Shown here piece by piece: positions 1 through 64,000 of a stretch of DNA of 64,000 nucleotides. The first letter of the stretch is position 1, and every line of letters begins with the position of its first letter. The DNA is from Owenia fusiformis (Eukaryota > Annelida > Polychaeta > Sabellida > Oweniidae). The position numbers and the translations under genes were made by a program. The notes beneath the pieces were generated by a model that saw nothing but the letters and a program-made list of their open reading frames with translations, searched no databases and was not told the origin of the DNA. The stretch is from contig CAIIXF020000010.1 in NCBI GenBank assembly GCA_903813345.2, positions 13,335,181 to 13,399,180 on the forward strand, given 5' to 3'.

Positions 1-334
1 AAGCTATACGGTCGTCGTACAGTTGCCGTTGATCAAATGTGTCTATGGCATCAGTATTACTTCACCACCTGGATTCCTATTGTAGCCAATCTCTCTATCT
101 ATGGGTAGTATGACTTGTAACATGATAACATAAATAAGTGAATGTTGCAAGACAATTTTGTTTTATTTTTATCAATCATGTACATTAAATGTTACTCTTT
201 GTTGTTGTTGTTGTAACATGCGTATAGATGTAAAATTTTCACTGTTGCTCATAAGGAATTTGCCCAAATTAGAATTCATATATGAACAGATTTGGATTTT
301 GGATTTAAAGTTGAACAATACATAGACTGTTATC
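1..334. other. gene-free flank
   Basis: AT-rich sequence with a short GTT-repeat tract near 200. I see no exon, repeat end or RNA gene here. Confidence 0.5.
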
Positions 335-840
335 AACACCCCAGTCACATTTGTCGTACGGAGGGCGTGCGTCGACCGCAGATCAATTAAATCAGTGCAT
401 TTCTGCGGCGAGCGTAGGAAAACTACGCTCGCCTTGCGGCCTCTGTACGGCGCATCCAGTTTTTTACAGGCCGCAGGGTCGCCGTAGAAATTATAACTCG
501 GAGTTATAATATTTGTTCATTTCTGAGGTCCCCGTAGAAATCAACTGGCTCAACAAGATTGAATCATTATTTGTCAATGTTTCACGATCACTTTTCATTT
601 GATATTACATCGTAGCACTATGAATAACATTTATGAATTGTCCTGATGTAAATAAATATATGTAAATAAATATATATATAATATTTATCAACAGAAATTT
701 AAAATTCACCGTGCGGCTGCCGTGGGAAATGTGACTGCAAAAGTATGAGAGCGCAGAAATTCTGCGGTGAGCGTAGAAAAGCTACTGGCCGCAGAAATGA
801 TAAACCGCACGGCGGCCGTGGGAAATGTGACTGGGGTGTT
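335..840. mobile_element. MITE family A, copy 1 (short non-autonomous DNA transposon)
   Basis: The ends are inverted repeats reading AACACCCCAGTCACATTT on the left and its complement at 823-840. A second copy with the same ends and mostly the same interior lies at 55848-56345 inside a CCT3 intron, which shows that the sequence is mobile. The interior is locally rich in CG and contains an 11-bp perfect stem (407-417 with 423-433) around a GAAAA loop. There is no transposase, so it would depend on an enzyme supplied elsewhere. I could not settle a target-site duplication. Confidence 0.8.
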
Positions 841-907
841 AGTAACGATTTCAACTTGACTATAGTGAACCAATTACTTAGATTGTATTCGGGAATGCAA
901 ATAACGA

Positions 908-1022
908 CTGTCGGCTACCGGATAAACCTACTGTTTTGTTACCAACTCATTTAAACATTAAGGGAATAGTGACAGGTAAATGAATTTCCAATAAAATAAT
1001 AGGTTAATCCGGTAGCCGACAG
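908..1022. repeat. short inverted repeat / hairpin
   Basis: Two arms of about 23 bp, built on CTGTCGGCTACCGG and its complement, are separated by about 70 bp of AT-rich sequence. It may be a tiny MITE or the ends of a deleted element. No second copy was seen in the window. Confidence 0.5.
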
Positions 1023-1419
1023 CCGAAAGTTGCATTCGTGATTACAAGCTTAGTTTTTGAATTCATATTTGTATAATCAATCAGTGCTATTGGTAATGGT
1101 ACCTTGAGCAACAGTGATTTGATCCATATTATGGAGTAGTCCGCTTAATCCACGTCCCGCCATTTGGATTGTTAGAGACCCAACAACCGTTGCAGTAGTA
1201 CTCATACAGTATGTTATGACAAGTATCCCTCATAAAGATCTGAAAATACACGGGACGCCAGTATTATATGTTCACAGTCAAATATATCCTCAAACGCAGA
1301 ATCAGATCTATAGGGGGTGACAAAATTAATAGTAACATGTACAACTAACCTACCAATCTATTCCTCACTATCTCAAATACCAAGGTGTCAAAATGATATA
1401 TTATTAATTGGTGAAGTTA

Positions 1420-2499
1420 TTAAAGGCCCCATATAAAGTTTAAACCACTTTGGCTTATATTGTAGTCTTACCCAATGTTATCAAAGTGTGATATGTGAAA
1501 CTTTTTTTTTAAATTTCAAAAAGTGGTTTTTGATAGACTTTTTGTTCCAAAATTTGTGAATTTATTTAAAACCAACTTTTAGAGGTCACTCATATCTTCT
1601 AATTAGCCACAATTTATACCAATGTATAGCATTCATCTTCCCATGTTTTTTGCCGAAAAAATTAAGAAAATCGGTTCATAAATAAGCGAGAAATGAACTT
1701 ATCAGTGCATGAAAATGGTTCTGAGAAAAATGCATTTCAAAATTTTAGTTCTCATAGAAACCAATGGTACAATGATATCTAAAACATAATTTATCCTCCT
1801 TTTTAACCTGGTTAGACAATCAACATTGGTTTTTTTATGAAAGTCTAACATATTTAGAAAAGATTGACATCGAAAAAAAAATTTCAATTTTTTTCAAAAA
1901 GTTTTTGGTACCTTAGTGACATAAATAATAAATAAATAAGCGAGAAATGAACTTATCAGTGCAAGAAAATGGTTCCGAGAAAAAGGCATTTCAAAAGTTT
2001 AGTTCTCATAGAAACCAATGGAACAATGATATCTAAAACATAATCTATTTTTCCTTTTAACTTAATTAGACAATCCATATTGATTGATTATTGAAGTCTA
2101 GCATATTGAGAAAAGATAGACATCGAAAAAAAGTTTTCAATTTTTTCAAAAAGTTTTTGGTACCTTTGTGACATCACTAATGTTTCAAAATATTTTTGAT
2201 ATGCTAAAACATTGAAGTGGCCCATTAAATATGGCATTTTATTATTGAAATAGTGTGTCCTTTGTCCAATCTTTGCATTGGTGTTAAAAGGATAATCTTT
2301 TTTGAAATGCATTGAGAAATATTTGATGATTAAAAAATTTCAAATATTTGAAAATTTGAATATTTGAGAAATGAAATGCTCACAACTTTTTTTTCAAAAA
2401 ATTGTTTTTTTCAAAAATATCTAAAATAACTTTTTAAGTCATGACAAATAGTAAATGAATGATAAAAAAATATTTTCAAACTTTAGACGGGGACTTTAA
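1420..2499. mobile_element. DNA transposon-derived element with TIRs and internal duplication
   Basis: The left end TTAAAGGCCCC and the right end GGGGACTTTAA form imperfect terminal inverted repeats that extend into AAAGTTT on both sides. A segment of about 254 bp is repeated in tandem inside (1681-1934 and from 1935). The right-hand 320 bp recurs at 17681-18001. No transposase frame is visible, so this is a non-autonomous element. Confidence 0.6.
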
Positions 2500-2663
2500 A
2501 GCTTGTTTTGGAAGAGTACTTACAGTTTTTATTTGCCACCTATCGTAAAATCTGGTGGTTTGTCTTACATAAATCCAGTCTGCTGGTAGGCCACCGATCC
2601 TCTGAGGGTAAGGCCCATACAAATCCCAACTTAAATAAAGAGGCATGAACATTCCATTTTATT

Positions 2664-3186
2664 CACTGGTGATCCGCTCGATTACGCTGGTTACCGAAAC
2701 GGCTCGTTTCGGTAACAAAATGTCGGAACGTCGAAGGTACGATTTTTCTTTTATCCTTATTTCACGCGTTGTAGGCAGAATCCCCACGACGTTTTTTCTC
2801 ACAAATGTGTATCAGTATCATATGTTTTAGAAAATAAACATGTTTGCGAAAACATAGCTCAGAAGACAACAGAATCGTCGATTTAATTCCTCACTTAAGT
2901 TACATAAACGGTTTGGGTTAAAAGTGCAGATCTTAACTGTTTTTCGAAATGCCGTTTATGTATCTTAAGTGAGGAATTAAATCGACGATTCTGTTGTCTT
3001 CTGAACTATTTGTTCGCAAATATGTACATTTTCTTAAACATATGATACTGATACAGAAATGTCGTGGGAATTCTGCCTACAACGTGTGAATAATGAAAAA
3101 AGAAAAATCGTACCTTCGATGTTCCGACATTTTGTTACCGAAACGAACCGTTTCGGAAACCAGCGTAATCGAGTGGATCACCAGTG
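2664..3186. mobile_element. foldback MITE family B, copy 1
   Basis: This 523-bp element is almost wholly palindromic: arms of about 250 bp face each other across a short loop near 2915-2955. Its ends read CACTGGTGATCC and GGATCACCAGTG. It is flanked by a 5-bp target duplication, TTATT (2659-2663 and 3187-3191). Related copies lie at 15128-15598 and 59175-59476. No protein is encoded; short open frames inside are read-through of the palindrome. Confidence 0.9.
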
Positions 3187-3800
3187 TTATTGTTATTCTA
3201 TGATTTTAATGTAATTTAAGGCTGACAGGTCAATCGGAAATTACGAATGTCTTTGCAATATTTGCATTCACCAAACATTGTAGATGTCAATGCCAAAATT
3301 TGTTGGCGCCAAAAATGTTGTATTTCCCAAAAGAATTTTTCATACAAAATAAAAATCAAGCTAAAAGCTCTTCTATAAATGAACTTATGTACTTTCAAGA
3401 GTAGGTATCGCGAAAACCCATTGAAATCAATCAAAATAATCTACAATTTCCAATTCAACTTGTTTTTGTCGTCAGCATTCATATTTCAAGATGTACTACA
3501 AATACCAATAAGTGATTCTGCAAAACAATAGAAAACTGCTTGACCTGGTATTACTCAAAAATAATTTCAGTCCATAATTTTGCCTAGCCTATAGGATAGT
3601 GTTATCATTATAACTATGTTACCACAGTTTGCACAAACATTCAAGAACATGCAAAAATTTCTGAACGGATTCAAAGAAAATCTGATAGGCGAGATTTTAA
3701 AGTTCGATATGTCAAAACCTAGCTGAAAACATATAATAGCTTCCAGAAAACAAGATGGTCATCCAAATTCAGCATTTGTTTTGTTTAAATCAGTACTTAC
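3187..3800. other. gene-free stretch
   Basis: AT-rich sequence lies between foldback element B and the possible lectin-like exon. No motif, repeat or convincing exon was seen. Confidence 0.4.
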
Positions 3801-4006
3801 TGCCCCTCTTCTCTGTCATCTCCTGGGTTATTTTCAGGTTGCCAAGGGGACCACTGCCACCCAAACACAGTCCATCTCCAAAATTGAAACGAGAATAAAG
3901 CATCGGTCCCTGAATAAATGCCTTTGGAAGTGAGTGTATACATGATGAAGCATCCTGAATGTAAGCCCCTGCTGATCCCTGCTGGCTCGGGTTCACTAGA
4001 GCTCAA
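3801..4006 (-). CDS. possible C-type-lectin-like exon fragment (orphan)
   Basis: On the minus strand an open stretch of about 68 codons ends at a strong splice donor, GTAAGTACTG (3791-3800). Its last part is rich in tryptophan and reads WQWSPWQPENNPGDD, which resembles the W-x-PxxPNN-G-D calcium-binding stretch of C-type lectin domains. No acceptor upstream and no partner exon downstream was found: the Helitron-like stack begins at 4042, right where the acceptor would be sought. It could be a decayed exon, an exon cut off by the insertions, or chance. A different frame is also open across most of the segment, which lowers confidence. Confidence 0.25.
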
Positions 4007-4097
4007 ACCTTCAGATTTGCCTATATTCGAAGAACAAATTATTAGACTCCAGATGAAAATCTGGAGTCTATTGCTTTTGCCAGTTTTCTTTTTATTA

Positions 4098-5872
4098 TTA
4101 GACTCCAGATTGAAAATCTGGAGTCTATTGCTTTTGCCAGTTTTCTTTATTATTATTATTATTATTCCTCCTCACCAAATTTCTCGTCAACTATAACAGC
4201 TTACTTAATCCAACTTACATGGTTAACTAAGGACTGTATCCGGCTTTCTGGGAAATTAGGTCAAATTTCTATCTAGGTCATAGGTCAAGAACTAGGTCAA
4301 ATCGTTGATTTTCACTAATTCACCACTTTTCTCAGTCATCTTTCAATATTTTTGCTCCGGGTTTTTTTCATCATGTTCCTTGGAAAAAACGCTAATTCCG
4401 TAAGGCAAATCATTTTTTGATTACTCTTACCGATTTTGAGATATTGCGTCCGAAAAGTAGGTCAGAACAAAAAACTCTCCAAATTCAACATAAAAGTTAT
4501 GAAATAAGTGTAGAATGATCTCAGGAATCCGAATCTGCAAACCAAATTTCGATCCGACTTCCGGTCCGGAAGTTATGGCGTTTTGAAAGCTCAAAAATCG
4601 CTAAATTTGGTGCCTATGTTAAGTCAATGGGAAAAAAGACTTTTTCGAAGTGTAAAATACAGGATATAGACTGAGTACAGCTTAACATAATGAATGCTTA
4701 TAAAAGAAGGGGACCTCAAAAGCTACATAGTTTCAAAATTTGGACACCAAAATGCCTAGGTCAAAATCTAGGTCAAATTCATAGTGTTTCCTTATTTTTA
4801 CGATTCTGACACTACACTTGAATAACTTACTTCCAAATTTTGTATACAGGTAGCAAAGAGTGTGCTAATAGTGTTAGCCTTTTGCCGTCAGAAAGTATTT
4901 TGACCCACTTTTGAGATATGGTGTCCGAAAAGTAGGTCAAAATAAAAAATTCTCCAGATCCAACGTATGAGTTATGAATTAAGGGTAGAATTTTCTCAGG
5001 AATCCGAATCTGCAAACCAAATTTCGATCCGACTTCCGGTTCGGAAGTCATGGCGTGTCCAAAAAGTAGGTCAAAATAAAAAATTTCCAAATTTAACGTA
5101 TGAGTTATGAATTAGGGATAGAATTTTGTCAGGTATCCGAATCTGCAAACCAAATTTCGATCCGACTTCCGGTTCGAAAGTTATGGCGTTTTGAAAGCTC
5201 AAAAATCGCTAAATTTGGTGCCCCATGTTATGTCAATGAGAAAAAGGATTTTTTGAAGTGTAAAATACCAGATATAGACTGAGTACAGCTTAATATTCTG
5301 AAAGCCTATAAAAGGAGGGGACCTCGAAGACTATCTAGCTTTAAAATTTGGACGCAAAAATGCCTTGGTCAAAATCTAGGTCAAATTCATAGTTTTTCCT
5401 TATTTTTGCGATTCTGACATTACACTTTAAGGATTTGCTTCAAAATTGTGTATACAGGTAGCAAAGAGTGTGCTTATAGTGTTAGCCTTCTGCCGTCAGA
5501 AAGTCTTTTGACCCACTTTTGAGATATGGTGTCCGAAATGTAGGTCAAAATAAAAAATTCTCCAAATTTAACGTATGAGTTATGAATTAAGGGTAGAATT
5601 TTCTCAGGAATCAGAATCTTTAAACCAAATTTCGATCTGACTTCCGGTTAGATAGTTATAGCGGTTTGAAGTCTCGAAAAGTCGATATGATGATATCCCC
5701 ATGTTAAGCTAATAGAGTCGAAGATAGCCTTCTTAAAAGTTGTCTAAATGTCTATATTCTAGCTGACTCAGCTTATTCTGAATGACTCAGCTTACAAGTT
5801 CTGGATGACTCAGCTTAAACAAAGTTTGAAATCTGGAGTCTTAAATTGAACTTGTTCAATTTACATGTCTAG
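4098..5872 (+). mobile_element. Helitron2/Helentron-like element E2
   Basis: A complete unit: palindromic 5' tip at 4100, TTA microsatellite at about 4147-4167, body, then ATCTGGAGTCT, the AAATTGAAC/GTTCAATTT hairpin and terminal CTAG (5869-5872). The body has repeated segments of about 600 bp built on GGTCAAAATCTAGGTCAAA and on a GATCCGACTTCCGGTTCG block. It has no minisatellite core like the other copies. No protein frame is convincing. Confidence 0.55.
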
Positions 5873-5884
5873 TTATTATTATTA

Positions 5885-5990
5885 TTAGACTCCAGATTTC
5901 ATCTGGAGTCTATTGCTTTTGCCAGTTTTCTTATTATTAGACTCCAGATGAAAATCTGGAGTCTATTGCTTTTGCCAGTTTTCCTATTAT

Positions 5991-6022
<32 letters not shown>

Positions 6023-9000
6023 TCCGAACACTTTTTCTCAGCAACTAAAAGGACTTACTTAGATCTGCTAACATAGTCAACTAGGTAATGAAACCTAGTT
6101 TCTGGGAAATTAGGTCAAATGTTTATCTAGGTCAAAGGTCAAGAACTAGGTCAAATCGTGGGTTTTCACTATTTTACAAGTTTTCTCAGTCGTCCTTCGG
6201 TATTTTTGCTCCGGGTTTTTTTCATCATGTTCCTTAGAAAAAAAGCTAATTCCGTAAGGCAAATTGTTTTTTGATTACTTTTACCGATTTTGAGAAATGA
6301 CGTCCGAAAAGTAGGTCAGAACATAAAAAAGTTCTCTAAATTCAACGTGTGAATTATCAAATAAGTGTAGAATTATCTCAGGAATCCGAATCTGCAAACA
6401 AAATTTCGATCCGACTACCGGTTCAGAAGTTATAGCATTTTGAAATCTCAAAATCGCTAAATTTGGTGCCCCATGTTAAGTCAATGGGGAAAAAGACTTC
6501 TTCGAAGTGTAAAATACGAGATATAGACTGAGTACAGCTTAACATAATGAAAGCCTATAAAAGAAGGGGACCTCGAAGGCTATCTAGCTTTAAAATTTGG
6601 ACAGCAAAATGCCTAGGTCAAAATCTAGGTCAAATTTATAGCATTTTCTTATTTTTACGATTCTGACACTACACTTAAATAATTTGCTTCAAAATTTTGT
6701 ATACAGGTAGCAAAGAGTGTGCTTATAGTGATAGCCTTTTGCCGTCAGAAAGTATTTTGACCCACTTTTGAGATATGGTGTCCGAAATGTAGGTCAAACT
6801 AAAAAGTTAACCAAATTTAACATATGAGCTATGAAATAAGTGTAGAATTTTCTCAGGAATCTGAATCTGCAAACCAGATTCCGATTCGACATCCGGTTCG
6901 AAAGTTATGGCGTTTTGAAAATTTTGAGAAAAATCGATCTGTTGATATCCTGATAGAAAGTCAAGGAAAAAAGATTTTTTTGAAGTGTAAAATACGAGAT
7001 ATAGATTGAGTACAGCTTAAGATAATGAATTCCTATAAAAGAAGGGGACCTCAAAAGCTACCTAGTTTCAATATTTGGACACCAAAATGCCTAGGTCAAA
7101 ATCTAGGTCAAATTCATAGTTTTTCCTTATTTTTGCGATTCTGGCACTACACTTTTAGGATTTGCTTCAAAATTTTGTATACAGGTAGCAAAGAGTGGGC
7201 TAATAGTGTAAGCCTTTTGCCGTCAAAGAGTATTTTGACCCACTTTTGAGATATGGTGTCCGAAAAGTAGGTCAAAATAAAAAATTCTCCAAATTTTACA
7301 TATGAGTTATGAATTAAGAGTAGAATTTTCTCAGGAATCCGAATCTGCAAATCAAATTTCGATCCGACTTCCGGTTCCAAAGTTATGGCGTGTCCAAAAG
7401 TAGGTCAAAATAAAAATTCGCCAAATTTAACGTATGAGTTATGAATAAGGGGTAGAATTTTGTCAGGAATCCGAATCTTTAAATTAAATTTCGATCCGAC
7501 TTCCGGTTTGAAAGTTATGGCGTTTTGAAATTTCGAGAAAAATCGATCTGATGTTATCCTGATAGAAAGTCAAGGAAAAAAGATTTTTTTGAAGTGTAAA
7601 ATACGAGATATAGATTGAGTACAGCTTAAGATAATGAATTCCTATAAAAGAAGGGGACCTCAAAAGCTACCTAGTTTCAATATTTGGACACCAAAATGCC
7701 TAGGTCAAAATCTAGGTCAAATTCATAGTTTTTCCTTATTTTTGCGATTCTGGCACTACACTTTTAGGATTTGCTTCAAAATTTTGTATACAGGTAGCAA
7801 ACAGTGTGCTTATAGTGTTAGCCTTTTGCCGTCAGAGAGTATTTTGACCCACTTTTGAGATATGGTGTCCGTAAAGTAGGTCAAAATAAAATGAGTTATG
7901 AATTAAGGGTAGAATTTTCTCAGGAATCCAAATCTGCAAACCAAATTTCAATCTGACTTCCGGTCAAAAATTCCTTCTTACCTACCTACTTACCTACTCG
8001 GCTACCTACTTAGCTACCTACTCAGCTACCTACTCAGCTACTTACTCCGCTACCTACTCAGCTACTTACTCAGCTACCTGCTCAGCTGCTTACTCAGCTA
8101 CCTACTCAGCTACTTACTCAATTACTTAATCATCTACTTACTCAGCTTCCTACTCAGTTACTTACTCAGCTCTTTACTCAAGTAAATCAATCTGGAGTCT
8201 TAAATTGAACTTTGTTCAATTTACAAATCTAGTTATTCTTTCTTCCTCTTCCTCCTTCCCAGATTTCTCGCCAACTAGAAGAGCTTACTTTAAGCTGCTT
8301 ACATGATTAACTAGGGAATGTATCTGGGATGATGGGAAATTAGGTCAAATTTTTATCTAGGTCAAAGGTCAAGAACTAGGTCAAATCCAGTACTTTGTCA
8401 CTTTTTCCCATTATCTCGGTCGTCCTTCAATATTTTTGATCCTGGTTTTTTTCATTGTGTTCCTCATAAAAAAGTAGAAAACCTAGGGTCGATTTAGTTT
8501 TTTGGTATCTCAAACCGATTTCGAGATATCAGTGTCCGAAAACGAGGTCCAAAAAAAATTTCTTCGAATCCAATGTCCAGGATATTAGTCTTATAGGAAA
8601 TTTTCTCAGGATTCCGAATCTGAAAACCAAATTTCGATCTGACTTCCGGTTCAGAAGTTATGGCGTTTTAAAAATTCAAAAATCGCTAAATTTGGTGCCC
8701 CATGTTAATTCAATAGGAAAAAATATTTTTTTGAAGTGTAAAATACGAGATATAGACTAAGCACAGCTAAACATAATGGAAGCCCATAAAAGAAAGGGAC
8801 CACAAGACCTTCTTTTCATAAAAATTTGGACACCAAAATGCCTAGGTCAAAATCTAGGTCAAATTCAAAGTTTTTCCTTAGTTTTGCGATTCTGACACTA
8901 CAGATTAATTATATTCTTCGAAAATTTGTATACATGTAGCCAAGAGTGTGCTAATAGTGTTAGCCTTTTGCCGTCAGGAAGTATTTTGACCCACTTTTGA

Positions 9001-9984
9001 GATATGGTGTCCGAAAAGTAGGTCAAAATAAAAAATTCTCCAAATTTTACATATTAGTTATGAATTAAGAGTAGAATTTTCTCTGGAATCCGAATCTGCA
9101 AACTAAATTTCGATCCGACTTCTGTTTCCAAAGTTATGGCGTGTCCGAAAAGTAGGTCAAAATAAAAATTCGCCAAATTTAACGTATGAGTTATGAATAA
9201 GGGGTAGAATTTTGTCAGGAATCCGAATCTTTAAATCAAATTTCGATCCGACTTCCGGTTTGAAAGTTATGGCGTTTTGAAATTTCGAGAAAAATCGATC
9301 TGATGTTATCCTGATAGAAAGTCAAGGAAAAAAAATTTTTTTGAAGAGTAAAATACGAGATATAGATTGAGTACAGCTTAAGATAATGAATTCCTATAAA
9401 AGAAGGGGACCTCAAAAGCTACCTTATTTCAATATTCGGACACCAAAATGCCTAGGTCAAAATCTAGGTCAAATTCATAGTTTTTCCTTATTTTTGCGAT
9501 TCTGGCACTACACTTTTAGGATTTGCTTCAAAATTTTGTATACATGTAGCAAAGAGTGTACTAATAGTGTTAGCCTTTTGCCGTCAGAGAGTATTTTGAC
9601 CCACTTTTGAGATATGGTGTCCGTAAAGTAGGTCAAAATAAAATGAGTTATGAATTAAGGGTAGAATTTTCTCAGGAATCCAAATCTGCAAACCAAATTT
9701 CAATCCGACTTCCGGTCAAAAATTCCTACTTACCTACCTACTTACCTACTCGGCTACCTACTTAGCTACCTACTCAGCTACCTACTCAGCTACTTACTCA
9801 GCTACCTACTCAGCTACTTACTCAGCTACCTGCTCAGCTGCTTACTCAGCTACCTACTCAGCTACTTACTCAATTACTTAATCATCTACTTACTCAGCTT
9901 CCTACTCAGTTACTTACTCAGCTCTTTACTCAAGTAAATCAATCTGGAGTCTTAAATTGAACTTTGTTCAATTTACAAATCTAG
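5885..9984 (+). mobile_element. Helitron2/Helentron-like element E3 (interrupted by E4)
   Basis: The 5' tip starts at 5887. The body from about 8233 begins with the same CTTCCTCCTTCCCAGATTTC start as the E1 body, which marks E1 and E3 as the same subfamily. It ends at CTAG (9981-9984). Element E4 splits it after the first 50 bp. The last 1 kb (about 8961-9984) is nearly the same as the last 1 kb of E4 (7209-8232), suggesting conversion or a recent local duplication. A 12-bp tandem tract lies at about 9722-9935. Confidence 0.5.
5937..8232 (+). mobile_element. Helitron2/Helentron-like element E4 (innermost)
   Basis: Complete unit: 5' tip AGACTCCAGAT at 5939, a TTTC microsatellite at about 5995-6024, repeated GGTCAAA-type body segments, a tandem tract of 12-bp CTACTTACTCAG-like units at about 7975-8180, then the 3' ATCTGGAGTCT, hairpin and CTAG (8229-8232). 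A 74-codon open frame occurs at 7025 and 7634 and again in E3 at 9386. It is shared because the segments are duplicated and matches no family I know. Confidence 0.55.
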
Positions 9985-12210
9985 TTATTATTATTATTAT
10001 TATTATTCTTCCTCCTTCCCAGATTTCTCACCAACTAGAAGAGCTTACTTTAAGCTGCTTACATGATCAACTAGGGAATGTATCTGGCTTTCTGGGAAAT
10101 TAGGTCAAATTTTTATCTAGGTCAAAGGTCAAGAACTAGGTCAAATCCAGTACTTTGTCACTTTTTTCAATTTTCTCGGTCGTCCTTCAATATTTTCAAT
10201 CCGGGTTTTTTTCATTGTGTTCCTCATAAAAAAGTAGGGGAAAATAGGTCGATTTAGTTTTTTGATATCTCAAACCGATTTCGAGATATCAGTGTCCGAA
10301 AACGAGGTCCAAAAAAAAGTTCTCCCAATTCAATGTCCACGCTACTGGTCTTGTAGGAAATTTTCTCAGGATTCCGAATCTGAAAACCAAATTTCGATCC
10401 GACTTCCGGTTCGGAAGTTATATCGTTTTGAAAGCTCAAAAATCGCTAAATTTGGTGCCCATGTTAAGTCAATGGGAAAAAAGATTTTTTTGAAGTGAAA
10501 AATACGAAATATAGACTGAGTTCAGCTAAATATAATGGAAGCTTTTAAAAGAAGGGGACCTCAAAAGCCATCTAGCTTAAAAATTTGGACACAAAAATGC
10601 CAAGGTCAAAATCTAGGTCAAATTCAAAGTTTTTCCTTATTTTTGCGATTCTGACACTACACTTTAATTATATTCTTCGAAATCGTGTATACATGTAGCC
10701 AAGAGTGTGCTAATAGTGTTAGCCTTTTGCCGTCAGGAAGTATTTTGACCCACTTTTGAGATATGGTGTCCCAAAAGTAGGTCAAAATAAAAAAATCTTC
10801 AAATTTAACTTATGAGTTATGAATCAGGGGTAGAATTTTGTCAGGAATCCGAATCTGCAAACCATATTTCGATCCGACTTCCGGTTCGGAAGTCATGGCG
10901 TGTCCAAAAAGTAGGTAAAAATAAAAAAATTCTAAATTTATCGTATGAGTTATGAATTAGGGGTAGAATTTTATCAGGAATCCGAATCTGCAAACCAAAT
11001 TTCGATTCGACATCTTGTTCAGAAGTTATGATGTTTTTAAAGCTCAAAAATCGCTAAATTTGGTGCCCCATGTTAAATCAATGGGACCGAATAATTTTTT
11101 GAAGTGTAAAAATACAAGATATAGAATGAGTACAGCTAAACATAATGAAAGCCCATAAAAGAAGGGGACCTCAAAAGCTACTTTCCTTCAAAATTTGGAC
11201 ACCAAAATACCTAGTTCAAAATCTAGGTCAAATTCTTAGTTTTTTCTTATTTTTGCAATTCGGACACTACACTTCAATGATATTCTTCGAAATTTTGTAT
11301 ACATGTAGCAAAGAGTGTGCTTATAATGTTAACTTTTTGCCGTCAAGAAGTTTTTAGGCCCACTTTTGAGATCTGGTGATCGAAATGTAGGTCAAAATAA
11401 AAAGTTCTCCAAATTTAACGTATGAGTTATGAATTAGGGGCATAATTTCCTAAGGAATCCGGATCTGAAATTAAAATTGCAATCCTACCCCCAGTTAAGC
11501 CATTTTGAAGTTTGAAATTCGCACTTGCCAGTATTCACGATGCAGATTGATCAAATAAACTTTCAAAAATTCCTACATACCCTACTTTACCTCCCTACCT
11601 ACTCAGCTACTTATTTGACTACTTACTCAATTGCTTAATTAGTTATTACTTACTTAGCTACTCACTCAGCTACTAACTCAGGTACTTACTCAGCTACTTA
11701 CTCAGCTACCTACTCAGCTTTTTACCCAGTTACTTACTCAGCTACTTACTCAACTACTACTAAGGTACTTACTCAGCTAATTACTCAGTTACTTACTCAG
11801 CTCTTTACTGATCTATCTAGGTAAAATAAATCTGGAGTCTTAAATTGAACTTCTTCAATTTCACAAATCTAGTTTTTTTTACTATTGATGGACCAAAGCA
11901 ACCCTTATATTAGGCTTTTGTTAACGAAGAGCTGTTGGATAAGTGCCTTAGCATGTCCATGTGAAGGGGGTTGCAAAAGTTATGCAACGCTTTGTATTCT
12001 CAAAATCCACTAGATTATATCAAATGATATCAATATTTCAATGATACGGAATTCAGTTCTCCGACATCATCCGTATACCTCTAGTATACGACGTCTAACT
12101 ATACGATTGTCCAAGATCATTTGATATGTTTCGTGAAATATAGACTTTAGGTGCACAATACGTTTTGCATATTACTCGACTGAATCATTGAATAACTGTG
12201 TGTCGCGCAA

Positions 12211-12610
12211 AGCAATGGAAATATAAGTCTGTCAAACCTACAAAATAAATAATCAAAAGACCACAGAGTAAAATAGTTCACGAAAAAATATTCATATTTT
12301 TGGTTTAAAACGTTTGTACATCTAATACAAATTAGCTTTATTTGCAATGGACTCTTGTTATTTAGGGATTTTCAGCTAGGATTATTTTTTCTGATAATAT
12401 GTCAAAAAAACATTTGTTAGCAAACAACATGCAATCAAAAAAAAACGTTTGCATCTGAAATATGAAGTTTTACTGCACTGTGGCATCCTTGCTGCAAGGG
12501 TATTTTAAAAGTAATTTAAGCATAAATGAAGTCCTTTGAAGAAGGATGGCACTGTGGTCATTTGATTGTTTATTTTTTAGGTTTGACAGACTTGTATTTT
12601 ACTGCCTTGG
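12211..12610. repeat. imperfect inverted repeat
   Basis: About 55 bp at 12211-12266 reappears inverted at 12552-12610; the shared core is GTTTGACAGACTT near a TGTGGTC end. The spacer is about 285 bp of AT-rich sequence. It is probably a degraded foldback element. Confidence 0.5.
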
Positions 12611-12750
12611 ACTGTAAAATATGTCTCATATACAAATATATGTTATTTAGAGAGTATCCTGAAGAAAAAGAAAACATTCATGGCAAAGGCGCGTTACTTG
12701 AAACATTGATCAACTCACCTTTTGTATCATATTTCGCTTCTGCAGGCGGT

Positions 12751-12825
12751 GTTGGTGGGGGCGTCTTTGTCGGAGGTGGGGGCGTCTTTGTCGGAGGTGG
12801 GGGCGTCTTTGTCGGAGGCGCAGTC
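12751..12825 (+). repeat. short minisatellite, 21-bp unit, three copies
   Basis: Three copies of GGTGGGGGCGTCTTTGTCGG, with one extra base per unit. The tract is strikingly G-rich against the AT-rich surroundings. It is open in two frames, but repeat purity explains that better than coding. Confidence 0.7.
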
Positions 12826-13174
12826 AGATGCGTCAGAGGCCCCCTTGGGACTAGACAAATATATCAAATATTGTTTGGATGTTGATGAAGTGATTAAAGT
12901 TCATACTGAAGTGGTTAAATGCCCATATGATATTGTTTACTCAACCCTCATTTAAACTCAATTAATTGCTTCCATTCACTCATAAAGATAACACATTGTG
13001 TGTGCAATATGTGGCCTGTTGTGGACTTATAATACTCAGGGTGAGCCAAAAAAGGTAACAAAAACAAATTCTAATAAATCAGTCATCAAGCACGGGTTCA
13101 AAATCACATTTAAGGGGATTGTACCTTGTTCTTCATTCTATCAAGTTCCATGAATTAAGGAATAAATAATGATA

Positions 13175-13432
13175 GGCCATTCAATATGGTGAAATTCAGC
13201 ACGATTTGGACAGAATGTCGTACTGACGTTCTGTCCAACGGAGGGGGGATGTTAGACATTGTTTCTTTTCATGTTAGATCATGGTTTTGGGATAGATAGG
13301 GTCTACTTTTCTTATGACAGATTTACACTTACAGTTTGCTTTTCTTGTTGGGTTTCTTTAAAGTTTTCAGTCACCCTTCCCTTTGGCATTTGCGCTTATA
13401 TATTCGTGCAGAATTCACCATATTGAATGGCC
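13175..13432. mobile_element. MITE-like element, 258 bp
   Basis: The ends GGCCATTCAATATGGTGAA and its near complement form inverted repeats of about 26 bp. The interior has no open frame. Only one copy is in the window, so mobility is inferred from structure alone. Confidence 0.5.
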
Positions 13433-13513
13433 TGTTATTATATGAGTGATATATGGATTTCAGTGCTCTGATTGAGACAAGAAAAAATTATAGGAGAGGC
13501 GGGTAGAGCAATA

Positions 13514-13722
13514 GAACTAGAATAAGAGAACATGTACATGTAGCTAGAGACGCCTTAGGAATCAACCCAGACAAGTCTGTAATCGCTCAGCATTCAATTA
13601 ATGAAGCACATAAGATAAACTGGGATTACAAAATCATCGACTCAGAATCCAAGATTAAGGAAGCTACCCATATTCACAAAATCGAACCTGGATTTAACAG
13701 AGACGTATTTCCCTGCTTGGGG
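13514..13722 (+). mobile_element. Penelope-like retroelement fragment, GIY-YIG endonuclease tail
   Basis: About 70 codons read with the endonuclease tail of Penelope-like elements: an RxREH start, then a serine/asparagine-rich linker, AHxINWDYKI, IKEATHIHK and FNRDV. These match the family pattern EH...GH.I.W......KEA.HI......NRD from memory. Only this 3' scrap remains; the reverse transcriptase is absent, so it is an old, 5'-truncated copy. Confidence 0.7.
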
Positions 13723-13844
13723 TTGCTAGGTCAAAGATCAAGTCAAGGTCAAATCTACCAGTTTCCCGCCAAATTCAGACATCTTGAGAAAGGCAAACAG
13801 CTATTGTTGAAAGCTCGATAATTCTATTAAAGTGTGCGCCTGAC

Positions 13845-14017
13845 CCGGTGTAAAAGGGTAGGAGGTCCCATCAAATTATGGTCCTACTCTCCATTGATTT
13901 ATATGGTGACCTAAATACAACTCTTTTCCTAATTATCTTATACGCAATCAGGGCCAGTAAGGGCCGTTAAGAAAGGGGACCATAATCCCTGGTGGACCAT
14001 CATTTCTTTCACACCGG
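13845..14017. mobile_element. MITE family D, copy 1 (173 bp)
   Basis: The ends are CCGGTGTAAAA and TTTCACACCGG. A second copy of exactly the same length lies at 37668-37840 with the same interior, including a shared GGGCCAGTAAGGGCCGTTAA block. It is non-coding and non-autonomous. Confidence 0.75.
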
Positions 14018-15127
14018 CTACGTATAGCACAGAGTTTATACTGGCGGATTAGACTAGTTCATTTTTTATATGTGTGTGAAAGCTTTCTCTTATTTGCGTT
14101 TTTTCGTTTAGTACGGTTTTGTTATAATTGCCGAGGTCATATAACCGGGATAAAACAATGATTATCGTTGACTGCCCACACACAAAACATACGTTGAGTG
14201 AACAGTGTTATTACAAACAACAGGCTTTAGAATACAAAGCGTAGTGTGATAATAAGCTGCACACTACCACTGCTGCATGTACATATTACTAATTTACCAG
14301 GGCTCCCAAAGAGTGGATAGGGAGGTTGTGTTTGTCACTTTTAAATTTTACATTTCAAAATTGTCATTTTACATGTCATAATTTGTTGGTTTCATTCGTT
14401 TAGCCAATCAAAACATTGTAAAACAATAAATTGTCTGTTACGTACAATCAATTTTGTTAAGTTTTGATTAGTTGTCAGAATAAAGTTACGTTCATCTGAA
14501 TCCATGTATGAAAACAAAAATCCTATTTTCACTTCAAAATACTTCAGTGAGATGAAGGCTCGGAATTGTCACATGCAATAACTTATTGTCGTATTCGTTA
14601 TTTTATCTTCTCGATAGTAGCATTTAGTCGCACATTTGATGCTAGGTCACCTTGTCGCGTACCTCTTGGTGAACCCCACATTTATGTGTGCACTCATGGA
14701 AGTAAATTCCCCGGTGTAGCCGAGAGCCACAAACTTTTCAACAGGTTCGAAATGACCAATTTCTCTCATATATACTCTAAATATTTTATTATTTAGCACC
14801 TTCAAAGTATTGCTAATAACCATATGTAATTTCAATAAGGAAACTTATCTGGCTACATATAAATTCAATATCAACACTAGCTGTTCTCTCAACACGTCCT
14901 GGCTTACCTTGTGGTGACAAACCCTGGGTTTTCGCTATTTATAGTTTATCAACACCTGGACGCATGCGCATTTTATACTTTATCGGGCACTTTAAGGTTA
15001 TTGAATTGAGGAATTTTGCTCTACATTGTGATTATATTCTTTTTTGAATGTCATTTCGGTACACAATTTAAAAAGACTTTGAAAATCGTGAGCAATAATT
15101 AAATCCATGGGCTTTCATTTGACAGAT
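14018..15127. other. gene-free stretch
   Basis: AT-rich sequence with small open frames that match nothing I recognise. It contains the promoter-like site pair at 14934-14970 described separately. Confidence 0.4.
14934..14970 (-). promoter_or_regulatory. promoter-like site pair (NRF1-like plus TATA)
   Basis: Reading the minus strand, an NRF1-like TGCGCATGCG (14961-14970) is followed 18 bp later by TATAAATAGC (14934-14943). A GTAAGC donor-like sequence follows at about 14906. No coding exon was found downstream, so this may be a chance pairing or the start of a non-coding transcript. Confidence 0.25.
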
Positions 15128-15598
15128 CACTGGTGATCCACTTGATAACGCTGGTTACTGAAACGATTCGATTCGGTAACAAAATGTCGGAACATCGAAG
15201 GTACGATTTTTCTTTTTTCCTTATTTCACATGCTGTAGGCAGAATTCCCACGACATTTTTAACACAAACGTGTATCAGTCAGTACCATATGTTTAAGAAA
15301 ATGTACATATTTGCGAACAAATAGAAACGGTTTTCGAAAAACAGTTAAGATCTGCACTTTTAACCCAAACCGTTTATGTAACTTAAGTGAAGAATTAAAT
15401 CGACGATTCTGTTGTCTTCTGGGCTATTTTTTCGCAAACATATATATTTTATAAACCATATAATACTGATATACGTTTGTGAGAAAAAACGTCGTGAAGA
15501 TTCTGCCTACAACACGTGAAATAAGGAAAAAAGAAAAATCGTACTTTTGACGTTCCGACATTTTGTTACAACCAGCGTAATCGAGTGGATCACCAGTG
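15128..15598. mobile_element. foldback MITE family B, copy 2
   Basis: Same ends and palindromic interior as the copy at 2664. Flanking AGAT on both sides is consistent with a slightly decayed 5-bp target duplication. It sits just past the last defensin-like exon found (15666), on its 3' side, and may hide or replace a terminal exon. Confidence 0.85.
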
Positions 15599-15665
15599 AG
15601 ATAAAAAAATATATTTTCAAACTTGGAGTCTTTCTACAATTTGTTATTTGAGAAAAAATACTTAC

Positions 15666-15788
15666 CGCAGCAGTAAGGCTTCGGGGGCTTCTTTCCGTTC
15701 GGGCATTTAAATGTATCATCGTATTCTTCTCCATGTTTGCAAGCTTTGTTCTCCCGGCAAATTCCGTTGTCTGGTTCACACAACTTGA
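15666..15788 (-). CDS. defensin-like gene exon 5: domain 4
   Basis: Young duplicate of exon 4 with the same cysteine spacing. Its replacements make it slightly basic (8 K/R against 7 D/E by count). It ends in a strong GTAAGT donor, implying a further exon to the left that I could not find before the foldback element at 15128-15598. Confidence 0.75.
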
Positions 15789-18700
15789 CTAAAACATAAA
15801 ATAATGCATATTTTCCTATAGCAGAACATAAAGCAGAGCTAGGACTGCGTTTTTGAACTGCCAGGGGCACAAGTAAATTGCATATAATATTTAGTTTATA
15901 TAGTATTTAGGTATCAAGAACAATAAGCCCCTGTGTTGCAAATTACATGCTCACACGTTTTCAGCAAGAACAGCGCATTCAAGCGCACTTACACCGCTAA
16001 TAGACGAGTTTCCATAGCTTTTAAGTCTCCCTAATTCTCGTTTTTATGAGATGTTAACCTCTAACAACTAATTTTTCTTTCTTTTTAATAGCATATTTGA
16101 ATTCAGTGAAAAGTTTTCCACAATAATAACTTTGATTTATACAGTTATGTCATTCAAATCATTTTTCATGACCTTTTAAAAAACGTGGGCCCAATCTCCA
16201 TTAATGCAATGCTAAGATTCTTAGAACCCTGGTTTATTCGTTTGACAACCCAAAATTTCATGATTAATCACAAAAGGTACTTTGACAGCAGGATTGATTG
16301 ATTGCAGGGTCATGACATTTGAGATTCAGACAGATCCGACCAACAGTTTTTAATAAATCATTAAATTGAGTGACTATCGCAAGTTTATAACATGGCGGAC
16401 GGCTATGGCAGTCAGGCGACTGCGACATCTATAATGTCAGTTTATTCAGCTATTTAGAAACTACAGTGTATACTATGACAATGTGTAATTTGCACTGCTG
16501 GGCTTATTGTTCTTTTCAGTGATGCCTGGGATGAAAACTCATTTCAAAATCCTCTGAAATATACTTGTTACTTCGCAAGAATATGTTCAATATCAGCTAT
16601 GGACCCTCATCTAAAACAACTTTGGTAATCGTGAGCAATAATTGAACAGATATATACAATATTTTCAAACGTGTAGTCTTTCTCAAAGGGAGGAGGAAAA
16701 GTAGTGCAACAGATTTCGGACAGTACAGTCATATGTTGGATTTTGGCTATTTTCTGAGGATTTAAACAGGTGCATATGTAAGGCCAATGCATCCTCCAGG
16801 AAAAGCACTCCTAGAGATGATTAAATAATTTCGACTTTGAGACAAATTCAAATTCAAACTTACCGCAGCAGTAATGCTTCGGGGGCTTCTTTCCGTTCGG
16901 GCATTTAAATGTATCATCGTATTCTTCTCCATGTTTGCAGTCTTTGTTCTCCCGGCAAATTCCGTTGTCTGGTTCACACATCTCGACTAGAACATAAAAT
17001 AATGCATATTTTCATATAGCAGAACATCAAACAGAGCGTATATTTTCTTGTAGTCTTGCTTCGAGTACTTAACTCCAGCTACGCAGCTCACCTGTTGTGA
17101 GTTTATCGTGTGTATTTAATGAGTTTTAAAAATCTGAACTTTGTCATGATATGTTATTTCTGATATCAGTTTATTCAGTTTAAATATGTAAGAACAGATT
17201 TTACATAAAATTGATATTATATTGTATTATGTTGTACTGTATTGTAGAATTTTTCTTCCTTCATAATCAAACATTACAATATATTAACAAATGGTTATTA
17301 AATTGAAAAATGTATATGATATAGCATCAATAATTATTGCTAATTTTGCTATAACTTTTGTTTTCTTGCTTTTTTCTTCATGAAACCTTCACAACTAAAC
17401 GAACATAAATATTCACAACTAATGGAACATATCTGACCTTATTCCATCAAAATTTGCTGACAATTAACTAAGTATGGACAAAGTTACGATTGGTGACTAT
17501 GGTAACCATTGCCATGGGTATGGGGGCGCAACCTTAAGGATTTCTATGATAAATCATTGTTATACATCAAATAAACACTACTTGATGAATAAAAACTGTT
17601 GATACGGATTGTACTTGCATATTCGGATTGTACTTATATATAATTGTTCAGCAGATTAGTCTATGTCACCTGAGTGAGTCATAATGACATCACTAATGTT
17701 GCAAAATATTTTTGATATGCTAAAACATTGAAGTGGCCCATTAAATATGGCATATCAATATATTATATAATTTTTGCATTGACAATCTTTTTGAAATATA
17801 TGGAGAAATATTTGATGATTAAAATACTTAATACTTAAAATGATCAATAAACTTTTTCTGAAAAATGGCGGGAAATTTGAATATTTGATAAATGAAATGC
17901 TCACAATTTTTTGCAAATTTTTTTTCAAGTATATTTAAAGTCATGATAAATAGGAAATAAATTATAAAAAATATTTTCAAACTTTACATGGGGACTTTAA
18001 CAAGATACTATTTTAAATCAACCAATCTTTCCTTTGTACAATTACAATATTGAGAGACCTAAACACGTTGTGTATGTATCGTTTTGTTCCAATGAGGTTC
18101 GGAAAGATGCCTCGTTTCATTCCAAACATATGATACCAAGAACAAAACAGTGTCTGATGTGTTTTCTAAAACAATATAGAGAAAAGTTTATATACTTTTT
18201 TCAAATTAAAATGTTTGCATTCAAAAGATGATCATTAAATTGACGATGTTTACAATTTTCAGAATTTTTTAATGACCATATTTGGCGAGCAATACCTCAT
18301 TGGTATATTCCGTATTTTACGTATTTTACACTCGAAGATAGAGACAGAAACCCCTCCTTGGAGGAGCCCTGTTTTCTTTTATGTGCACAGGTACACAGAC
18401 ATACAGGTACACACCACAGCCTTTTATACGAGTCGTGAACCACTCAGTCAAACACCCAGAATTACATAACGCACAAACAAACTTGTCTGAACCGGGAATC
18501 GAACCCTGGGCCAAGCGATATTGGTAACCTTGACTCTCTCTGCCACTGGGCCATAGCGGGTGTTCAATTCAGTTCGCTATATCGATACCAATCCTTTTTT
18601 GTATGATTAAAAAACTTACCGCAGCAGTAGGGTTTCCTTATGCTTCGGCACATGAATGAATTACTATATTCTTCTCCATATTTAGGACAATCTTCTTTTT

Positions 18701-21700
18701 TCTCCCGGCAAATTCCGTTATCTGGTTCACACTCTGGAACATTGAAATAATGCACATTTCCCTAGAACAGAACATCAAGTAAAGCATATATTTTCTGGGA
18801 GGGGCTAATCTTGCTTCGCACAAGTATAAAAATCGTGTGTATTCATGCTTTTTCCGCTTATCAATCAAACGGGTACTTTTAATGGAGTAAAAGGAGTTTT
18901 GAAATCTTAACTTTGTCATGAAGTGTTTTATTTCTGATATAAGTGTATATAGAAAATTTGTAAGAACAGATTTTACATGAAATTAAAATTCTTAATATTG
19001 TATTGTATTGTGTTGTGTTGTGTTGCATTTTAGGACTTTTATTCCTTCATACAGGGTGTTCAAAAAAAACGCAACCCAAAGAAATTGCTATATCTTGAAA
19101 AATACTTGTTCAATTATGTTCATTTTTTCAGGAAAGGAAGAAGAGACTGTGTATGTATAGCTCCTGTAGTTGGTTAGTTGTAAAACATGATGCATTGGAC
19201 ACCTGCTCAAGAGGCAGTTGTACTAGGAGAATACGAAAAACCCAGTCAGGGCTGACTGCAACCGCAAAAAAACTAAATTACTTCCTAGCCATAGTGTTTT
19301 GGCTCTTCAAATTTGGCACAAATCATCTTCATTCACTGTATGGTAAATCTACAAAGTGAAATTAAAATCACTTTAGGGACTTGACAGTTATGGTCGAAAT
19401 GCTTTCAAATCGCAGTCAAACGCCCTGGTTCCAGCAGACTTCAGAAGGTATTTTGACCATGACTGTAAAGTCCCTGAAGGGATTTTGATGAAACTCCACA
19501 AATTCACCACACATTGAATGAGGATAATTTGTGCCAAATCTGAAGTGTCAAAACACTATGGCTAGAAAGTTGTTAGGTTTTATTCCTGTGGCAGTCACCT
19601 CTGACTGCGTTTTTCGTATTCTCTTAGTACAACTGTCTTTTGGGCAGGTGTCCAATGCATCATAATTTACAACTAACCATTTACAGGAGCTATACATACA
19701 CAATATCTTCTTTCTTTTCCTAAAAAATGAACATAATTGAATTAGTATTTTCCAAGATATAGTGATTTTCAATTCGTGTTTTTCGTATTTTCCTTGTACA
19801 ACTGCCTTTTGAGCAGGTGTACAAGACATCATGTTTTACAACTAACAAACAACAGGAGCTATACATACACAGTCTCTTCTTTCTTTCCTGAAAATATGAA
19901 CACAATTGAATTACAATTTTCCAAGATATAGTGATTTTCCATTCACGTTTTTCGTATTTTGCTAGTACAACTGTCTTTTGAGCAAGTGTCCAAGATATCA
20001 TGTTTTACAACTAACTAACAACAGGAACTATACATACACAGTCTCTTCTTTCTTTCCTGAAAATATGAACACAATTGAATTACAATTTTCCAAGATATAG
20101 TGATTTTCCATTCACGTTTTTCGTATTTTGCTAGTACAACTGTCTTTTGAGCAAGTGTCCAAGATATCATGTTTTACAACTAACTAACAACAGGAACTAT
20201 ACATACACAGTCTCTTCTTTCTTTCCTGAAAATATGAACACAATTGGATTAGAATTTTCCAGGATATAGCGATTTCTTTGGGTTGCGTTTTTTGTATTAC
20301 ATACAATATGTATTGTATTAATTGTATTGTATTGTGTTCTGTTCTGTTGTGTTGTGTTGTGTTGTAGGACTTTTATTCCTTCACATTCCTTCAAAATACA
20401 AACAATATATATATACATAAACGAATATGTATTTTTATAATTGTTAGTAAATTGACACCAAATAGTTCCACCGCAGCATGCACCTAATAATTTACTATAC
20501 TTCCATCAACTCCATTTAGGAGTTAGGTCTTGGATTAAACTTACTTCTGACGCAGCACCTTCGAATCGACCTAGGGCATCCTTTTACTTTGACCGCTACT
20601 TCACTCGTATTACATTTTTTCTTGCAAGTTCCATCTGGAGGGTCATCGGTACAGGCTAAAACATCAAATTACTCAATTTTCCCATGGCATATACTCAAGA
20701 AAAACTTTTTTGGTAGTCTTGCTTCTGTTACTTTTGACCCCTCCCTTCTATACACTATATATTTCATGTGTACGAACAAAGTGATATGGAATTCATTGTA
20801 AAATAATATGTACAGGGTGATCATTAAGTTCTGGGAATTGGTCTGCCATTTCAAGATCTCTCAACCATTTGAGTTGAAATTTTCAGCAGGTGTACATTGT
20901 ATAATTATGAATTGACAAGCAATGTTTCATATACATATCACATCTACAATTTATTTTATTGTAATTACAAAAAAAGTAAAAGTGGTCTGCGGGTCAGCAA
21001 ATTTTGACTGATGTTAATCTGATAATTTCCTGCCAAAACATATTCATCTTGCCTAGATGGTTGCTTCAAACTACTTGTACTAGAGGCAGAACAGTACTCT
21101 TGAAGTCATTTATTCAGAAGTATTCTTCATTGCTGAGAGGATCATTTCATTTATAATTGTTTCCATTAGCCTGGACGCACATGCGTTGTTGACAAACCTA
21201 GTCCATAAAGATGTGTTCCAGTCCTCCCTTTTGTATCCCTTGAAGATTTGCCAAGGCCGTTGAAATCAGTCCCTTATCAGAATCAAACTTATGACCTCTC
21301 ATATAATGCTTTAGCACCCAAAATGTAGTGAAGCCTAATGCTTCATCTGGTGAATATTGTCTGGTGAATATGGGGCAGTAATAACTTGTGTGAACCCTAA
21401 TTCTTCAAGAGTAGTATGGGCAGCTTGAGTAATGGGAAGGAGCTTAGTCATACTGGAAAACTCCCCGCTATTTTGAGTCGTAATTCTGACTTTGGGATCC
21501 TGATGAATGATACGAAAATAGAGCAAAGTACACTCTTATATAACAATACAGATGTTACTTTAGAAACTGAAGTTAGGAGTATTTGAAAATATGAAAAATC
21601 ACAGAAATATGTCTACCAAATAGGTATTTATTAACCATACTTTTGGATCAAGCAAAATTAGAATTCATTTTTATTTAACTTGACCCGCTACGCCATTTGT

Positions 21701-24012
21701 CATGTTGCTATAGTAACAATTATTATCCATTGTGACATCAGATGACAATGAGACTGTTCTATCCAACCCAAAATTACATTCCCCATTTACCTTGAAAATT
21801 TCAAGTAAATTGGTTGAAAAATAATGAAATGACAGATAAATTCCCAGAACTTAGTGATCACCCTGTACATGTAGTTCATTCATGGAACGAAGCGTGAAAC
21901 TTTCCACAAATTATCAGGACACATTTTCCTACGATTTGAGAGAACAAATGTTTCTAAACTATATTTGACCTTTTTTAAACTAAAGACCTTTTAGATCTTT
22001 TTACCAGGTCAAATCACAAATCTTAAGTTAAATTTGAATTTCTGAGAACTTGTAGATGATTTTTAAAAAAATTAAGCCAATTTCAAGCAAGTTGAAAAAA
22101 CACATTTTTGACTTTTTTGACCTTGAGAAGGTCAATGATTGTCAAATCTCAAATCTATAGTCAGATTTGAACTTCTGAGAACCCGTAGATGATTTTGAAG
22201 AAAACATTTAATCAATTTGAAGCAAGTTGAAAAATACATTTTGACCTTTTTTAATCTTTTTGAATTTGAGAAGGCCATTGAAGGTCAAATCTAAAGTCAG
22301 ATTTGAATTTCTGAGAAGTTGTAGATGATTTAGAAAAATGATTGGTCAAAAAAAGTTGAAAAAGTTGAAAAAATACCTTTCTGACCTGTTTTACCTTGAG
22401 CAGGTCATTGAAGGTCAAATCTCAAATCTATAGCCAGATTTGAACTTCTGAGAACTCGTACATGATTTTGAAAAAAAATTTAATCAATCTGAAGCAAGTT
22501 GAAAAATACCTTTTTGACATTTTTAACTCTTTTGACCTTCTAAAGGTCATTGAAGGTCAAATCTTAAACTTGAACTTCTGAAAACGTATAGATGATTTTG
22601 AAAAAAGTTGAAGTCAGTCTAAACAGTATTTGTTAAGTTATTGGAAGTTTTAAGAATTTGTTACAGACACAACCCGCCAATCATAAACCTTTTTTTACCT
22701 TGAAAAGGTCATTAAATCAGATTTGAACTTCTGAAAACTTGTACATGATTTTGATAAAAAATGAAGTTAGTCTAAACAGTATTTGAATTAAGTTATTGGA
22801 AGTTAAGAATTTGTTACAGACGCCAACCAAATTTGTTACAGACGCCAATCACTAACCGCCAACCACCAACCGCCGTCACAAAAAAACGGAGACCATAACA
22901 AAATATCACCACTTATTGGTGGTGGCATAAAAAAGTTATAGGCCACCTTAAATAATAGGGAACGTAGAAAGATTTACGCTTCGTTGTATGAATGAACTAT
23001 TGCCCTGTTTTTCACAATTAACGTAAAGGAGCTGTTTTCAGTTTTCATTCAAAGACTTAGTTTTGTCGTGCACAATTATTTCATTTATCCTGTATACGTA
23101 AAGTATTAACTTTGGCATGTTTGGTGCAATGACTTATAAAGTTCTAGATATCAATAAATCATAATTTATTGAGTTATTTTAAGGAAAACTGTTTGAAGCT
23201 GAAACACATTCTATTAGATATTATATCAAAAGTTATTTCTTTCATTTATTAGTCTCAACACTGGAGACTTATGAAGTGGACATTTGCATTTTTGGGAATG
23301 TTGAAAAGAAGGTGAGATCTCAGATCTCTTTCTCGCTCGTATTAATATTTGTCAAAATCTTGAATTATGCAATCAATGGGAGATATACCTTTACATATAT
23401 TTAACATTGAAGTGGTATTTCTTCAAACTTTTTCGTGTGAGCAATATAATAAAATACAAGAAAAAACACACATGTAATGCACCATTCAAAAGTTTGCGTG
23501 AGACCCCCCACGCGGGCATGGTAGGGAATTTGACAAAAAAATTAGCCTGTCTAATTCCTTACCCCGGGGCCAAATAAATGTGTCAATTTCCCTACCCTTG
23601 AATCAATAAATCTGGTCAAATATTCGCAATTCCCGGGTCCTTCCACCATTTGAAATCTATTTTTAAACATCAGATTTCCTGATGCTAGTAAATGTTGAGG
23701 GATACACGTGCAGTACTTTGTTAATGTCAATATTTTAATTAGAGACACCATATATGGTCATAAATTCTTCGCGGATAGTCCACTACACATGCTACAATTA
23801 GTTTATAAATGAAAAGTTCGCTTAAGATTAAACCTAATGAAATCAAAAAGATCGCAAAATATTGCAAAGATGAGTCAATAAACTAATTTTAGATATAAAC
23901 CAACCATCACTTAATCGAAGCACATGTGATACTTACGTGGGTACTGTCCACTTGCAAAATTCTGAATGACGGCAAAAGCAACGATGCAAACTAACAAAGT
24001 TAGAGAATTCAT
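15666..24012 (-). CDS. secreted protein with four beta-defensin-like domains (five exons found, 3' end unresolved)
   Basis: Minus-strand gene. Exon 1 (23937-24012) encodes a signal peptide; exons 2-5 (20545-20655, 18620-18733, 16864-16986, 15666-15788) each encode one six-cysteine domain ending in CC. Every border is GT-AG and every intron is phase 1, so the exons join in one open frame. Cysteine spacings are C-x8-C-x3-C-x11-C-x6-CC, C-x6-C-x6-C-x12-C-x7-CC and, in the last two, C-x6-C-x5-C-x11-C-x10-CC. They fit the beta-defensin plan, including a glycine two residues before the second cysteine. Beta-defensins act on microbial membranes outside the cell; that role is inferred from the fold only. 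Exon 5 ends in a good donor but no terminal exon was found. Reading into its intron gives a stop after about 11 codons (near 15634), so retention could end the protein. Confidence 0.75.
16864..16986 (-). CDS. defensin-like gene exon 4: domain 3
   Basis: Forty full codons, spacing C-x6-C-x5-C-x11-C-x10-CC. Nearly the same as exon 5: five base differences in 123, all changing the amino acid (K/E, L/M, A/D, P/H). It is the most acidic domain (9 D/E against 7 K/R by count). Flanking intron sequence is also shared with exon 5, so the duplication took intron with it. Confidence 0.8.
17681..18001. mobile_element. partial copy of the 1420-2499 element (right end)
   Basis: Shares GACATCACTAATGTT, the TGAAGTGGCCCATTAAATAT block and the right end GGGGACTTTAA with the element at 1420-2499. 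Only about 320 bp is kept. It sits in the intron between domains 2 and 3 of the defensin-like gene. Confidence 0.6.
18340..18563 (-). mobile_element. tRNA-derived SINE
   Basis: The minus strand carries a pol III A box, TGGCCCAGTGG (18543-18553), and a B box, GGTTCGATTCC (18495-18505), in the spacing of a tRNA head. A non-tRNA body rich in TGTGTACCTGT follows. A true tRNA is unlikely because the acceptor arms do not pair and the sequence runs on. It lies in the intron between domains 2 and 3 of the defensin-like gene. Confidence 0.7.
18620..18733 (-). CDS. defensin-like gene exon 3: domain 2
   Basis: Encodes a domain starting CEPDNGIC and ending CRSIRKPYCC, spacing C-x6-C-x6-C-x12-C-x7-CC. 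It shares CEPDNGICRE with domains 3 and 4 and RSIR with domain 1, placing it between them. The acceptor is TTCCAG; the donor GTAAGTTTT. Confidence 0.8.
19052..20294. mobile_element. mariner/Tc1-type element remnant with 169-bp tandem expansion
   Basis: Starts after TA with CAGGGTGTTCAAAAAAAACG, and GTTGCGTTTTTT marks the opposite end; the last few bases of that end are lost. On the right, four units of about 169 bp begin near 19685, 19854, 20023 and 20192. Each contains a short piece resembling the transposase N-terminus (WTPAQ- or WTLAQK-like) on the minus strand. The single left copy is in the opposite orientation. It sits in the intron between domains 1 and 2 of the defensin-like gene. Confidence 0.6.
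20545..20655 (-). CDS. defensin-like gene exon 2: domain 1
   Basis: Encodes CTDDPPDGTCKKKC, an 11-residue loop and CPRSIRRCCVR. Spacing is C-x8-C-x3-C-x11-C-x6-CC. This domain is the most basic of the four (9 K/R against 4 D/E by count) and closest in spacing to vertebrate beta-defensins. It is also the most diverged from the other three. Confidence 0.8.
20813..21865 (-). mobile_element. mariner-type DNA transposon, degraded
   Basis: Flanked by TA on both sides, with inverted ends CAGGGTGATCATTAAGTTCT and AGAACTTAGTGATCACCCTG. On the minus strand, pieces of a transposase are readable: AHTTLEELGF followed by APYSPD, the position of the mariner PYSPDL motif, and a C-terminal GHKFDSDKGLI-like stretch. 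The first catalytic region was not found. It lies in intron 1 of the defensin-like gene. Confidence 0.8.
21960..22830. repeat. degenerate tandem repeat, unit about 135 bp, six copies
   Basis: Units centre on GTAGATGATTTT at about 22052, 22185, 22321, 22458, 22588 and 22741. Each contains GAAGGTCAAATCT and TTTGAACTTCTGAGAA. They have diverged considerably. Non-coding; within intron 1 of the defensin-like gene, directly beside the mariner copy. Confidence 0.65.
22831..23936. other. rest of defensin-like gene intron 1
   Basis: AT-rich intron without recognised repeats except short ACCGCC/ACCAACCGCC direct repeats near 22855-22875. No extra six-cysteine exon was found here. Confidence 0.4.
23937..24012 (-). 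CDS. defensin-like gene exon 1: signal peptide
   Basis: The ATG at 24012 opens 25 codons beginning MNSLTLLVCIVAFAV, a short polar start and a hydrophobic core, then ASG as a likely cleavage site, followed by QYP. The exon ends after one base of the next codon at GTAAGT. A TATA box lies about 80 bp upstream, supporting this ATG as the true start. Confidence 0.8.
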
Positions 24013-24090
24013 CTTTGTTTAATGTATTGTCCAGTGACAGTGATTACTGAACGCGCACCGTGAATTTCTGCTCATTGAACCAGAGTTTGG

Positions 24091-24097
24091 TTTTATA
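24091..24097 (-). promoter_or_regulatory. TATA box of the defensin-like gene
   Basis: Reads TATAAAAC on the minus strand. The expected start of transcription is some 25-30 bp downstream, leaving a 5' leader of about 50 bases before the ATG at 24012. Confidence 0.6.
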
Positions 24098-25185
24098 CTG
24101 CGATCATCGCCATCGTAATGATCAGATCTTTTCAATTTGATTTGAAATAGGTCTATTTTGAGAGTGAAAGAATCTCAATAAAACTGACTGATATTCTTTG
24201 AGATGCTTTAGAGATGTACCAATTTTATTTCATGTCTATAAAACGTAGATTGTTTGAGGCAATAAAACTATCTGTAAAACAGGATATAAGAACAATCAAT
24301 AAAAGTGAAACATTGTTTTAAAATTCCATTTAATTTCCAACTTTCAATGGGGGTTTATGAATGTTTCACTCAAACATTAAAATTTAATGTGTTAAGGCTT
24401 TTATTACAAAAATGTGTGCGATATCACAAGAACTACGAATACCGAATGCAGTAAACGACTATAGTCAATGCAATGAATACGTGCGATGGAGATCGTACCC
24501 ACCACAATGCGTTTGTGTAGGAAAGAACACAATCAGAGAGGGGTCAATCAAACAACCATTTGCAGAATCCAGAGAGTTGAGGCGCTCCCTAAAAAGTATC
24601 GATGAGCTAGTGGGCGTGGTTATAACATATGATACGGAGCTGACAATGGTCGAATAACTTTTCTTTCAAACCCCCACCCCTGTGATCTCGGGCTTAAATA
24701 GAATATTAAATACTAGCAATCTTGAGACTGAGAGAAAATTAAACATTAGCAGGAGCAGGATGGTATTGAACGGAAACTTACCGAGTACATGTAAAGGACA
24801 TGATGACATTCGAGACCACATTATATCCATGCCAATATTGAAATTATTAACTGCTGGGGATCAACTAGAAATGAAGACATCATGTCTTGGTTTCAACATG
24901 GCTGGTCTTCGACTTCCGGTAGAATAATTTGATAAGAATTTAAGTTTCCTCGATTTTATCACTTTACGCATAAAATTTCAACTAAATAATTGACAAGGTA
25001 CGGACTGCGTAGATTCGAAATATGATTACACCCAAGAAATACAGTAATACAGTAATTGTCATAATTTTGTACCTTTATTTTACATCACTGTACATATAAA
25101 TTGTATCTACATTTTATTATGGGCAATAAAGACAATACAATACAACACAATTGTTTGGATAATTTCCTCGCTCCAAGACACTATT
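24098..25185. other. upstream flank of the defensin-like gene
   Basis: Two open frames of 81 codons on the plus strand (24412 and 24682) match no family I recognise and lack splice support. A GGGCAATAAAGACAATACAA stretch near 25120 looks like the 3' tail of a retroposon, but no body was identified. Confidence 0.35.
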
Positions 25186-25440
25186 TTTTTTTTAAATTGA
25201 AAATAAAGTTCTGAAAAAAAATTTGAAAAAAAATTGAAAATTAATCTGAAAAAATTTGAAAATAAAATTATAGTAATAAAAAAAATGAAAGAAAATTGGA
25301 AAAAATTGAAAAAATATTTGGAAAAAGTTTGAAAAGTTCCAAGGTTATATGCTCAGTTAAAATGAGTTACATTTTTTCATGCAATCATTTTATAAAACTG
25401 AGGTCACAGAAAATAAAATGAAAAAAAATAGAATAGAATT
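25186..25440. repeat. low-complexity GAAAAA-rich tract
   Basis: Irregular repetition of TTGAAAAAAA and TGAAAATT words. No coding potential. Confidence 0.6.
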
Positions 25441-25508
25441 AGAAAACAACAACTTTAGGTCAAATTATTTGAAGTCCATACAAAAATAGCGACCATCGGA
25501 TAAATATG

Positions 25509-25649
25509 ATATCCTATGATTTTTTCGGCTATTATTTTTATCCACTCTTGGATATCGCCGATCTCCACTCATTCGCTGCGCTCATTCGTGGAGATGAGCG
25601 ATATCCACTCATGGATAAAAATGGTATCCCTCAAAAATCATAGGATATC
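25509..25649. repeat. palindromic foldback element, about 140 bp
   Basis: The ends GATATCCTATGATTTTT and its complement enclose a second imperfect palindrome centred on CATTCGCTGCGCTCATTCG. The compact nested shape fits a small foldback element or a decayed hairpin. Confidence 0.6.
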
Positions 25650-26219
25650 CTCGATGTATACTGTATCTAATATCTATCGTAATAGAAATATGTCTTTGTT
25701 GCAAGTTAAATATGTCTTCGTATCTTGCTACAAAACGGAAAACTGTCTTCGTTTCTAATCGAAGGAACTGATTGTTAAATATCGATTCAATTTACACATC
25801 ATTTATTTCTGAGATGTACACATAATCATATTCAAAACCGGAACCTACGCACTATATACGGGCCAAATATCAAGTTGAAATTTAAAGGATAAAGGTGATA
25901 AAACCTAGAAACTAAAAATTCTTCTACCGAAAGTTTGGCCATGCTGAAACGAATACATCCAGTTGAGCCCTCGTGGCTCTGTTGAGAGATAATTTAACTG
26001 AGTAAGATCACCCGTAACCCATTGGCAACTTGCACACACCATTCACCAATTCTATTCAACAGAATATGCTGGAATCATGGGAGATATCTCAGGCGCTGAC
26101 TGAAGCGCACTTAAGAAAGGTTTTAAAGGCAAGGAACATTCGGAGTGCATTTTGGCAGTTATGGGAGCATAGTGCAGTGATCACAAGTGTGCATTCTGAG
26201 ACGACGCTCTAATGATGTC

Positions 26220-26800
26220 GAAAGCTCTCTTGGGCAATGAACAAAAATCACTCAGTCAACGATAAGACCATACAAGAGTAATTGGGGATGATAAGAGCAC
26301 ACTCAGACTGGGATGAAAGCGCAATCGGAGGAACGACATTCTGTTATTGATAAGAGTATTTTCAGGCAGTAAAGAAACCACACTCAGGTTGAAATGAAAA
26401 TAAACTCGGACAGTGATGTGAGTACTCTCAGCAATGATGAGAGCACACTCAAGCAAGCATGAAAACACAGTCGAGCAATTTTGAGAGTACGCTTGGTGAT
26501 GATGAGAGCACATTATTCAGGTAAGGATGAAAGCACAGTCCGGCAATGATGAGAGCACACGCGGACAATGACGAGAGCACACTCAAACAATGGAATATGG
26601 TATAAAAGCACGGTGTGGTGCAACTAGTTTAATGGCGAGGGCACGTTTCGGCATTGATGATAGCACAGTAGGACAAGAATAAGTAACTTTTGGTGGATGT
26701 CTAGAGAACATCTGTACAATGATGAGAGTACAATCAAGCAATAACGAAAGCGTACTCAAGTTATTTAAAAGAGAACATTCAGGCAACGTTTAAGAACACG
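26220..26800. repeat. degenerate short tandem repeat, unit about 24 bp
   Basis: Loose repetition of AATGATGAGAGCACACTC. The same word family builds the large satellite at 28316-32610, so this may be the older, less homogenised form. Non-coding. Confidence 0.65.
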
Positions 26801-28315
26801 CTGTCTTATAGAATATTTATAGACATAGGGAAATGATTTGATTTCAAAATATACTCTGAAGCCTAAATGTCCACGTTTAATTTTAAGACTCCCATATTTC
26901 AGGCATTATGATTAACCATGACATCTCATTTCTTCTCAGCCCTGAGTGAAACAGAAAGATGCTATGAGTATCAGAATGTATTTCGACTTCGGATTCACTC
27001 ATCGACCATCAATGTCACATTGCAACTGTACGACTGATGTTGTTTCTACAACTGCTTGTTGTTTCATGACACTGACACTATGAGGTGCCGTTGCTGGTCA
27101 CGTATACACATTCAGACACTCAGGATGCACAATACGTGTTGTAATTGATCACGTTCATAGCATCGTGTTAAGTTGTTGTTACATTTCAAAGCGCGAAAAT
27201 GATTATTCGCTGTGTCATTGTATTGATATAATGTTTTATTGATATCAAAGCGAACTTGCGTTCATTATTTAATGTTTAACCTTTTGATAAATACTCCATC
27301 AGACAAGCGATTATGAGACAATGGTCCAGCATATTCGATTTACCGACGCCTTGTTTTATAGCATTTTTATCTATCGAAAAATGTCATTACAAACAATTGG
27401 AATTTATATTTTTATTGAATATTTTTATTTCTGGAATTCATAAAGAACATTCATCAAAAGTACATAGGTAAAGCAGTAATAGTAAAAATTGTTAAGTTTT
27501 TTGACTAAATTGTAGATTTAGCAGTGGCAGGCAGAGGGTAATATTTAATCATTCTATTTAACCCATTTTATGGTCCAACAGTACAATTATGGTATGTGTT
27601 CGGGAACAATGGTGATTGAACAAGACATCGAGTCGAGAGGAAACGCTAGTTCTCTGTATATCAAACCATGGAATTTCAAGAGATATCTTGAAAACCCATG
27701 ATCATTAACAGTTATAATTTCGTAATCAAAATTTAATACTGTCTACATGACATTAACAATCGTTAAGATCTTCAAATACTGAACTATAGAATACCGTTCC
27801 TCGTATGAAATGAAATGTACCATGGCCATTTGTTTGCTTGATTTCATTGTATTCAAAAAATGAATTGAGATTTTTCAAATATCCTTTAGTCTGGACAGGA
27901 AAATTAACTGGACAGTGAAATTTTTTGTAAATGATTGTAGTCTTAAGACTAATTAAAGTTTCCTTGATTTACTTTCTCAACTCGACATTTTAGAACATTC
28001 ATTTTCCATACTTTCAAAAATGAAAAAAATGTAATTTTGATGGTTCAGAAAGTTTGGTGATTTTTATGAAAAGCCTGGTATTCCAGATATATAAGCAACG
28101 GTGTATTGTGCCATTAAGTGTCGAAACGTGGAATCGTACATACAACTCATTTCGACCACACAATATTTTCAATTCTGTATTTGACTTTTATCCGTCGACA
28201 TTGGTCATGTACTGTATTTTATAGGCTCGTAATTTGAAGAGGATAATGACTTACACATCAAAGCAAACTTTCTTTTTTATTACAGGCACATCTGAGAGTC
28301 TAACCCCGGTTGACC
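26801..28315. other. unique spacer between the two repeat arrays
   Basis: About 1.5 kb of AT-rich sequence with no repeat unit and no recognised exon. It separates the degenerate array from the homogeneous satellite. Confidence 0.4.
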
Positions 28316-31300
28316 CGAGGACAAAAATTAAAGCACACTCGAGCAATGGCAAGATCACACTCGCAGAATGAGAACACACTCGAGTAATAATGAGCAACAT
28401 ACAAGGACAATGATATTAGCACACTTGAGCGTTGATGACAGCAAAACTCGTTGAATGGTGAGAGCACACTCGAGTAATAATGAGCGCTCGAGCAACATAC
28501 CTGGACAATGATATTAGCACACTTGAGCGGTGATAACAGCTAAACTCGTTGAATGGTGAGAACAAACTCGAGTAATAATGAGCGCACGAGCAACATACCT
28601 GGGCAATGATATTAGCACACTTGAGCCGTGGTGACAGCAAAACTCGTTGAATGATGGAAATACACTCTAATAATCAGCGCCCGGGTGACATACCTAGACA
28701 ATGATATTAGCACACTTGGGCGGTGATAACAGCTAAACTCGTTGAATGGTGAGAACACACTCGAGTAATAATCAGCGCTCGAGCAACATACCTGGACAAT
28801 GATATTAGCACACTTGAGCTGTGGTGACAGCAAAATTCGTTGAATGATGGGAATGCACTCGAGTAATAATCAGCGCTCGGGTGACATACCTAGATAATGA
28901 TATTAGCACACTTGAGCGGTGATGACAGCAAAACTCGTTGAATGGTGAGAACACACTCGATTAATAATCAGCGCTCGGGTGACATACCTGGACAATGATA
29001 TTAGCACACTTGAGCCGTGGTGACAGCAAAACTCGTTGAATGATGGGAATACACTCGAGTAATAATCAGCGCTCGGGTGACATACCTAAACAATGATATT
29101 AGCACACTTGAGCGGTGATGACAGCAAAACTCGTTGAATGGTGGGAACACACTCGAGTAATAATCAGCGCTCGGGTGACATACCTGGACAATGATATTAG
29201 CACACTTGAGCCGTGGTAACAGCAAAACTCGTTGAATGATGGGAATACACTCGAGTAATAATCAGCGCTCGAGTGACATACCTAGACAATGGTATTAGCA
29301 CACTTGAGCGGTGATGACAGCAAAACTCGTTGAATGATGAAAACACACTCGAGTAATAATCAGCGCTCGGGTGACATACCTGGACAATGATATTAGCACA
29401 AACTGAGCGGTGATGACAGCAAAACTCGTTAAATGGCGAGAACACACTCGAGTAATAATCAGCGCTCGGGTGACATACCTGGACAATGATATTAGCACAC
29501 TTGAGCGGTGATGACAGCAAAACTCGTTGAATGGTGAGAACACACTCGAGTAATAATCAACGCTCGGGTGACATACCTGCACAATGATATTAGCACACTT
29601 AAGCGGTGATGACACCAAAACTTGTTGAATGGTGGGAATACACTCGAGTAATAATCAGCGCTCGGGTGACATACCTGGAGAATAATATTAGCTCACTTGA
29701 GCGGTGATGACAGCAAAACTCGTTGAATGGTGGGAATACACTCGAGGAATAATCAACGCTCGGTTGACATACCTGGACAATGATATTAACACACTTGAGC
29801 GGTGATGACAGCAAAACTCGTTGAATGGTGGTGAGAATACACTCGAGTAATAATCAGCGCTCGGGTGACATACCTAGACAATGATATTAGCACACTTGAG
29901 CGGTGATGACCGCAAAACTCGTTGAATGGTGAGAACACACTCGAGTAATAATCAGCGCTCGGGTGACATACCTAGACAATGACATTATCACACTTGAGCC
30001 GTGATGACAGCAAAACTCGTTAAATGATGGGAATACACTCGAGTAATAATGAGCGCTCGAGCAACATTCCTGGACAATGATATTAGCACACTTGAGCGGT
30101 GAGAACAGCAAAACCCGTTGAGAACACACTCGAGTTATTATCAGCGCTCAGGTGACATACCTGGAGAATGATATTAGCACACTTGAGCGGTGATGACAGG
30201 AAAAGTCGTTGAATGGTGAGAACACACTCGAGTCATAATCAGCGCTTGGGTAACATACCTGGATAAGGATATTAGCACACTTGAGCAGTGGTGATAGAAA
30301 AACTCGATGAATAATGAGAATGCACTCGAGTAATAATCAGCGCTCGAGTAACATACCTAGACAATGATATTAGCACACTTGAGCAGTGGTGACAGAAAAA
30401 CTCGATGAATAATGGGAATACACACGCGCAATAATCAGCGCTCGAGTAACATACCTAGACAATGATATTAGCACACGTGAGCGGTGATGACAGCAAAACT
30501 CGTTGAATGGTGAGAACACACTCGAGTAATAATCAACGCTCGGGTGACATACCTGGACAATGATATTAGCACACTTGAGCGGTGATGACAGCAAAACTCG
30601 TTGAATGGTTGGAATACACTCGAGTAATAATCAACACTCGGGTGACATACCTGGTCAATGATATTAGCACATTTGAGCGGTGATGACAGCAAAACTCGTT
30701 GAATGGTGAAAACACACTCGAGTAATAATCAGCGCTCGGGTTACATACCTGAACAATGATATTAGCACACTTGAGCGGTTATGACAGCAAAACTCGTTGA
30801 ATGGTGAGAACACACTCGAGTAATAATCAGCGCTCTGGTGACATACCTGGACAATGATATTAGCACACTTGAGACGTGATGACAGCAAAACTCGTTGAAT
30901 GATGGGAATACACTCGAGTAATAATGAGCGCTCGAGCAACATACCTGGACAATGATATTAGCACACTTGAGCGGTGATGACAGCAAAACTCGTTGAAAGG
31001 TGAGAACACACTCGAGTAATAATCAGAGCTCGGGTGACATACCTGTTCAATGATATTAGCACACTTGAACGGCGATGACAGCAAAACTCGTTGAATGGTG
31101 AGAACACACTCGAGTAATAATCAGAGCTCGGGTGACATATCTGTTCAATGATATTAGCACACTTGAGCGGCGATGACAGCAAAACTCGTTGAATGATGAG
31201 AACACACTCGAGTAATAATCAGCGCTCGGGTGACATACCTGGACAATGATATTAGCACACTTGAGCGGTGATGACAGCAAAACTCGTCAAATGGTGAGAA

Positions 31301-32610
31301 CACACTCGAGTAATAATCAGTGCTCGGGTGACATACCTTGACAATGATATTAGCACACTTGAGCGGTGATGACAGCAAAACTCGTTGAATGGTGAGAGCA
31401 CACTCGAGTAATAATCAGCGCTCGGGTGACATACCTGGACAAGGATAATAGCACACTTGAGCCGTGGTGACAGCAAAACTCGTTGAATGATGGGAATACA
31501 CTCGAGTAATAATCAGCGCTCGAGTGACATACCCAGACAATGATATTAGCACACTTGAGCGGTGATGACAGCAAAACTCGATGAATGGTGAGAACACACT
31601 CGAGTAATAATCAGCGATCGGGTGACATACCTGGACAATGATATTAGCACACTTGAGTGGTGATGACAGCAAAACTCGTTGAATGGTGAGAACACACTCG
31701 AGTAATAATCAGCGCTCGGGTGACATACCTGGACAATGATATTAGCACACTTGAGTGGTGATGACAGCAAAACTCGTTGAATGGTGAGAACACACTCGAG
31801 TAATAATCAGCGCTCGGGTGACATACCTAGACAATGATATTAGCACACTTGAGCTGTGGTGACAGCAAAACTCATTGAATGATGGGAATATCCTCGAGTA
31901 ACAATGAGAGCTTGAGCAACATACCTGAACAATGATATGAGCACACTTGAGCGGTGATGACAGCAAAACTCGTTGAATGGTGAGAACGCACTCGAGTAAT
32001 GATCAGCGCTCGGGTGACATACCTGGACAATGATATTAGCACACTTGAGCCGTGGTGACAGAAAAACTCGTTGGATGATTGGAATACACTCGAGTATTAT
32101 TCAGCGCTCGAGTGACATACCTGGACAATGATATTAGCACACTTGAGCGGTGATGATAGCAAAACTCGTTGAATGGTGAGAACACACTCGAGTCATAATC
32201 AGCGCTCGGGTGACATACCTGGACAATGATATTAGCACACTTGAGTGGTGATGACAGCAAAACTCGTTGAATGGTGAGAACACACTCGAGTAATAATCAG
32301 AGCTCGGGTGACATACCTGGACAATGATATTAGCACACTTAAGCGGTGATGACAGCAAAACTCGTTGAATGGTGAGAACACACTCGAGTAATAATCAGCG
32401 CTCGAGTGACATACCTAGACAGTGATATTAGCACACTTGAGCGGTGATGACAACAAAACTCGTTGAATGGTGAGAACACACTCGAGTAATAATGGCTGCT
32501 CGAGCAACATACCTGGACAATGATATTAGCACACTTGAGCCGTGATGATAGCAAAGTCGTGGAATGTTGAGAACAAACTCGAATAATAATTAGTACTCGA
32601 GCAACGATGA
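28316..32610. repeat. satellite array, 98-bp unit, about 43-44 copies
   Basis: Head-to-tail units of 98 bp share CACACTTGAG, GACAGCAAAACTCGTTGAAT, CACACTCGAGTAATAATCAG and GACATACCTGGACAATGATA in that order. Each unit is made of about four related sub-units of 22-30 bp. In the left part, two unit types (GGTGATGACAG with GGTGAGAA; CGTGGTGACAG with GATGGGAA) alternate, giving a 196-bp dimer. The many minus-strand open frames of 74 codons are by-products: 98 is not a multiple of three, so each unit moves to another frame. The edges grade into irregular sub-units. Confidence 0.95.
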
Positions 32611-35065
32611 CAGGGGGTAGAAACGCGTCCAGTATTTTCGTCTGGTACACACCGAGATACTGGACGCAGACCTCCATTTTTGATCCAGAGAGAAGTAGGT
32701 GTGATTTTACTCGGTAGTTTTTGATCGTTTTACAATGTTTCCTCCTCTAGAAACAGGCTCATGAGATTTCCAGTACATCTGGGTATCTAGGATATAGTAC
32801 ATCAAGTGATTCGGTCAAGAATTTATTTCTTTTGGGACTTTGATCTGCTTGGATAAATCTTAAGGTTGTTATATATAAACGTTTTTCAGTAATAATTTTA
32901 TTTGGCATTTTGAGCTTAATACTGGATTTAATTTCACATAACAGTGTGGCAAAACAAGTTCTTCACCAAGCGTAATTTTATTTGAATTTCACATTCACGC
33001 TTACGTGCGGAAACAGGTATTTTCAACATAACTGAAATTTCAACCAGAAAAACGAAGTAATAAAGTATTGTACTATAAACTATTAAGTCGTTTGGCAATG
33101 GTTTAATGTTGTTTCGTAATGTGCTTATTGCAACTTACAATTGCATTTTGAACAATTGTAAAACATTAAATGTGACGCCTATTGTTATATACTTTTACAT
33201 TATTTTTATATCTTTTTATTGAATTAAAAACGAACAATGAAAATGATGATAGTGCGATATCATTCAAGCTTAATGTGATATTCAACGCACGAAGTTAACA
33301 TGTTGAAGTGGGCGTTAACAATATTCCATACAAGCTGTGCAAAAAGAACTAATTTCTTCATGTATTGCGTGTAACAGTCATTCAACTCCCTATTCATGAG
33401 CATGGTGTCCATTTCCAACATTTGGGATATATATCCATTACAAAATACATCTCAGCTGATAGATCTAAGTACCAAGCTGAAGCATTGCGTGTGGTATGAC
33501 AAAGCGTTTTTAAAGACAGACATAACCAATGGTGATATCTGATATTTTGATTTTTTCCATTTGTATTGCACGGATAAATTGTACGGCGAGAACTATAGAA
33601 AATCTTCAAATGCGAAATGGTTTTAAATGCTTGATCCTTAAAATATCAATATATTTAGAGCAGTTCTCTTCTTGAAAGAAATCAAATGAAATACAGATTG
33701 ATGATTGGAAGTCTATCTCAAATAATTAGAAACTAGCATTTTTGCTGTAATTTGCAGTAAAAATTATTAATACATTTCATAATTTTAAAAGCAATAGCTT
33801 AAATAGCACATTGGTTGTAATTATAATGCTATACAGTATTGTTTATTAATAATCTTTATGACACATATTAAATTTAGATATTCAACCTACAGCATAAGCA
33901 TGCATATAATATTATATTTAAATATTTGTATGATGTTCCGGCTTCGACTGGTGAAATCGTTTGTCAATAATATGTGGATGGTAATGCCTTTGGAAAATAT
34001 CGAGTTACGATTAAAAAACGATATGTCAGAATTGGGCTCATACTAAGCAACTTAACCTCGATTTTGCCCATTGATTCGTCGGTTCCAAGAATTATAGTTT
34101 CAAAAACAGTTGCAACGACTTATATATGATGAAGGATATAGATGACCCGCAGTACCCGCAACCATCGATAGGAGATTATTTTTAGTTTTTACGCGTATCC
34201 CAATATTCTCTCCTTAATTGCTAATAATGAGTGTATTGTCTCTCTACATATATTCTCATGAATGCACTGTGAATCTTGACATAGTAGTAGTTATTTTATA
34301 TTTGTATTTGTATTCATTGTATTCAAAACCGAAATTCACAAATTACGTCCGTTGAAATCCAAACAATGAAGTGACCCATCTTACCAATTTAATCTGATTT
34401 ATTTCTCTATCGAAAATTTTTAAAATGGAAGGATGGTACAATCGTGTACAAGAGCCAAGATGCTACCATGTTGACAAAGTTTCTGATTGATTCCGAGTGT
34501 AATTTAATGAAAAATCGATACAAGTTAGATCTGGTCGGCTTGTTTCTTTATACGACTAAGTGATACCGTAATCAATGAGTAATTATAGAAATCTATATTT
34601 AGTATTCGTTTTTAATCTTACAAAGAATAACCCATGTTAATTGATTTATGAGCTTCTTGGAGATCATACCATACTTGATTATTCCCGGCCAATAACTGGC
34701 AATGTTATGCAATATATAAACAGTAGGTTGAGGGTGAGTATACGGATGGGTTCAATGATAAAGTAAGAAAAGTTTGAAATGTTAAATGATACATCATATT
34801 TTCTGGTACATATTCTGTACACACATTAAGGACGACTGGCAAAGGAAAAGCCGAGAACTTTTAAAATTACGGCTCCTTTTAAGTGGAGACAACAAAAAAT
34901 AGTAAATGTAGATTTTACGCAGAAGTATAAATATCACATTTGTAGTTTTAATTCATTTCTTTTTTAGAAGTAAATTATATCTCAATTTTAAATTCAATTC
35001 ATTATTTTAGTAAATATTGTATACTATTATATATTTTAAGCTCAAGACGCTGAACGAGAAATAAA
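32611..35065. other. gene-free stretch
   Basis: AT-rich sequence between the satellite and the PAN-like region. No repeat ends, RNA gene or convincing exon was seen; short open frames here look random. Confidence 0.4.
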
Positions 35066-35402
35066 ATGAATGTCGTATTCATCGCTTTGATGCAATGCCT
35101 CTTTATAACAAGGATTCAATCTTGACCTTCGAGCACATTGTTTTCATCAAAAACAACAATCTACGAGACTATAATTAATGGCAAAATGTTACACTGCGGT
35201 GTTTGTTGAGAATGTGCTGCAGTGTCTCAGAGAGTGTAATAAAATGAATACATGTGTCTCGGTGAATTTTGAAATAACTGACCCAAGTGCTGGCGGCAAA
35301 CGATGTATGTTGAAAAAGAATGTCATTGGAGAAGGATTCGCCTTAGTGGATGACGCCAACTATCAATACGTGCAGATGTCCAAACAACACCTTGCAATTT
35401 AG
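35066..35402 (+). pseudogene. PAN/apple-domain exon with signal-peptide start, frame-disrupted
   Basis: ATG at 35066 opens a signal-peptide-like run beginning MNVVFIALMQCLFIT, then stops at 35123-35125. A second frame from 35128 reads FEHIVFIKNNNLRDYN to a stop at about 35176. A third frame from 35178 reads the PAN core: NVLQCLRECNKMNTCVSVNF, then KRCMLKKN. Together these follow the usual order of secreted PAN proteins (signal, F..I, L..., CL..C.....C.S.NF, C.L). Two small length changes would explain the shifts, so the copy is a pseudogene or the assembly has errors. The third frame runs to a strong donor, GTAAGTG (35401). Confidence 0.5.
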
Positions 35403-35849
35403 TAAGTGTTTTTTCTACTATCATTTTCTTTTCTTCGACATTTTTCTGCTGCCGAAAAGCCATCATTTAAACTTGATCTAGGTTTTTATTTCGGACGATT
35501 AGAAATATGTAAAATGTGAATGAGATCGAGATATCACTATCAAATATTTATTGATCAGTCAACAAGAAAAAATTATAGAGACAAGCATGATTTTAGAAAT
35601 ACAGTCGTCTCTATTGTACACTAGTTTATGAAGTTTGTTGGTTTGAAGAAGGATGGATATACCATTGGAAAAACATTGCCAATAGATATTATGCTATGTT
35701 TTACAATAATATTCTACACCTACAAATTGTGTATTATCCCGTGTTTGTAAGGATATAAATCGTTTATCATGTGAATGTTTTAAGAATTAATACTTCCATA
35801 AATCCATGTTCTCTTCCTCCAATTACTCTTCCGCAAAGTGTTCAAAAGG

Positions 35850-36060
35850 ACCGGTAGTGGTTTTTACAGGATGGAGCCACCCCAACACCTCAAACCAGAG
35901 CCACCGGTGGTTACAGACACACTTCGGCAATCGATTCATCAGCAGAACGTCCGAAGTCAAATGGGCCTTCCTTAGCCCAGACTTGAAGCTCCAAGATTTT
36001 TCATCTGTGGGAGTTTCTGAAAGATAATAGAGAGGTTAAGCTTGCACAACGGAAACGTGA
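35850..36060 (+). mobile_element. mariner/Tc1 transposase fragment
   Basis: Reads HTSNQ-like, then HRWLQTHFGNRFISRTSEVK and SPDLK..DF, the order of the second catalytic aspartate region, the WL..F helix and the SPDLNP motif in mariner/Tc1 transposases. No ends were found; it is a buried scrap within the possible PAN/lectin gene. Confidence 0.65.
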
Positions 36061-37210
36061 ACGGAAAGATTTAAGCGTGAAAATGAAGTCATGTGCAACG
36101 CATACTTTTGTATGCGCTTCAATACACCGGGTTCAATACCCGTTCAGCCTTTCTTGTTTAGAAAGAGAAATTTCACGTTGGAATCATGATACTCATATCT
36201 ATTGAATACAACTTTAATTCGAGCGTTAACTTGAATTACAATGGAGTAAAGCCTACATACAATAATATAAAAACGTGTATGGGATGTTCATTGTTCCCAA
36301 ATTGCTTTGATGTAACGTCGATTTAAACCTACTGTGTTTCGAAAAGGAAGATATATGTCTCCAGTTTCCACCCATGAGCTCATATCTTTTTAAATGTCAT
36401 ATCGGTAAAATATTTTTAATGTTTTTTTTCAGGATAATTGCTCCAGAGATGTCCACAAAAGAAAATTATTATGTGACGCAAAACGTAATTCCAGTTTTTC
36501 ATTCTTATTTTCTCCCTTTCGTTTAATTCAACTAGTCTTGATTTTAGGGGCTCATTTATTTAAAGGAACAAAATGCGTAAATGAAGTCTCACTTTTGATC
36601 TTCATAGTATTTCCAATGGATTAATAAGTACCTGATCTTTCATTTGACACCAAAAACAGCTCAGACAGACCACATCAGAGTTGACACTAGATCATGAAAA
36701 AATATTTTCGATCTATCAATTTATATATGTCAAGTTTGTAGCAATGCCATTGAAAGATGGCATTGTTGTTTCATTAATTATCCATTCATTTTTGATAGGA
36801 TTTTCAACCATACGCCATCTTTTAATCCAAGAGTTATTTAAAACATACACTTCGTGAAAAGTGGTAATTCACTTCTTTTGATCTCTGAATTTCAAATGCT
36901 GTTTTCTATGCGAGTAATTTTTTTCACTTCAGTATTGACCCAAATTAAAGTTTTTATCATATTTGATTGAGTGTGTGAGTAACATGTCTCAAATAATAGT
37001 TTGTCATTTTCCTTCAAAAATAGGCGCATCGCCTGTTTAATCGTGTTATCGTGTGCCATAAGTTAATTTTCCATTCCAAACATCTAAAGGTTTTGAAATT
37101 AATAAAATAATTTTGAGAAAAATTTGAAATATTGCAAGAATGTATGAGATAATTTGCACTTCTATGATTCTGATACATCATTTTGATGTATGAACATTTT
37201 AATTTTCCAG
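36061..37210. other. intron-like stretch
   Basis: AT-rich sequence between the PAN-like and lectin-like exons. A polypyrimidine tract with TTTTTTTCAG at about 36425-36433 could mark another exon, but its frame does not connect either side. Confidence 0.35.
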
Positions 37211-37402
37211 CGTGTAGCGAAATTCACCAACATAGCTACAATGGACACTGCTATGGGTTTGTCGAATCTCCATTGACGACTTATGATGATGCCTCCCTGT
37301 ATTGCCAAGCATTCGATGGCTATCTGGTCTCCATTAACGACGAAGCAGAGAGTAATTTTGTGAACACGATTCTTGATGGGTCAACTGGTATCACATTCAT
37401 GG
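37211..37402 (+). CDS. C-type lectin-like domain exon (N-terminal half)
   Basis: After a TTTTCCAG acceptor, 63 codons read ACSEIHQHSYNGHCYGF, then YDDASLYCQAFDGYLVSIND and EAESNFV. This is the classic CTLD start: cysteine, CY.F, the A..YC....G.LVSI..E.E..FV helix, ending where the WIGL strand would begin. Both borders are phase 1 (donor GTAAGATG). C-type lectin-like domains bind sugars or proteins outside the cell; here only half a domain is present. An open stretch after a TTAG acceptor at 37977 is the only candidate next exon and does not look like the C-terminal half. The exon may share a gene with the PAN-like region, but phases do not match. Confidence 0.7.
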
Positions 37403-37667
37403 GTAAGATGAATAGTATTAAGTGACGAAAGTGCATGCAAGGCTTAATGCCCACTCCTTGTAATTTTTGGGCCCGCCGGGCTTTGTATTATGTTGATAAC
37501 TACTCAGTGCTTGCGTTAGAATTTCCTTTCATATACATGTACTATAACTGTAGTTTATTTTCCAAAGCCTGAATTGGCCTCGCTAATTTACATTTGCCTC
37601 GCCAATCTTTTTTATCTTGGCAACACCACTGGTGCAGTAAATCTGTCTTATCAGAACGTCACCCAGA

Positions 37668-37840
37668 CCGGTGTAAAAGGTTAGGAGGTCCTATTAAATT
37701 ATGGTCCTACTCTCCATTGATTTATATGGTCACCTAAATATAACTCTTTCCCTCATTATTTTATACGCAATCAGGGCCAGTAAGGGCCGTTAAGAAAGGG
37801 GACCATAATCCCTGGGGGACCATGATTTATTTCACACCTG
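37668..37840. mobile_element. MITE family D, copy 2 (173 bp)
   Basis: Same ends and interior as the copy at 13845-14017. It lies just downstream of the lectin-like exon, in what would be the next intron. Confidence 0.75.
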
Positions 37841-38461
37841 TAAGTCATATTTTGCACTACATGTATAATAACCTTGTTCGATGTTCTTTCAATGCACCAA
37901 GTTTCATTAGTCTATTCCAAATGGTAAAGATTTTATAACCATTTTTTAAAACATGTTCAAATGATGGTCTTGTTAGAGGCAGAGTTGAACACACAGGGCG
38001 ACTACACACCGACAGATTTATGGTGGAATGGCTCTCACTTTCCTTCTAACGTCTTGTTTCAACGCTCTATTGCTTCTAGGGTTGTTAATGTACACATTAT
38101 CTTTAAAATAGCGCCAACGATAAAATTCTATGGGTTCTTTGTGGGTTCATTTGTACCACTGCCAAATATGACTTAAAACCAATACTGGATGGCGGAGTTC
38201 GATATATTAATTGTATAATTGTTATGAGTAATTTTGGCGATTATACCTTATTCAATAGATAAATAGAAGCGAAAACGTGAATGTTGCTATTCAGTTATGG
38301 TGTACATTCTGATTGGAAATTGCTTAATCTTAAAAAAAATTTAAGCTAAAGAATGTTGACTTTATTGAGGTATTGTCAAGGGTACCAGAATTTCTTGCTA
38401 ATAGGCCCACAAGGTGTTTATTTTGCACAGGTACAGTACTATTACTATGGTCTTAGATGTA

Positions 38462-39038
38462 CAGTGTGGGCCAAAAAACGCCACTTTTTTCAAGACACTA
38501 TAACTTTTTTATTTTCCAACCTACATACCCCATTTTGCAGTTATATAGTGCCAAGGGTTCTTAGTAATAATATAATGTAACAAGTCCATAAACTGGGATT
38601 ATATTTGATCTAAAAGAGTTCAATTGGTCCGCCACCCTATTTGATGATAGATTTTAGTTTTAGTCGCCTTGCTGATATAGCAGTATCAATGAAATGTTAG
38701 CTATATTCTTCAACGTGTCTTAATTACCAGCTTTAGTTGAGCAATGTTTTAGATTGGGTGCCTTCATACCATCTCCTGGAGACCTCCCCATACCCTATAC
38801 TCACTTGGGTTTGCATTAGGGCTATTAGCTTGGCAGTCATCAGGGCGTATCAGTTTAGGAACATTTTGTAAATTATGCTTATTTCTCATGGCACACCACA
38901 TGTTTAAGTGAGATGCTGGTGACATATTTTATTCAAGCAAAAGTATATAATTCATGATCCATGGCTAAATAACAACCTCAAGTTTCATTTGGTATGCAAA
39001 TTATGATTTTGTAAAGTGGCTTTTTTTGGCCCACCCTG
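38462..39038. mobile_element. mariner-type MITE, 577 bp
   Basis: Flanked by TA, with inverted ends CAGTGTGGGCCAAAAAA and TTTTTTTGGCCCACCCTG. No transposase frame remains. Confidence 0.75.
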
Positions 39039-39292
39039 TATATCCATATACATCAATCATAAAACACATAGAATTCAGTTTCCAATATTATATTTTCCAA
39101 AAATCACATCAAGCGTATAAATTTACAAAATTTGGAGTATCTTACGTCAAAGAACATCCTTCACTGGCATGGTTTATTTTAACATTATGAAATACAGCCT
39201 TCATTGCTTGCTGACACTCATTGTAATTCCTTAAAATAGATTATCATCCACTCATGACAATGGGATAGAATTGTAAGTGGACAAACTTATAA

Positions 39293-39424
39293 TAGGGAGG
39301 TTAAGATTAGCGTAAAATTGTACGTATACCTATCCCTATCCGTATGTTTGTAAGGGAGGTCAGTTGCAAACATACGGATAGCGATAGGTATACGTACAAT
39401 TTTACGCTAATCTTAACCTCCCTA
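39293..39424. repeat. near-perfect 132-bp hairpin
   Basis: Two arms of about 58 bp starting TAGGGAGGTTAAGATTAGCG pair with one mismatch across a loop of about 17 bases (near 39351-39367). It lies about 280 bp past the CCT3 stop codon on that gene's 3' side. It may be a tiny palindromic MITE or a structured RNA source. Confidence 0.8.
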
Positions 39425-39701
39425 ATATCCATCAGAATTCACCCTACACGTAATTTGGATACTGGCAAAAAGGAGCATATTAGAAAAAAAATTTGATATG
39501 TGGGGGGGAGATTATTACAATATCCATTTTGTACTTTGAACATCACAAGAACTAGAAATGTCCTTCATCTATTGAATAAATTAAAGTACATTGCTCCACA
39601 TTGTATATAGTGTACATCTATGTCTATGACATGAATTAGTGTATATGAGTGTCAAGTAGGGAGTTAAAAGATCAATTCTGATTGGCTAATCATTGAGATC
39701 A

Positions 39702-39809
39702 TCACGCCTCTGGGCCACCAGCAGGTGGCGCTTGTGGTGCACCCTGTGTATCCAATTGTTTCTTTGTTCCCGATACGATATCATCTATTCTTAACAATAA
39801 GATAGCAGT
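39702..39809 (-). CDS. CCT3: CCT3 exon 14 with stop
   Basis: Residues 514-548, [18 protein letters not shown] then a tail rich in Q, A, P and G, ending at TGA (39702-39704). The tail differs from the human one, as expected for a disordered end that lines the chaperonin cavity. Confidence 0.95.
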   Translation of the reverse strand, partial: TAILLLRIDDIVSGTKKQLDTQGAPQAPPAGGPEA

Positions 39810-42800
39810 CTGCAAAAGATGAAACAAGACTTTTTATAGTCTAAAAGATTAAATTAATGAGTTTTTAAATCAAATTAAGTTTTAAATCAATGTTTCCTTT
39901 TTAGTTTTAAAGAATTTGGACATTACTGCATCTTAAATAATTGAATTCTTTCTGAAGATTGCTTTAAAAATTTTACTCTTTTTATCTTTACCAACACTTC
40001 AAAAATTAGGAAAATAAAATTCAGTTTGGAGAACTATGCAGATACAGGGTGACCCAATAAAAATGCAACCCTCCATTTCTTCAATATTTTTCTTAAATGG
40101 AGGTTAATTGCTCTGAAATTTGGCACACAAGAATTTCATTCAATGTGGGATCCTCTGGCAAAGTTCCAATAATCATAGTCTTATATCGATAGAGCTATGG
40201 TCGTTCCAAAATATGCTCCATATGTCGTTCATTTCCAATGTTAGGTTTTCGGATGAATCACATTACCTTCTTTCTGAACATGTTAACTCAAGAAATAATG
40301 TGTTCTGGGATCACAAATTCCAGATGAAGTGCTTCAAAGGCCCCTTCATTCTGTTAAATGCACAGCTTGGGCTGCCAATTTCCAAACATGAAATCATCAG
40401 CCCCTTTTGGTTTGAGGTTGATAATGGCAACACTGTTACTGTCAACACACAGCGCAATATTGGCTTTCCTAGGAAATTCTAGGCAGTTCTAGAGTGACAT
40501 AGAGGCTTCAATAGACAAGAACAGTGGTTCTAGAAGGATGGAGCTACTCCTCACCTTCTAATGATAGCATAGCCTGGCTCACTAGTGATTTCTATGAGAA
40601 GATTATCTCTCCTAGGACGGAGAACCCACGGTCATCCCAGTCTTGATCTCAATGCCCCTGACTTCAATAAATGGGGTTATTTAAAGAAAAATGTGTATGA
40701 AAATAACCCTACCGCAATTGCAGAACTCCAACAAGCAATGGCTGCAAAATTTGAGCCATACCCATGTGGAATAATGCATCCGTGTTATGAACAGTTTTCC
40801 TTGAACACTGCAAGTTTGTTTTCAGTGAAATTGACGACATCTGGAGTATATTTTGAAACAACCATAACTCTATCAATATAAGGCTATGATTATTAAAACT
40901 TTGCCAGAGGATCCCACATTGAATGAAGTCCTTGTGTGCCAAATCTCAGAGCAATTTACCTCCATTTAAGAAAAACATTGAAGAAATGGAGGGTTGCATT
41001 TTTTTGGGTCACCCTGTACATGTTAAACATTGAGTCTTCTTTGCAGAATTAAGTTGTTAGTAAGACAGTCTCAAATTAAAACTTAACTGAATTCATGTAC
41101 ATGTATTGAATCTAATAGGAAACAAAACTTTAGCACATCTGGGCTTGTAAATTTAGCTGATCTTAGAACAGTGAATTCCATCCACCATTATTCACTAACA
41201 AACAAAAGTTTTAGCACATATTATTTTAGATGGGTTCTCACCTCAATGGCAGTCTTATACGTCTGTGCCTTGACTGAGAATGGTTCCCAGACACCATAGT
41301 CTTTCATGTCTACAAGGTTACCAGATTCGCCATCTATGCCCCATGTGGTGTTACCCTCTGTCGCATGCTTAGCCTGGAACACAAGTGTACACATTCACAA
41401 ATTAATCATATTTGATAAGTATAATCATATGTAACCAGACAACATCATCGCCAAACCATAGCAAATCAAATCGAACAGCCATGGCTGGCATTTTTACAAA
41501 ATCGTTCAACTACTTTTTCAGTTGTAACAAACATAGTAAAATAACAACATAAAAATGGCCACCATTTTCAAAATGGTCGCTCACAGCCAAAGTGTCATTA
41601 GAAAGTGTAATATCTGAAAGCACCACTGTCTCTAGACAGTTCTACAGAATTATTTTGAGGCTACAAATCATCCTGCATGTTGAACACAATATTTCTTTAT
41701 GAAAGTCAGATGTTCAACATTGTTTCAACAAATGGTCAATGTTGCTTTCACACGCTGAATGCAGTAAGGATTCTGATTGGTCAATGGCAGGTTATTGCAA
41801 ACCCGAGTGCCATAAGGATTCTGATTGGTCAATGGAAAATTATTGCATACCTGGGTGCCATAGGGATTCTGATTGATCAATGGAAGAATATCACTTTCCT
41901 GAGTGACTAAGGGATCTGACTGGACAATGGAAGGTTAATGCTTATCCCAAGTACAATAAGGGTTCTGATTGGTCAATGGAAGGTTATACATACCCTGAGT
42001 GCAGTGAGGGTTCTGATTGTGTTGGCGCCACAATTCTGGATGAGAGTCCTGGGAATCACCTCTAGAGCTCTAGATACAGCCCTATATGGCCACTGGGTCA
42101 CCCCTGTGATGCTCTTGGACTTCTCATTCAATGCCTACAACACACAATGCACACAAATGATTCCTTGTCTTAAATAGAAGTTCATGAATTCAATATGAAC
42201 CATTAAATCATGAAAGGGTCTCAGTACAAATGTTGGATGTCTAAAAACATATCATCGGGAGAAAACAATGTTTTACAGATGAAAGGAATAATAAAGAAAC
42301 AGAATTTCAACAGAAAATATCCAAAATATGTAGAGTACATACACAAGACAGAGCCATCTCTCCAGCGCCTCCACCTGGTACAAGTCTAGGGTCAACAAGT
42401 ACATTCCTAGCAACATTCATAGCATCTTGGAGATTCCTCTCAACTTCACTGAGTATGTCTTTGCTGGCACCTCGCAGAAGAATTGTGCAAGCCTTTGGGT
42501 TCTTACATTCAGTTATAAATGTAAAATATCTGCAAGTAAAGTTGTTAGAATTGTAAAGCTGTTGAAGATCACAGAAGCTGTATTGTTATAAACGGGGTTA
42601 TTAAGATTTTTTCTCAAATTGTCCATTTTTCAATTTTTTAAACTTAGTACAATTTATTATGTACTTTCACCCATTATGTCAGATTCCAGCATTTTCTTTT
42701 GACATATACATGTAAGCTGCATTGAAAGTGCATGTACTTGAGTATGTTTAAACACGAGAAAACTCTCAAAAACTGGCAGAGTAACATTGTGATCTATTTA

Positions 42801-45800
42801 TATACAGTGTTTATCATAGTGAACTTGGATGAAGATTTCTACAATGTTTGCTTTATTTATTTTCAATTTTCAAATAAATTGTAGTGTGATTTTGTGAAAC
42901 AAATTTTGTTATTAGGAGGGAATGCCATCTTTCATTACAAAAAAATTAAACACAGAGTCAGCAATATTGTAACTTCAATGTTCAATACAATTCAAACAAC
43001 TAAAAGAGAGGGAGGATATTGGATATTGATACCAAAATCCAGCTCCTATTATCACATCAATATATCAAATACTCAAATAGATAACTTCATGAACCAGAAT
43101 TGAAGCACCAAAAATCGAGACATAATAACAAAATTCTTACTCTTCTCCTATTTTCTTGACTTCAAAGAGTCCACATCCAGTTCCTATATCTTCCTCTCTG
43201 ATCTCATCAGTTCTGCTTACTATAGTAGCACCCACAGCTCTGCAATGTCAGACAATACAATTTAAAAACCCATTAGTCTCCCCAGAGCTCATGAGTACAT
43301 TGAATACAAAATCAAAAAATAAATATACAATAAATCAGAACTGTTAGTTCGATAGTTTCAATAATGGATAAGTAAGAACTGGAGAGAAATTTGGTCATGT
43401 ATACCTTTTCTAACCTAATCGCAATAACAATGCATTTACTCGTACATGTAAATATGTTGATCAAATGCATTTGTCATGAATATTATTCAAATGGTTTGGG
43501 TATGATAATTAATTCTTGTAACCATTCATCCTGTGATGTTTTGTTTTTCTTTAATGCTTTCTGTTTTCCCCCTTTGTCCATTATATTATGCATATATATT
43601 TTACAAGAAATTATACCTTGCTATCCTGTTGTTGTCAGACTTTCTTAGTCGTCTGATAGCTGTGATGCCTGCTTTCACAAGAAAATGCTGGGCCAGATCT
43701 GAGACGCCTTTCTCTGTTATGACCAGGTCAGGTTTGAAGCTTATTATGTCTTCGCAGATACTCTGGATGTAGGCCTCTTCCAGTTGGAGGATTTTCCTGA
43801 AATTATTTTGAAAGAAATTGAATTTCCTGAAATTATTTTGAAAGAAATTGAAGTTTTAAGCAACACTGACATAACAATTGAAACTTTTGAGTACTGTAGA
43901 CTAAATGATATAAGACTTTGTTTTATGTTGTGGTCTTAATTTCAAATCGAGAACACTTTTATCAAAGAACAGGTCCATTTAACAGACTATTGGTCCACTT
44001 AGACTTTTTCTGAAAAACTCATTCTTCCATTTACTTTTAAAACTGATTGCAAGTTGTAGATAAACCTTTCTTCTTGAGATGTGCAATTTCAAAAAGTGGC
44101 ATAAGTTCTCTGTGTCTTTGAAAAATTGGCAGTAAGAACCCCTATCACAAGGCTGGCTGAATATGGGTACACATTATGTTTACCATCAAAATAATATCAA
44201 AACTTATCATTATATTGAATTTAATATATGGAACATATGGCATACAAGTATTCGTAGAAGAAAATTGACAAAATCTAGCAATGTATGTAGTTTACCTATG
44301 CAAATCTAGAAAACATTGTCATTTTTCGTTCATTTTGTTATCAAGTTTTAGCATGGTGCTCATTCCCTTTCATTGAAAAGTTAACTGTCAGCCCACACTC
44401 CCACAAAAAATATATTGAAACTGTATAATGCAGAGACTGTAAAGTAGCTTCTCTGCAAATATCATTTTTGTGGGAGTTTGGGCTCACCACTAAAACTTAA
44501 CTTTTGTGATGAAAATAAGCCTGACTGGTTTATGTTTTCAATATGGCTGCTAAGCTGAGCATACATGTACACTACATAACTGCATGTACAGATTAGGCCA
44601 TCCAAAATTAATTATATGTTGGCATTCTGATGAAGAGCCTTATATTAAAAACTACAAAACCTTCATTTATTTAAAGGGTTTTATATATTATTTAAGAGTG
44701 AAAATGCACAAACATATTGTGCCAAAGCAAGTTACACACCTCTTGAGTTCAGATAACCTTGTTAATGAAGTTTATATACATGTAGTTTTTAATCAATCTT
44801 GGAACTCATTTCACTACAATATAATCCAAGATCACAATTCCCTTTGTCATTTATATACATTACAAGTAGAGAGTACATGGGAACATTTTGTTTTTTCTGA
44901 AAACATAGAATTTAGTGACATTATTATAAGAACATATTTGAATGGCCTAAGTGTTTTTCTAAATAGGGAATAAGTAGAAATTATTTTAGGCAATCCTTTG
45001 AGTGTCATGCCATTCATACATGATGCTGCCTTATATTTTATGATATATATTGAAAGAGGATTTCTCTGAATGATTTGTGTTTCAAAAATGGGAACTGCAA
45101 ATTGGCAAATAACTTTAAAAGTAAGTGTACATTCAAACATTTTAATTTCAAATGCCAAATAAAATGCCAAATGCCAATGGGCATTTAGTAAAAGTGACCC
45201 TATAACTATTTAGAATATGGCAAACATGTTTATAAAACTGGCGAGAAGCAAATGAAATAAGAAAATCCATTCTTTTTGAAGTGCCCTTGTGTGCATTTGA
45301 TTTCAGTCATTTTATCCTAATTGCCCATGGGCATTTAAAATAATAATCACATCCCAACTCTTAAAACATGGTTTAAATACTGTTAGAGTCTCAAAAAGGC
45401 AACAAGAACATTCATTTTTGAAACAAGAAAATTTAGTCCCCTAAAAATGCCCATATTGGTATTTATTCTCAAGATTTCAAGTAATTGCCTGTGATAATTT
45501 ATTTTAAAAAAAAAATTCTATTCACATGTCTTTTTATCAGTAACAATCAAAATAAAGCCAATTGCTCTCATTTCTTGGATTAGAAACATTAAATTTTTAA
45601 CAAAAATAGCAACTCTCAAAGTTGACCTTTAAACCACCCTAGTGTCAAGGTCAAATGTCAAGACTCTCAGAAATCACATTTTAAGTAATGAGTCATACTT
45701 CCTCTTCAATTCCATGTCAATGTATACTTGTTCTGTAGGGGGGCTAAAAGAGGGGTTTACCGCCACCTGTCCTTTAAACATAGGCTCGCTGTGAGCCAAC

Positions 45801-48800
45801 AAGTCTGATAGAGCAAGAAAATACTTAGTATGCAGCAATTTTCAATATTCTATAACCTCTGATTTTTGAAGTACTAAAGGTCAAGGTCAACAACAATGGC
45901 AATAAACATTTAATAATTATGCACACTGGGGGAGGGGTAAAACTAATATTATATGACTGTGGGAAAATATTGATTTTTAAAAGTGGCATCTTGTCACTTA
46001 ACACAGCAATCAATTATTACTCAGGGACCCAAGTTCTGAGAAACAACTAGAAAGTGAAAATGGATATTGGAAAGTATTACGCGAGATTTTTTCAGTTCTT
46101 GTTGGAAAATAAGTTACTTTTATGATGTGGGGTGATATCTAGAGTCTGAGACTTGCGAAAATAAGATATCTTCATCTTTATACCCCCCGCCCTATAATTT
46201 TAGGGGGGTCAGAAGAAAATAGACTTTAATTCATAACTTTGGAAGTATACGAGATACAAACTTAATTTTTTCACCAAAATTTATGAAATAACATCAGTAA
46301 TGAAGAAAAAAATATCTGGAATGAAAAAAAGCTAATTTGCGTAATTTAACCCTTAAACTGCCATAAAAACTAGTAAATGACGAAATGATGTCATATCACA
46401 TTTACTGTTATTGCCTTCATATGAAGTTATAGCTTATGAAATAATTCCTAAAAATGCATCTATATATGTATAATAAATGTGCAAAATATGAGAAGTGTAT
46501 CTTACATAAAGACTGTGAAAAAAATTCTCCCCCTACCCAGATTTTTGAGGGGAGGGGGTCAAATAAAAATGGACTTTAATTCATAATTTTAAAAGTATAT
46601 GAGGTACAAACTTAATTTTTTCACCAAAGTTTATGTAATAACATCAGTAATTCAGAAAAATATTTTTGATACGCAAATAAGTTAATTTGCATAATTTAAC
46701 CCTTATACAGTCATAAAAACTGTTAAATGACGATGCGATAAAATACGACATTTACTCTAATTGACCTCTCATGAAGTTTTAACAAATAAAGTAATTCCTA
46801 AAAATGCATCTATATATGTTTAACAGATGTGCAAAATATTAAAAGTGAATCTTACATAACGACGCTGAAAAAAATTTGTCCCCCTACCCAGATATTTGAG
46901 GGGGGTCAAATGGAAATGGACTTTAATTCATAACTTTGGAAGTATATGAGGTACAAACTTAATTCTCTCACCAAAATTTATGTTATAACGTCAGTAATTC
47001 GGAAAAAATATCTTGATATGAAAATAAGCTAATTTGCATAATTTAACCCTTATACAGTCATAAAAAACGTTAAATGACAAAGTGATGAAATACGAAATTT
47101 ACTTTAATTGACTTCTATGAAGTTATAACTTGTGAAATAATTCCTAGAAATACATTTACAACGGGTATGCACAATATAAAAAGGGTATTGTATATAATGA
47201 GTGTGAAAAAACACCCTACCCTAATATTTTAGGGTTGGGGGAAGTTAAAAGAAAATAATAAACTTTGATTCATAACTTTGAAATCGTATAAGAAAGAGCT
47301 TATACATGTATTTCTTCGCCAGAATATTGAGAAATCACATCAAGAATGAAACAAATATTACATGGAAACAATATTATACTAGTAGTAGTAGTAAATTTAT
47401 TAATTAAAGTCTAACGCACTAAAGATGTTACATTAAGATACATACATGAATTAAAACAATTCCTGGTTGATGCCGACCTATTAGAGACCATCGCATGTAA
47501 CTATTTCATGCCTTTTGACTAACATATTTATTATCATACATTTTCCAAGTGTCCTTTGAACAGTTTTTTTTCATTCATTATTATACAATATTTTCCTAGA
47601 CTTGTATACATGTAAAAGTCACTATGGATATCAGTCATTTAGGCAAACAGACTTAATCGTTCATTTTCAAACATATGACATTCTACTTTAAAGTGAGTTT
47701 CTGTCTCCATTAGCTGTCCACATGGGCACGATCTCTGGTCTAGGGGAGTTGCGTTATTTTTGTTTATATTTCAATATAAAAACAAACTATCATTGGATGT
47801 ATTACACTTGTTTGCAGCATCCAAAATGATATTAGAGCATTACCACTAATTATGGATGCATTTTTGGTTTATAACAATTATACATTTCAATGAATGCTGA
47901 CAAACCACTTTTTGAGATTCCAGAGCCAAGGAATGGATTTGGATGTCAAGTGGTTCATATTACTCTTGAGACCATTAAAATGACCAAAAAACCGAAACTT
48001 GATATAACAAAAATCTCAAAGTCATTTTGCACATGCAAACGATACAAGGACAAAGCAATATGTTAAACCACTTGCTCATGTCCTACTGCAGGTACAGAAT
48101 GTTTTTCTGCATGTTCATGCGGCTCAAAGGAAAGTGAGTGTGGACGGGAATAGGTGGATTAACCCAAATATATATGATGACATTTTCACTGCATCAGGTA
48201 ACTACAACCTAGAATATGACACCAGTCCTCACAGTGACTCTGATTATGGTTCAATAAACTTTAGAATTGTTATGGTTACCTTTTTAAGGGTTATTCTGAA
48301 ACATTGCAAGTTCAATTCAACTCAATTTATTCATATATTTAATCATTATGTGTACACATATTATTAATAATAGGTGGCACCACATGTGATGCTTAAATAC
48401 CCGTACATATAGTAGTTAAATCATGAAGTATATCATTATGTTGTCAACGAATCAAACCGGAATGTAATCACAAAAGTTAGATTATAATAAATAAAGGTAT
48501 GGGGGATCCATGATGCTCGTTTCATTTGAAGCCAAGAAGGTGCCATATGCCATGGGGAAATTTTATGAATGTGTAGCTTCATTAATTATTATTTGAAGAT
48601 GCCAGGCTACCGCATTGACGCAAATAATCTTTAAAAGTGTGATTCTTATAAAATATTAGTTATTATTTTACCTTCCCCAAGGTTGGTATGGTCAGAATTA
48701 TTATTTTAGATATTAAGTAGTTTGGAGCAGCCCCCAGGTTGGCCCATGTACCTCCCTTGAGAGCCTACTCTTCTTACTGAAGAAACAAGAAATGATATAG

Positions 48801-51800
48801 TCAACTAATTATTAATAAGCTAAGAGAATATGCTTCAGTTTTGATTTAAGAAAAGAAATGGAATTTGACTTTTTTATTTCTTCTGGGAGATTGTTCCATA
48901 TGGAGTAACCACTGTTTTTTGCCATAATTTTCAGTTTTGCTTTAGGAAGGGTGAAGTTTGATTTGCCTCTAGTATTATATCTATGAAAATCTCCATGGGC
49001 ATTGAAATAGTTGGGAAAAATAGCTTCATAATTCTTAATATCATTTTTCCATTTAAATGCTAGTATTAAGAAAGGATATATTGTCAAAGTCCTTACTTCA
49101 TGTGAAGTCAATTTCAGTATTATAATGATTCTCATGACTGTTTGAAGCTTAAATTATGCAAATTATGTGAAATATAGTATTGTCCCCATGTAATATTCAT
49201 TTCATTATTGATGTGATTTCTCAATTTTCAGCGAAGAAATATAAGCTCTTTCTTAAATTATTTCAAAGTTATGAGTTAAAGTCTATTATTTTCTTTAACC
49301 CCCCCCCCCCCAGCACTCAAAATTATTAAGGTAGGGTGTAAGATTCTTTTCAAACTCATTATATAAAATAACCTCTTTATATTGTGCATATCTGTTGTAC
49401 ATTTTTTCTCGAAGTTATAACTTCATAAGAAGTCAATTAAAGTAAATGCCATATTTTATCACTTCGTCATTTAACGGTTTTTATTACTTTATAAGGGTTA
49501 AATTATGCAAATTAGCCTATTTGCATATCAAAAAATATTTTTTCTGAATTACTGATGTTATAACATAAATTTTGGTGAAAAATTAAGTTTGTACCTCATA
49601 TACTTCCAAAGTTATGAATTAAAGTCCATTTTCATTTTGACCCCCCCCCCCTCAAATATCTGGGTAGGGGTAGAATTTTTTTCACAGTCGTTATGTAAGA
49701 TACACTTTTAATATTTTGCACATCTGTTATACATATATAAATGCAACTATATGAATTATTTCATAAGTTATAACTTCATGAGAGGTCGATTAAAATAAAT
49801 GTCGTATTTTATCGTTTTGTCATTTAACGGTTTTTATGACTGTATAAGGGTTAATTTATGCAAATTAGCTTATTTGCATATCAAAAATGTTTTTTCTTAG
49901 TTACTGATGTTATTACATAAATTTTGGTGAACAAATAGGTTTACACCTCATATACTTCCAAAGTTATAAATTAAAGTCCATTTTCAGTTGACCCCCCTGA
50001 AATATCTGGGTAGGGGAGACATTTTTTCACAATCTATATATACGATGCACTTTTAATATTTTTCACATCTATTATACATATATAGATGCATTTTTAGGAA
50101 TTATTTCATCAGTTATAACTTCATATGAAGGTAATTACAGTAAATGTCGTATATTATCATTTTGTCATTTAATAGTTTTCATGGCGGTTTAAGGGTTAAA
50201 TTATGCAAATTAGCTTATTTTTGTTCAAAATATTTTTTTCTCCATTACTGATATTATTTTGTAAATTTTGGTGAAAAAATTAAGTTTGTATCTTATATAC
50301 TTCCAAAGTTATGAATTAAAGTTTATTTTCTTTTGACCCCCTCCCTTCAATTTTAGGGTAAGGGGAGAAATATTTTTCACAGTCGTTATGTAAGATACAC
50401 TTTTAATATTTTGCACATCTAATATACATATATAGATGCATTTTTAGGAATTATTTCATAAGTTTTAACTTCATATGAAGGCAATTACAGTAAAAGTTGT
50501 TTATTATCATTCCGTTATTTAATAGTTTTTATGGCGGTTTAAGGGTTAAATTATGCAAATTAGTTTATTTTCGTTTGAAATACTTTTTTCTGCATTACTG
50601 ATGTTATTCTATAAATTATGGTGAAAAAATTAAGTTTGTATCTCATTTACTTCCAAAGTTATGAATTAAAGTTTATTTTCTTCTGACCCCCCTGAAATTA
50701 TAGGGTGGGGGGGTATAAAGATGAGGATATCTTATTTTCGCAAGCCTCAAACTCTAGATATCACCCCACATCATAAAATAAATATATTTTCCAACAAGAA
50801 AATGAAAAAATCTCGCGTAATACTCTCCAATATTCAAAAACAAAAATATTCAGGCTGGGTCCCTAAGTATATCTAAATACAACTTACATAAAGTCTTCCT
50901 CTTTAGTTATTTCTAGATTAGTTTGGCTCTCTCCTTTTTTGTACTCTAAGTTGCAGTCCAACAGCAGAATACGTGGGTTTGTTAATTTACGTTTCATCTT
51001 GGGGTGGACAACATCTTTATTGATCATACAACCTTTGAGAACCTCACTCTCTTCAATTGTACCCCCAGGGATCTAAATATATAAACCAATATGTGTTATT
51101 GGTATCAACACTGGTCGCAATGAAGTAAGTTTCTGTAATTTGAACCAGATGATTTTCAACATTATAAGTACTGAAATTATTATAAAATATCAAATCAAAA
51201 TTTTGACCACTAGCTTGCATACTCGTAAAATTGGTTTTATTTCTGATGATCAGAAAGCGAGAGATGAAACTAAACAAAACACTTACTTTTTCTACTTTGG
51301 CATATCGTTTGATGTCGATCTCTGTGCGTCCCCCTTCTTCCAATGCAACAGTTTGTGTGGCATCCAGGGCAATTTGGCAAGCTAAGTCTGACCATTTACG
51401 GATAAATTTAGTTCCTACACAGCTTTTCACTATCTTCAGCATCTCTTGTCTGTCATTAGTATCAACTGATACACTGTAGAATGAAGATATGTTATTTATG
51501 TTTTTGTAAATTATGAATATTAGCAAAAGTTTTACCAGAAAAATAGTTATTATGTATTACAAGATGAAAGTTTCATTCAGAGGATAAGTCAGGGATTGAG
51601 TCCGGATATCAGCTTAGAAAATATTTAAAATTGATATTATTAAACTTCAATATCTTATCCTTCTTCTGAGATTAGAAAAATATCATTTTGAATGAATTAA
51701 TGAATAATATTGGCATCAAAGACAACGGACAACAGAATGGTGACATAAAAAACAAAAATTTGAAAACTATGGAGGTACTTCTTTAATTTACTGTATCCAT

Positions 51801-54800
51801 GACATAACAACCTTTGAATTCAATTCAAATATTAATCTTGATTGTAGTTACCTGACTTGTTCTCTTAGTATTTCTATGAGGTCTTCTAAGGCCTGTCTGT
51901 ATGCACTGATGATCACTGTAGGGTGCATCTCTTGTTTCAAGAATTGTTCTGCTACAGACATTATCTCACCAGCTGTAACATAACATAACATAACATTAAC
52001 ATAACATAACATTACATAACAAATAAGTCGGTGGTTTATGGATCTGGTAAAGGAAGAAGGTATACCATTTTCTTTTATTCATGTCAGTGAATAGTACTTG
52101 TGTTAATCTTGTCATAATTAACCCTAATATGTTTGAATTATAATGAATGTAATTAAGTCAGTGTATTTCACTAAAGAAATGCATTAGATTCAAAAGAACT
52201 TTCAAAGCTACACTGCCTGAAAAAATTCTCAATTTTGATGTTTTGCAATCAGTCGAAACATTTAAACAAAGTAAGTATTTTGGGTAGTAAAGAGTGTTCA
52301 TTGGAGCAGACAGTGGTGTAGTTATATTGTATCTCAGACTGTGAACAGAATACTATTTTTTCATTCAAGTGGGTACAGCGCCACTCGCTTTAATGCTGAA
52401 GAGATCATTGCTTAAGTATTCACTCAACAAAGGTTTGACTGTCCCCATACCTAGGATGATGACTGATGTTGTCCCATCGCCAACCTCTTCATCTTGTGTC
52501 CTTGCAATCTCAATCATAGACTTAGCTGCTGGATGTTCGACCATAATCTATAAATATCAATGCAAGGTCTCATTAGACATGCTGACAAACTTATAGGCAA
52601 TGTATGGAAATTATATTTTCAGTACAGACACAGTTAGTCAAAGTTACAAAAGTCCTCAAAACAAAAACCTATGTTAAATAAGACCAAAGAAAAGCTCCTG
52701 TTGCCATCTGTTTATGAAACTCCTGTATATTATAACAGAGCTTTTATACTGCCCCCCCCTTACTCTAAGGCCAATCTATATTTCAACACAAGTCACTCTT
52801 CAACAGATTATAACAAAGCATCAACATGCAAAATGTCACCACCTGCCGTTTGTTACAGATGCCGACTGCCTAACACTGTCCAAATAAAAGCTGGAGACTG
52901 TAATATGTCACCACTTCTGGTGGTGTAATAATAACTATTATAACAATTGCACCTCATGTGTCACTCATCATTTTTTTCTGAACAGAAAGTTCATTAAAAA
53001 AATGTGTGAATTCTGTATTATAAGAGAAGGGATCTGGTAAAGTACAATGCTGATAACAGAAAATGCTACTAAACGACAATGCTTGTAAATCAGAATGCTT
53101 GTAAATCAAAATGCTTGTAAATCAAAATGCTTGCTAACCTCACGTAGGATGGCATTTCCATCGTTGGTCATCACGATGCCTCCCATTGGGTCCATCAACA
53201 TCTGAAACAAAAACAACAAAATATTAACATCATATAAAACATGATACAGTCATCAGTCGTAAGACTATATGTATAGTCATCATGTCATTTTGCAGAGCTG
53301 TAGTAAAACTGAAATACTACAGAAGATTGTAGCAGATTTAAACATAGCCAATCGATGCTGTTATTTACCTCCAAGTCCATATAAAAATAATAAAATTCTG
53401 TTTTTTTATGATTTCCCAAGTTGACCATATTTTCCTTGATTAACAATCTATATCAGAATATACATTAATAATGGGGATTTATACATTGACCTTTCATTAG
53501 GGCTGGATCCATATTCTTACTAAAATGCAGGAAACGTGCGATTCCCCATGAACAATCAGTAATCAGTAATTTGGCATGAATTGCGAGGCCCATTTTGCGA
53601 CAAAGACATATGATCAAATTCATAAAATAGGCTAGCAGAATTTCTTAAGCTATTCCATATATTTGAGCAGGAGTGTATAATTGTGATTGCAAAATGCATC
53701 AAAACAATGAGAAAACTCTCCGCAGTCCCAAAAGACTTGATTAATTTAGACTGCATTCAATTACAGTGTTTCATCTAAACACCGTTGTTACTGTTACCAT
53801 GACAACATAAGATTTATGGCAACCAGTACAGATTATGATTATGAACTCATTGATTAGGCAAGTTTGAACAACATCGTTTATAATCTCATTCTTCACTTTT
53901 TTATCTGATCATAAAACAGGCCTTTTAGGGCGGAAAAATTCTAGATTTAAGTGAGTACAGCTAAGTATGAGTGCAAAGATAACAATTCTAGATTAATAGA
54001 CAAACCTGGGAAGCAATCAGTGGATATTAGGGAAATAGGATATCTGTCTGGATATATGAGAAACAAGCAATTTTACAGTGATTAAAGTGTTTGATACTAT
54101 AAGTTAATTTTAGGGCCATATACAGAAAATACATGGTCTCAGAAAGTTTCTCACACCTTCTGAAACACATCTTTCAAGGGCACATTATTTTTGGAGAAAT
54201 CATTGAATAATGTTTTTATATTTTATAATTTAAGGCATTTTCCATATTGGTGTTTTATACAGTTTTATGTTCTTAAACAGAAATATATATTCTTTATCAT
54301 ATGATATTTATATACAAGTCTCATATGAGCCAATCAGATTTCTAGAAATTTCATTATCATTGAATAATTCTGCATATTATAAATTACCTGTTGGTGCTTC
54401 AATACATTTAAGTACAGTGATACTATTAATCTTTTCATTGACATACAGCCCCTGGATTAATGATTAAACACTAAAATACACATAGATACTGAGACCCATT
54501 GTATATGTACAAAGTCATAATCTAAATTACATTAAAAACACTGATAACAAAAAAAACTATGAATTGAACAGTAAGTCTTCAGTATTGTGTGTTAACAAAT
54601 CTGCTACTTCAAATAATTTAGAAAACCTGAGTGTCAATATGCATCCAATTACGCAAAGTATCCAACGATTACCAATATACACATAGTAAGCTTATTCAGT
54701 ACTAGAGATTGAAAGTAAAATTCTCTAAATACAGAGTTGTGTTTTGATGAAAGACTACCCTCCAGGTGATGGATTACAGTAAATGACAGATTAGAGGAGA

Positions 54801-57800
54801 AACATAAAGTTGTACATGGTCTTATGCAAACACTGTCATAACATCATCTAACTGTATTACTAATTAAACTAATAACAGCATACAGCACATGTCAATAAAT
54901 GATCTACTGCAAATTCTATGGAATTTCAACATGGAATTATAACATAAAGGAGAGCAGCTAAACACTCTAGTCTGAGGATGCTGTGTGTGAAAAAGAGGAG
55001 ACGTCACAACAGAAGCCACATGGGTGAGACTGTCAAGTTTTTTCAATTTCGTAAAGTTGCATCAAGTCACATGGGATAGACAAATGAATGTTTTTTATTC
55101 TTTTTTTGACAGGTATCCTCTTGCAAAAGCACTTCAGCTAGTAATTGTAAATTGCTAGGAATCTTCAGTCATTCAAAATGTTTTATGATTATCAATGTCA
55201 ATGGTGCATATTTATTATTTACAAGGCAGTGATTATCATCCATGACTGTCAATGCTTTCTCAAGGCTTTTTATGTTTTGTTCCAGTGAAACAATTGGTTT
55301 TTAGTGTATCAATTATGCAGTATAAATTATATATATGTTACAGGAGATATATCCTAATGATGGCATAAAACACTGAAAATCAATGTTGGTTACAAGATAT
55401 TGTGACAATAACAAGATGTCACCTCTTGGAGGTTCAACTTATATAAAGCTTATTATTTTCCATCTACTGGTTTTTGACACCTAAAAATTAGAGTAATGGA
55501 TTTGTGGTGTTCTTGGGAACAAAAGCAGAATTGATTTTTTCTCTGAAAATGTTTTGCCATGCTGAAGTAAGGGTGAAATTCAATTATTAACATGGTACTG
55601 GAGTTCATGATCAAAGCCAATGATGCACAAAGTGCAAATGTAAATATTCTACAAAAAAGACACAGAAACATCATCTCCAAGCGGTTTTCACACTTTATAT
55701 AATAATATATTTTCACTACATTTGTTAGAGAGGAATATAATGAATGATGATTGTAGTACATGTACTTAAATGTCTTCCTCAATAAATGTCAACATAAAAT
55801 GAGGTACATAAAATGAGGTAGAAATTTAGAAACCATGTTATTTTATTAACACCCCAGTCACATTTGTCGCACGGCGGCCGCAAGTCGACCGCAGATCAAT
55901 GAAAATCTGTGAATTTCTGCGGCGAGCGTAGAAAAACTACGCTCGCCTTGCGGCCTCCGTACGGCGAATGCAGATTTTTACAGGCTGCAGGGAAGGCATA
56001 GAAATTATAACTCGGAGTTATAATAGTTGTTCATTTCTGAGGTCCCCGTAGAAATCAACTGGCTCAACAAGATTGAATCATTATTTGTCAATGTTTAACG
56101 ATCACTTTTCATTTGATATTACATCCTAGCACTATGAATAACATTTTTAAATTGTCCCGATGTAAATAAAATGAAAAAAAAAGTATTATTTATCAACAGA
56201 AATTTAAAATTCACCGTGCGGCTGCCGTGGGAAATGTGACTGCAAAAGTATGAGAGCGCAGAAATTCCACGGCGAGCGTAGAAATGTTACTGGCCGCAGA
56301 AATGATAGACCGCAAGGTCGCTGTAGGAAATGTGACTGGGGTGTTATACATGAAGCTTGCTACAACTAATGATATCTAGTTTTGGCCAAAACATGTACAC
56401 CAAATTATATTGTTTAAAAATGTGTATATACGAACTCTTAAGTGCCCCATTCTGTCTTTGGAACAATGAATAATTATAAAGAAAAAAACAACAGTGATAA
56501 ATATTGCACTCGTTATCGAAAAATTCAAAATGGCCAGATTATGACGGTGGAAACATATCTTCTTAAATGTTGCTTTTGTCCCAGATGACATAATAATTGG
56601 CTCAATAGTTCTTTGTGTAAAAAATAATGAAAATCTATGAAATATTCACTGGTATGCTTTTACTGTTGACATAAACCATGTTCGCTCTACCAGAGATTAT
56701 TGAAAATCTGACTTGCTGTGTACCTTTGTCAACAATAATAGTTGAAACAAAAGAAAAAAATTATAAAACTATAATATCCGGAGCTTAGCAGAAAAGAATA
56801 GTCATGAAGAGATGGTAAAGTGGCAATAAATTAGGGCCATCTCAGAATTTTCAAATCAAAATTCCCTGGCTTTTACCAAAATCAAATTAGGGATGTGCTG
56901 AATCTGTTCGGACGATTTGGAATCGGAACATTGTCTCACAGAATCGGAACCCCTTTCGGACCACAAACAAAAAGAAAAAGAAAGTGGTTCCACCCCGTCG
57001 ATTCTTACTTCCAGGGAAAACTGAAGGTCATACTCTCAAATCAAAACAAAACTTGATTTCATCACTATTTATTCTATTTATGCGACAAATACACATGGAT
57101 TTTTGACGCAGTGTGAAGGAAAACATTAACGGGGAAACACTGGACATAGATATTAACGATTCAAAGCCAATAGTAGGTAAGGTTCCAATGTTTGTTTGGA
57201 ACATGATATGAAAGTTTCAAAAACTGGTATTCAAGCAAAAGTTTGCAGTTTGGACCGATTTCGGCCAAATGGCACAGCCCTAATTCAAATTTATTAGGCA
57301 AATTTCACTGACAAAATGGAACAGTCTTTTTTGTCAAAATATTAATTTGTGGAGACAAAATACATGTTTACTAACAGCATTAGTACATGTACAGATAATT
57401 TTAGTTGTTTTTCATTTCCTATTTCTTTTCTGTTTGTGGTTTAATTTCTAATTTCTAATTTCAAAATTTCAGTAACTTATAATTTGCTGATGCTTTGTCA
57501 GAATTTTGAAACTCTTGCATTAATTTAGCCATTTTTAAAATTCTCTTACTTTTCCAAACTATGTAAATTCTCATCTCGTTATAGATATTGAATGTAATAC
57601 TTTCCTCAAGAACTTAGTTCTGATTAAAAATATTTGATTTTTTGTCAACTGCTCCAATGTTGAGAAGGGAAGTAACCAATCTATGAACAGTAATATATGA
57701 AATACACAACAGGTGGAAGCTATGCTCTATTAGGTCCTGTTTCACTTATAAATATTATCAGAGAACAATTTTGAGTTAATAATTCTTGGGAAGTCAAAAC

Positions 57801-60800
57801 TCATTAGCTAACAATGCAATAGAACTGGAAAAACAAATCGCAATTTCAACACGATATGAGCCACATATCAAATTATTCCAGAATTGATGATTTTATACAT
57901 ATATCCCCAGCATTGATTATCGCACTTGTTCACAATATGTGTACATTTTTTTGTGTACATCATTAGAAACCCCGAGGGGCCTCCAGGCTGTATTAATGTT
58001 AACGGTTCACTAATTTATATATTGTAGCAGTCTGGAAAAGATCATTTCAGATTAGATTATTTTATTGTAACTACCATAAAGCCAAGTACCAGGGGAAAGG
58101 GGAAAATATTACCAACTTTAAACAATGCTATAAAACTCAGTACAAAGCTTTGCTTCGAAATTCACATCTATAAAATCAAATAAATAACTGTAAATTTCAT
58201 AACATTAGGGAGTTTAAGCTTGCATATATTTATATAAAATTGAAACACCAACCTATAAGTATGACCAATCGCCCATACAAATGCATCACTTAAATATTTT
58301 CTGTTTACGCTTAGGTTGTGAAAACATTGCAAGCTTAAAACTTCCTATTAACTCTATAATGCACATAGCTGCCATCTTTTAAACAAAAAATATCTATATG
58401 ATGAACTTTTCTCTTTCTGTATAAATGTACAATAAACTAATGTCCTCTTCAGCTTTGCAATTCTAACATTGGTCAAAACATACTAAGCAATCATGATTTC
58501 CTTACTTTCAAGTAGATGCAAATTACTTTTAAGGAGGGTGTAAGCTTATTATCTAAATCTCAACTGTTTGCTGTTCACTCTTTTTATTCAATGCTGGATG
58601 GGTCAGTGGTGTACCAATATTATCTCACACTAAGCAGCGTGAGAAATTGCACAGTGAGAATATAATTTAGCATGACGTGACAGGGCTACTTGCACAACAT
58701 GGTCTTCGGCTATCTGTATATAAGACATAAAACGTCAATGAAATCCTCTACATTTTAAGACTCGTTAAACTCACCTTTAGCATAGATCTTGGTCCCAGAC
58801 ATGTTCTAATAACATCAGCTATGGTCTGAAATAAAAATATTAAGATACAATAACTTGGTATATAATAATACAATATAAATATATAGTGATCTCACCATGA
58901 TTATTATTTAACCAGAAATATAAATGTATTTTTTCATATACACTGTAGTATTGCTCTATGGTCTTTTTCATTTTGACATATGTAAACTAATAAAAACAAT
59001 TTTGAAAGTAGGTTTGGGAACAATAACCAGTTGTTTTGTATGAACATCAACATCAATCAGAACTAAAAAGACATCTTGTCTTTGGCATAAAAATTGCAAG
59101 ATATTTGAGAGAAATATGACTAACAAAAAAAAAAAATGTATTATACAATCCTGAAATATCTGTCCCTGAAGCTACACTGGTGATCCACTCGATTACGCTG
59201 GTTACCGAAACGGTTCGTTTTGGTAACTACAAAATGTCGGAACATCGAAGGTACGATTTTTCTTTATTTCGCACGTAGTAGGCAGAATTCCCACGACATT
59301 TTTAACACAAATGTGTATCAGTATCATATGTTTAAGAAAATGTACATATTTGCGAACAAATAGTTCAGAAGACAACAGAATCGTCGATTTAATCCCTCAC
59401 TTAAGTTACATTTAGTTTTTCGAAAAACGGTTAAGATCTGCACTTGTAACCAGCGTAATCGAGCGGATCACCAGTGAGCTAGTGCCCTTTGCATATTAGT
59501 CATGTACATGTAGATCCCAATTGCTAATTTAGTTACATCTGATTGTATATGTTGTTGAATTATATTCAGGTTTTTCTCTCAAAATATTAACAGTAAATAT
59601 CTTTCGAAATGATTCAACAACTAAGAATGGACTGAGGCAAAAATGTAACGTGAAATCAATAAATAAGACCAAATAAAAACTGAGGTGAAAATGGGTATCT
59701 AAAGAGTTATCACATTTTTAGTCAAATAAAGATACAAACTCCAATGGCAATGTCTCGGAATTGGATAAAATAGTCCGTTTTTATCTCCAACTGACATATA
59801 AAATATGAACAAAATCATTACACTACTTTTCAAGTTATAGTAAAATACGTAAAAATGGGTTAAAAATGGCCACCAACTACCCAAAGTGTCAATAGACAGT
59901 GCGCCATGCTTATCGTATTGACATATCAAATATGAACAAAATCGCTCCACTACTTTTTGAGGTATGGTAAAAAATGTTAAATAACACACAAAATGTCATT
60001 AGACAATGTGCAATGCTTCTAGTATTCACATACCAAAAAGTGAATAAAATCCAATATCGGATTTTGACCGACAGAGTTGATTTTTTGGATATGACCAGTG
60101 ATTTTCTTTTTCTGAGTGACAGTCCATCAATAATTTTTTCCGTTTTTGTAATGTTTGGACAGCGTTAATAAAAGCACAGGTCTAGTAATTACACATTCTA
60201 ATTTGAGATTGTTTTTGATCATTTTCCTGCCTTCTCTGGGATTAGATGTCTTGGTCTCATAGCAGGATATTTGACCATTATCGATCTTCATTATTCAGTT
60301 ATTAGACTGAAAGTGCAGTTACTCTTTTGACTTCCAAATTGGACTCCCATTTTTGTTTGGTCATAATCACTGAGTTGGTGTTGCTACCGGACTTCATTCT
60401 ATTATATTAGATAGATGGCTATTGGCTGTGCATCGGTCTTATATTTGTTTGGACATAAGGCATGGGTTTTGTGCGTTATATTGGTTTATATGAGAACATA
60501 TCTGACAGATTGCTATGCGAACATATTGATATCTAATGGTTCGGCCTAGGAGCAATGCCAAATTGTGTAGGCTTATACTTACTCTACCGAGCTGACAGAA
60601 GTCAGCTCTGGGAAGTTGGATGTATGTGAACTTGAAAAGAATAAATCGAGCCCATTTTGACTAAACGCTGTACTGAGTAGCGTTTATAATACGCTATATA
60701 TTTGAATCAATACATAATTTATTTGTTGTTACCTTATTTTGTTCCTTCAACAGTCTGTTGTTGTAGTAAATCAATGTTCTTGTAGACAACAAAACTTTTG

Positions 60801-62382
60801 AATTTAGATTCCAGCCATTTTAGGTCACGCGAGATCTCGTGACTTTCGAAAGTAAAAATTTGCTACAAAATAACTCGCGCTAGCTAAATATGATATAGTC
60901 ACGTGATCTCTCAGCGGTAATACCCATGCGCATAAAAGTACAATGCGCATGTGCACGCATGCGTAAAAAGTTAAAAAATGGTGCGCGCCAGATTTGGAAT
61001 TTCTCCATTTTAACTGCAATTACACAAGAAGTAGGACTTATTGTCACCACGCGTGATGAAAAGGGCAAGTTACATTCAATTATCTTCTTAAGGTTCAGCT
61101 GGAAAGTAACATTTTGGTAAAAAATTGCTATACCTGCACATGTTATTTTCTGGTACAAAATTAAGTATGAAGTTGTGTGTGTATTTCCTTGCTTTTTTCA
61201 GGAAAGTATCATTACACTGTTTACTTATAGAATATCTAGAAACAGGTCAATGGTAGCTCCTATGTTGTCTGGAAACTTTGAAAGAAAATTTGGAAAAATA
61301 GAAAGTGTGAAATATCAGAATTTCCTGGAGTTTCCATTGAACCCCTACCAGATATTCTAAAAGAAGACAATGTAATGATACTTTCCTGAAAAAAGCAAGG
61401 AAATTGACACATGCCTTCATACTTTATTTTGTACCAGAAAATAACATGTGCAGGTATAGCAATTTTTTACCAAAATGTTACTTTCCAGCTGTACCTTAAG
61501 GTACAAAATAAAGTATGAAGACATGTGTCAATTGCCTTGCTTTTTTCAGGAAAGTATCATTACACTGTCTTCTTTAAGAATATCTAGTAGGAGTTCAATG
61601 GGAACTCCAGGAAATTCTGATATTTCACAATTTCTTTTTTTCCAAATTTTCTTTCAAAGTTTCCAGACAACACAGGAGCTACCATTGACCTGTTTCCAGG
61701 TTTACTAAAAGTAGACGGTGTAATGATACTTTCCTGAAAAAAGCAAGGAAATACACACATGCCTTCATACTTAATTTTGTACCAGAAAATAACATGTGCA
61801 GGTATAGCAATTTTTTACCAAAATGTTACTTTCCAGCTGAACCTTAAATACCGTTTCTTATTCCAGCGCGCCTGCTGGAAGTTGGAGAAAACCGCTTCAC
61901 AGGACGGTATATTCTAACGGTGCTTCAGCTGGCTTTTGAGCCAGCTGTGTTCAGTAAGCTTATACAGTGAACCCCCAGGGAAAAAAACGAAGAACGAATG
62001 TCTGAACAAATCAATTCAGGAAATGTTCTGAATCTTAGTATACAAATGAAATGTAGATGTCTAACCTCACAACAACAAAGATATCAGCACATCATCAAAC
62101 TTGGTTCAAGGTCATAATAATCGTAGTAAAGTAAAGATCTTTCAACAGATTCTGGAAGGTTCTGAACGAATTTTGACAAGCACATGCCAAAATCCAACAT
62201 GGCGACTTACCTTAGCAGCGGTAACATTTCCTAATTGGACTTTCCTGCCTGACTCACGCTTGGTATTTTGATCTGCAATAGAGAAATATATTAGTTTTTT
62301 ACATAAGGAACAAATTGCTACCATCGAAACTACATGAAATGTACTTACTTAGCACTACAACTGGAGCTCCTCCACCGAACAT
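39702..62382 (-). CDS. CCT3: T-complex protein 1 subunit gamma (CCT3), complete, 14 exons
   Basis: Gamma subunit of the TRiC/CCT chaperonin, the ATP-driven double ring of the cytosol that folds actin, tubulin and other clients. Fourteen exons join on GT-AG borders with matching phases into 548 codons plus stop; human CCT3 has 545 (from memory). Landmarks: NTKRESGR (14-21), LGPRSM (42-47), NDGNAIL (62-68), the nucleotide-binding GDGTTS (93-98), and VPGGGAGEM (410-418). The last exon gives [11 protein letters not shown] and a tail rich in P, A, Q and G. I see no disruption, so it should be functional. The ATG at 62382 precedes the conserved N-terminus directly. Introns make up over 90 percent of the gene and are packed with repeats. 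A possible AATAAA lies at about 39173-39178. Confidence 0.97.
40045..41016 (+). mobile_element. mariner/Tc1-type transposon in the last CCT3 intron, degraded
   Basis: TA on both sides and long inverted ends beginning CAGGGTGACCCAATAAAAAT; the inversion continues for well over 100 bp. Plus-strand transposase pieces include [10 protein letters not shown] (first catalytic region), [12 protein letters not shown], and [18 protein letters not shown] near the C-terminus. Frames are interrupted, so it is inactive. It inserted opposite to the CCT3 direction of transcription. Confidence 0.85.
41242..41373 (-). CDS. CCT3: CCT3 exon 13
   Basis: Residues 470-513, including [20 protein letters not shown] and [11 protein letters not shown]-terminal equatorial domain. 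Confidence 0.95.
41760..42017 (-). repeat. 48-bp minisatellite spanning the CCT3 exon 12 splice donor
   Basis: The word TTCTGATTGG (plus strand) recurs at 41771, 41819, 41867, 41914, 41963 and, in exon 12, 42011: spacing 47-49 bp. On the gene strand each unit carries a copy of the exon end (CAATCAGAACCCT...CACTCAGG) and the start of the intron. One intronic copy still has a usable donor, CAG/GTATGC (at 41850). Others have lost the GT or changed it. Confidence 0.85.
41994..42134 (-). CDS. CCT3: CCT3 exon 12
   Basis: Residues 423-469, including [20 protein letters not shown] and [14 protein letters not shown]. Its last 24 bases and its donor form the first unit of a 48-bp tandem repeat that continues into the intron. 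Confidence 0.95.
42343..42529 (-). CDS. CCT3: CCT3 exon 11
   Basis: Residues 360-422, including [19 protein letters not shown] and [14 protein letters not shown], the second nucleotide-pocket motif. The donor was chosen at TGT/GTATGTAC because it keeps the frame into exon 12; a GT two bases earlier would not. Confidence 0.95.
43141..43239 (-). CDS. CCT3: CCT3 exon 10
   Basis: Residues 327-359, from [20 protein letters not shown] to FEVKKIGE. Confidence 0.95.
43617..43796 (-). CDS. CCT3: CCT3 exon 9
   Basis: Residues 267-326, including [18 protein letters not shown] and [12 protein letters not shown] of the apical domain. The acceptor is duplicated 30 bp upstream (see 43794-43853). The intron before it is 7.1 kb. 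Confidence 0.95.
43794..43853 (-). repeat. 30-bp tandem duplication of the CCT3 exon 9 splice acceptor
   Basis: TTCCTGAAATTATTTTGAAA recurs 30 bp apart (from 43794 and 43824), each holding a CAG acceptor on the gene strand with a similar pyrimidine tract. Choosing the outer acceptor would add exactly 30 bases without a stop. Confidence 0.85.
44343..44498. repeat. inverted repeat hairpin in CCT3 intron 8
   Basis: Arms carrying AAGTTTTAG.TGGTG and GCCCACACTCCCACAAAAA pair with GGGAGTTTGGGCTCACCAC and the end CTAAAACTT. The spacer is about 55 bp. Probably a small foldback element. Confidence 0.55.
46019..50868. mobile_element. giant foldback element (about 4.85 kb) in CCT3 intron 8
   Basis: The ends ACTCAGGGACCCA and TGGGTCCCTAAGT are inverted repeats, and the whole arms (46019 to about 47380; about 49170 to 50868) are inverted copies. 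Each arm is built of tandem units of about 350 bp marked by GACTTTAATTCATAACTTTG (left) or its complement (right), about four units left and five right. Poly-C/GGGGGGT runs separate units. The core between arms is occupied by a LINE fragment. Structure resembles Foldback/Galileo-type DNA transposons, but no transposase is present, so the family is open. Confidence 0.75.
47384..49140 (-). mobile_element. 5'-truncated LINE (non-LTR retrotransposon) fragment
   Basis: On the minus strand, 48812-49135 reads [17 protein letters not shown], then [20 protein letters not shown], the C-terminal tail typical of jockey/CR1/RTE-like reverse transcriptase ORFs (YNTR...F..P......G...WN.LP..I....S...FK..L). 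The 3' end near 47384 carries an ACT-repeat tail. It fills the centre of the giant foldback element, so it probably landed there after the foldback formed. Confidence 0.7.
50888..51072 (-). CDS. CCT3: CCT3 exon 8
   Basis: Residues 206-266, starting [14 protein letters not shown] and including [20 protein letters not shown] of the apical domain. Its donor GTAAGTT is only about 19 bp from the edge of the giant foldback element. Confidence 0.95.
51287..51473 (-). CDS. CCT3: CCT3 exon 7
   Basis: Residues 143-205, ending [16 protein letters not shown], the hinge from equatorial to intermediate domain, as in human NGRKEIDIKKYARVEK. Confidence 0.95.
51852..51972 (-). CDS. CCT3: CCT3 exon 6
   Basis: Residues 103-142, starting [19 protein letters not shown] and continuing through the HP..I...YR.AL helix. 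An AACAT-type repeat lies at its acceptor side. Confidence 0.95.
51974..52022. repeat. AACAT-type microsatellite beside CCT3 exon 6
   Basis: Repeated ACATA/ACATAACATA words begin at the acceptor of exon 6, so the tract lies in its pyrimidine-tract region on the gene strand. Confidence 0.7.
52451..52547 (-). CDS. CCT3: CCT3 exon 5
   Basis: Residues 71-102, including [20 protein letters not shown], the ATP-binding and catalytic loop of group II chaperonins. Confidence 0.95.
53084..53136. repeat. short tandem repeat at the CCT3 exon 4 donor
   Basis: Three copies of about 17 bp, ATGCTTGTAAATCAAA, adjoin the donor of exon 4; the fourth, partial copy includes the donor itself. Confidence 0.65.
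53139..53201 (-). CDS. CCT3: CCT3 exon 4
   Basis: Residues 50-70, including [19 protein letters not shown]. Phase 0 at both ends. A short tandem repeat begins right at its donor side (see 53084-53136). Confidence 0.95.
53202..55847. other. CCT3 intron 3, part without recognised elements
   Basis: About 2.6 kb of AT-rich intron. Small open frames show no family motif and no splice support. Confidence 0.4.
55848..56345. mobile_element. MITE family A, copy 2
   Basis: Same AACACCCCAGTCACATTT ends and interior as 335-840, including the CGAGCGTAG hairpin. 498 bp, so a few short indels separate the copies. It lies in CCT3 intron 3. Confidence 0.85.
56346..58774. other. CCT3 intron 3, remainder
   Basis: AT-rich intron without recognised repeats or exons by eye. 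Confidence 0.4.
58775..58825 (-). CDS. CCT3: CCT3 exon 3
   Basis: Residues 33-49, [17 protein letters not shown], carrying the LGP nucleotide-pocket loop. It is separated from exon 2 by a 3.4 kb intron holding foldback elements and from exon 4 by a 5.6 kb intron holding MITE A copy 2. Confidence 0.95.
59175..59476. mobile_element. foldback MITE family B, copy 3 (internally deleted)
   Basis: Same ends as copies 1 and 2, flanked by a perfect 5-bp target duplication AGCTA (59170-59174 and 59477-59481). It keeps one arm nearly whole but only the tip of the other, 302 bp in all. It lies in CCT3 intron 2. Confidence 0.9.
59795..60045. repeat. diverged tandem repeat, unit about 130 bp
   Basis: The words CATAT.AAATATGAACAAAATC, CACTACTTTT and AAAGTGTCA.TAGAC recur about twice. 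A related single unit appears near 41490-41620 in another CCT3 intron. Confidence 0.5.
60820..60995. other. CG-rich island in CCT3 intron 2
   Basis: Within AT-rich intron, this patch is dense in CG dinucleotides and palindromic words: CGAGATCTCG, CACGTG, two ATGCGCAT-like NRF1 half sites and a GCGCGC run. It could be an internal regulatory region or a decayed element. Confidence 0.35.
61088..61847. mobile_element. compound foldback element, 760 bp
   Basis: The ends TTAAGGTTCAGCTGG and its complement enclose two successive palindromes (about 61088-61500 and 61490-61847) that are themselves related. AGGAAAGTATCATTACACTG and CTTTCCTGAAAAAAGCAAGG recur in alternating orientation. No coding potential. 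It lies in CCT3 intron 2. Confidence 0.7.
62211..62272 (-). CDS. CCT3: CCT3 exon 2
   Basis: Residues 12-32, reading [20 protein letters not shown], the most conserved N-terminal stretch of the gamma subunit. Donor GTAAGTCG. Confidence 0.95.
62349..62382 (-). CDS. CCT3: CCT3 exon 1
   Basis: Encodes residues 1-11, [11 protein letters not shown], plus one base of N12. Donor GTAAGTAC. The start corresponds to human MMGHRPVLVL, shortened or altered at the tip as is common in this subunit. Confidence 0.9.
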
Positions 62383-63261
62383 GTTTGATATTTTTCGAAT
62401 TTTGAAAACGAGGCTTCTGTTAAGCGGCGGTGCCAAGCGGACACAGTTGAAACTAAAATACACTCTCGGTGAAAACTACTGTCAATAAATTACTTTTAAT
62501 AAAAAATGAACTAAAATCAATCGGTGAGGTTGATGAATCAGATTTTTTAAACCATTGCATTGCATATTATTTCTAATTGAGTATAAATAGCATTTCCCAG
62601 TTTTTTGGGAATTGAAACTGAGCCTAGAATCGGAAGCTCTAGAGCTAATTCAGTCAAAGTGTAAAAATGACAGGAATGATACTATGTCAGTTTGTAGTTC
62701 TGAACTAAGTTCAGGGGTGTAGGAAGGTGTAAATTCAACACTACGCCAATAATTTGAAAAAATGTCATCTTTATTATCAAAACGTCTCTATTTTATGCTC
62801 GTTAAACTTCTTTCTAATGTGTTTAAATGTTCGAATGTTTTTCATCATATAAAATCACCATGGCCAGAAAGCCGATCTTTTAAATCTCGAAAATATAGAT
62901 AAAGAAACTAGTATATAATCAATAGAAATAGAAACATGTCCGTAATCAATGATACAACTAACTCTAATGCCTGCAACTTTTTACCCCCCTCAATCCTTCT
63001 GACGCCCCTGAATAGCTTCATTTACTCAATTAAAAGGGCAGATAATAAAGATTTTGAGGTTATTAGCAATACTGTAATGGTTTACTTACTCAATTTTGAG
63101 AGAAAGATAATACAGTGGATTCTGTTGTTGCTGCCATCTTTATATCGGCCCAGAATCTGTGATATTTCCTTTAGTTTTGATCGGGGGTGTACTTACACAA
63201 AGTAGGTCAAATGACGTCACTTGTGTACAAACATTGCCCGCCATGTGGAATACCGTAAAAA
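62383..63261. promoter_or_regulatory. shared upstream region of CCT3 and a possible divergent gene
   Basis: 880 bp lie between the CCT3 ATG and the plus-strand ATG at 63262. A full CRE, TGACGTCA, is at 63212-63219. YY1-like sites flank it: AAGATGGCAGC on the minus strand (63131-63141) and CCGCCATGTGG on the plus strand (63239-63249). On the minus strand the first of these is followed by a strong donor, GTAAGT, near 63085, so CCT3 may begin with a non-coding exon there and splice to an acceptor close to 62440. This arrangement suits a bidirectional housekeeping promoter. Confidence 0.45.
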
Positions 63262-63277
63262 ATGGAGCAGTTTAAAG
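63262..63277 (+). CDS. possible first coding exon of an unidentified divergent gene
   Basis: ATGGAGCAGTTTAAAG followed by the donor GTAAAT. It encodes MEQFK and joins in frame to the exon at 63566. The YY1-like site and CRE just upstream support a transcription start here. I do not recognise the protein. Confidence 0.45.
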
Positions 63278-63565
63278 GTAAATATATATCATTTTTATAC
63301 ATTTATGTTCAGTTTAGATTATTCAAAGACACAAGCTAAATAAGTTATGAACCACTGCTCTCTTTTTCAATGTTAAAGTTTAAAGCGCTAGTTGAATATT
63401 TAGCCATGAATTTATGCTGTTTTGATTTCTAAATTTTTGTCAATATTTTCAATGTTCAGAATCAAACTCAAAGACTTACAAATGAATTATTCGTATATTT
63501 CAAATCATTTAAGTTTTAATGAATCAAATTTGCTTCTATTTGAAGTTTTCTTCATATTGTTCTAG

Positions 63566-63632
63566 TTTTCACTTCTCTGGAAGACAGATTTATTACTCAC
63601 CTGAGTTCTGCAACTCAAAGGAGAAAGTGGAT
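63566..63632 (+). CDS. possible second exon of the unidentified divergent gene
   Basis: After a TTCTAG acceptor, the frame set by MEQFK continues as VFTSLEDRFITHLSSATQRR and KW, then donor GTAGGT. The charged, helical look and unbroken frame across the junction support a real exon. The gene would run beyond the window. No family assigned. Confidence 0.45.
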
Positions 63633-64000
63633 GTAGGTTACTCGAGTCTTTAGCCAATTCAAGAAGTAATTCCATCTGAACTTACTTCGGTCCAAAGCCT
63701 TCTCTATATTCCGGCTTTGAGGAGGAAGATTGAGCTGCCTTAGTATTATAAATATTGTAAATCATTGTGTCACACGCACAGTAAATATGGCATAATAATA
63801 TGAAATATACCTTTATGTATAGATTTGAAGAACACCAGCTCACATCCCCGTCTGAATCTATTGTTATATTTGATTTCTTTAAGCGAGAATAATTTCAAAT
63901 GTTATTCACGTCCAGAACCGGAAGCCATTTTTAGCTACAGCGAGAAAATTTCACCATGTGTCAAACTCCGAAATGAAATTTTGAAATATCTAAATCCAGA
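63633..64000. other. window edge
   Basis: Intron of the possible divergent gene, or its flank. An ETS-like ACCGGAAG next to GCCATTTTT at about 63918-63933 resembles a promoter and could mark another start on the minus strand (reading ATGGCTTCCGG), but no donor or next exon is convincing. Confidence 0.3.

What the first reader, a model, noticed from the sequence alone, without database searches (positions are those of the whole stretch)
15666..24012. A poly-defensin: one signal peptide followed by four exon-encoded six-cysteine beta-defensin-like domains
Five minus-strand exons join by phase-1 introns into a secreted chain of four domains, each ending in CC with beta-defensin-like cysteine spacing and the G-x-C feature before the second cysteine. 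Classical beta-defensins are single-domain; a tandem four-domain precursor without obvious long linkers is unusual and could act as a multivalent protein or be cut into several peptides. Symmetric phase-1 exons let domains be added by exon duplication without breaking the frame.
Basis: partly seen in the sequence, partly recalled or inferred. Interest (0 to 1): 0.92.

Follow-up and report, generated by a model that had tools for sequence, protein, structure and literature searches.

The report
Four-domain defensin-like gene, invertebrate
An animal genome that is probably not a vertebrate's carries a gene that joins four copies of a small defence-peptide-like module behind one secretion signal, an arrangement described so far mainly in some lizards; the gene is probably real, but its end, its expression and its activity are untested.

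Summary
In detail: five minus-strand exons (24012-15666), GT-AG, phase 1, join in frame into a signal peptide and four six-cysteine domains ending in CC, far above chance, with coding constraint on domains 2-4. The model is incomplete: exon 5 ends in a perfect donor and no terminal exon was identified. Domain 1 is probably a trans-defensin (beta-defensin-type) fold: sub-threshold Pfam hit and a moderate model whose nine PDB matches are all defensins, none significant. Domains 2-4 match no defensin family; there the case rests on cysteine frame, exon phase and descent. New here: the intron ends before the domain exons are homologous, so domain 1 and domains 2-4 share an ancestor, and domain 1's exon has diverged more than its intron flank. 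Only domain 1 is clearly cationic. The CCT3 neighbour argues against a vertebrate. Polydefensins of two to four domains are described in birds and lizards, a two-domain one in a marine invertebrate. Verdict: new variant of a known kind.

The parts
24092..24097 (-). TATA box (TATAAA), about 80 nt upstream of the ATG; a TCAGT initiator-like word lies at 24050-24046
   Evidence: consensus scan of 1200 nt upstream; function inferred
23937..24012 (-). Exon 1: ATG and signal peptide (cleavage after ASG judged by eye), then QYP; phase-1 donor gtaagt
   Evidence: first of 10 local and of 42 window-wide candidate ATG exons by hydropathy; no signal-peptide program was run
20545..20655 (-). Exon 2: domain 1, cysteine spacing 8-3-11-6, net charge +6
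   Evidence: Pfam Defensin_beta_2 18.6 bits, E 0.0025, cut-off 22.2; model and Foldseek
18620..18733 (-). Exon 3: domain 2, spacing 6-6-12-7, net charge 0
   Evidence: same spacing as VkBD12, 13, 14
16864..16986 (-). Exon 4: domain 3, spacing 6-5-11-10, net charge -2
15666..15788 (-). Exon 5: domain 4, spacing 6-5-11-10, net charge +1; ends in a gtaagt donor, so probably not the last exon
   Evidence: read-through would stop at 15634
15660..15839 (-). Recent duplication unit around exon 5, 95% identical over 180 bp to 16858-17037
   Evidence: blastn self-comparison
16858..17037 (-). Recent duplication unit around exon 4, partner of 15660-15839
16856..17265 (-). Older duplication unit of exon 4 with its upstream intron, 68.9% identical to 18612-19051
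18612..19051 (-). Older duplication unit of exon 3 with its upstream intron
17051..17062 (-). Shared intron word GAAGCAAGACTA upstream of exon 4
   Evidence: three places in the window match with at most 1 mismatch, upstream of exons 2, 3 and 4; flank homology
18806..18817 (-). Same intron word (1 mismatch) upstream of exon 3
20714..20725 (-). Same intron word upstream of exon 2; lies in the homologous intron end of domain 1
12300..13560 (-). Region with two uncertain candidate terminal exons (first exon base 13467 and 12390); supported by consensus only
   Evidence: mechanical scan

Best explanation
This is a protein-coding gene, of an animal that is probably not a vertebrate, for a secreted host-defence protein of four tandem trans-defensin (beta-defensin-type) domains. 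It arose by repeated duplication of one symmetric phase-1 exon together with its upstream intron end. Shown: the exon structure, frame and splice sites; homology of domains 2-4; homology of the intron end before domain 1 with those before domains 3 and 4; coding constraint on domains 2-4. Inferred: the signal peptide is removed and the chain is secreted; domain 1, strongly cationic and the only one with defensin family and fold support, is the membrane- or microbe-binding effector; domains 2-4, near neutral and held by three-residue linkers, stay attached and add size, stability or further binding sites. A single cut at the basic pair between domains 1 and 2 could free domain 1. At least one more, short, terminal exon probably exists that I could not place.
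For: Exons, phases, splice sites, frame. Chance control. dN/dS 0.159/0.626 (D2-D3) and 0.174/0.493 (D2-D4). Domain 1: Defensin_beta_2 E 0.0025, while 0 of 20 cysteine-fixed shuffles matched that family; three-strand model, pLDDT 72.7, pTM 0.39; 9 of 9 PDB matches at E up to 10 are defensins, among them human beta-defensin 4 (1.6 A), gallin (1.4 A) and the first 40 residues of AvBD11. A phase-1 intron just before the cysteine region is given as shared by big defensins and beta-defensins (PMC7203481 passages). Intron ends: e2/e4 score 36, reached by 0 of 3000 random and 0 of 772 acceptor-like stretches; e2/e5 score 33, reached by 3 of 3000 and 0 of 772. Charges. [quoted passage not shown]
Against: Domain 1's Pfam score is below the curated cut-off; domains 2-4 have no defensin match. 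The Komodo beta-defensin profile gives 3.5, 1.9, 5.5 and 0.5 bits for D1-D4, reached by 83, 73, 14 and 71 of 500 cysteine-fixed and 11, 48, 6 and 77 of 500 full shuffles; hhalign probability 2% global, 25% local. Best pairwise scores are reached by 114, 35, 27 and 109 of 300 cysteine-fixed shuffles. Domain 1 against D2, D3, D4 as proteins is not beyond the cysteine frame (130, 124, 353 of 2000); exon 2's DNA and its downstream flank show no clear similarity to the other exons, and its upstream flank none to exon 3 (309 of 3000). Foldseek E-values are 1.9 or worse, and three of five models were under pLDDT 50; the domain 4 model failed, pLDDT 47. No sequence match in the PDB. PMC9138766 calls the role of AvBD11's second domain elusive. 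No transcript, no terminal exon, no own genome, no activity data.
Confidence: 0.6

Rival explanations
1. The gene is real and the fold is trans-defensin, but the protein is not antimicrobial: it works as an enzyme inhibitor, a structural or egg/mucus protein, or a secreted toxin-like product, as happened to other trans-defensins and to the lizard four-motif proteins.
For: Domains 2-4 are near neutral (0, -2, +1). Beta-defensin-like sea anemone peptides include an alpha-amylase inhibitor (title and start of the abstract of PMC6835510). The four-motif lizard relatives are described as venom proteins (title in the reference list of PMC9138766).
Against: Domain 1 is strongly cationic (+6) and its nine PDB fold matches are defensins. 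I saw no feature of the window that points to a particular non-defence role.
Confidence: 0.2
2. The four exons are alternative cassettes rather than one chain: exon 1 is spliced to one or a few domain exons and then to a common terminal exon, so that one locus makes several one- or two-domain defensins.
For: All domain exons are 1-1 symmetric with the same GTAAGT donor, so every subset keeps the frame; domain charges differ.
Against: Constitutive joining is the simpler reading. I did not search for signals of alternative splicing, so this is untested rather than contradicted.
Confidence: 0.1
3. Domains 2-4 are an unrelated six-cysteine module that happens to end in CC; only domain 1, or none, is a defensin.
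For: No defensin match for these domains, failed model of domain 4, weak profile scores, no protein similarity to domain 1 beyond the cysteines.
Against: The intron end before exon 2 is homologous to those before exons 4 and 5 up to the acceptor, so these exons share an ancestor; same intron phase, GxC and CC; domain 2 has exactly the spacing of three Komodo beta-defensins.
Confidence: 0.12
4. A decayed or never-transcribed gene remnant.
For: No terminal exon found; repeats fill much of the introns.
Against: All five exons open, all splice sites intact, TATA box in place, dN below dS.
Confidence: 0.05

Closest known systems
Gila monster helofensins (four defensin motifs in one protein)
   Same: Four tandem beta-defensin motifs thought to come from internal duplication in one gene, as described in PMC9138766 (passage)
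   Different: Lizard protein, and described as venom; the window's CCT3 neighbour argues against a vertebrate. Sequences and exon layout of helofensins were not compared here
Komodo dragon VkBD39 (three domains), VkBD7, VkBD34 and VkBD43 (two domains)
   Same: Several six-cysteine domains in one chain with short linkers (PMC6716921)
   Different: Two or three domains, vertebrate; commonest spacing in the 47 rows compared is 6-4-9-5 (18 of 47); no domain similarity clearly beyond the cysteine frame
Avian beta-defensin 11 (AvBD11)
   Same: Unlike domains on one chain, most activities in the N-terminal one (PMC9138766 passage); its first 40 residues are one of nine PDB matches of domain 1
   Different: Two domains only; its two domains are said to have different ancestors (title of PMC9138766), here the domain exons share one
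Double-beta-defensin of a marine invertebrate (Xiao et al. 2023, J Immunol)
   Same: Tandem beta-defensin-type domains outside vertebrates
   Different: Two domains by its title. I saw only the reference line in PMC11767717 and PMC12363182, not the paper
Big defensins
   Same: Phase-1 intron before a six-cysteine trans-defensin domain (PMC7203481 passages)
   Different: They have a hydrophobic N-terminal domain, absent here: only QYPP lies between the inferred signal peptide and the first cysteine

Membership tests
beta-defensin / trans-defensin domain | Six cysteines in the order C-C-C-C-CC | tested here: met
   4 of 4 domain exons
beta-defensin / trans-defensin domain | Spacing C-X6-C-X(3-5)-C-X(8-10)-C-X6-CC as given in PMC6716921 | tested here: not met
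   8-3-11-6, 6-6-12-7, 6-5-11-10, 6-5-11-10; the same paper reports wide variation, and D2's spacing occurs in 3 of the 47 Komodo rows compared
beta-defensin / trans-defensin domain | Profile match above the curated cut-off | tested here: not met
   D1 18.6 bits against a cut-off of 22.2; D2-D4 no defensin match
beta-defensin / trans-defensin domain | Three-stranded beta fold | tested here: inconclusive
   D1: three strands, 9 of 9 PDB matches defensins but E 1.9 or worse; D4 model failed
beta-defensin / trans-defensin domain | Disulfides 1-5, 2-4, 3-6 | not testable with these tools
beta-defensin / trans-defensin domain | Phase-1 intron at the 5' end of the cysteine-rich region | tested here: met
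   all four domain exons; criterion from PMC7203481
beta-defensin / trans-defensin domain | Net positive charge (typical) | tested here: inconclusive
   +6, 0, -2, +1
beta-defensin / trans-defensin domain | Antimicrobial activity | not testable with these tools
   needs recombinant protein
polydefensin | Two or more defensin domains in one secreted chain | tested here: inconclusive
   open and in frame in the genome; no transcript; defensin status of D2-D4 rests on cysteine frame and exon descent
big defensin | Hydrophobic N-terminal domain before the cysteine domain | tested here: not met
   only QYPP between inferred signal peptide and first cysteine

The most novel reading that the evidence does not exclude
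A four-domain polydefensin that arose outside the vertebrates, independently of the lizard ones, by repeated duplication of a symmetric phase-1 exon, with a division of labour in which the cationic first domain has evolved faster than its own intron flank (diversifying selection by microbes) while the neutral repeats are conserved, possibly in a phylum for which big defensins are reported absent; subsets of domains may be chosen by splicing.
Probability: 0.2. Interest if true: 0.75.

Novelty: new variant of a known kind. Interest (0 to 1): 0.48.

Why it matters
Why tandem defensins arise in some lineages is called an open question in PMC9138766 (passages). A non-vertebrate four-domain case, with duplication steps still readable in the introns, would suggest that polydefensins are a repeated outcome of the phase-1 exon layout shared by big and beta-defensins, and gives a natural set of domains for testing what the extra copies add. 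The faster change of the domain 1 exon than of its intron flank is a testable sign of selection.

Tried and rejected
Further domain exons elsewhere in the window: none by loose pattern; tblastn with E up to 50 gave, besides the four exons and exon 1, only fragments with E 0.046 or worse. A terminal exon: a scan of 13 kb gave 25 candidates, none convincing (two shown). Read-through after exon 5 would give a stop at 15634; judged unlikely as the end because exons 1-4 carry the same donor. Immune-type promoter words: no kappa-B, ISRE, AP-1 or C/EBP-like match in 1200 nt upstream. Relatives in the viral and prokaryote collections: 15 and 26 pattern hits, none confirmed. PDB by sequence: none. Viral fold library: one match at E 9.5. 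Words of the domains in the paper library: none. A reptile or bird origin was considered because multi-domain defensins are best known there; rejected because two CCT3 exons are only 46 of 64 and 52 of 62 identical to PDB CCT gamma chains that I take to be mammalian (organisms are not printed; near identity among vertebrates is recalled). The phylum could not be determined; an echinoderm is a guess from memory. Excision into four separate peptides: disfavoured by the linkers. Domain 1 as an unrelated exon: rejected by the intron homology, although its exon DNA and downstream flank show no clear similarity (67, 929, 898 of 2000 and 744, 403, 1733 of 2000 controls reach the scores). The intron word by itself is not over-represented at two mismatches (7 matches, 5.18 expected). 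Exon against flank: the 82-nt flank was chosen because it aligns, which favours it; e2/e4 p 0.0003, e2/e3 p 0.004, e2/e5 p 0.06; e3/e4 no difference (p 0.57), and for e3/e5 (p 0.04) and e4/e5 the exon is the better kept part. With 400-nt flanks 2 of 1000 simulated stretches reach the e2/e4 and e2/e5 scores.
Full report
What is there. On the minus strand, exon 1 (24012-23937) encodes a signal peptide, and exons 2-5 (20655-20545, 18733-18620, 16986-16864, 15788-15666) each encode one domain with six cysteines ending in CC. All five donors read GTAAGT, the acceptors end in TAG, CAG, TAG, TAG, exon 1 ends in phase 1 and the four domain exons are 1-1 symmetric, so the joined frame runs 182 residues without a stop. 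A TATA box lies about 80 nt upstream of the ATG. A loose six-cysteine pattern finds exactly these four places in the window, all four with a phase-1 splice frame; of 60 simulated windows 4 held one hit each and none had the splice frame. Exon 1 ranks first of 10 candidate ATG exons in 20656-40000 on its strand, and first of 42 in the window, by hydropathy.

What is missing. Exon 5 ends in a perfect donor, so the chain probably goes on. A scan for acceptors followed by a short frame and stop gave 25 candidates and no convincing one. No genome of the source is held, and no transcripts were available.

How the gene grew. Exons 4 and 5 sit in 180-bp units that are 95% identical; exons 3 and 4 sit in units of about 440 bp that are 69% identical. 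Domains 2-4 are clearly homologous (0 of 2000 cysteine-fixed shuffles reach their pairwise scores), whereas domain 1 is not distinguishable from them as a protein beyond its cysteines (130, 124 and 353 of 2000). The introns tell more: the 110 nt before exon 2 align with those before exon 4 right up to the acceptor, score 36, reached by 0 of 3000 random and 0 of 772 acceptor-like stretches and 0 of 1000 simulated ones; against exon 5 the score is 33, reached by 3 of 3000 random, 0 of 772 acceptor-like and 0 of 1000 simulated stretches. With 400-nt flanks 2 of 1000 simulated stretches reach these scores. Against exon 3 the score is not significant (309 of 3000), though exon 3's flank is clearly related to exon 4's. 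Exon 2's own DNA and its downstream flank show no clear similarity to the others. The word GAAGCAAGACTA with at most one mismatch occurs at three places in the window, upstream of exons 2, 3 and 4. I conclude that the four domain exons come from one ancestral exon.

Selection. Between domains 2 and 3, dN 0.159 and dS 0.626; between 2 and 4, dN 0.174 and dS 0.493; between 3 and 4, dN 0.022 and dS 0.052 on three changes. This is coding constraint. Domain 1 differs: against exon 4, its intron flank keeps 58 of 82 aligned bases but its exon 49 of 111 (Fisher p 0.0003); against exon 3, 53 of 82 and 41 of 96 (p 0.004); against exon 5, 47 of 82 and 48 of 111 (p 0.06). This suggests that the domain 1 exon changed faster than the neighbouring intron, as under diversifying selection. 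Limits: the flank was picked because it aligns and may carry splicing constraint; e3/e4 shows no difference (61 of 74, 85 of 108), and in e3/e5 (48 of 74, 85 of 108) and e4/e5 (60 of 82, 118 of 123) the exon is the better kept part.

What the domains are. Pfam lists one defensin match, Defensin_beta_2 for domain 1 (E 0.0025, 18.6 bits, cut-off 22.2); the 182-residue chain and domains 2 and 4 match nothing, and domain 3 only a family of unknown function at E 0.14. None of 20 cysteine-fixed scrambles of domain 1 matched Defensin_beta_2; one matched two other families at E 0.32 and 2.3. A structure model of domain 1 reached pLDDT 72.7 with three strands (the five models ranged from 46 to 73), and all nine PDB matches with E up to 10 are defensins (five alpha, four beta-type), none significant by itself. 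The model of domain 4 failed. A profile from 47 Komodo domains (44 of 66 genes, chosen by eye) gave weak scores, reached by 83, 73, 14 and 71 of 500 cysteine-fixed shuffles for domains 1-4, so that test does not support membership beyond the cysteine frame. The spacing of domain 2, 6-6-12-7, is that of VkBD12, 13 and 14; the others are not in that set. The phase-1 intron directly before the cysteine region is the layout that PMC7203481 gives as shared by big defensins and beta-defensins (passages). I therefore call the protein trans-defensin-like, with fair confidence for domain 1 and by descent for the rest, and do not file it as a member of the beta-defensin family, since spacing and profile cut-off were tested and not met.

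What host. Two CCT3 exons of the neighbouring minus-strand gene are identical at 46 of 64 and 52 of 62 residues to PDB CCT gamma chains that I take to be mammalian, too few for a vertebrate by what I recall of this protein's conservation. The phylum remains open.

How it most likely works. Net charges are +6, 0, -2 and +1. The linkers between CC and the next cysteine are VRK, VEM and VKL: short, with one basic pair, between domains 1 and 2. The best reading is a secreted defence protein whose first domain is the effector and whose other three stay attached. The avian AvBD11 offers a partial precedent: its N-terminal domain carries most activities and the antiviral one needs both, while the role of its C-terminal domain is called elusive (PMC9138766 passage). 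Rivals are a non-antimicrobial use of the same fold, and alternative use of the symmetric exons.

What is known. PMC9138766 (passages) describes polydefensins as rare in vertebrates, with two domains in birds, multiple-motif forms in lizards and four motifs in Gila monster helofensins. PMC6716921 (passages; section 8 part 1) reports three Komodo genes with two domains and one with three. A two-domain form from a marine invertebrate exists by its title (Xiao et al. 2023; reference line only). PMC7203481 states that big defensins are apparently absent from Ambulacraria and Urochordata (passages); the review PMC11767717 lists defensins in Arthropoda, Chordata, Cnidaria, Mollusca and Porifera (section 8). 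Eight searches of the held library showed no four-domain case outside reptiles among the rows listed (25 of 643, 1 of 1, 25 of 522, 0 of 0, 20 of 59, 11 of 11, 12 of 21, 20 of 20 papers); I saw those mostly as titles and abstract starts, and most subscription papers are not in that library.

Verdict. Interest 0.48.

Noticed in passing
window 42307-51556, minus strand: Gene for chaperonin subunit CCT3 (TCP-1 gamma): three ORFs match Pfam Cpn60_TCP1 (one of them below its cut-off) and the two searched match CCT gamma in the PDB; 350-bp tandem repeats lie within it at 46197-47155 and 49412-50692.
   Followed up: partly
window 37174-37425, plus strand: An ORF with the start of a C-type lectin domain (Pfam Lectin_C, 23.9 bits); the rest of the gene was not traced.
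   Followed up: no
window 28397-32590: A minisatellite of 98-bp units, about 43 copies, 89% matches, GC-richer than the rest of the window.
   Followed up: no
window 15127-15606, 2657-3186, 59175-59480: A long palindromic repeat just downstream of exon 5, with relatives at two other places in the window; looks like a fold-back or MITE-type element.
   Followed up: no
window 20808-21870: A stretch of about 1 kb in intron 1 with 78-bp inverted ends, 86% identical, perhaps a DNA transposon remnant.
   Followed up: no
window 19082-20275: Four tandem 169-bp units (92% matches) in intron 2 with an inverted copy of part of the unit at 19082-19241.
   Followed up: no
window 18500-18580, minus strand: A stretch that by eye looks like the head of a tRNA-derived SINE (recalled); ARAGORN found no tRNA in the window.
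   Followed up: no
window 13507-13821, plus strand: An ORF that by eye resembles the endonuclease end of a Penelope-like element (recalled); no Pfam match.
   Followed up: partly
window 13845-14015 and 37668-37838: A dispersed repeat of 171 bp at 93.6% identity.
   Followed up: no
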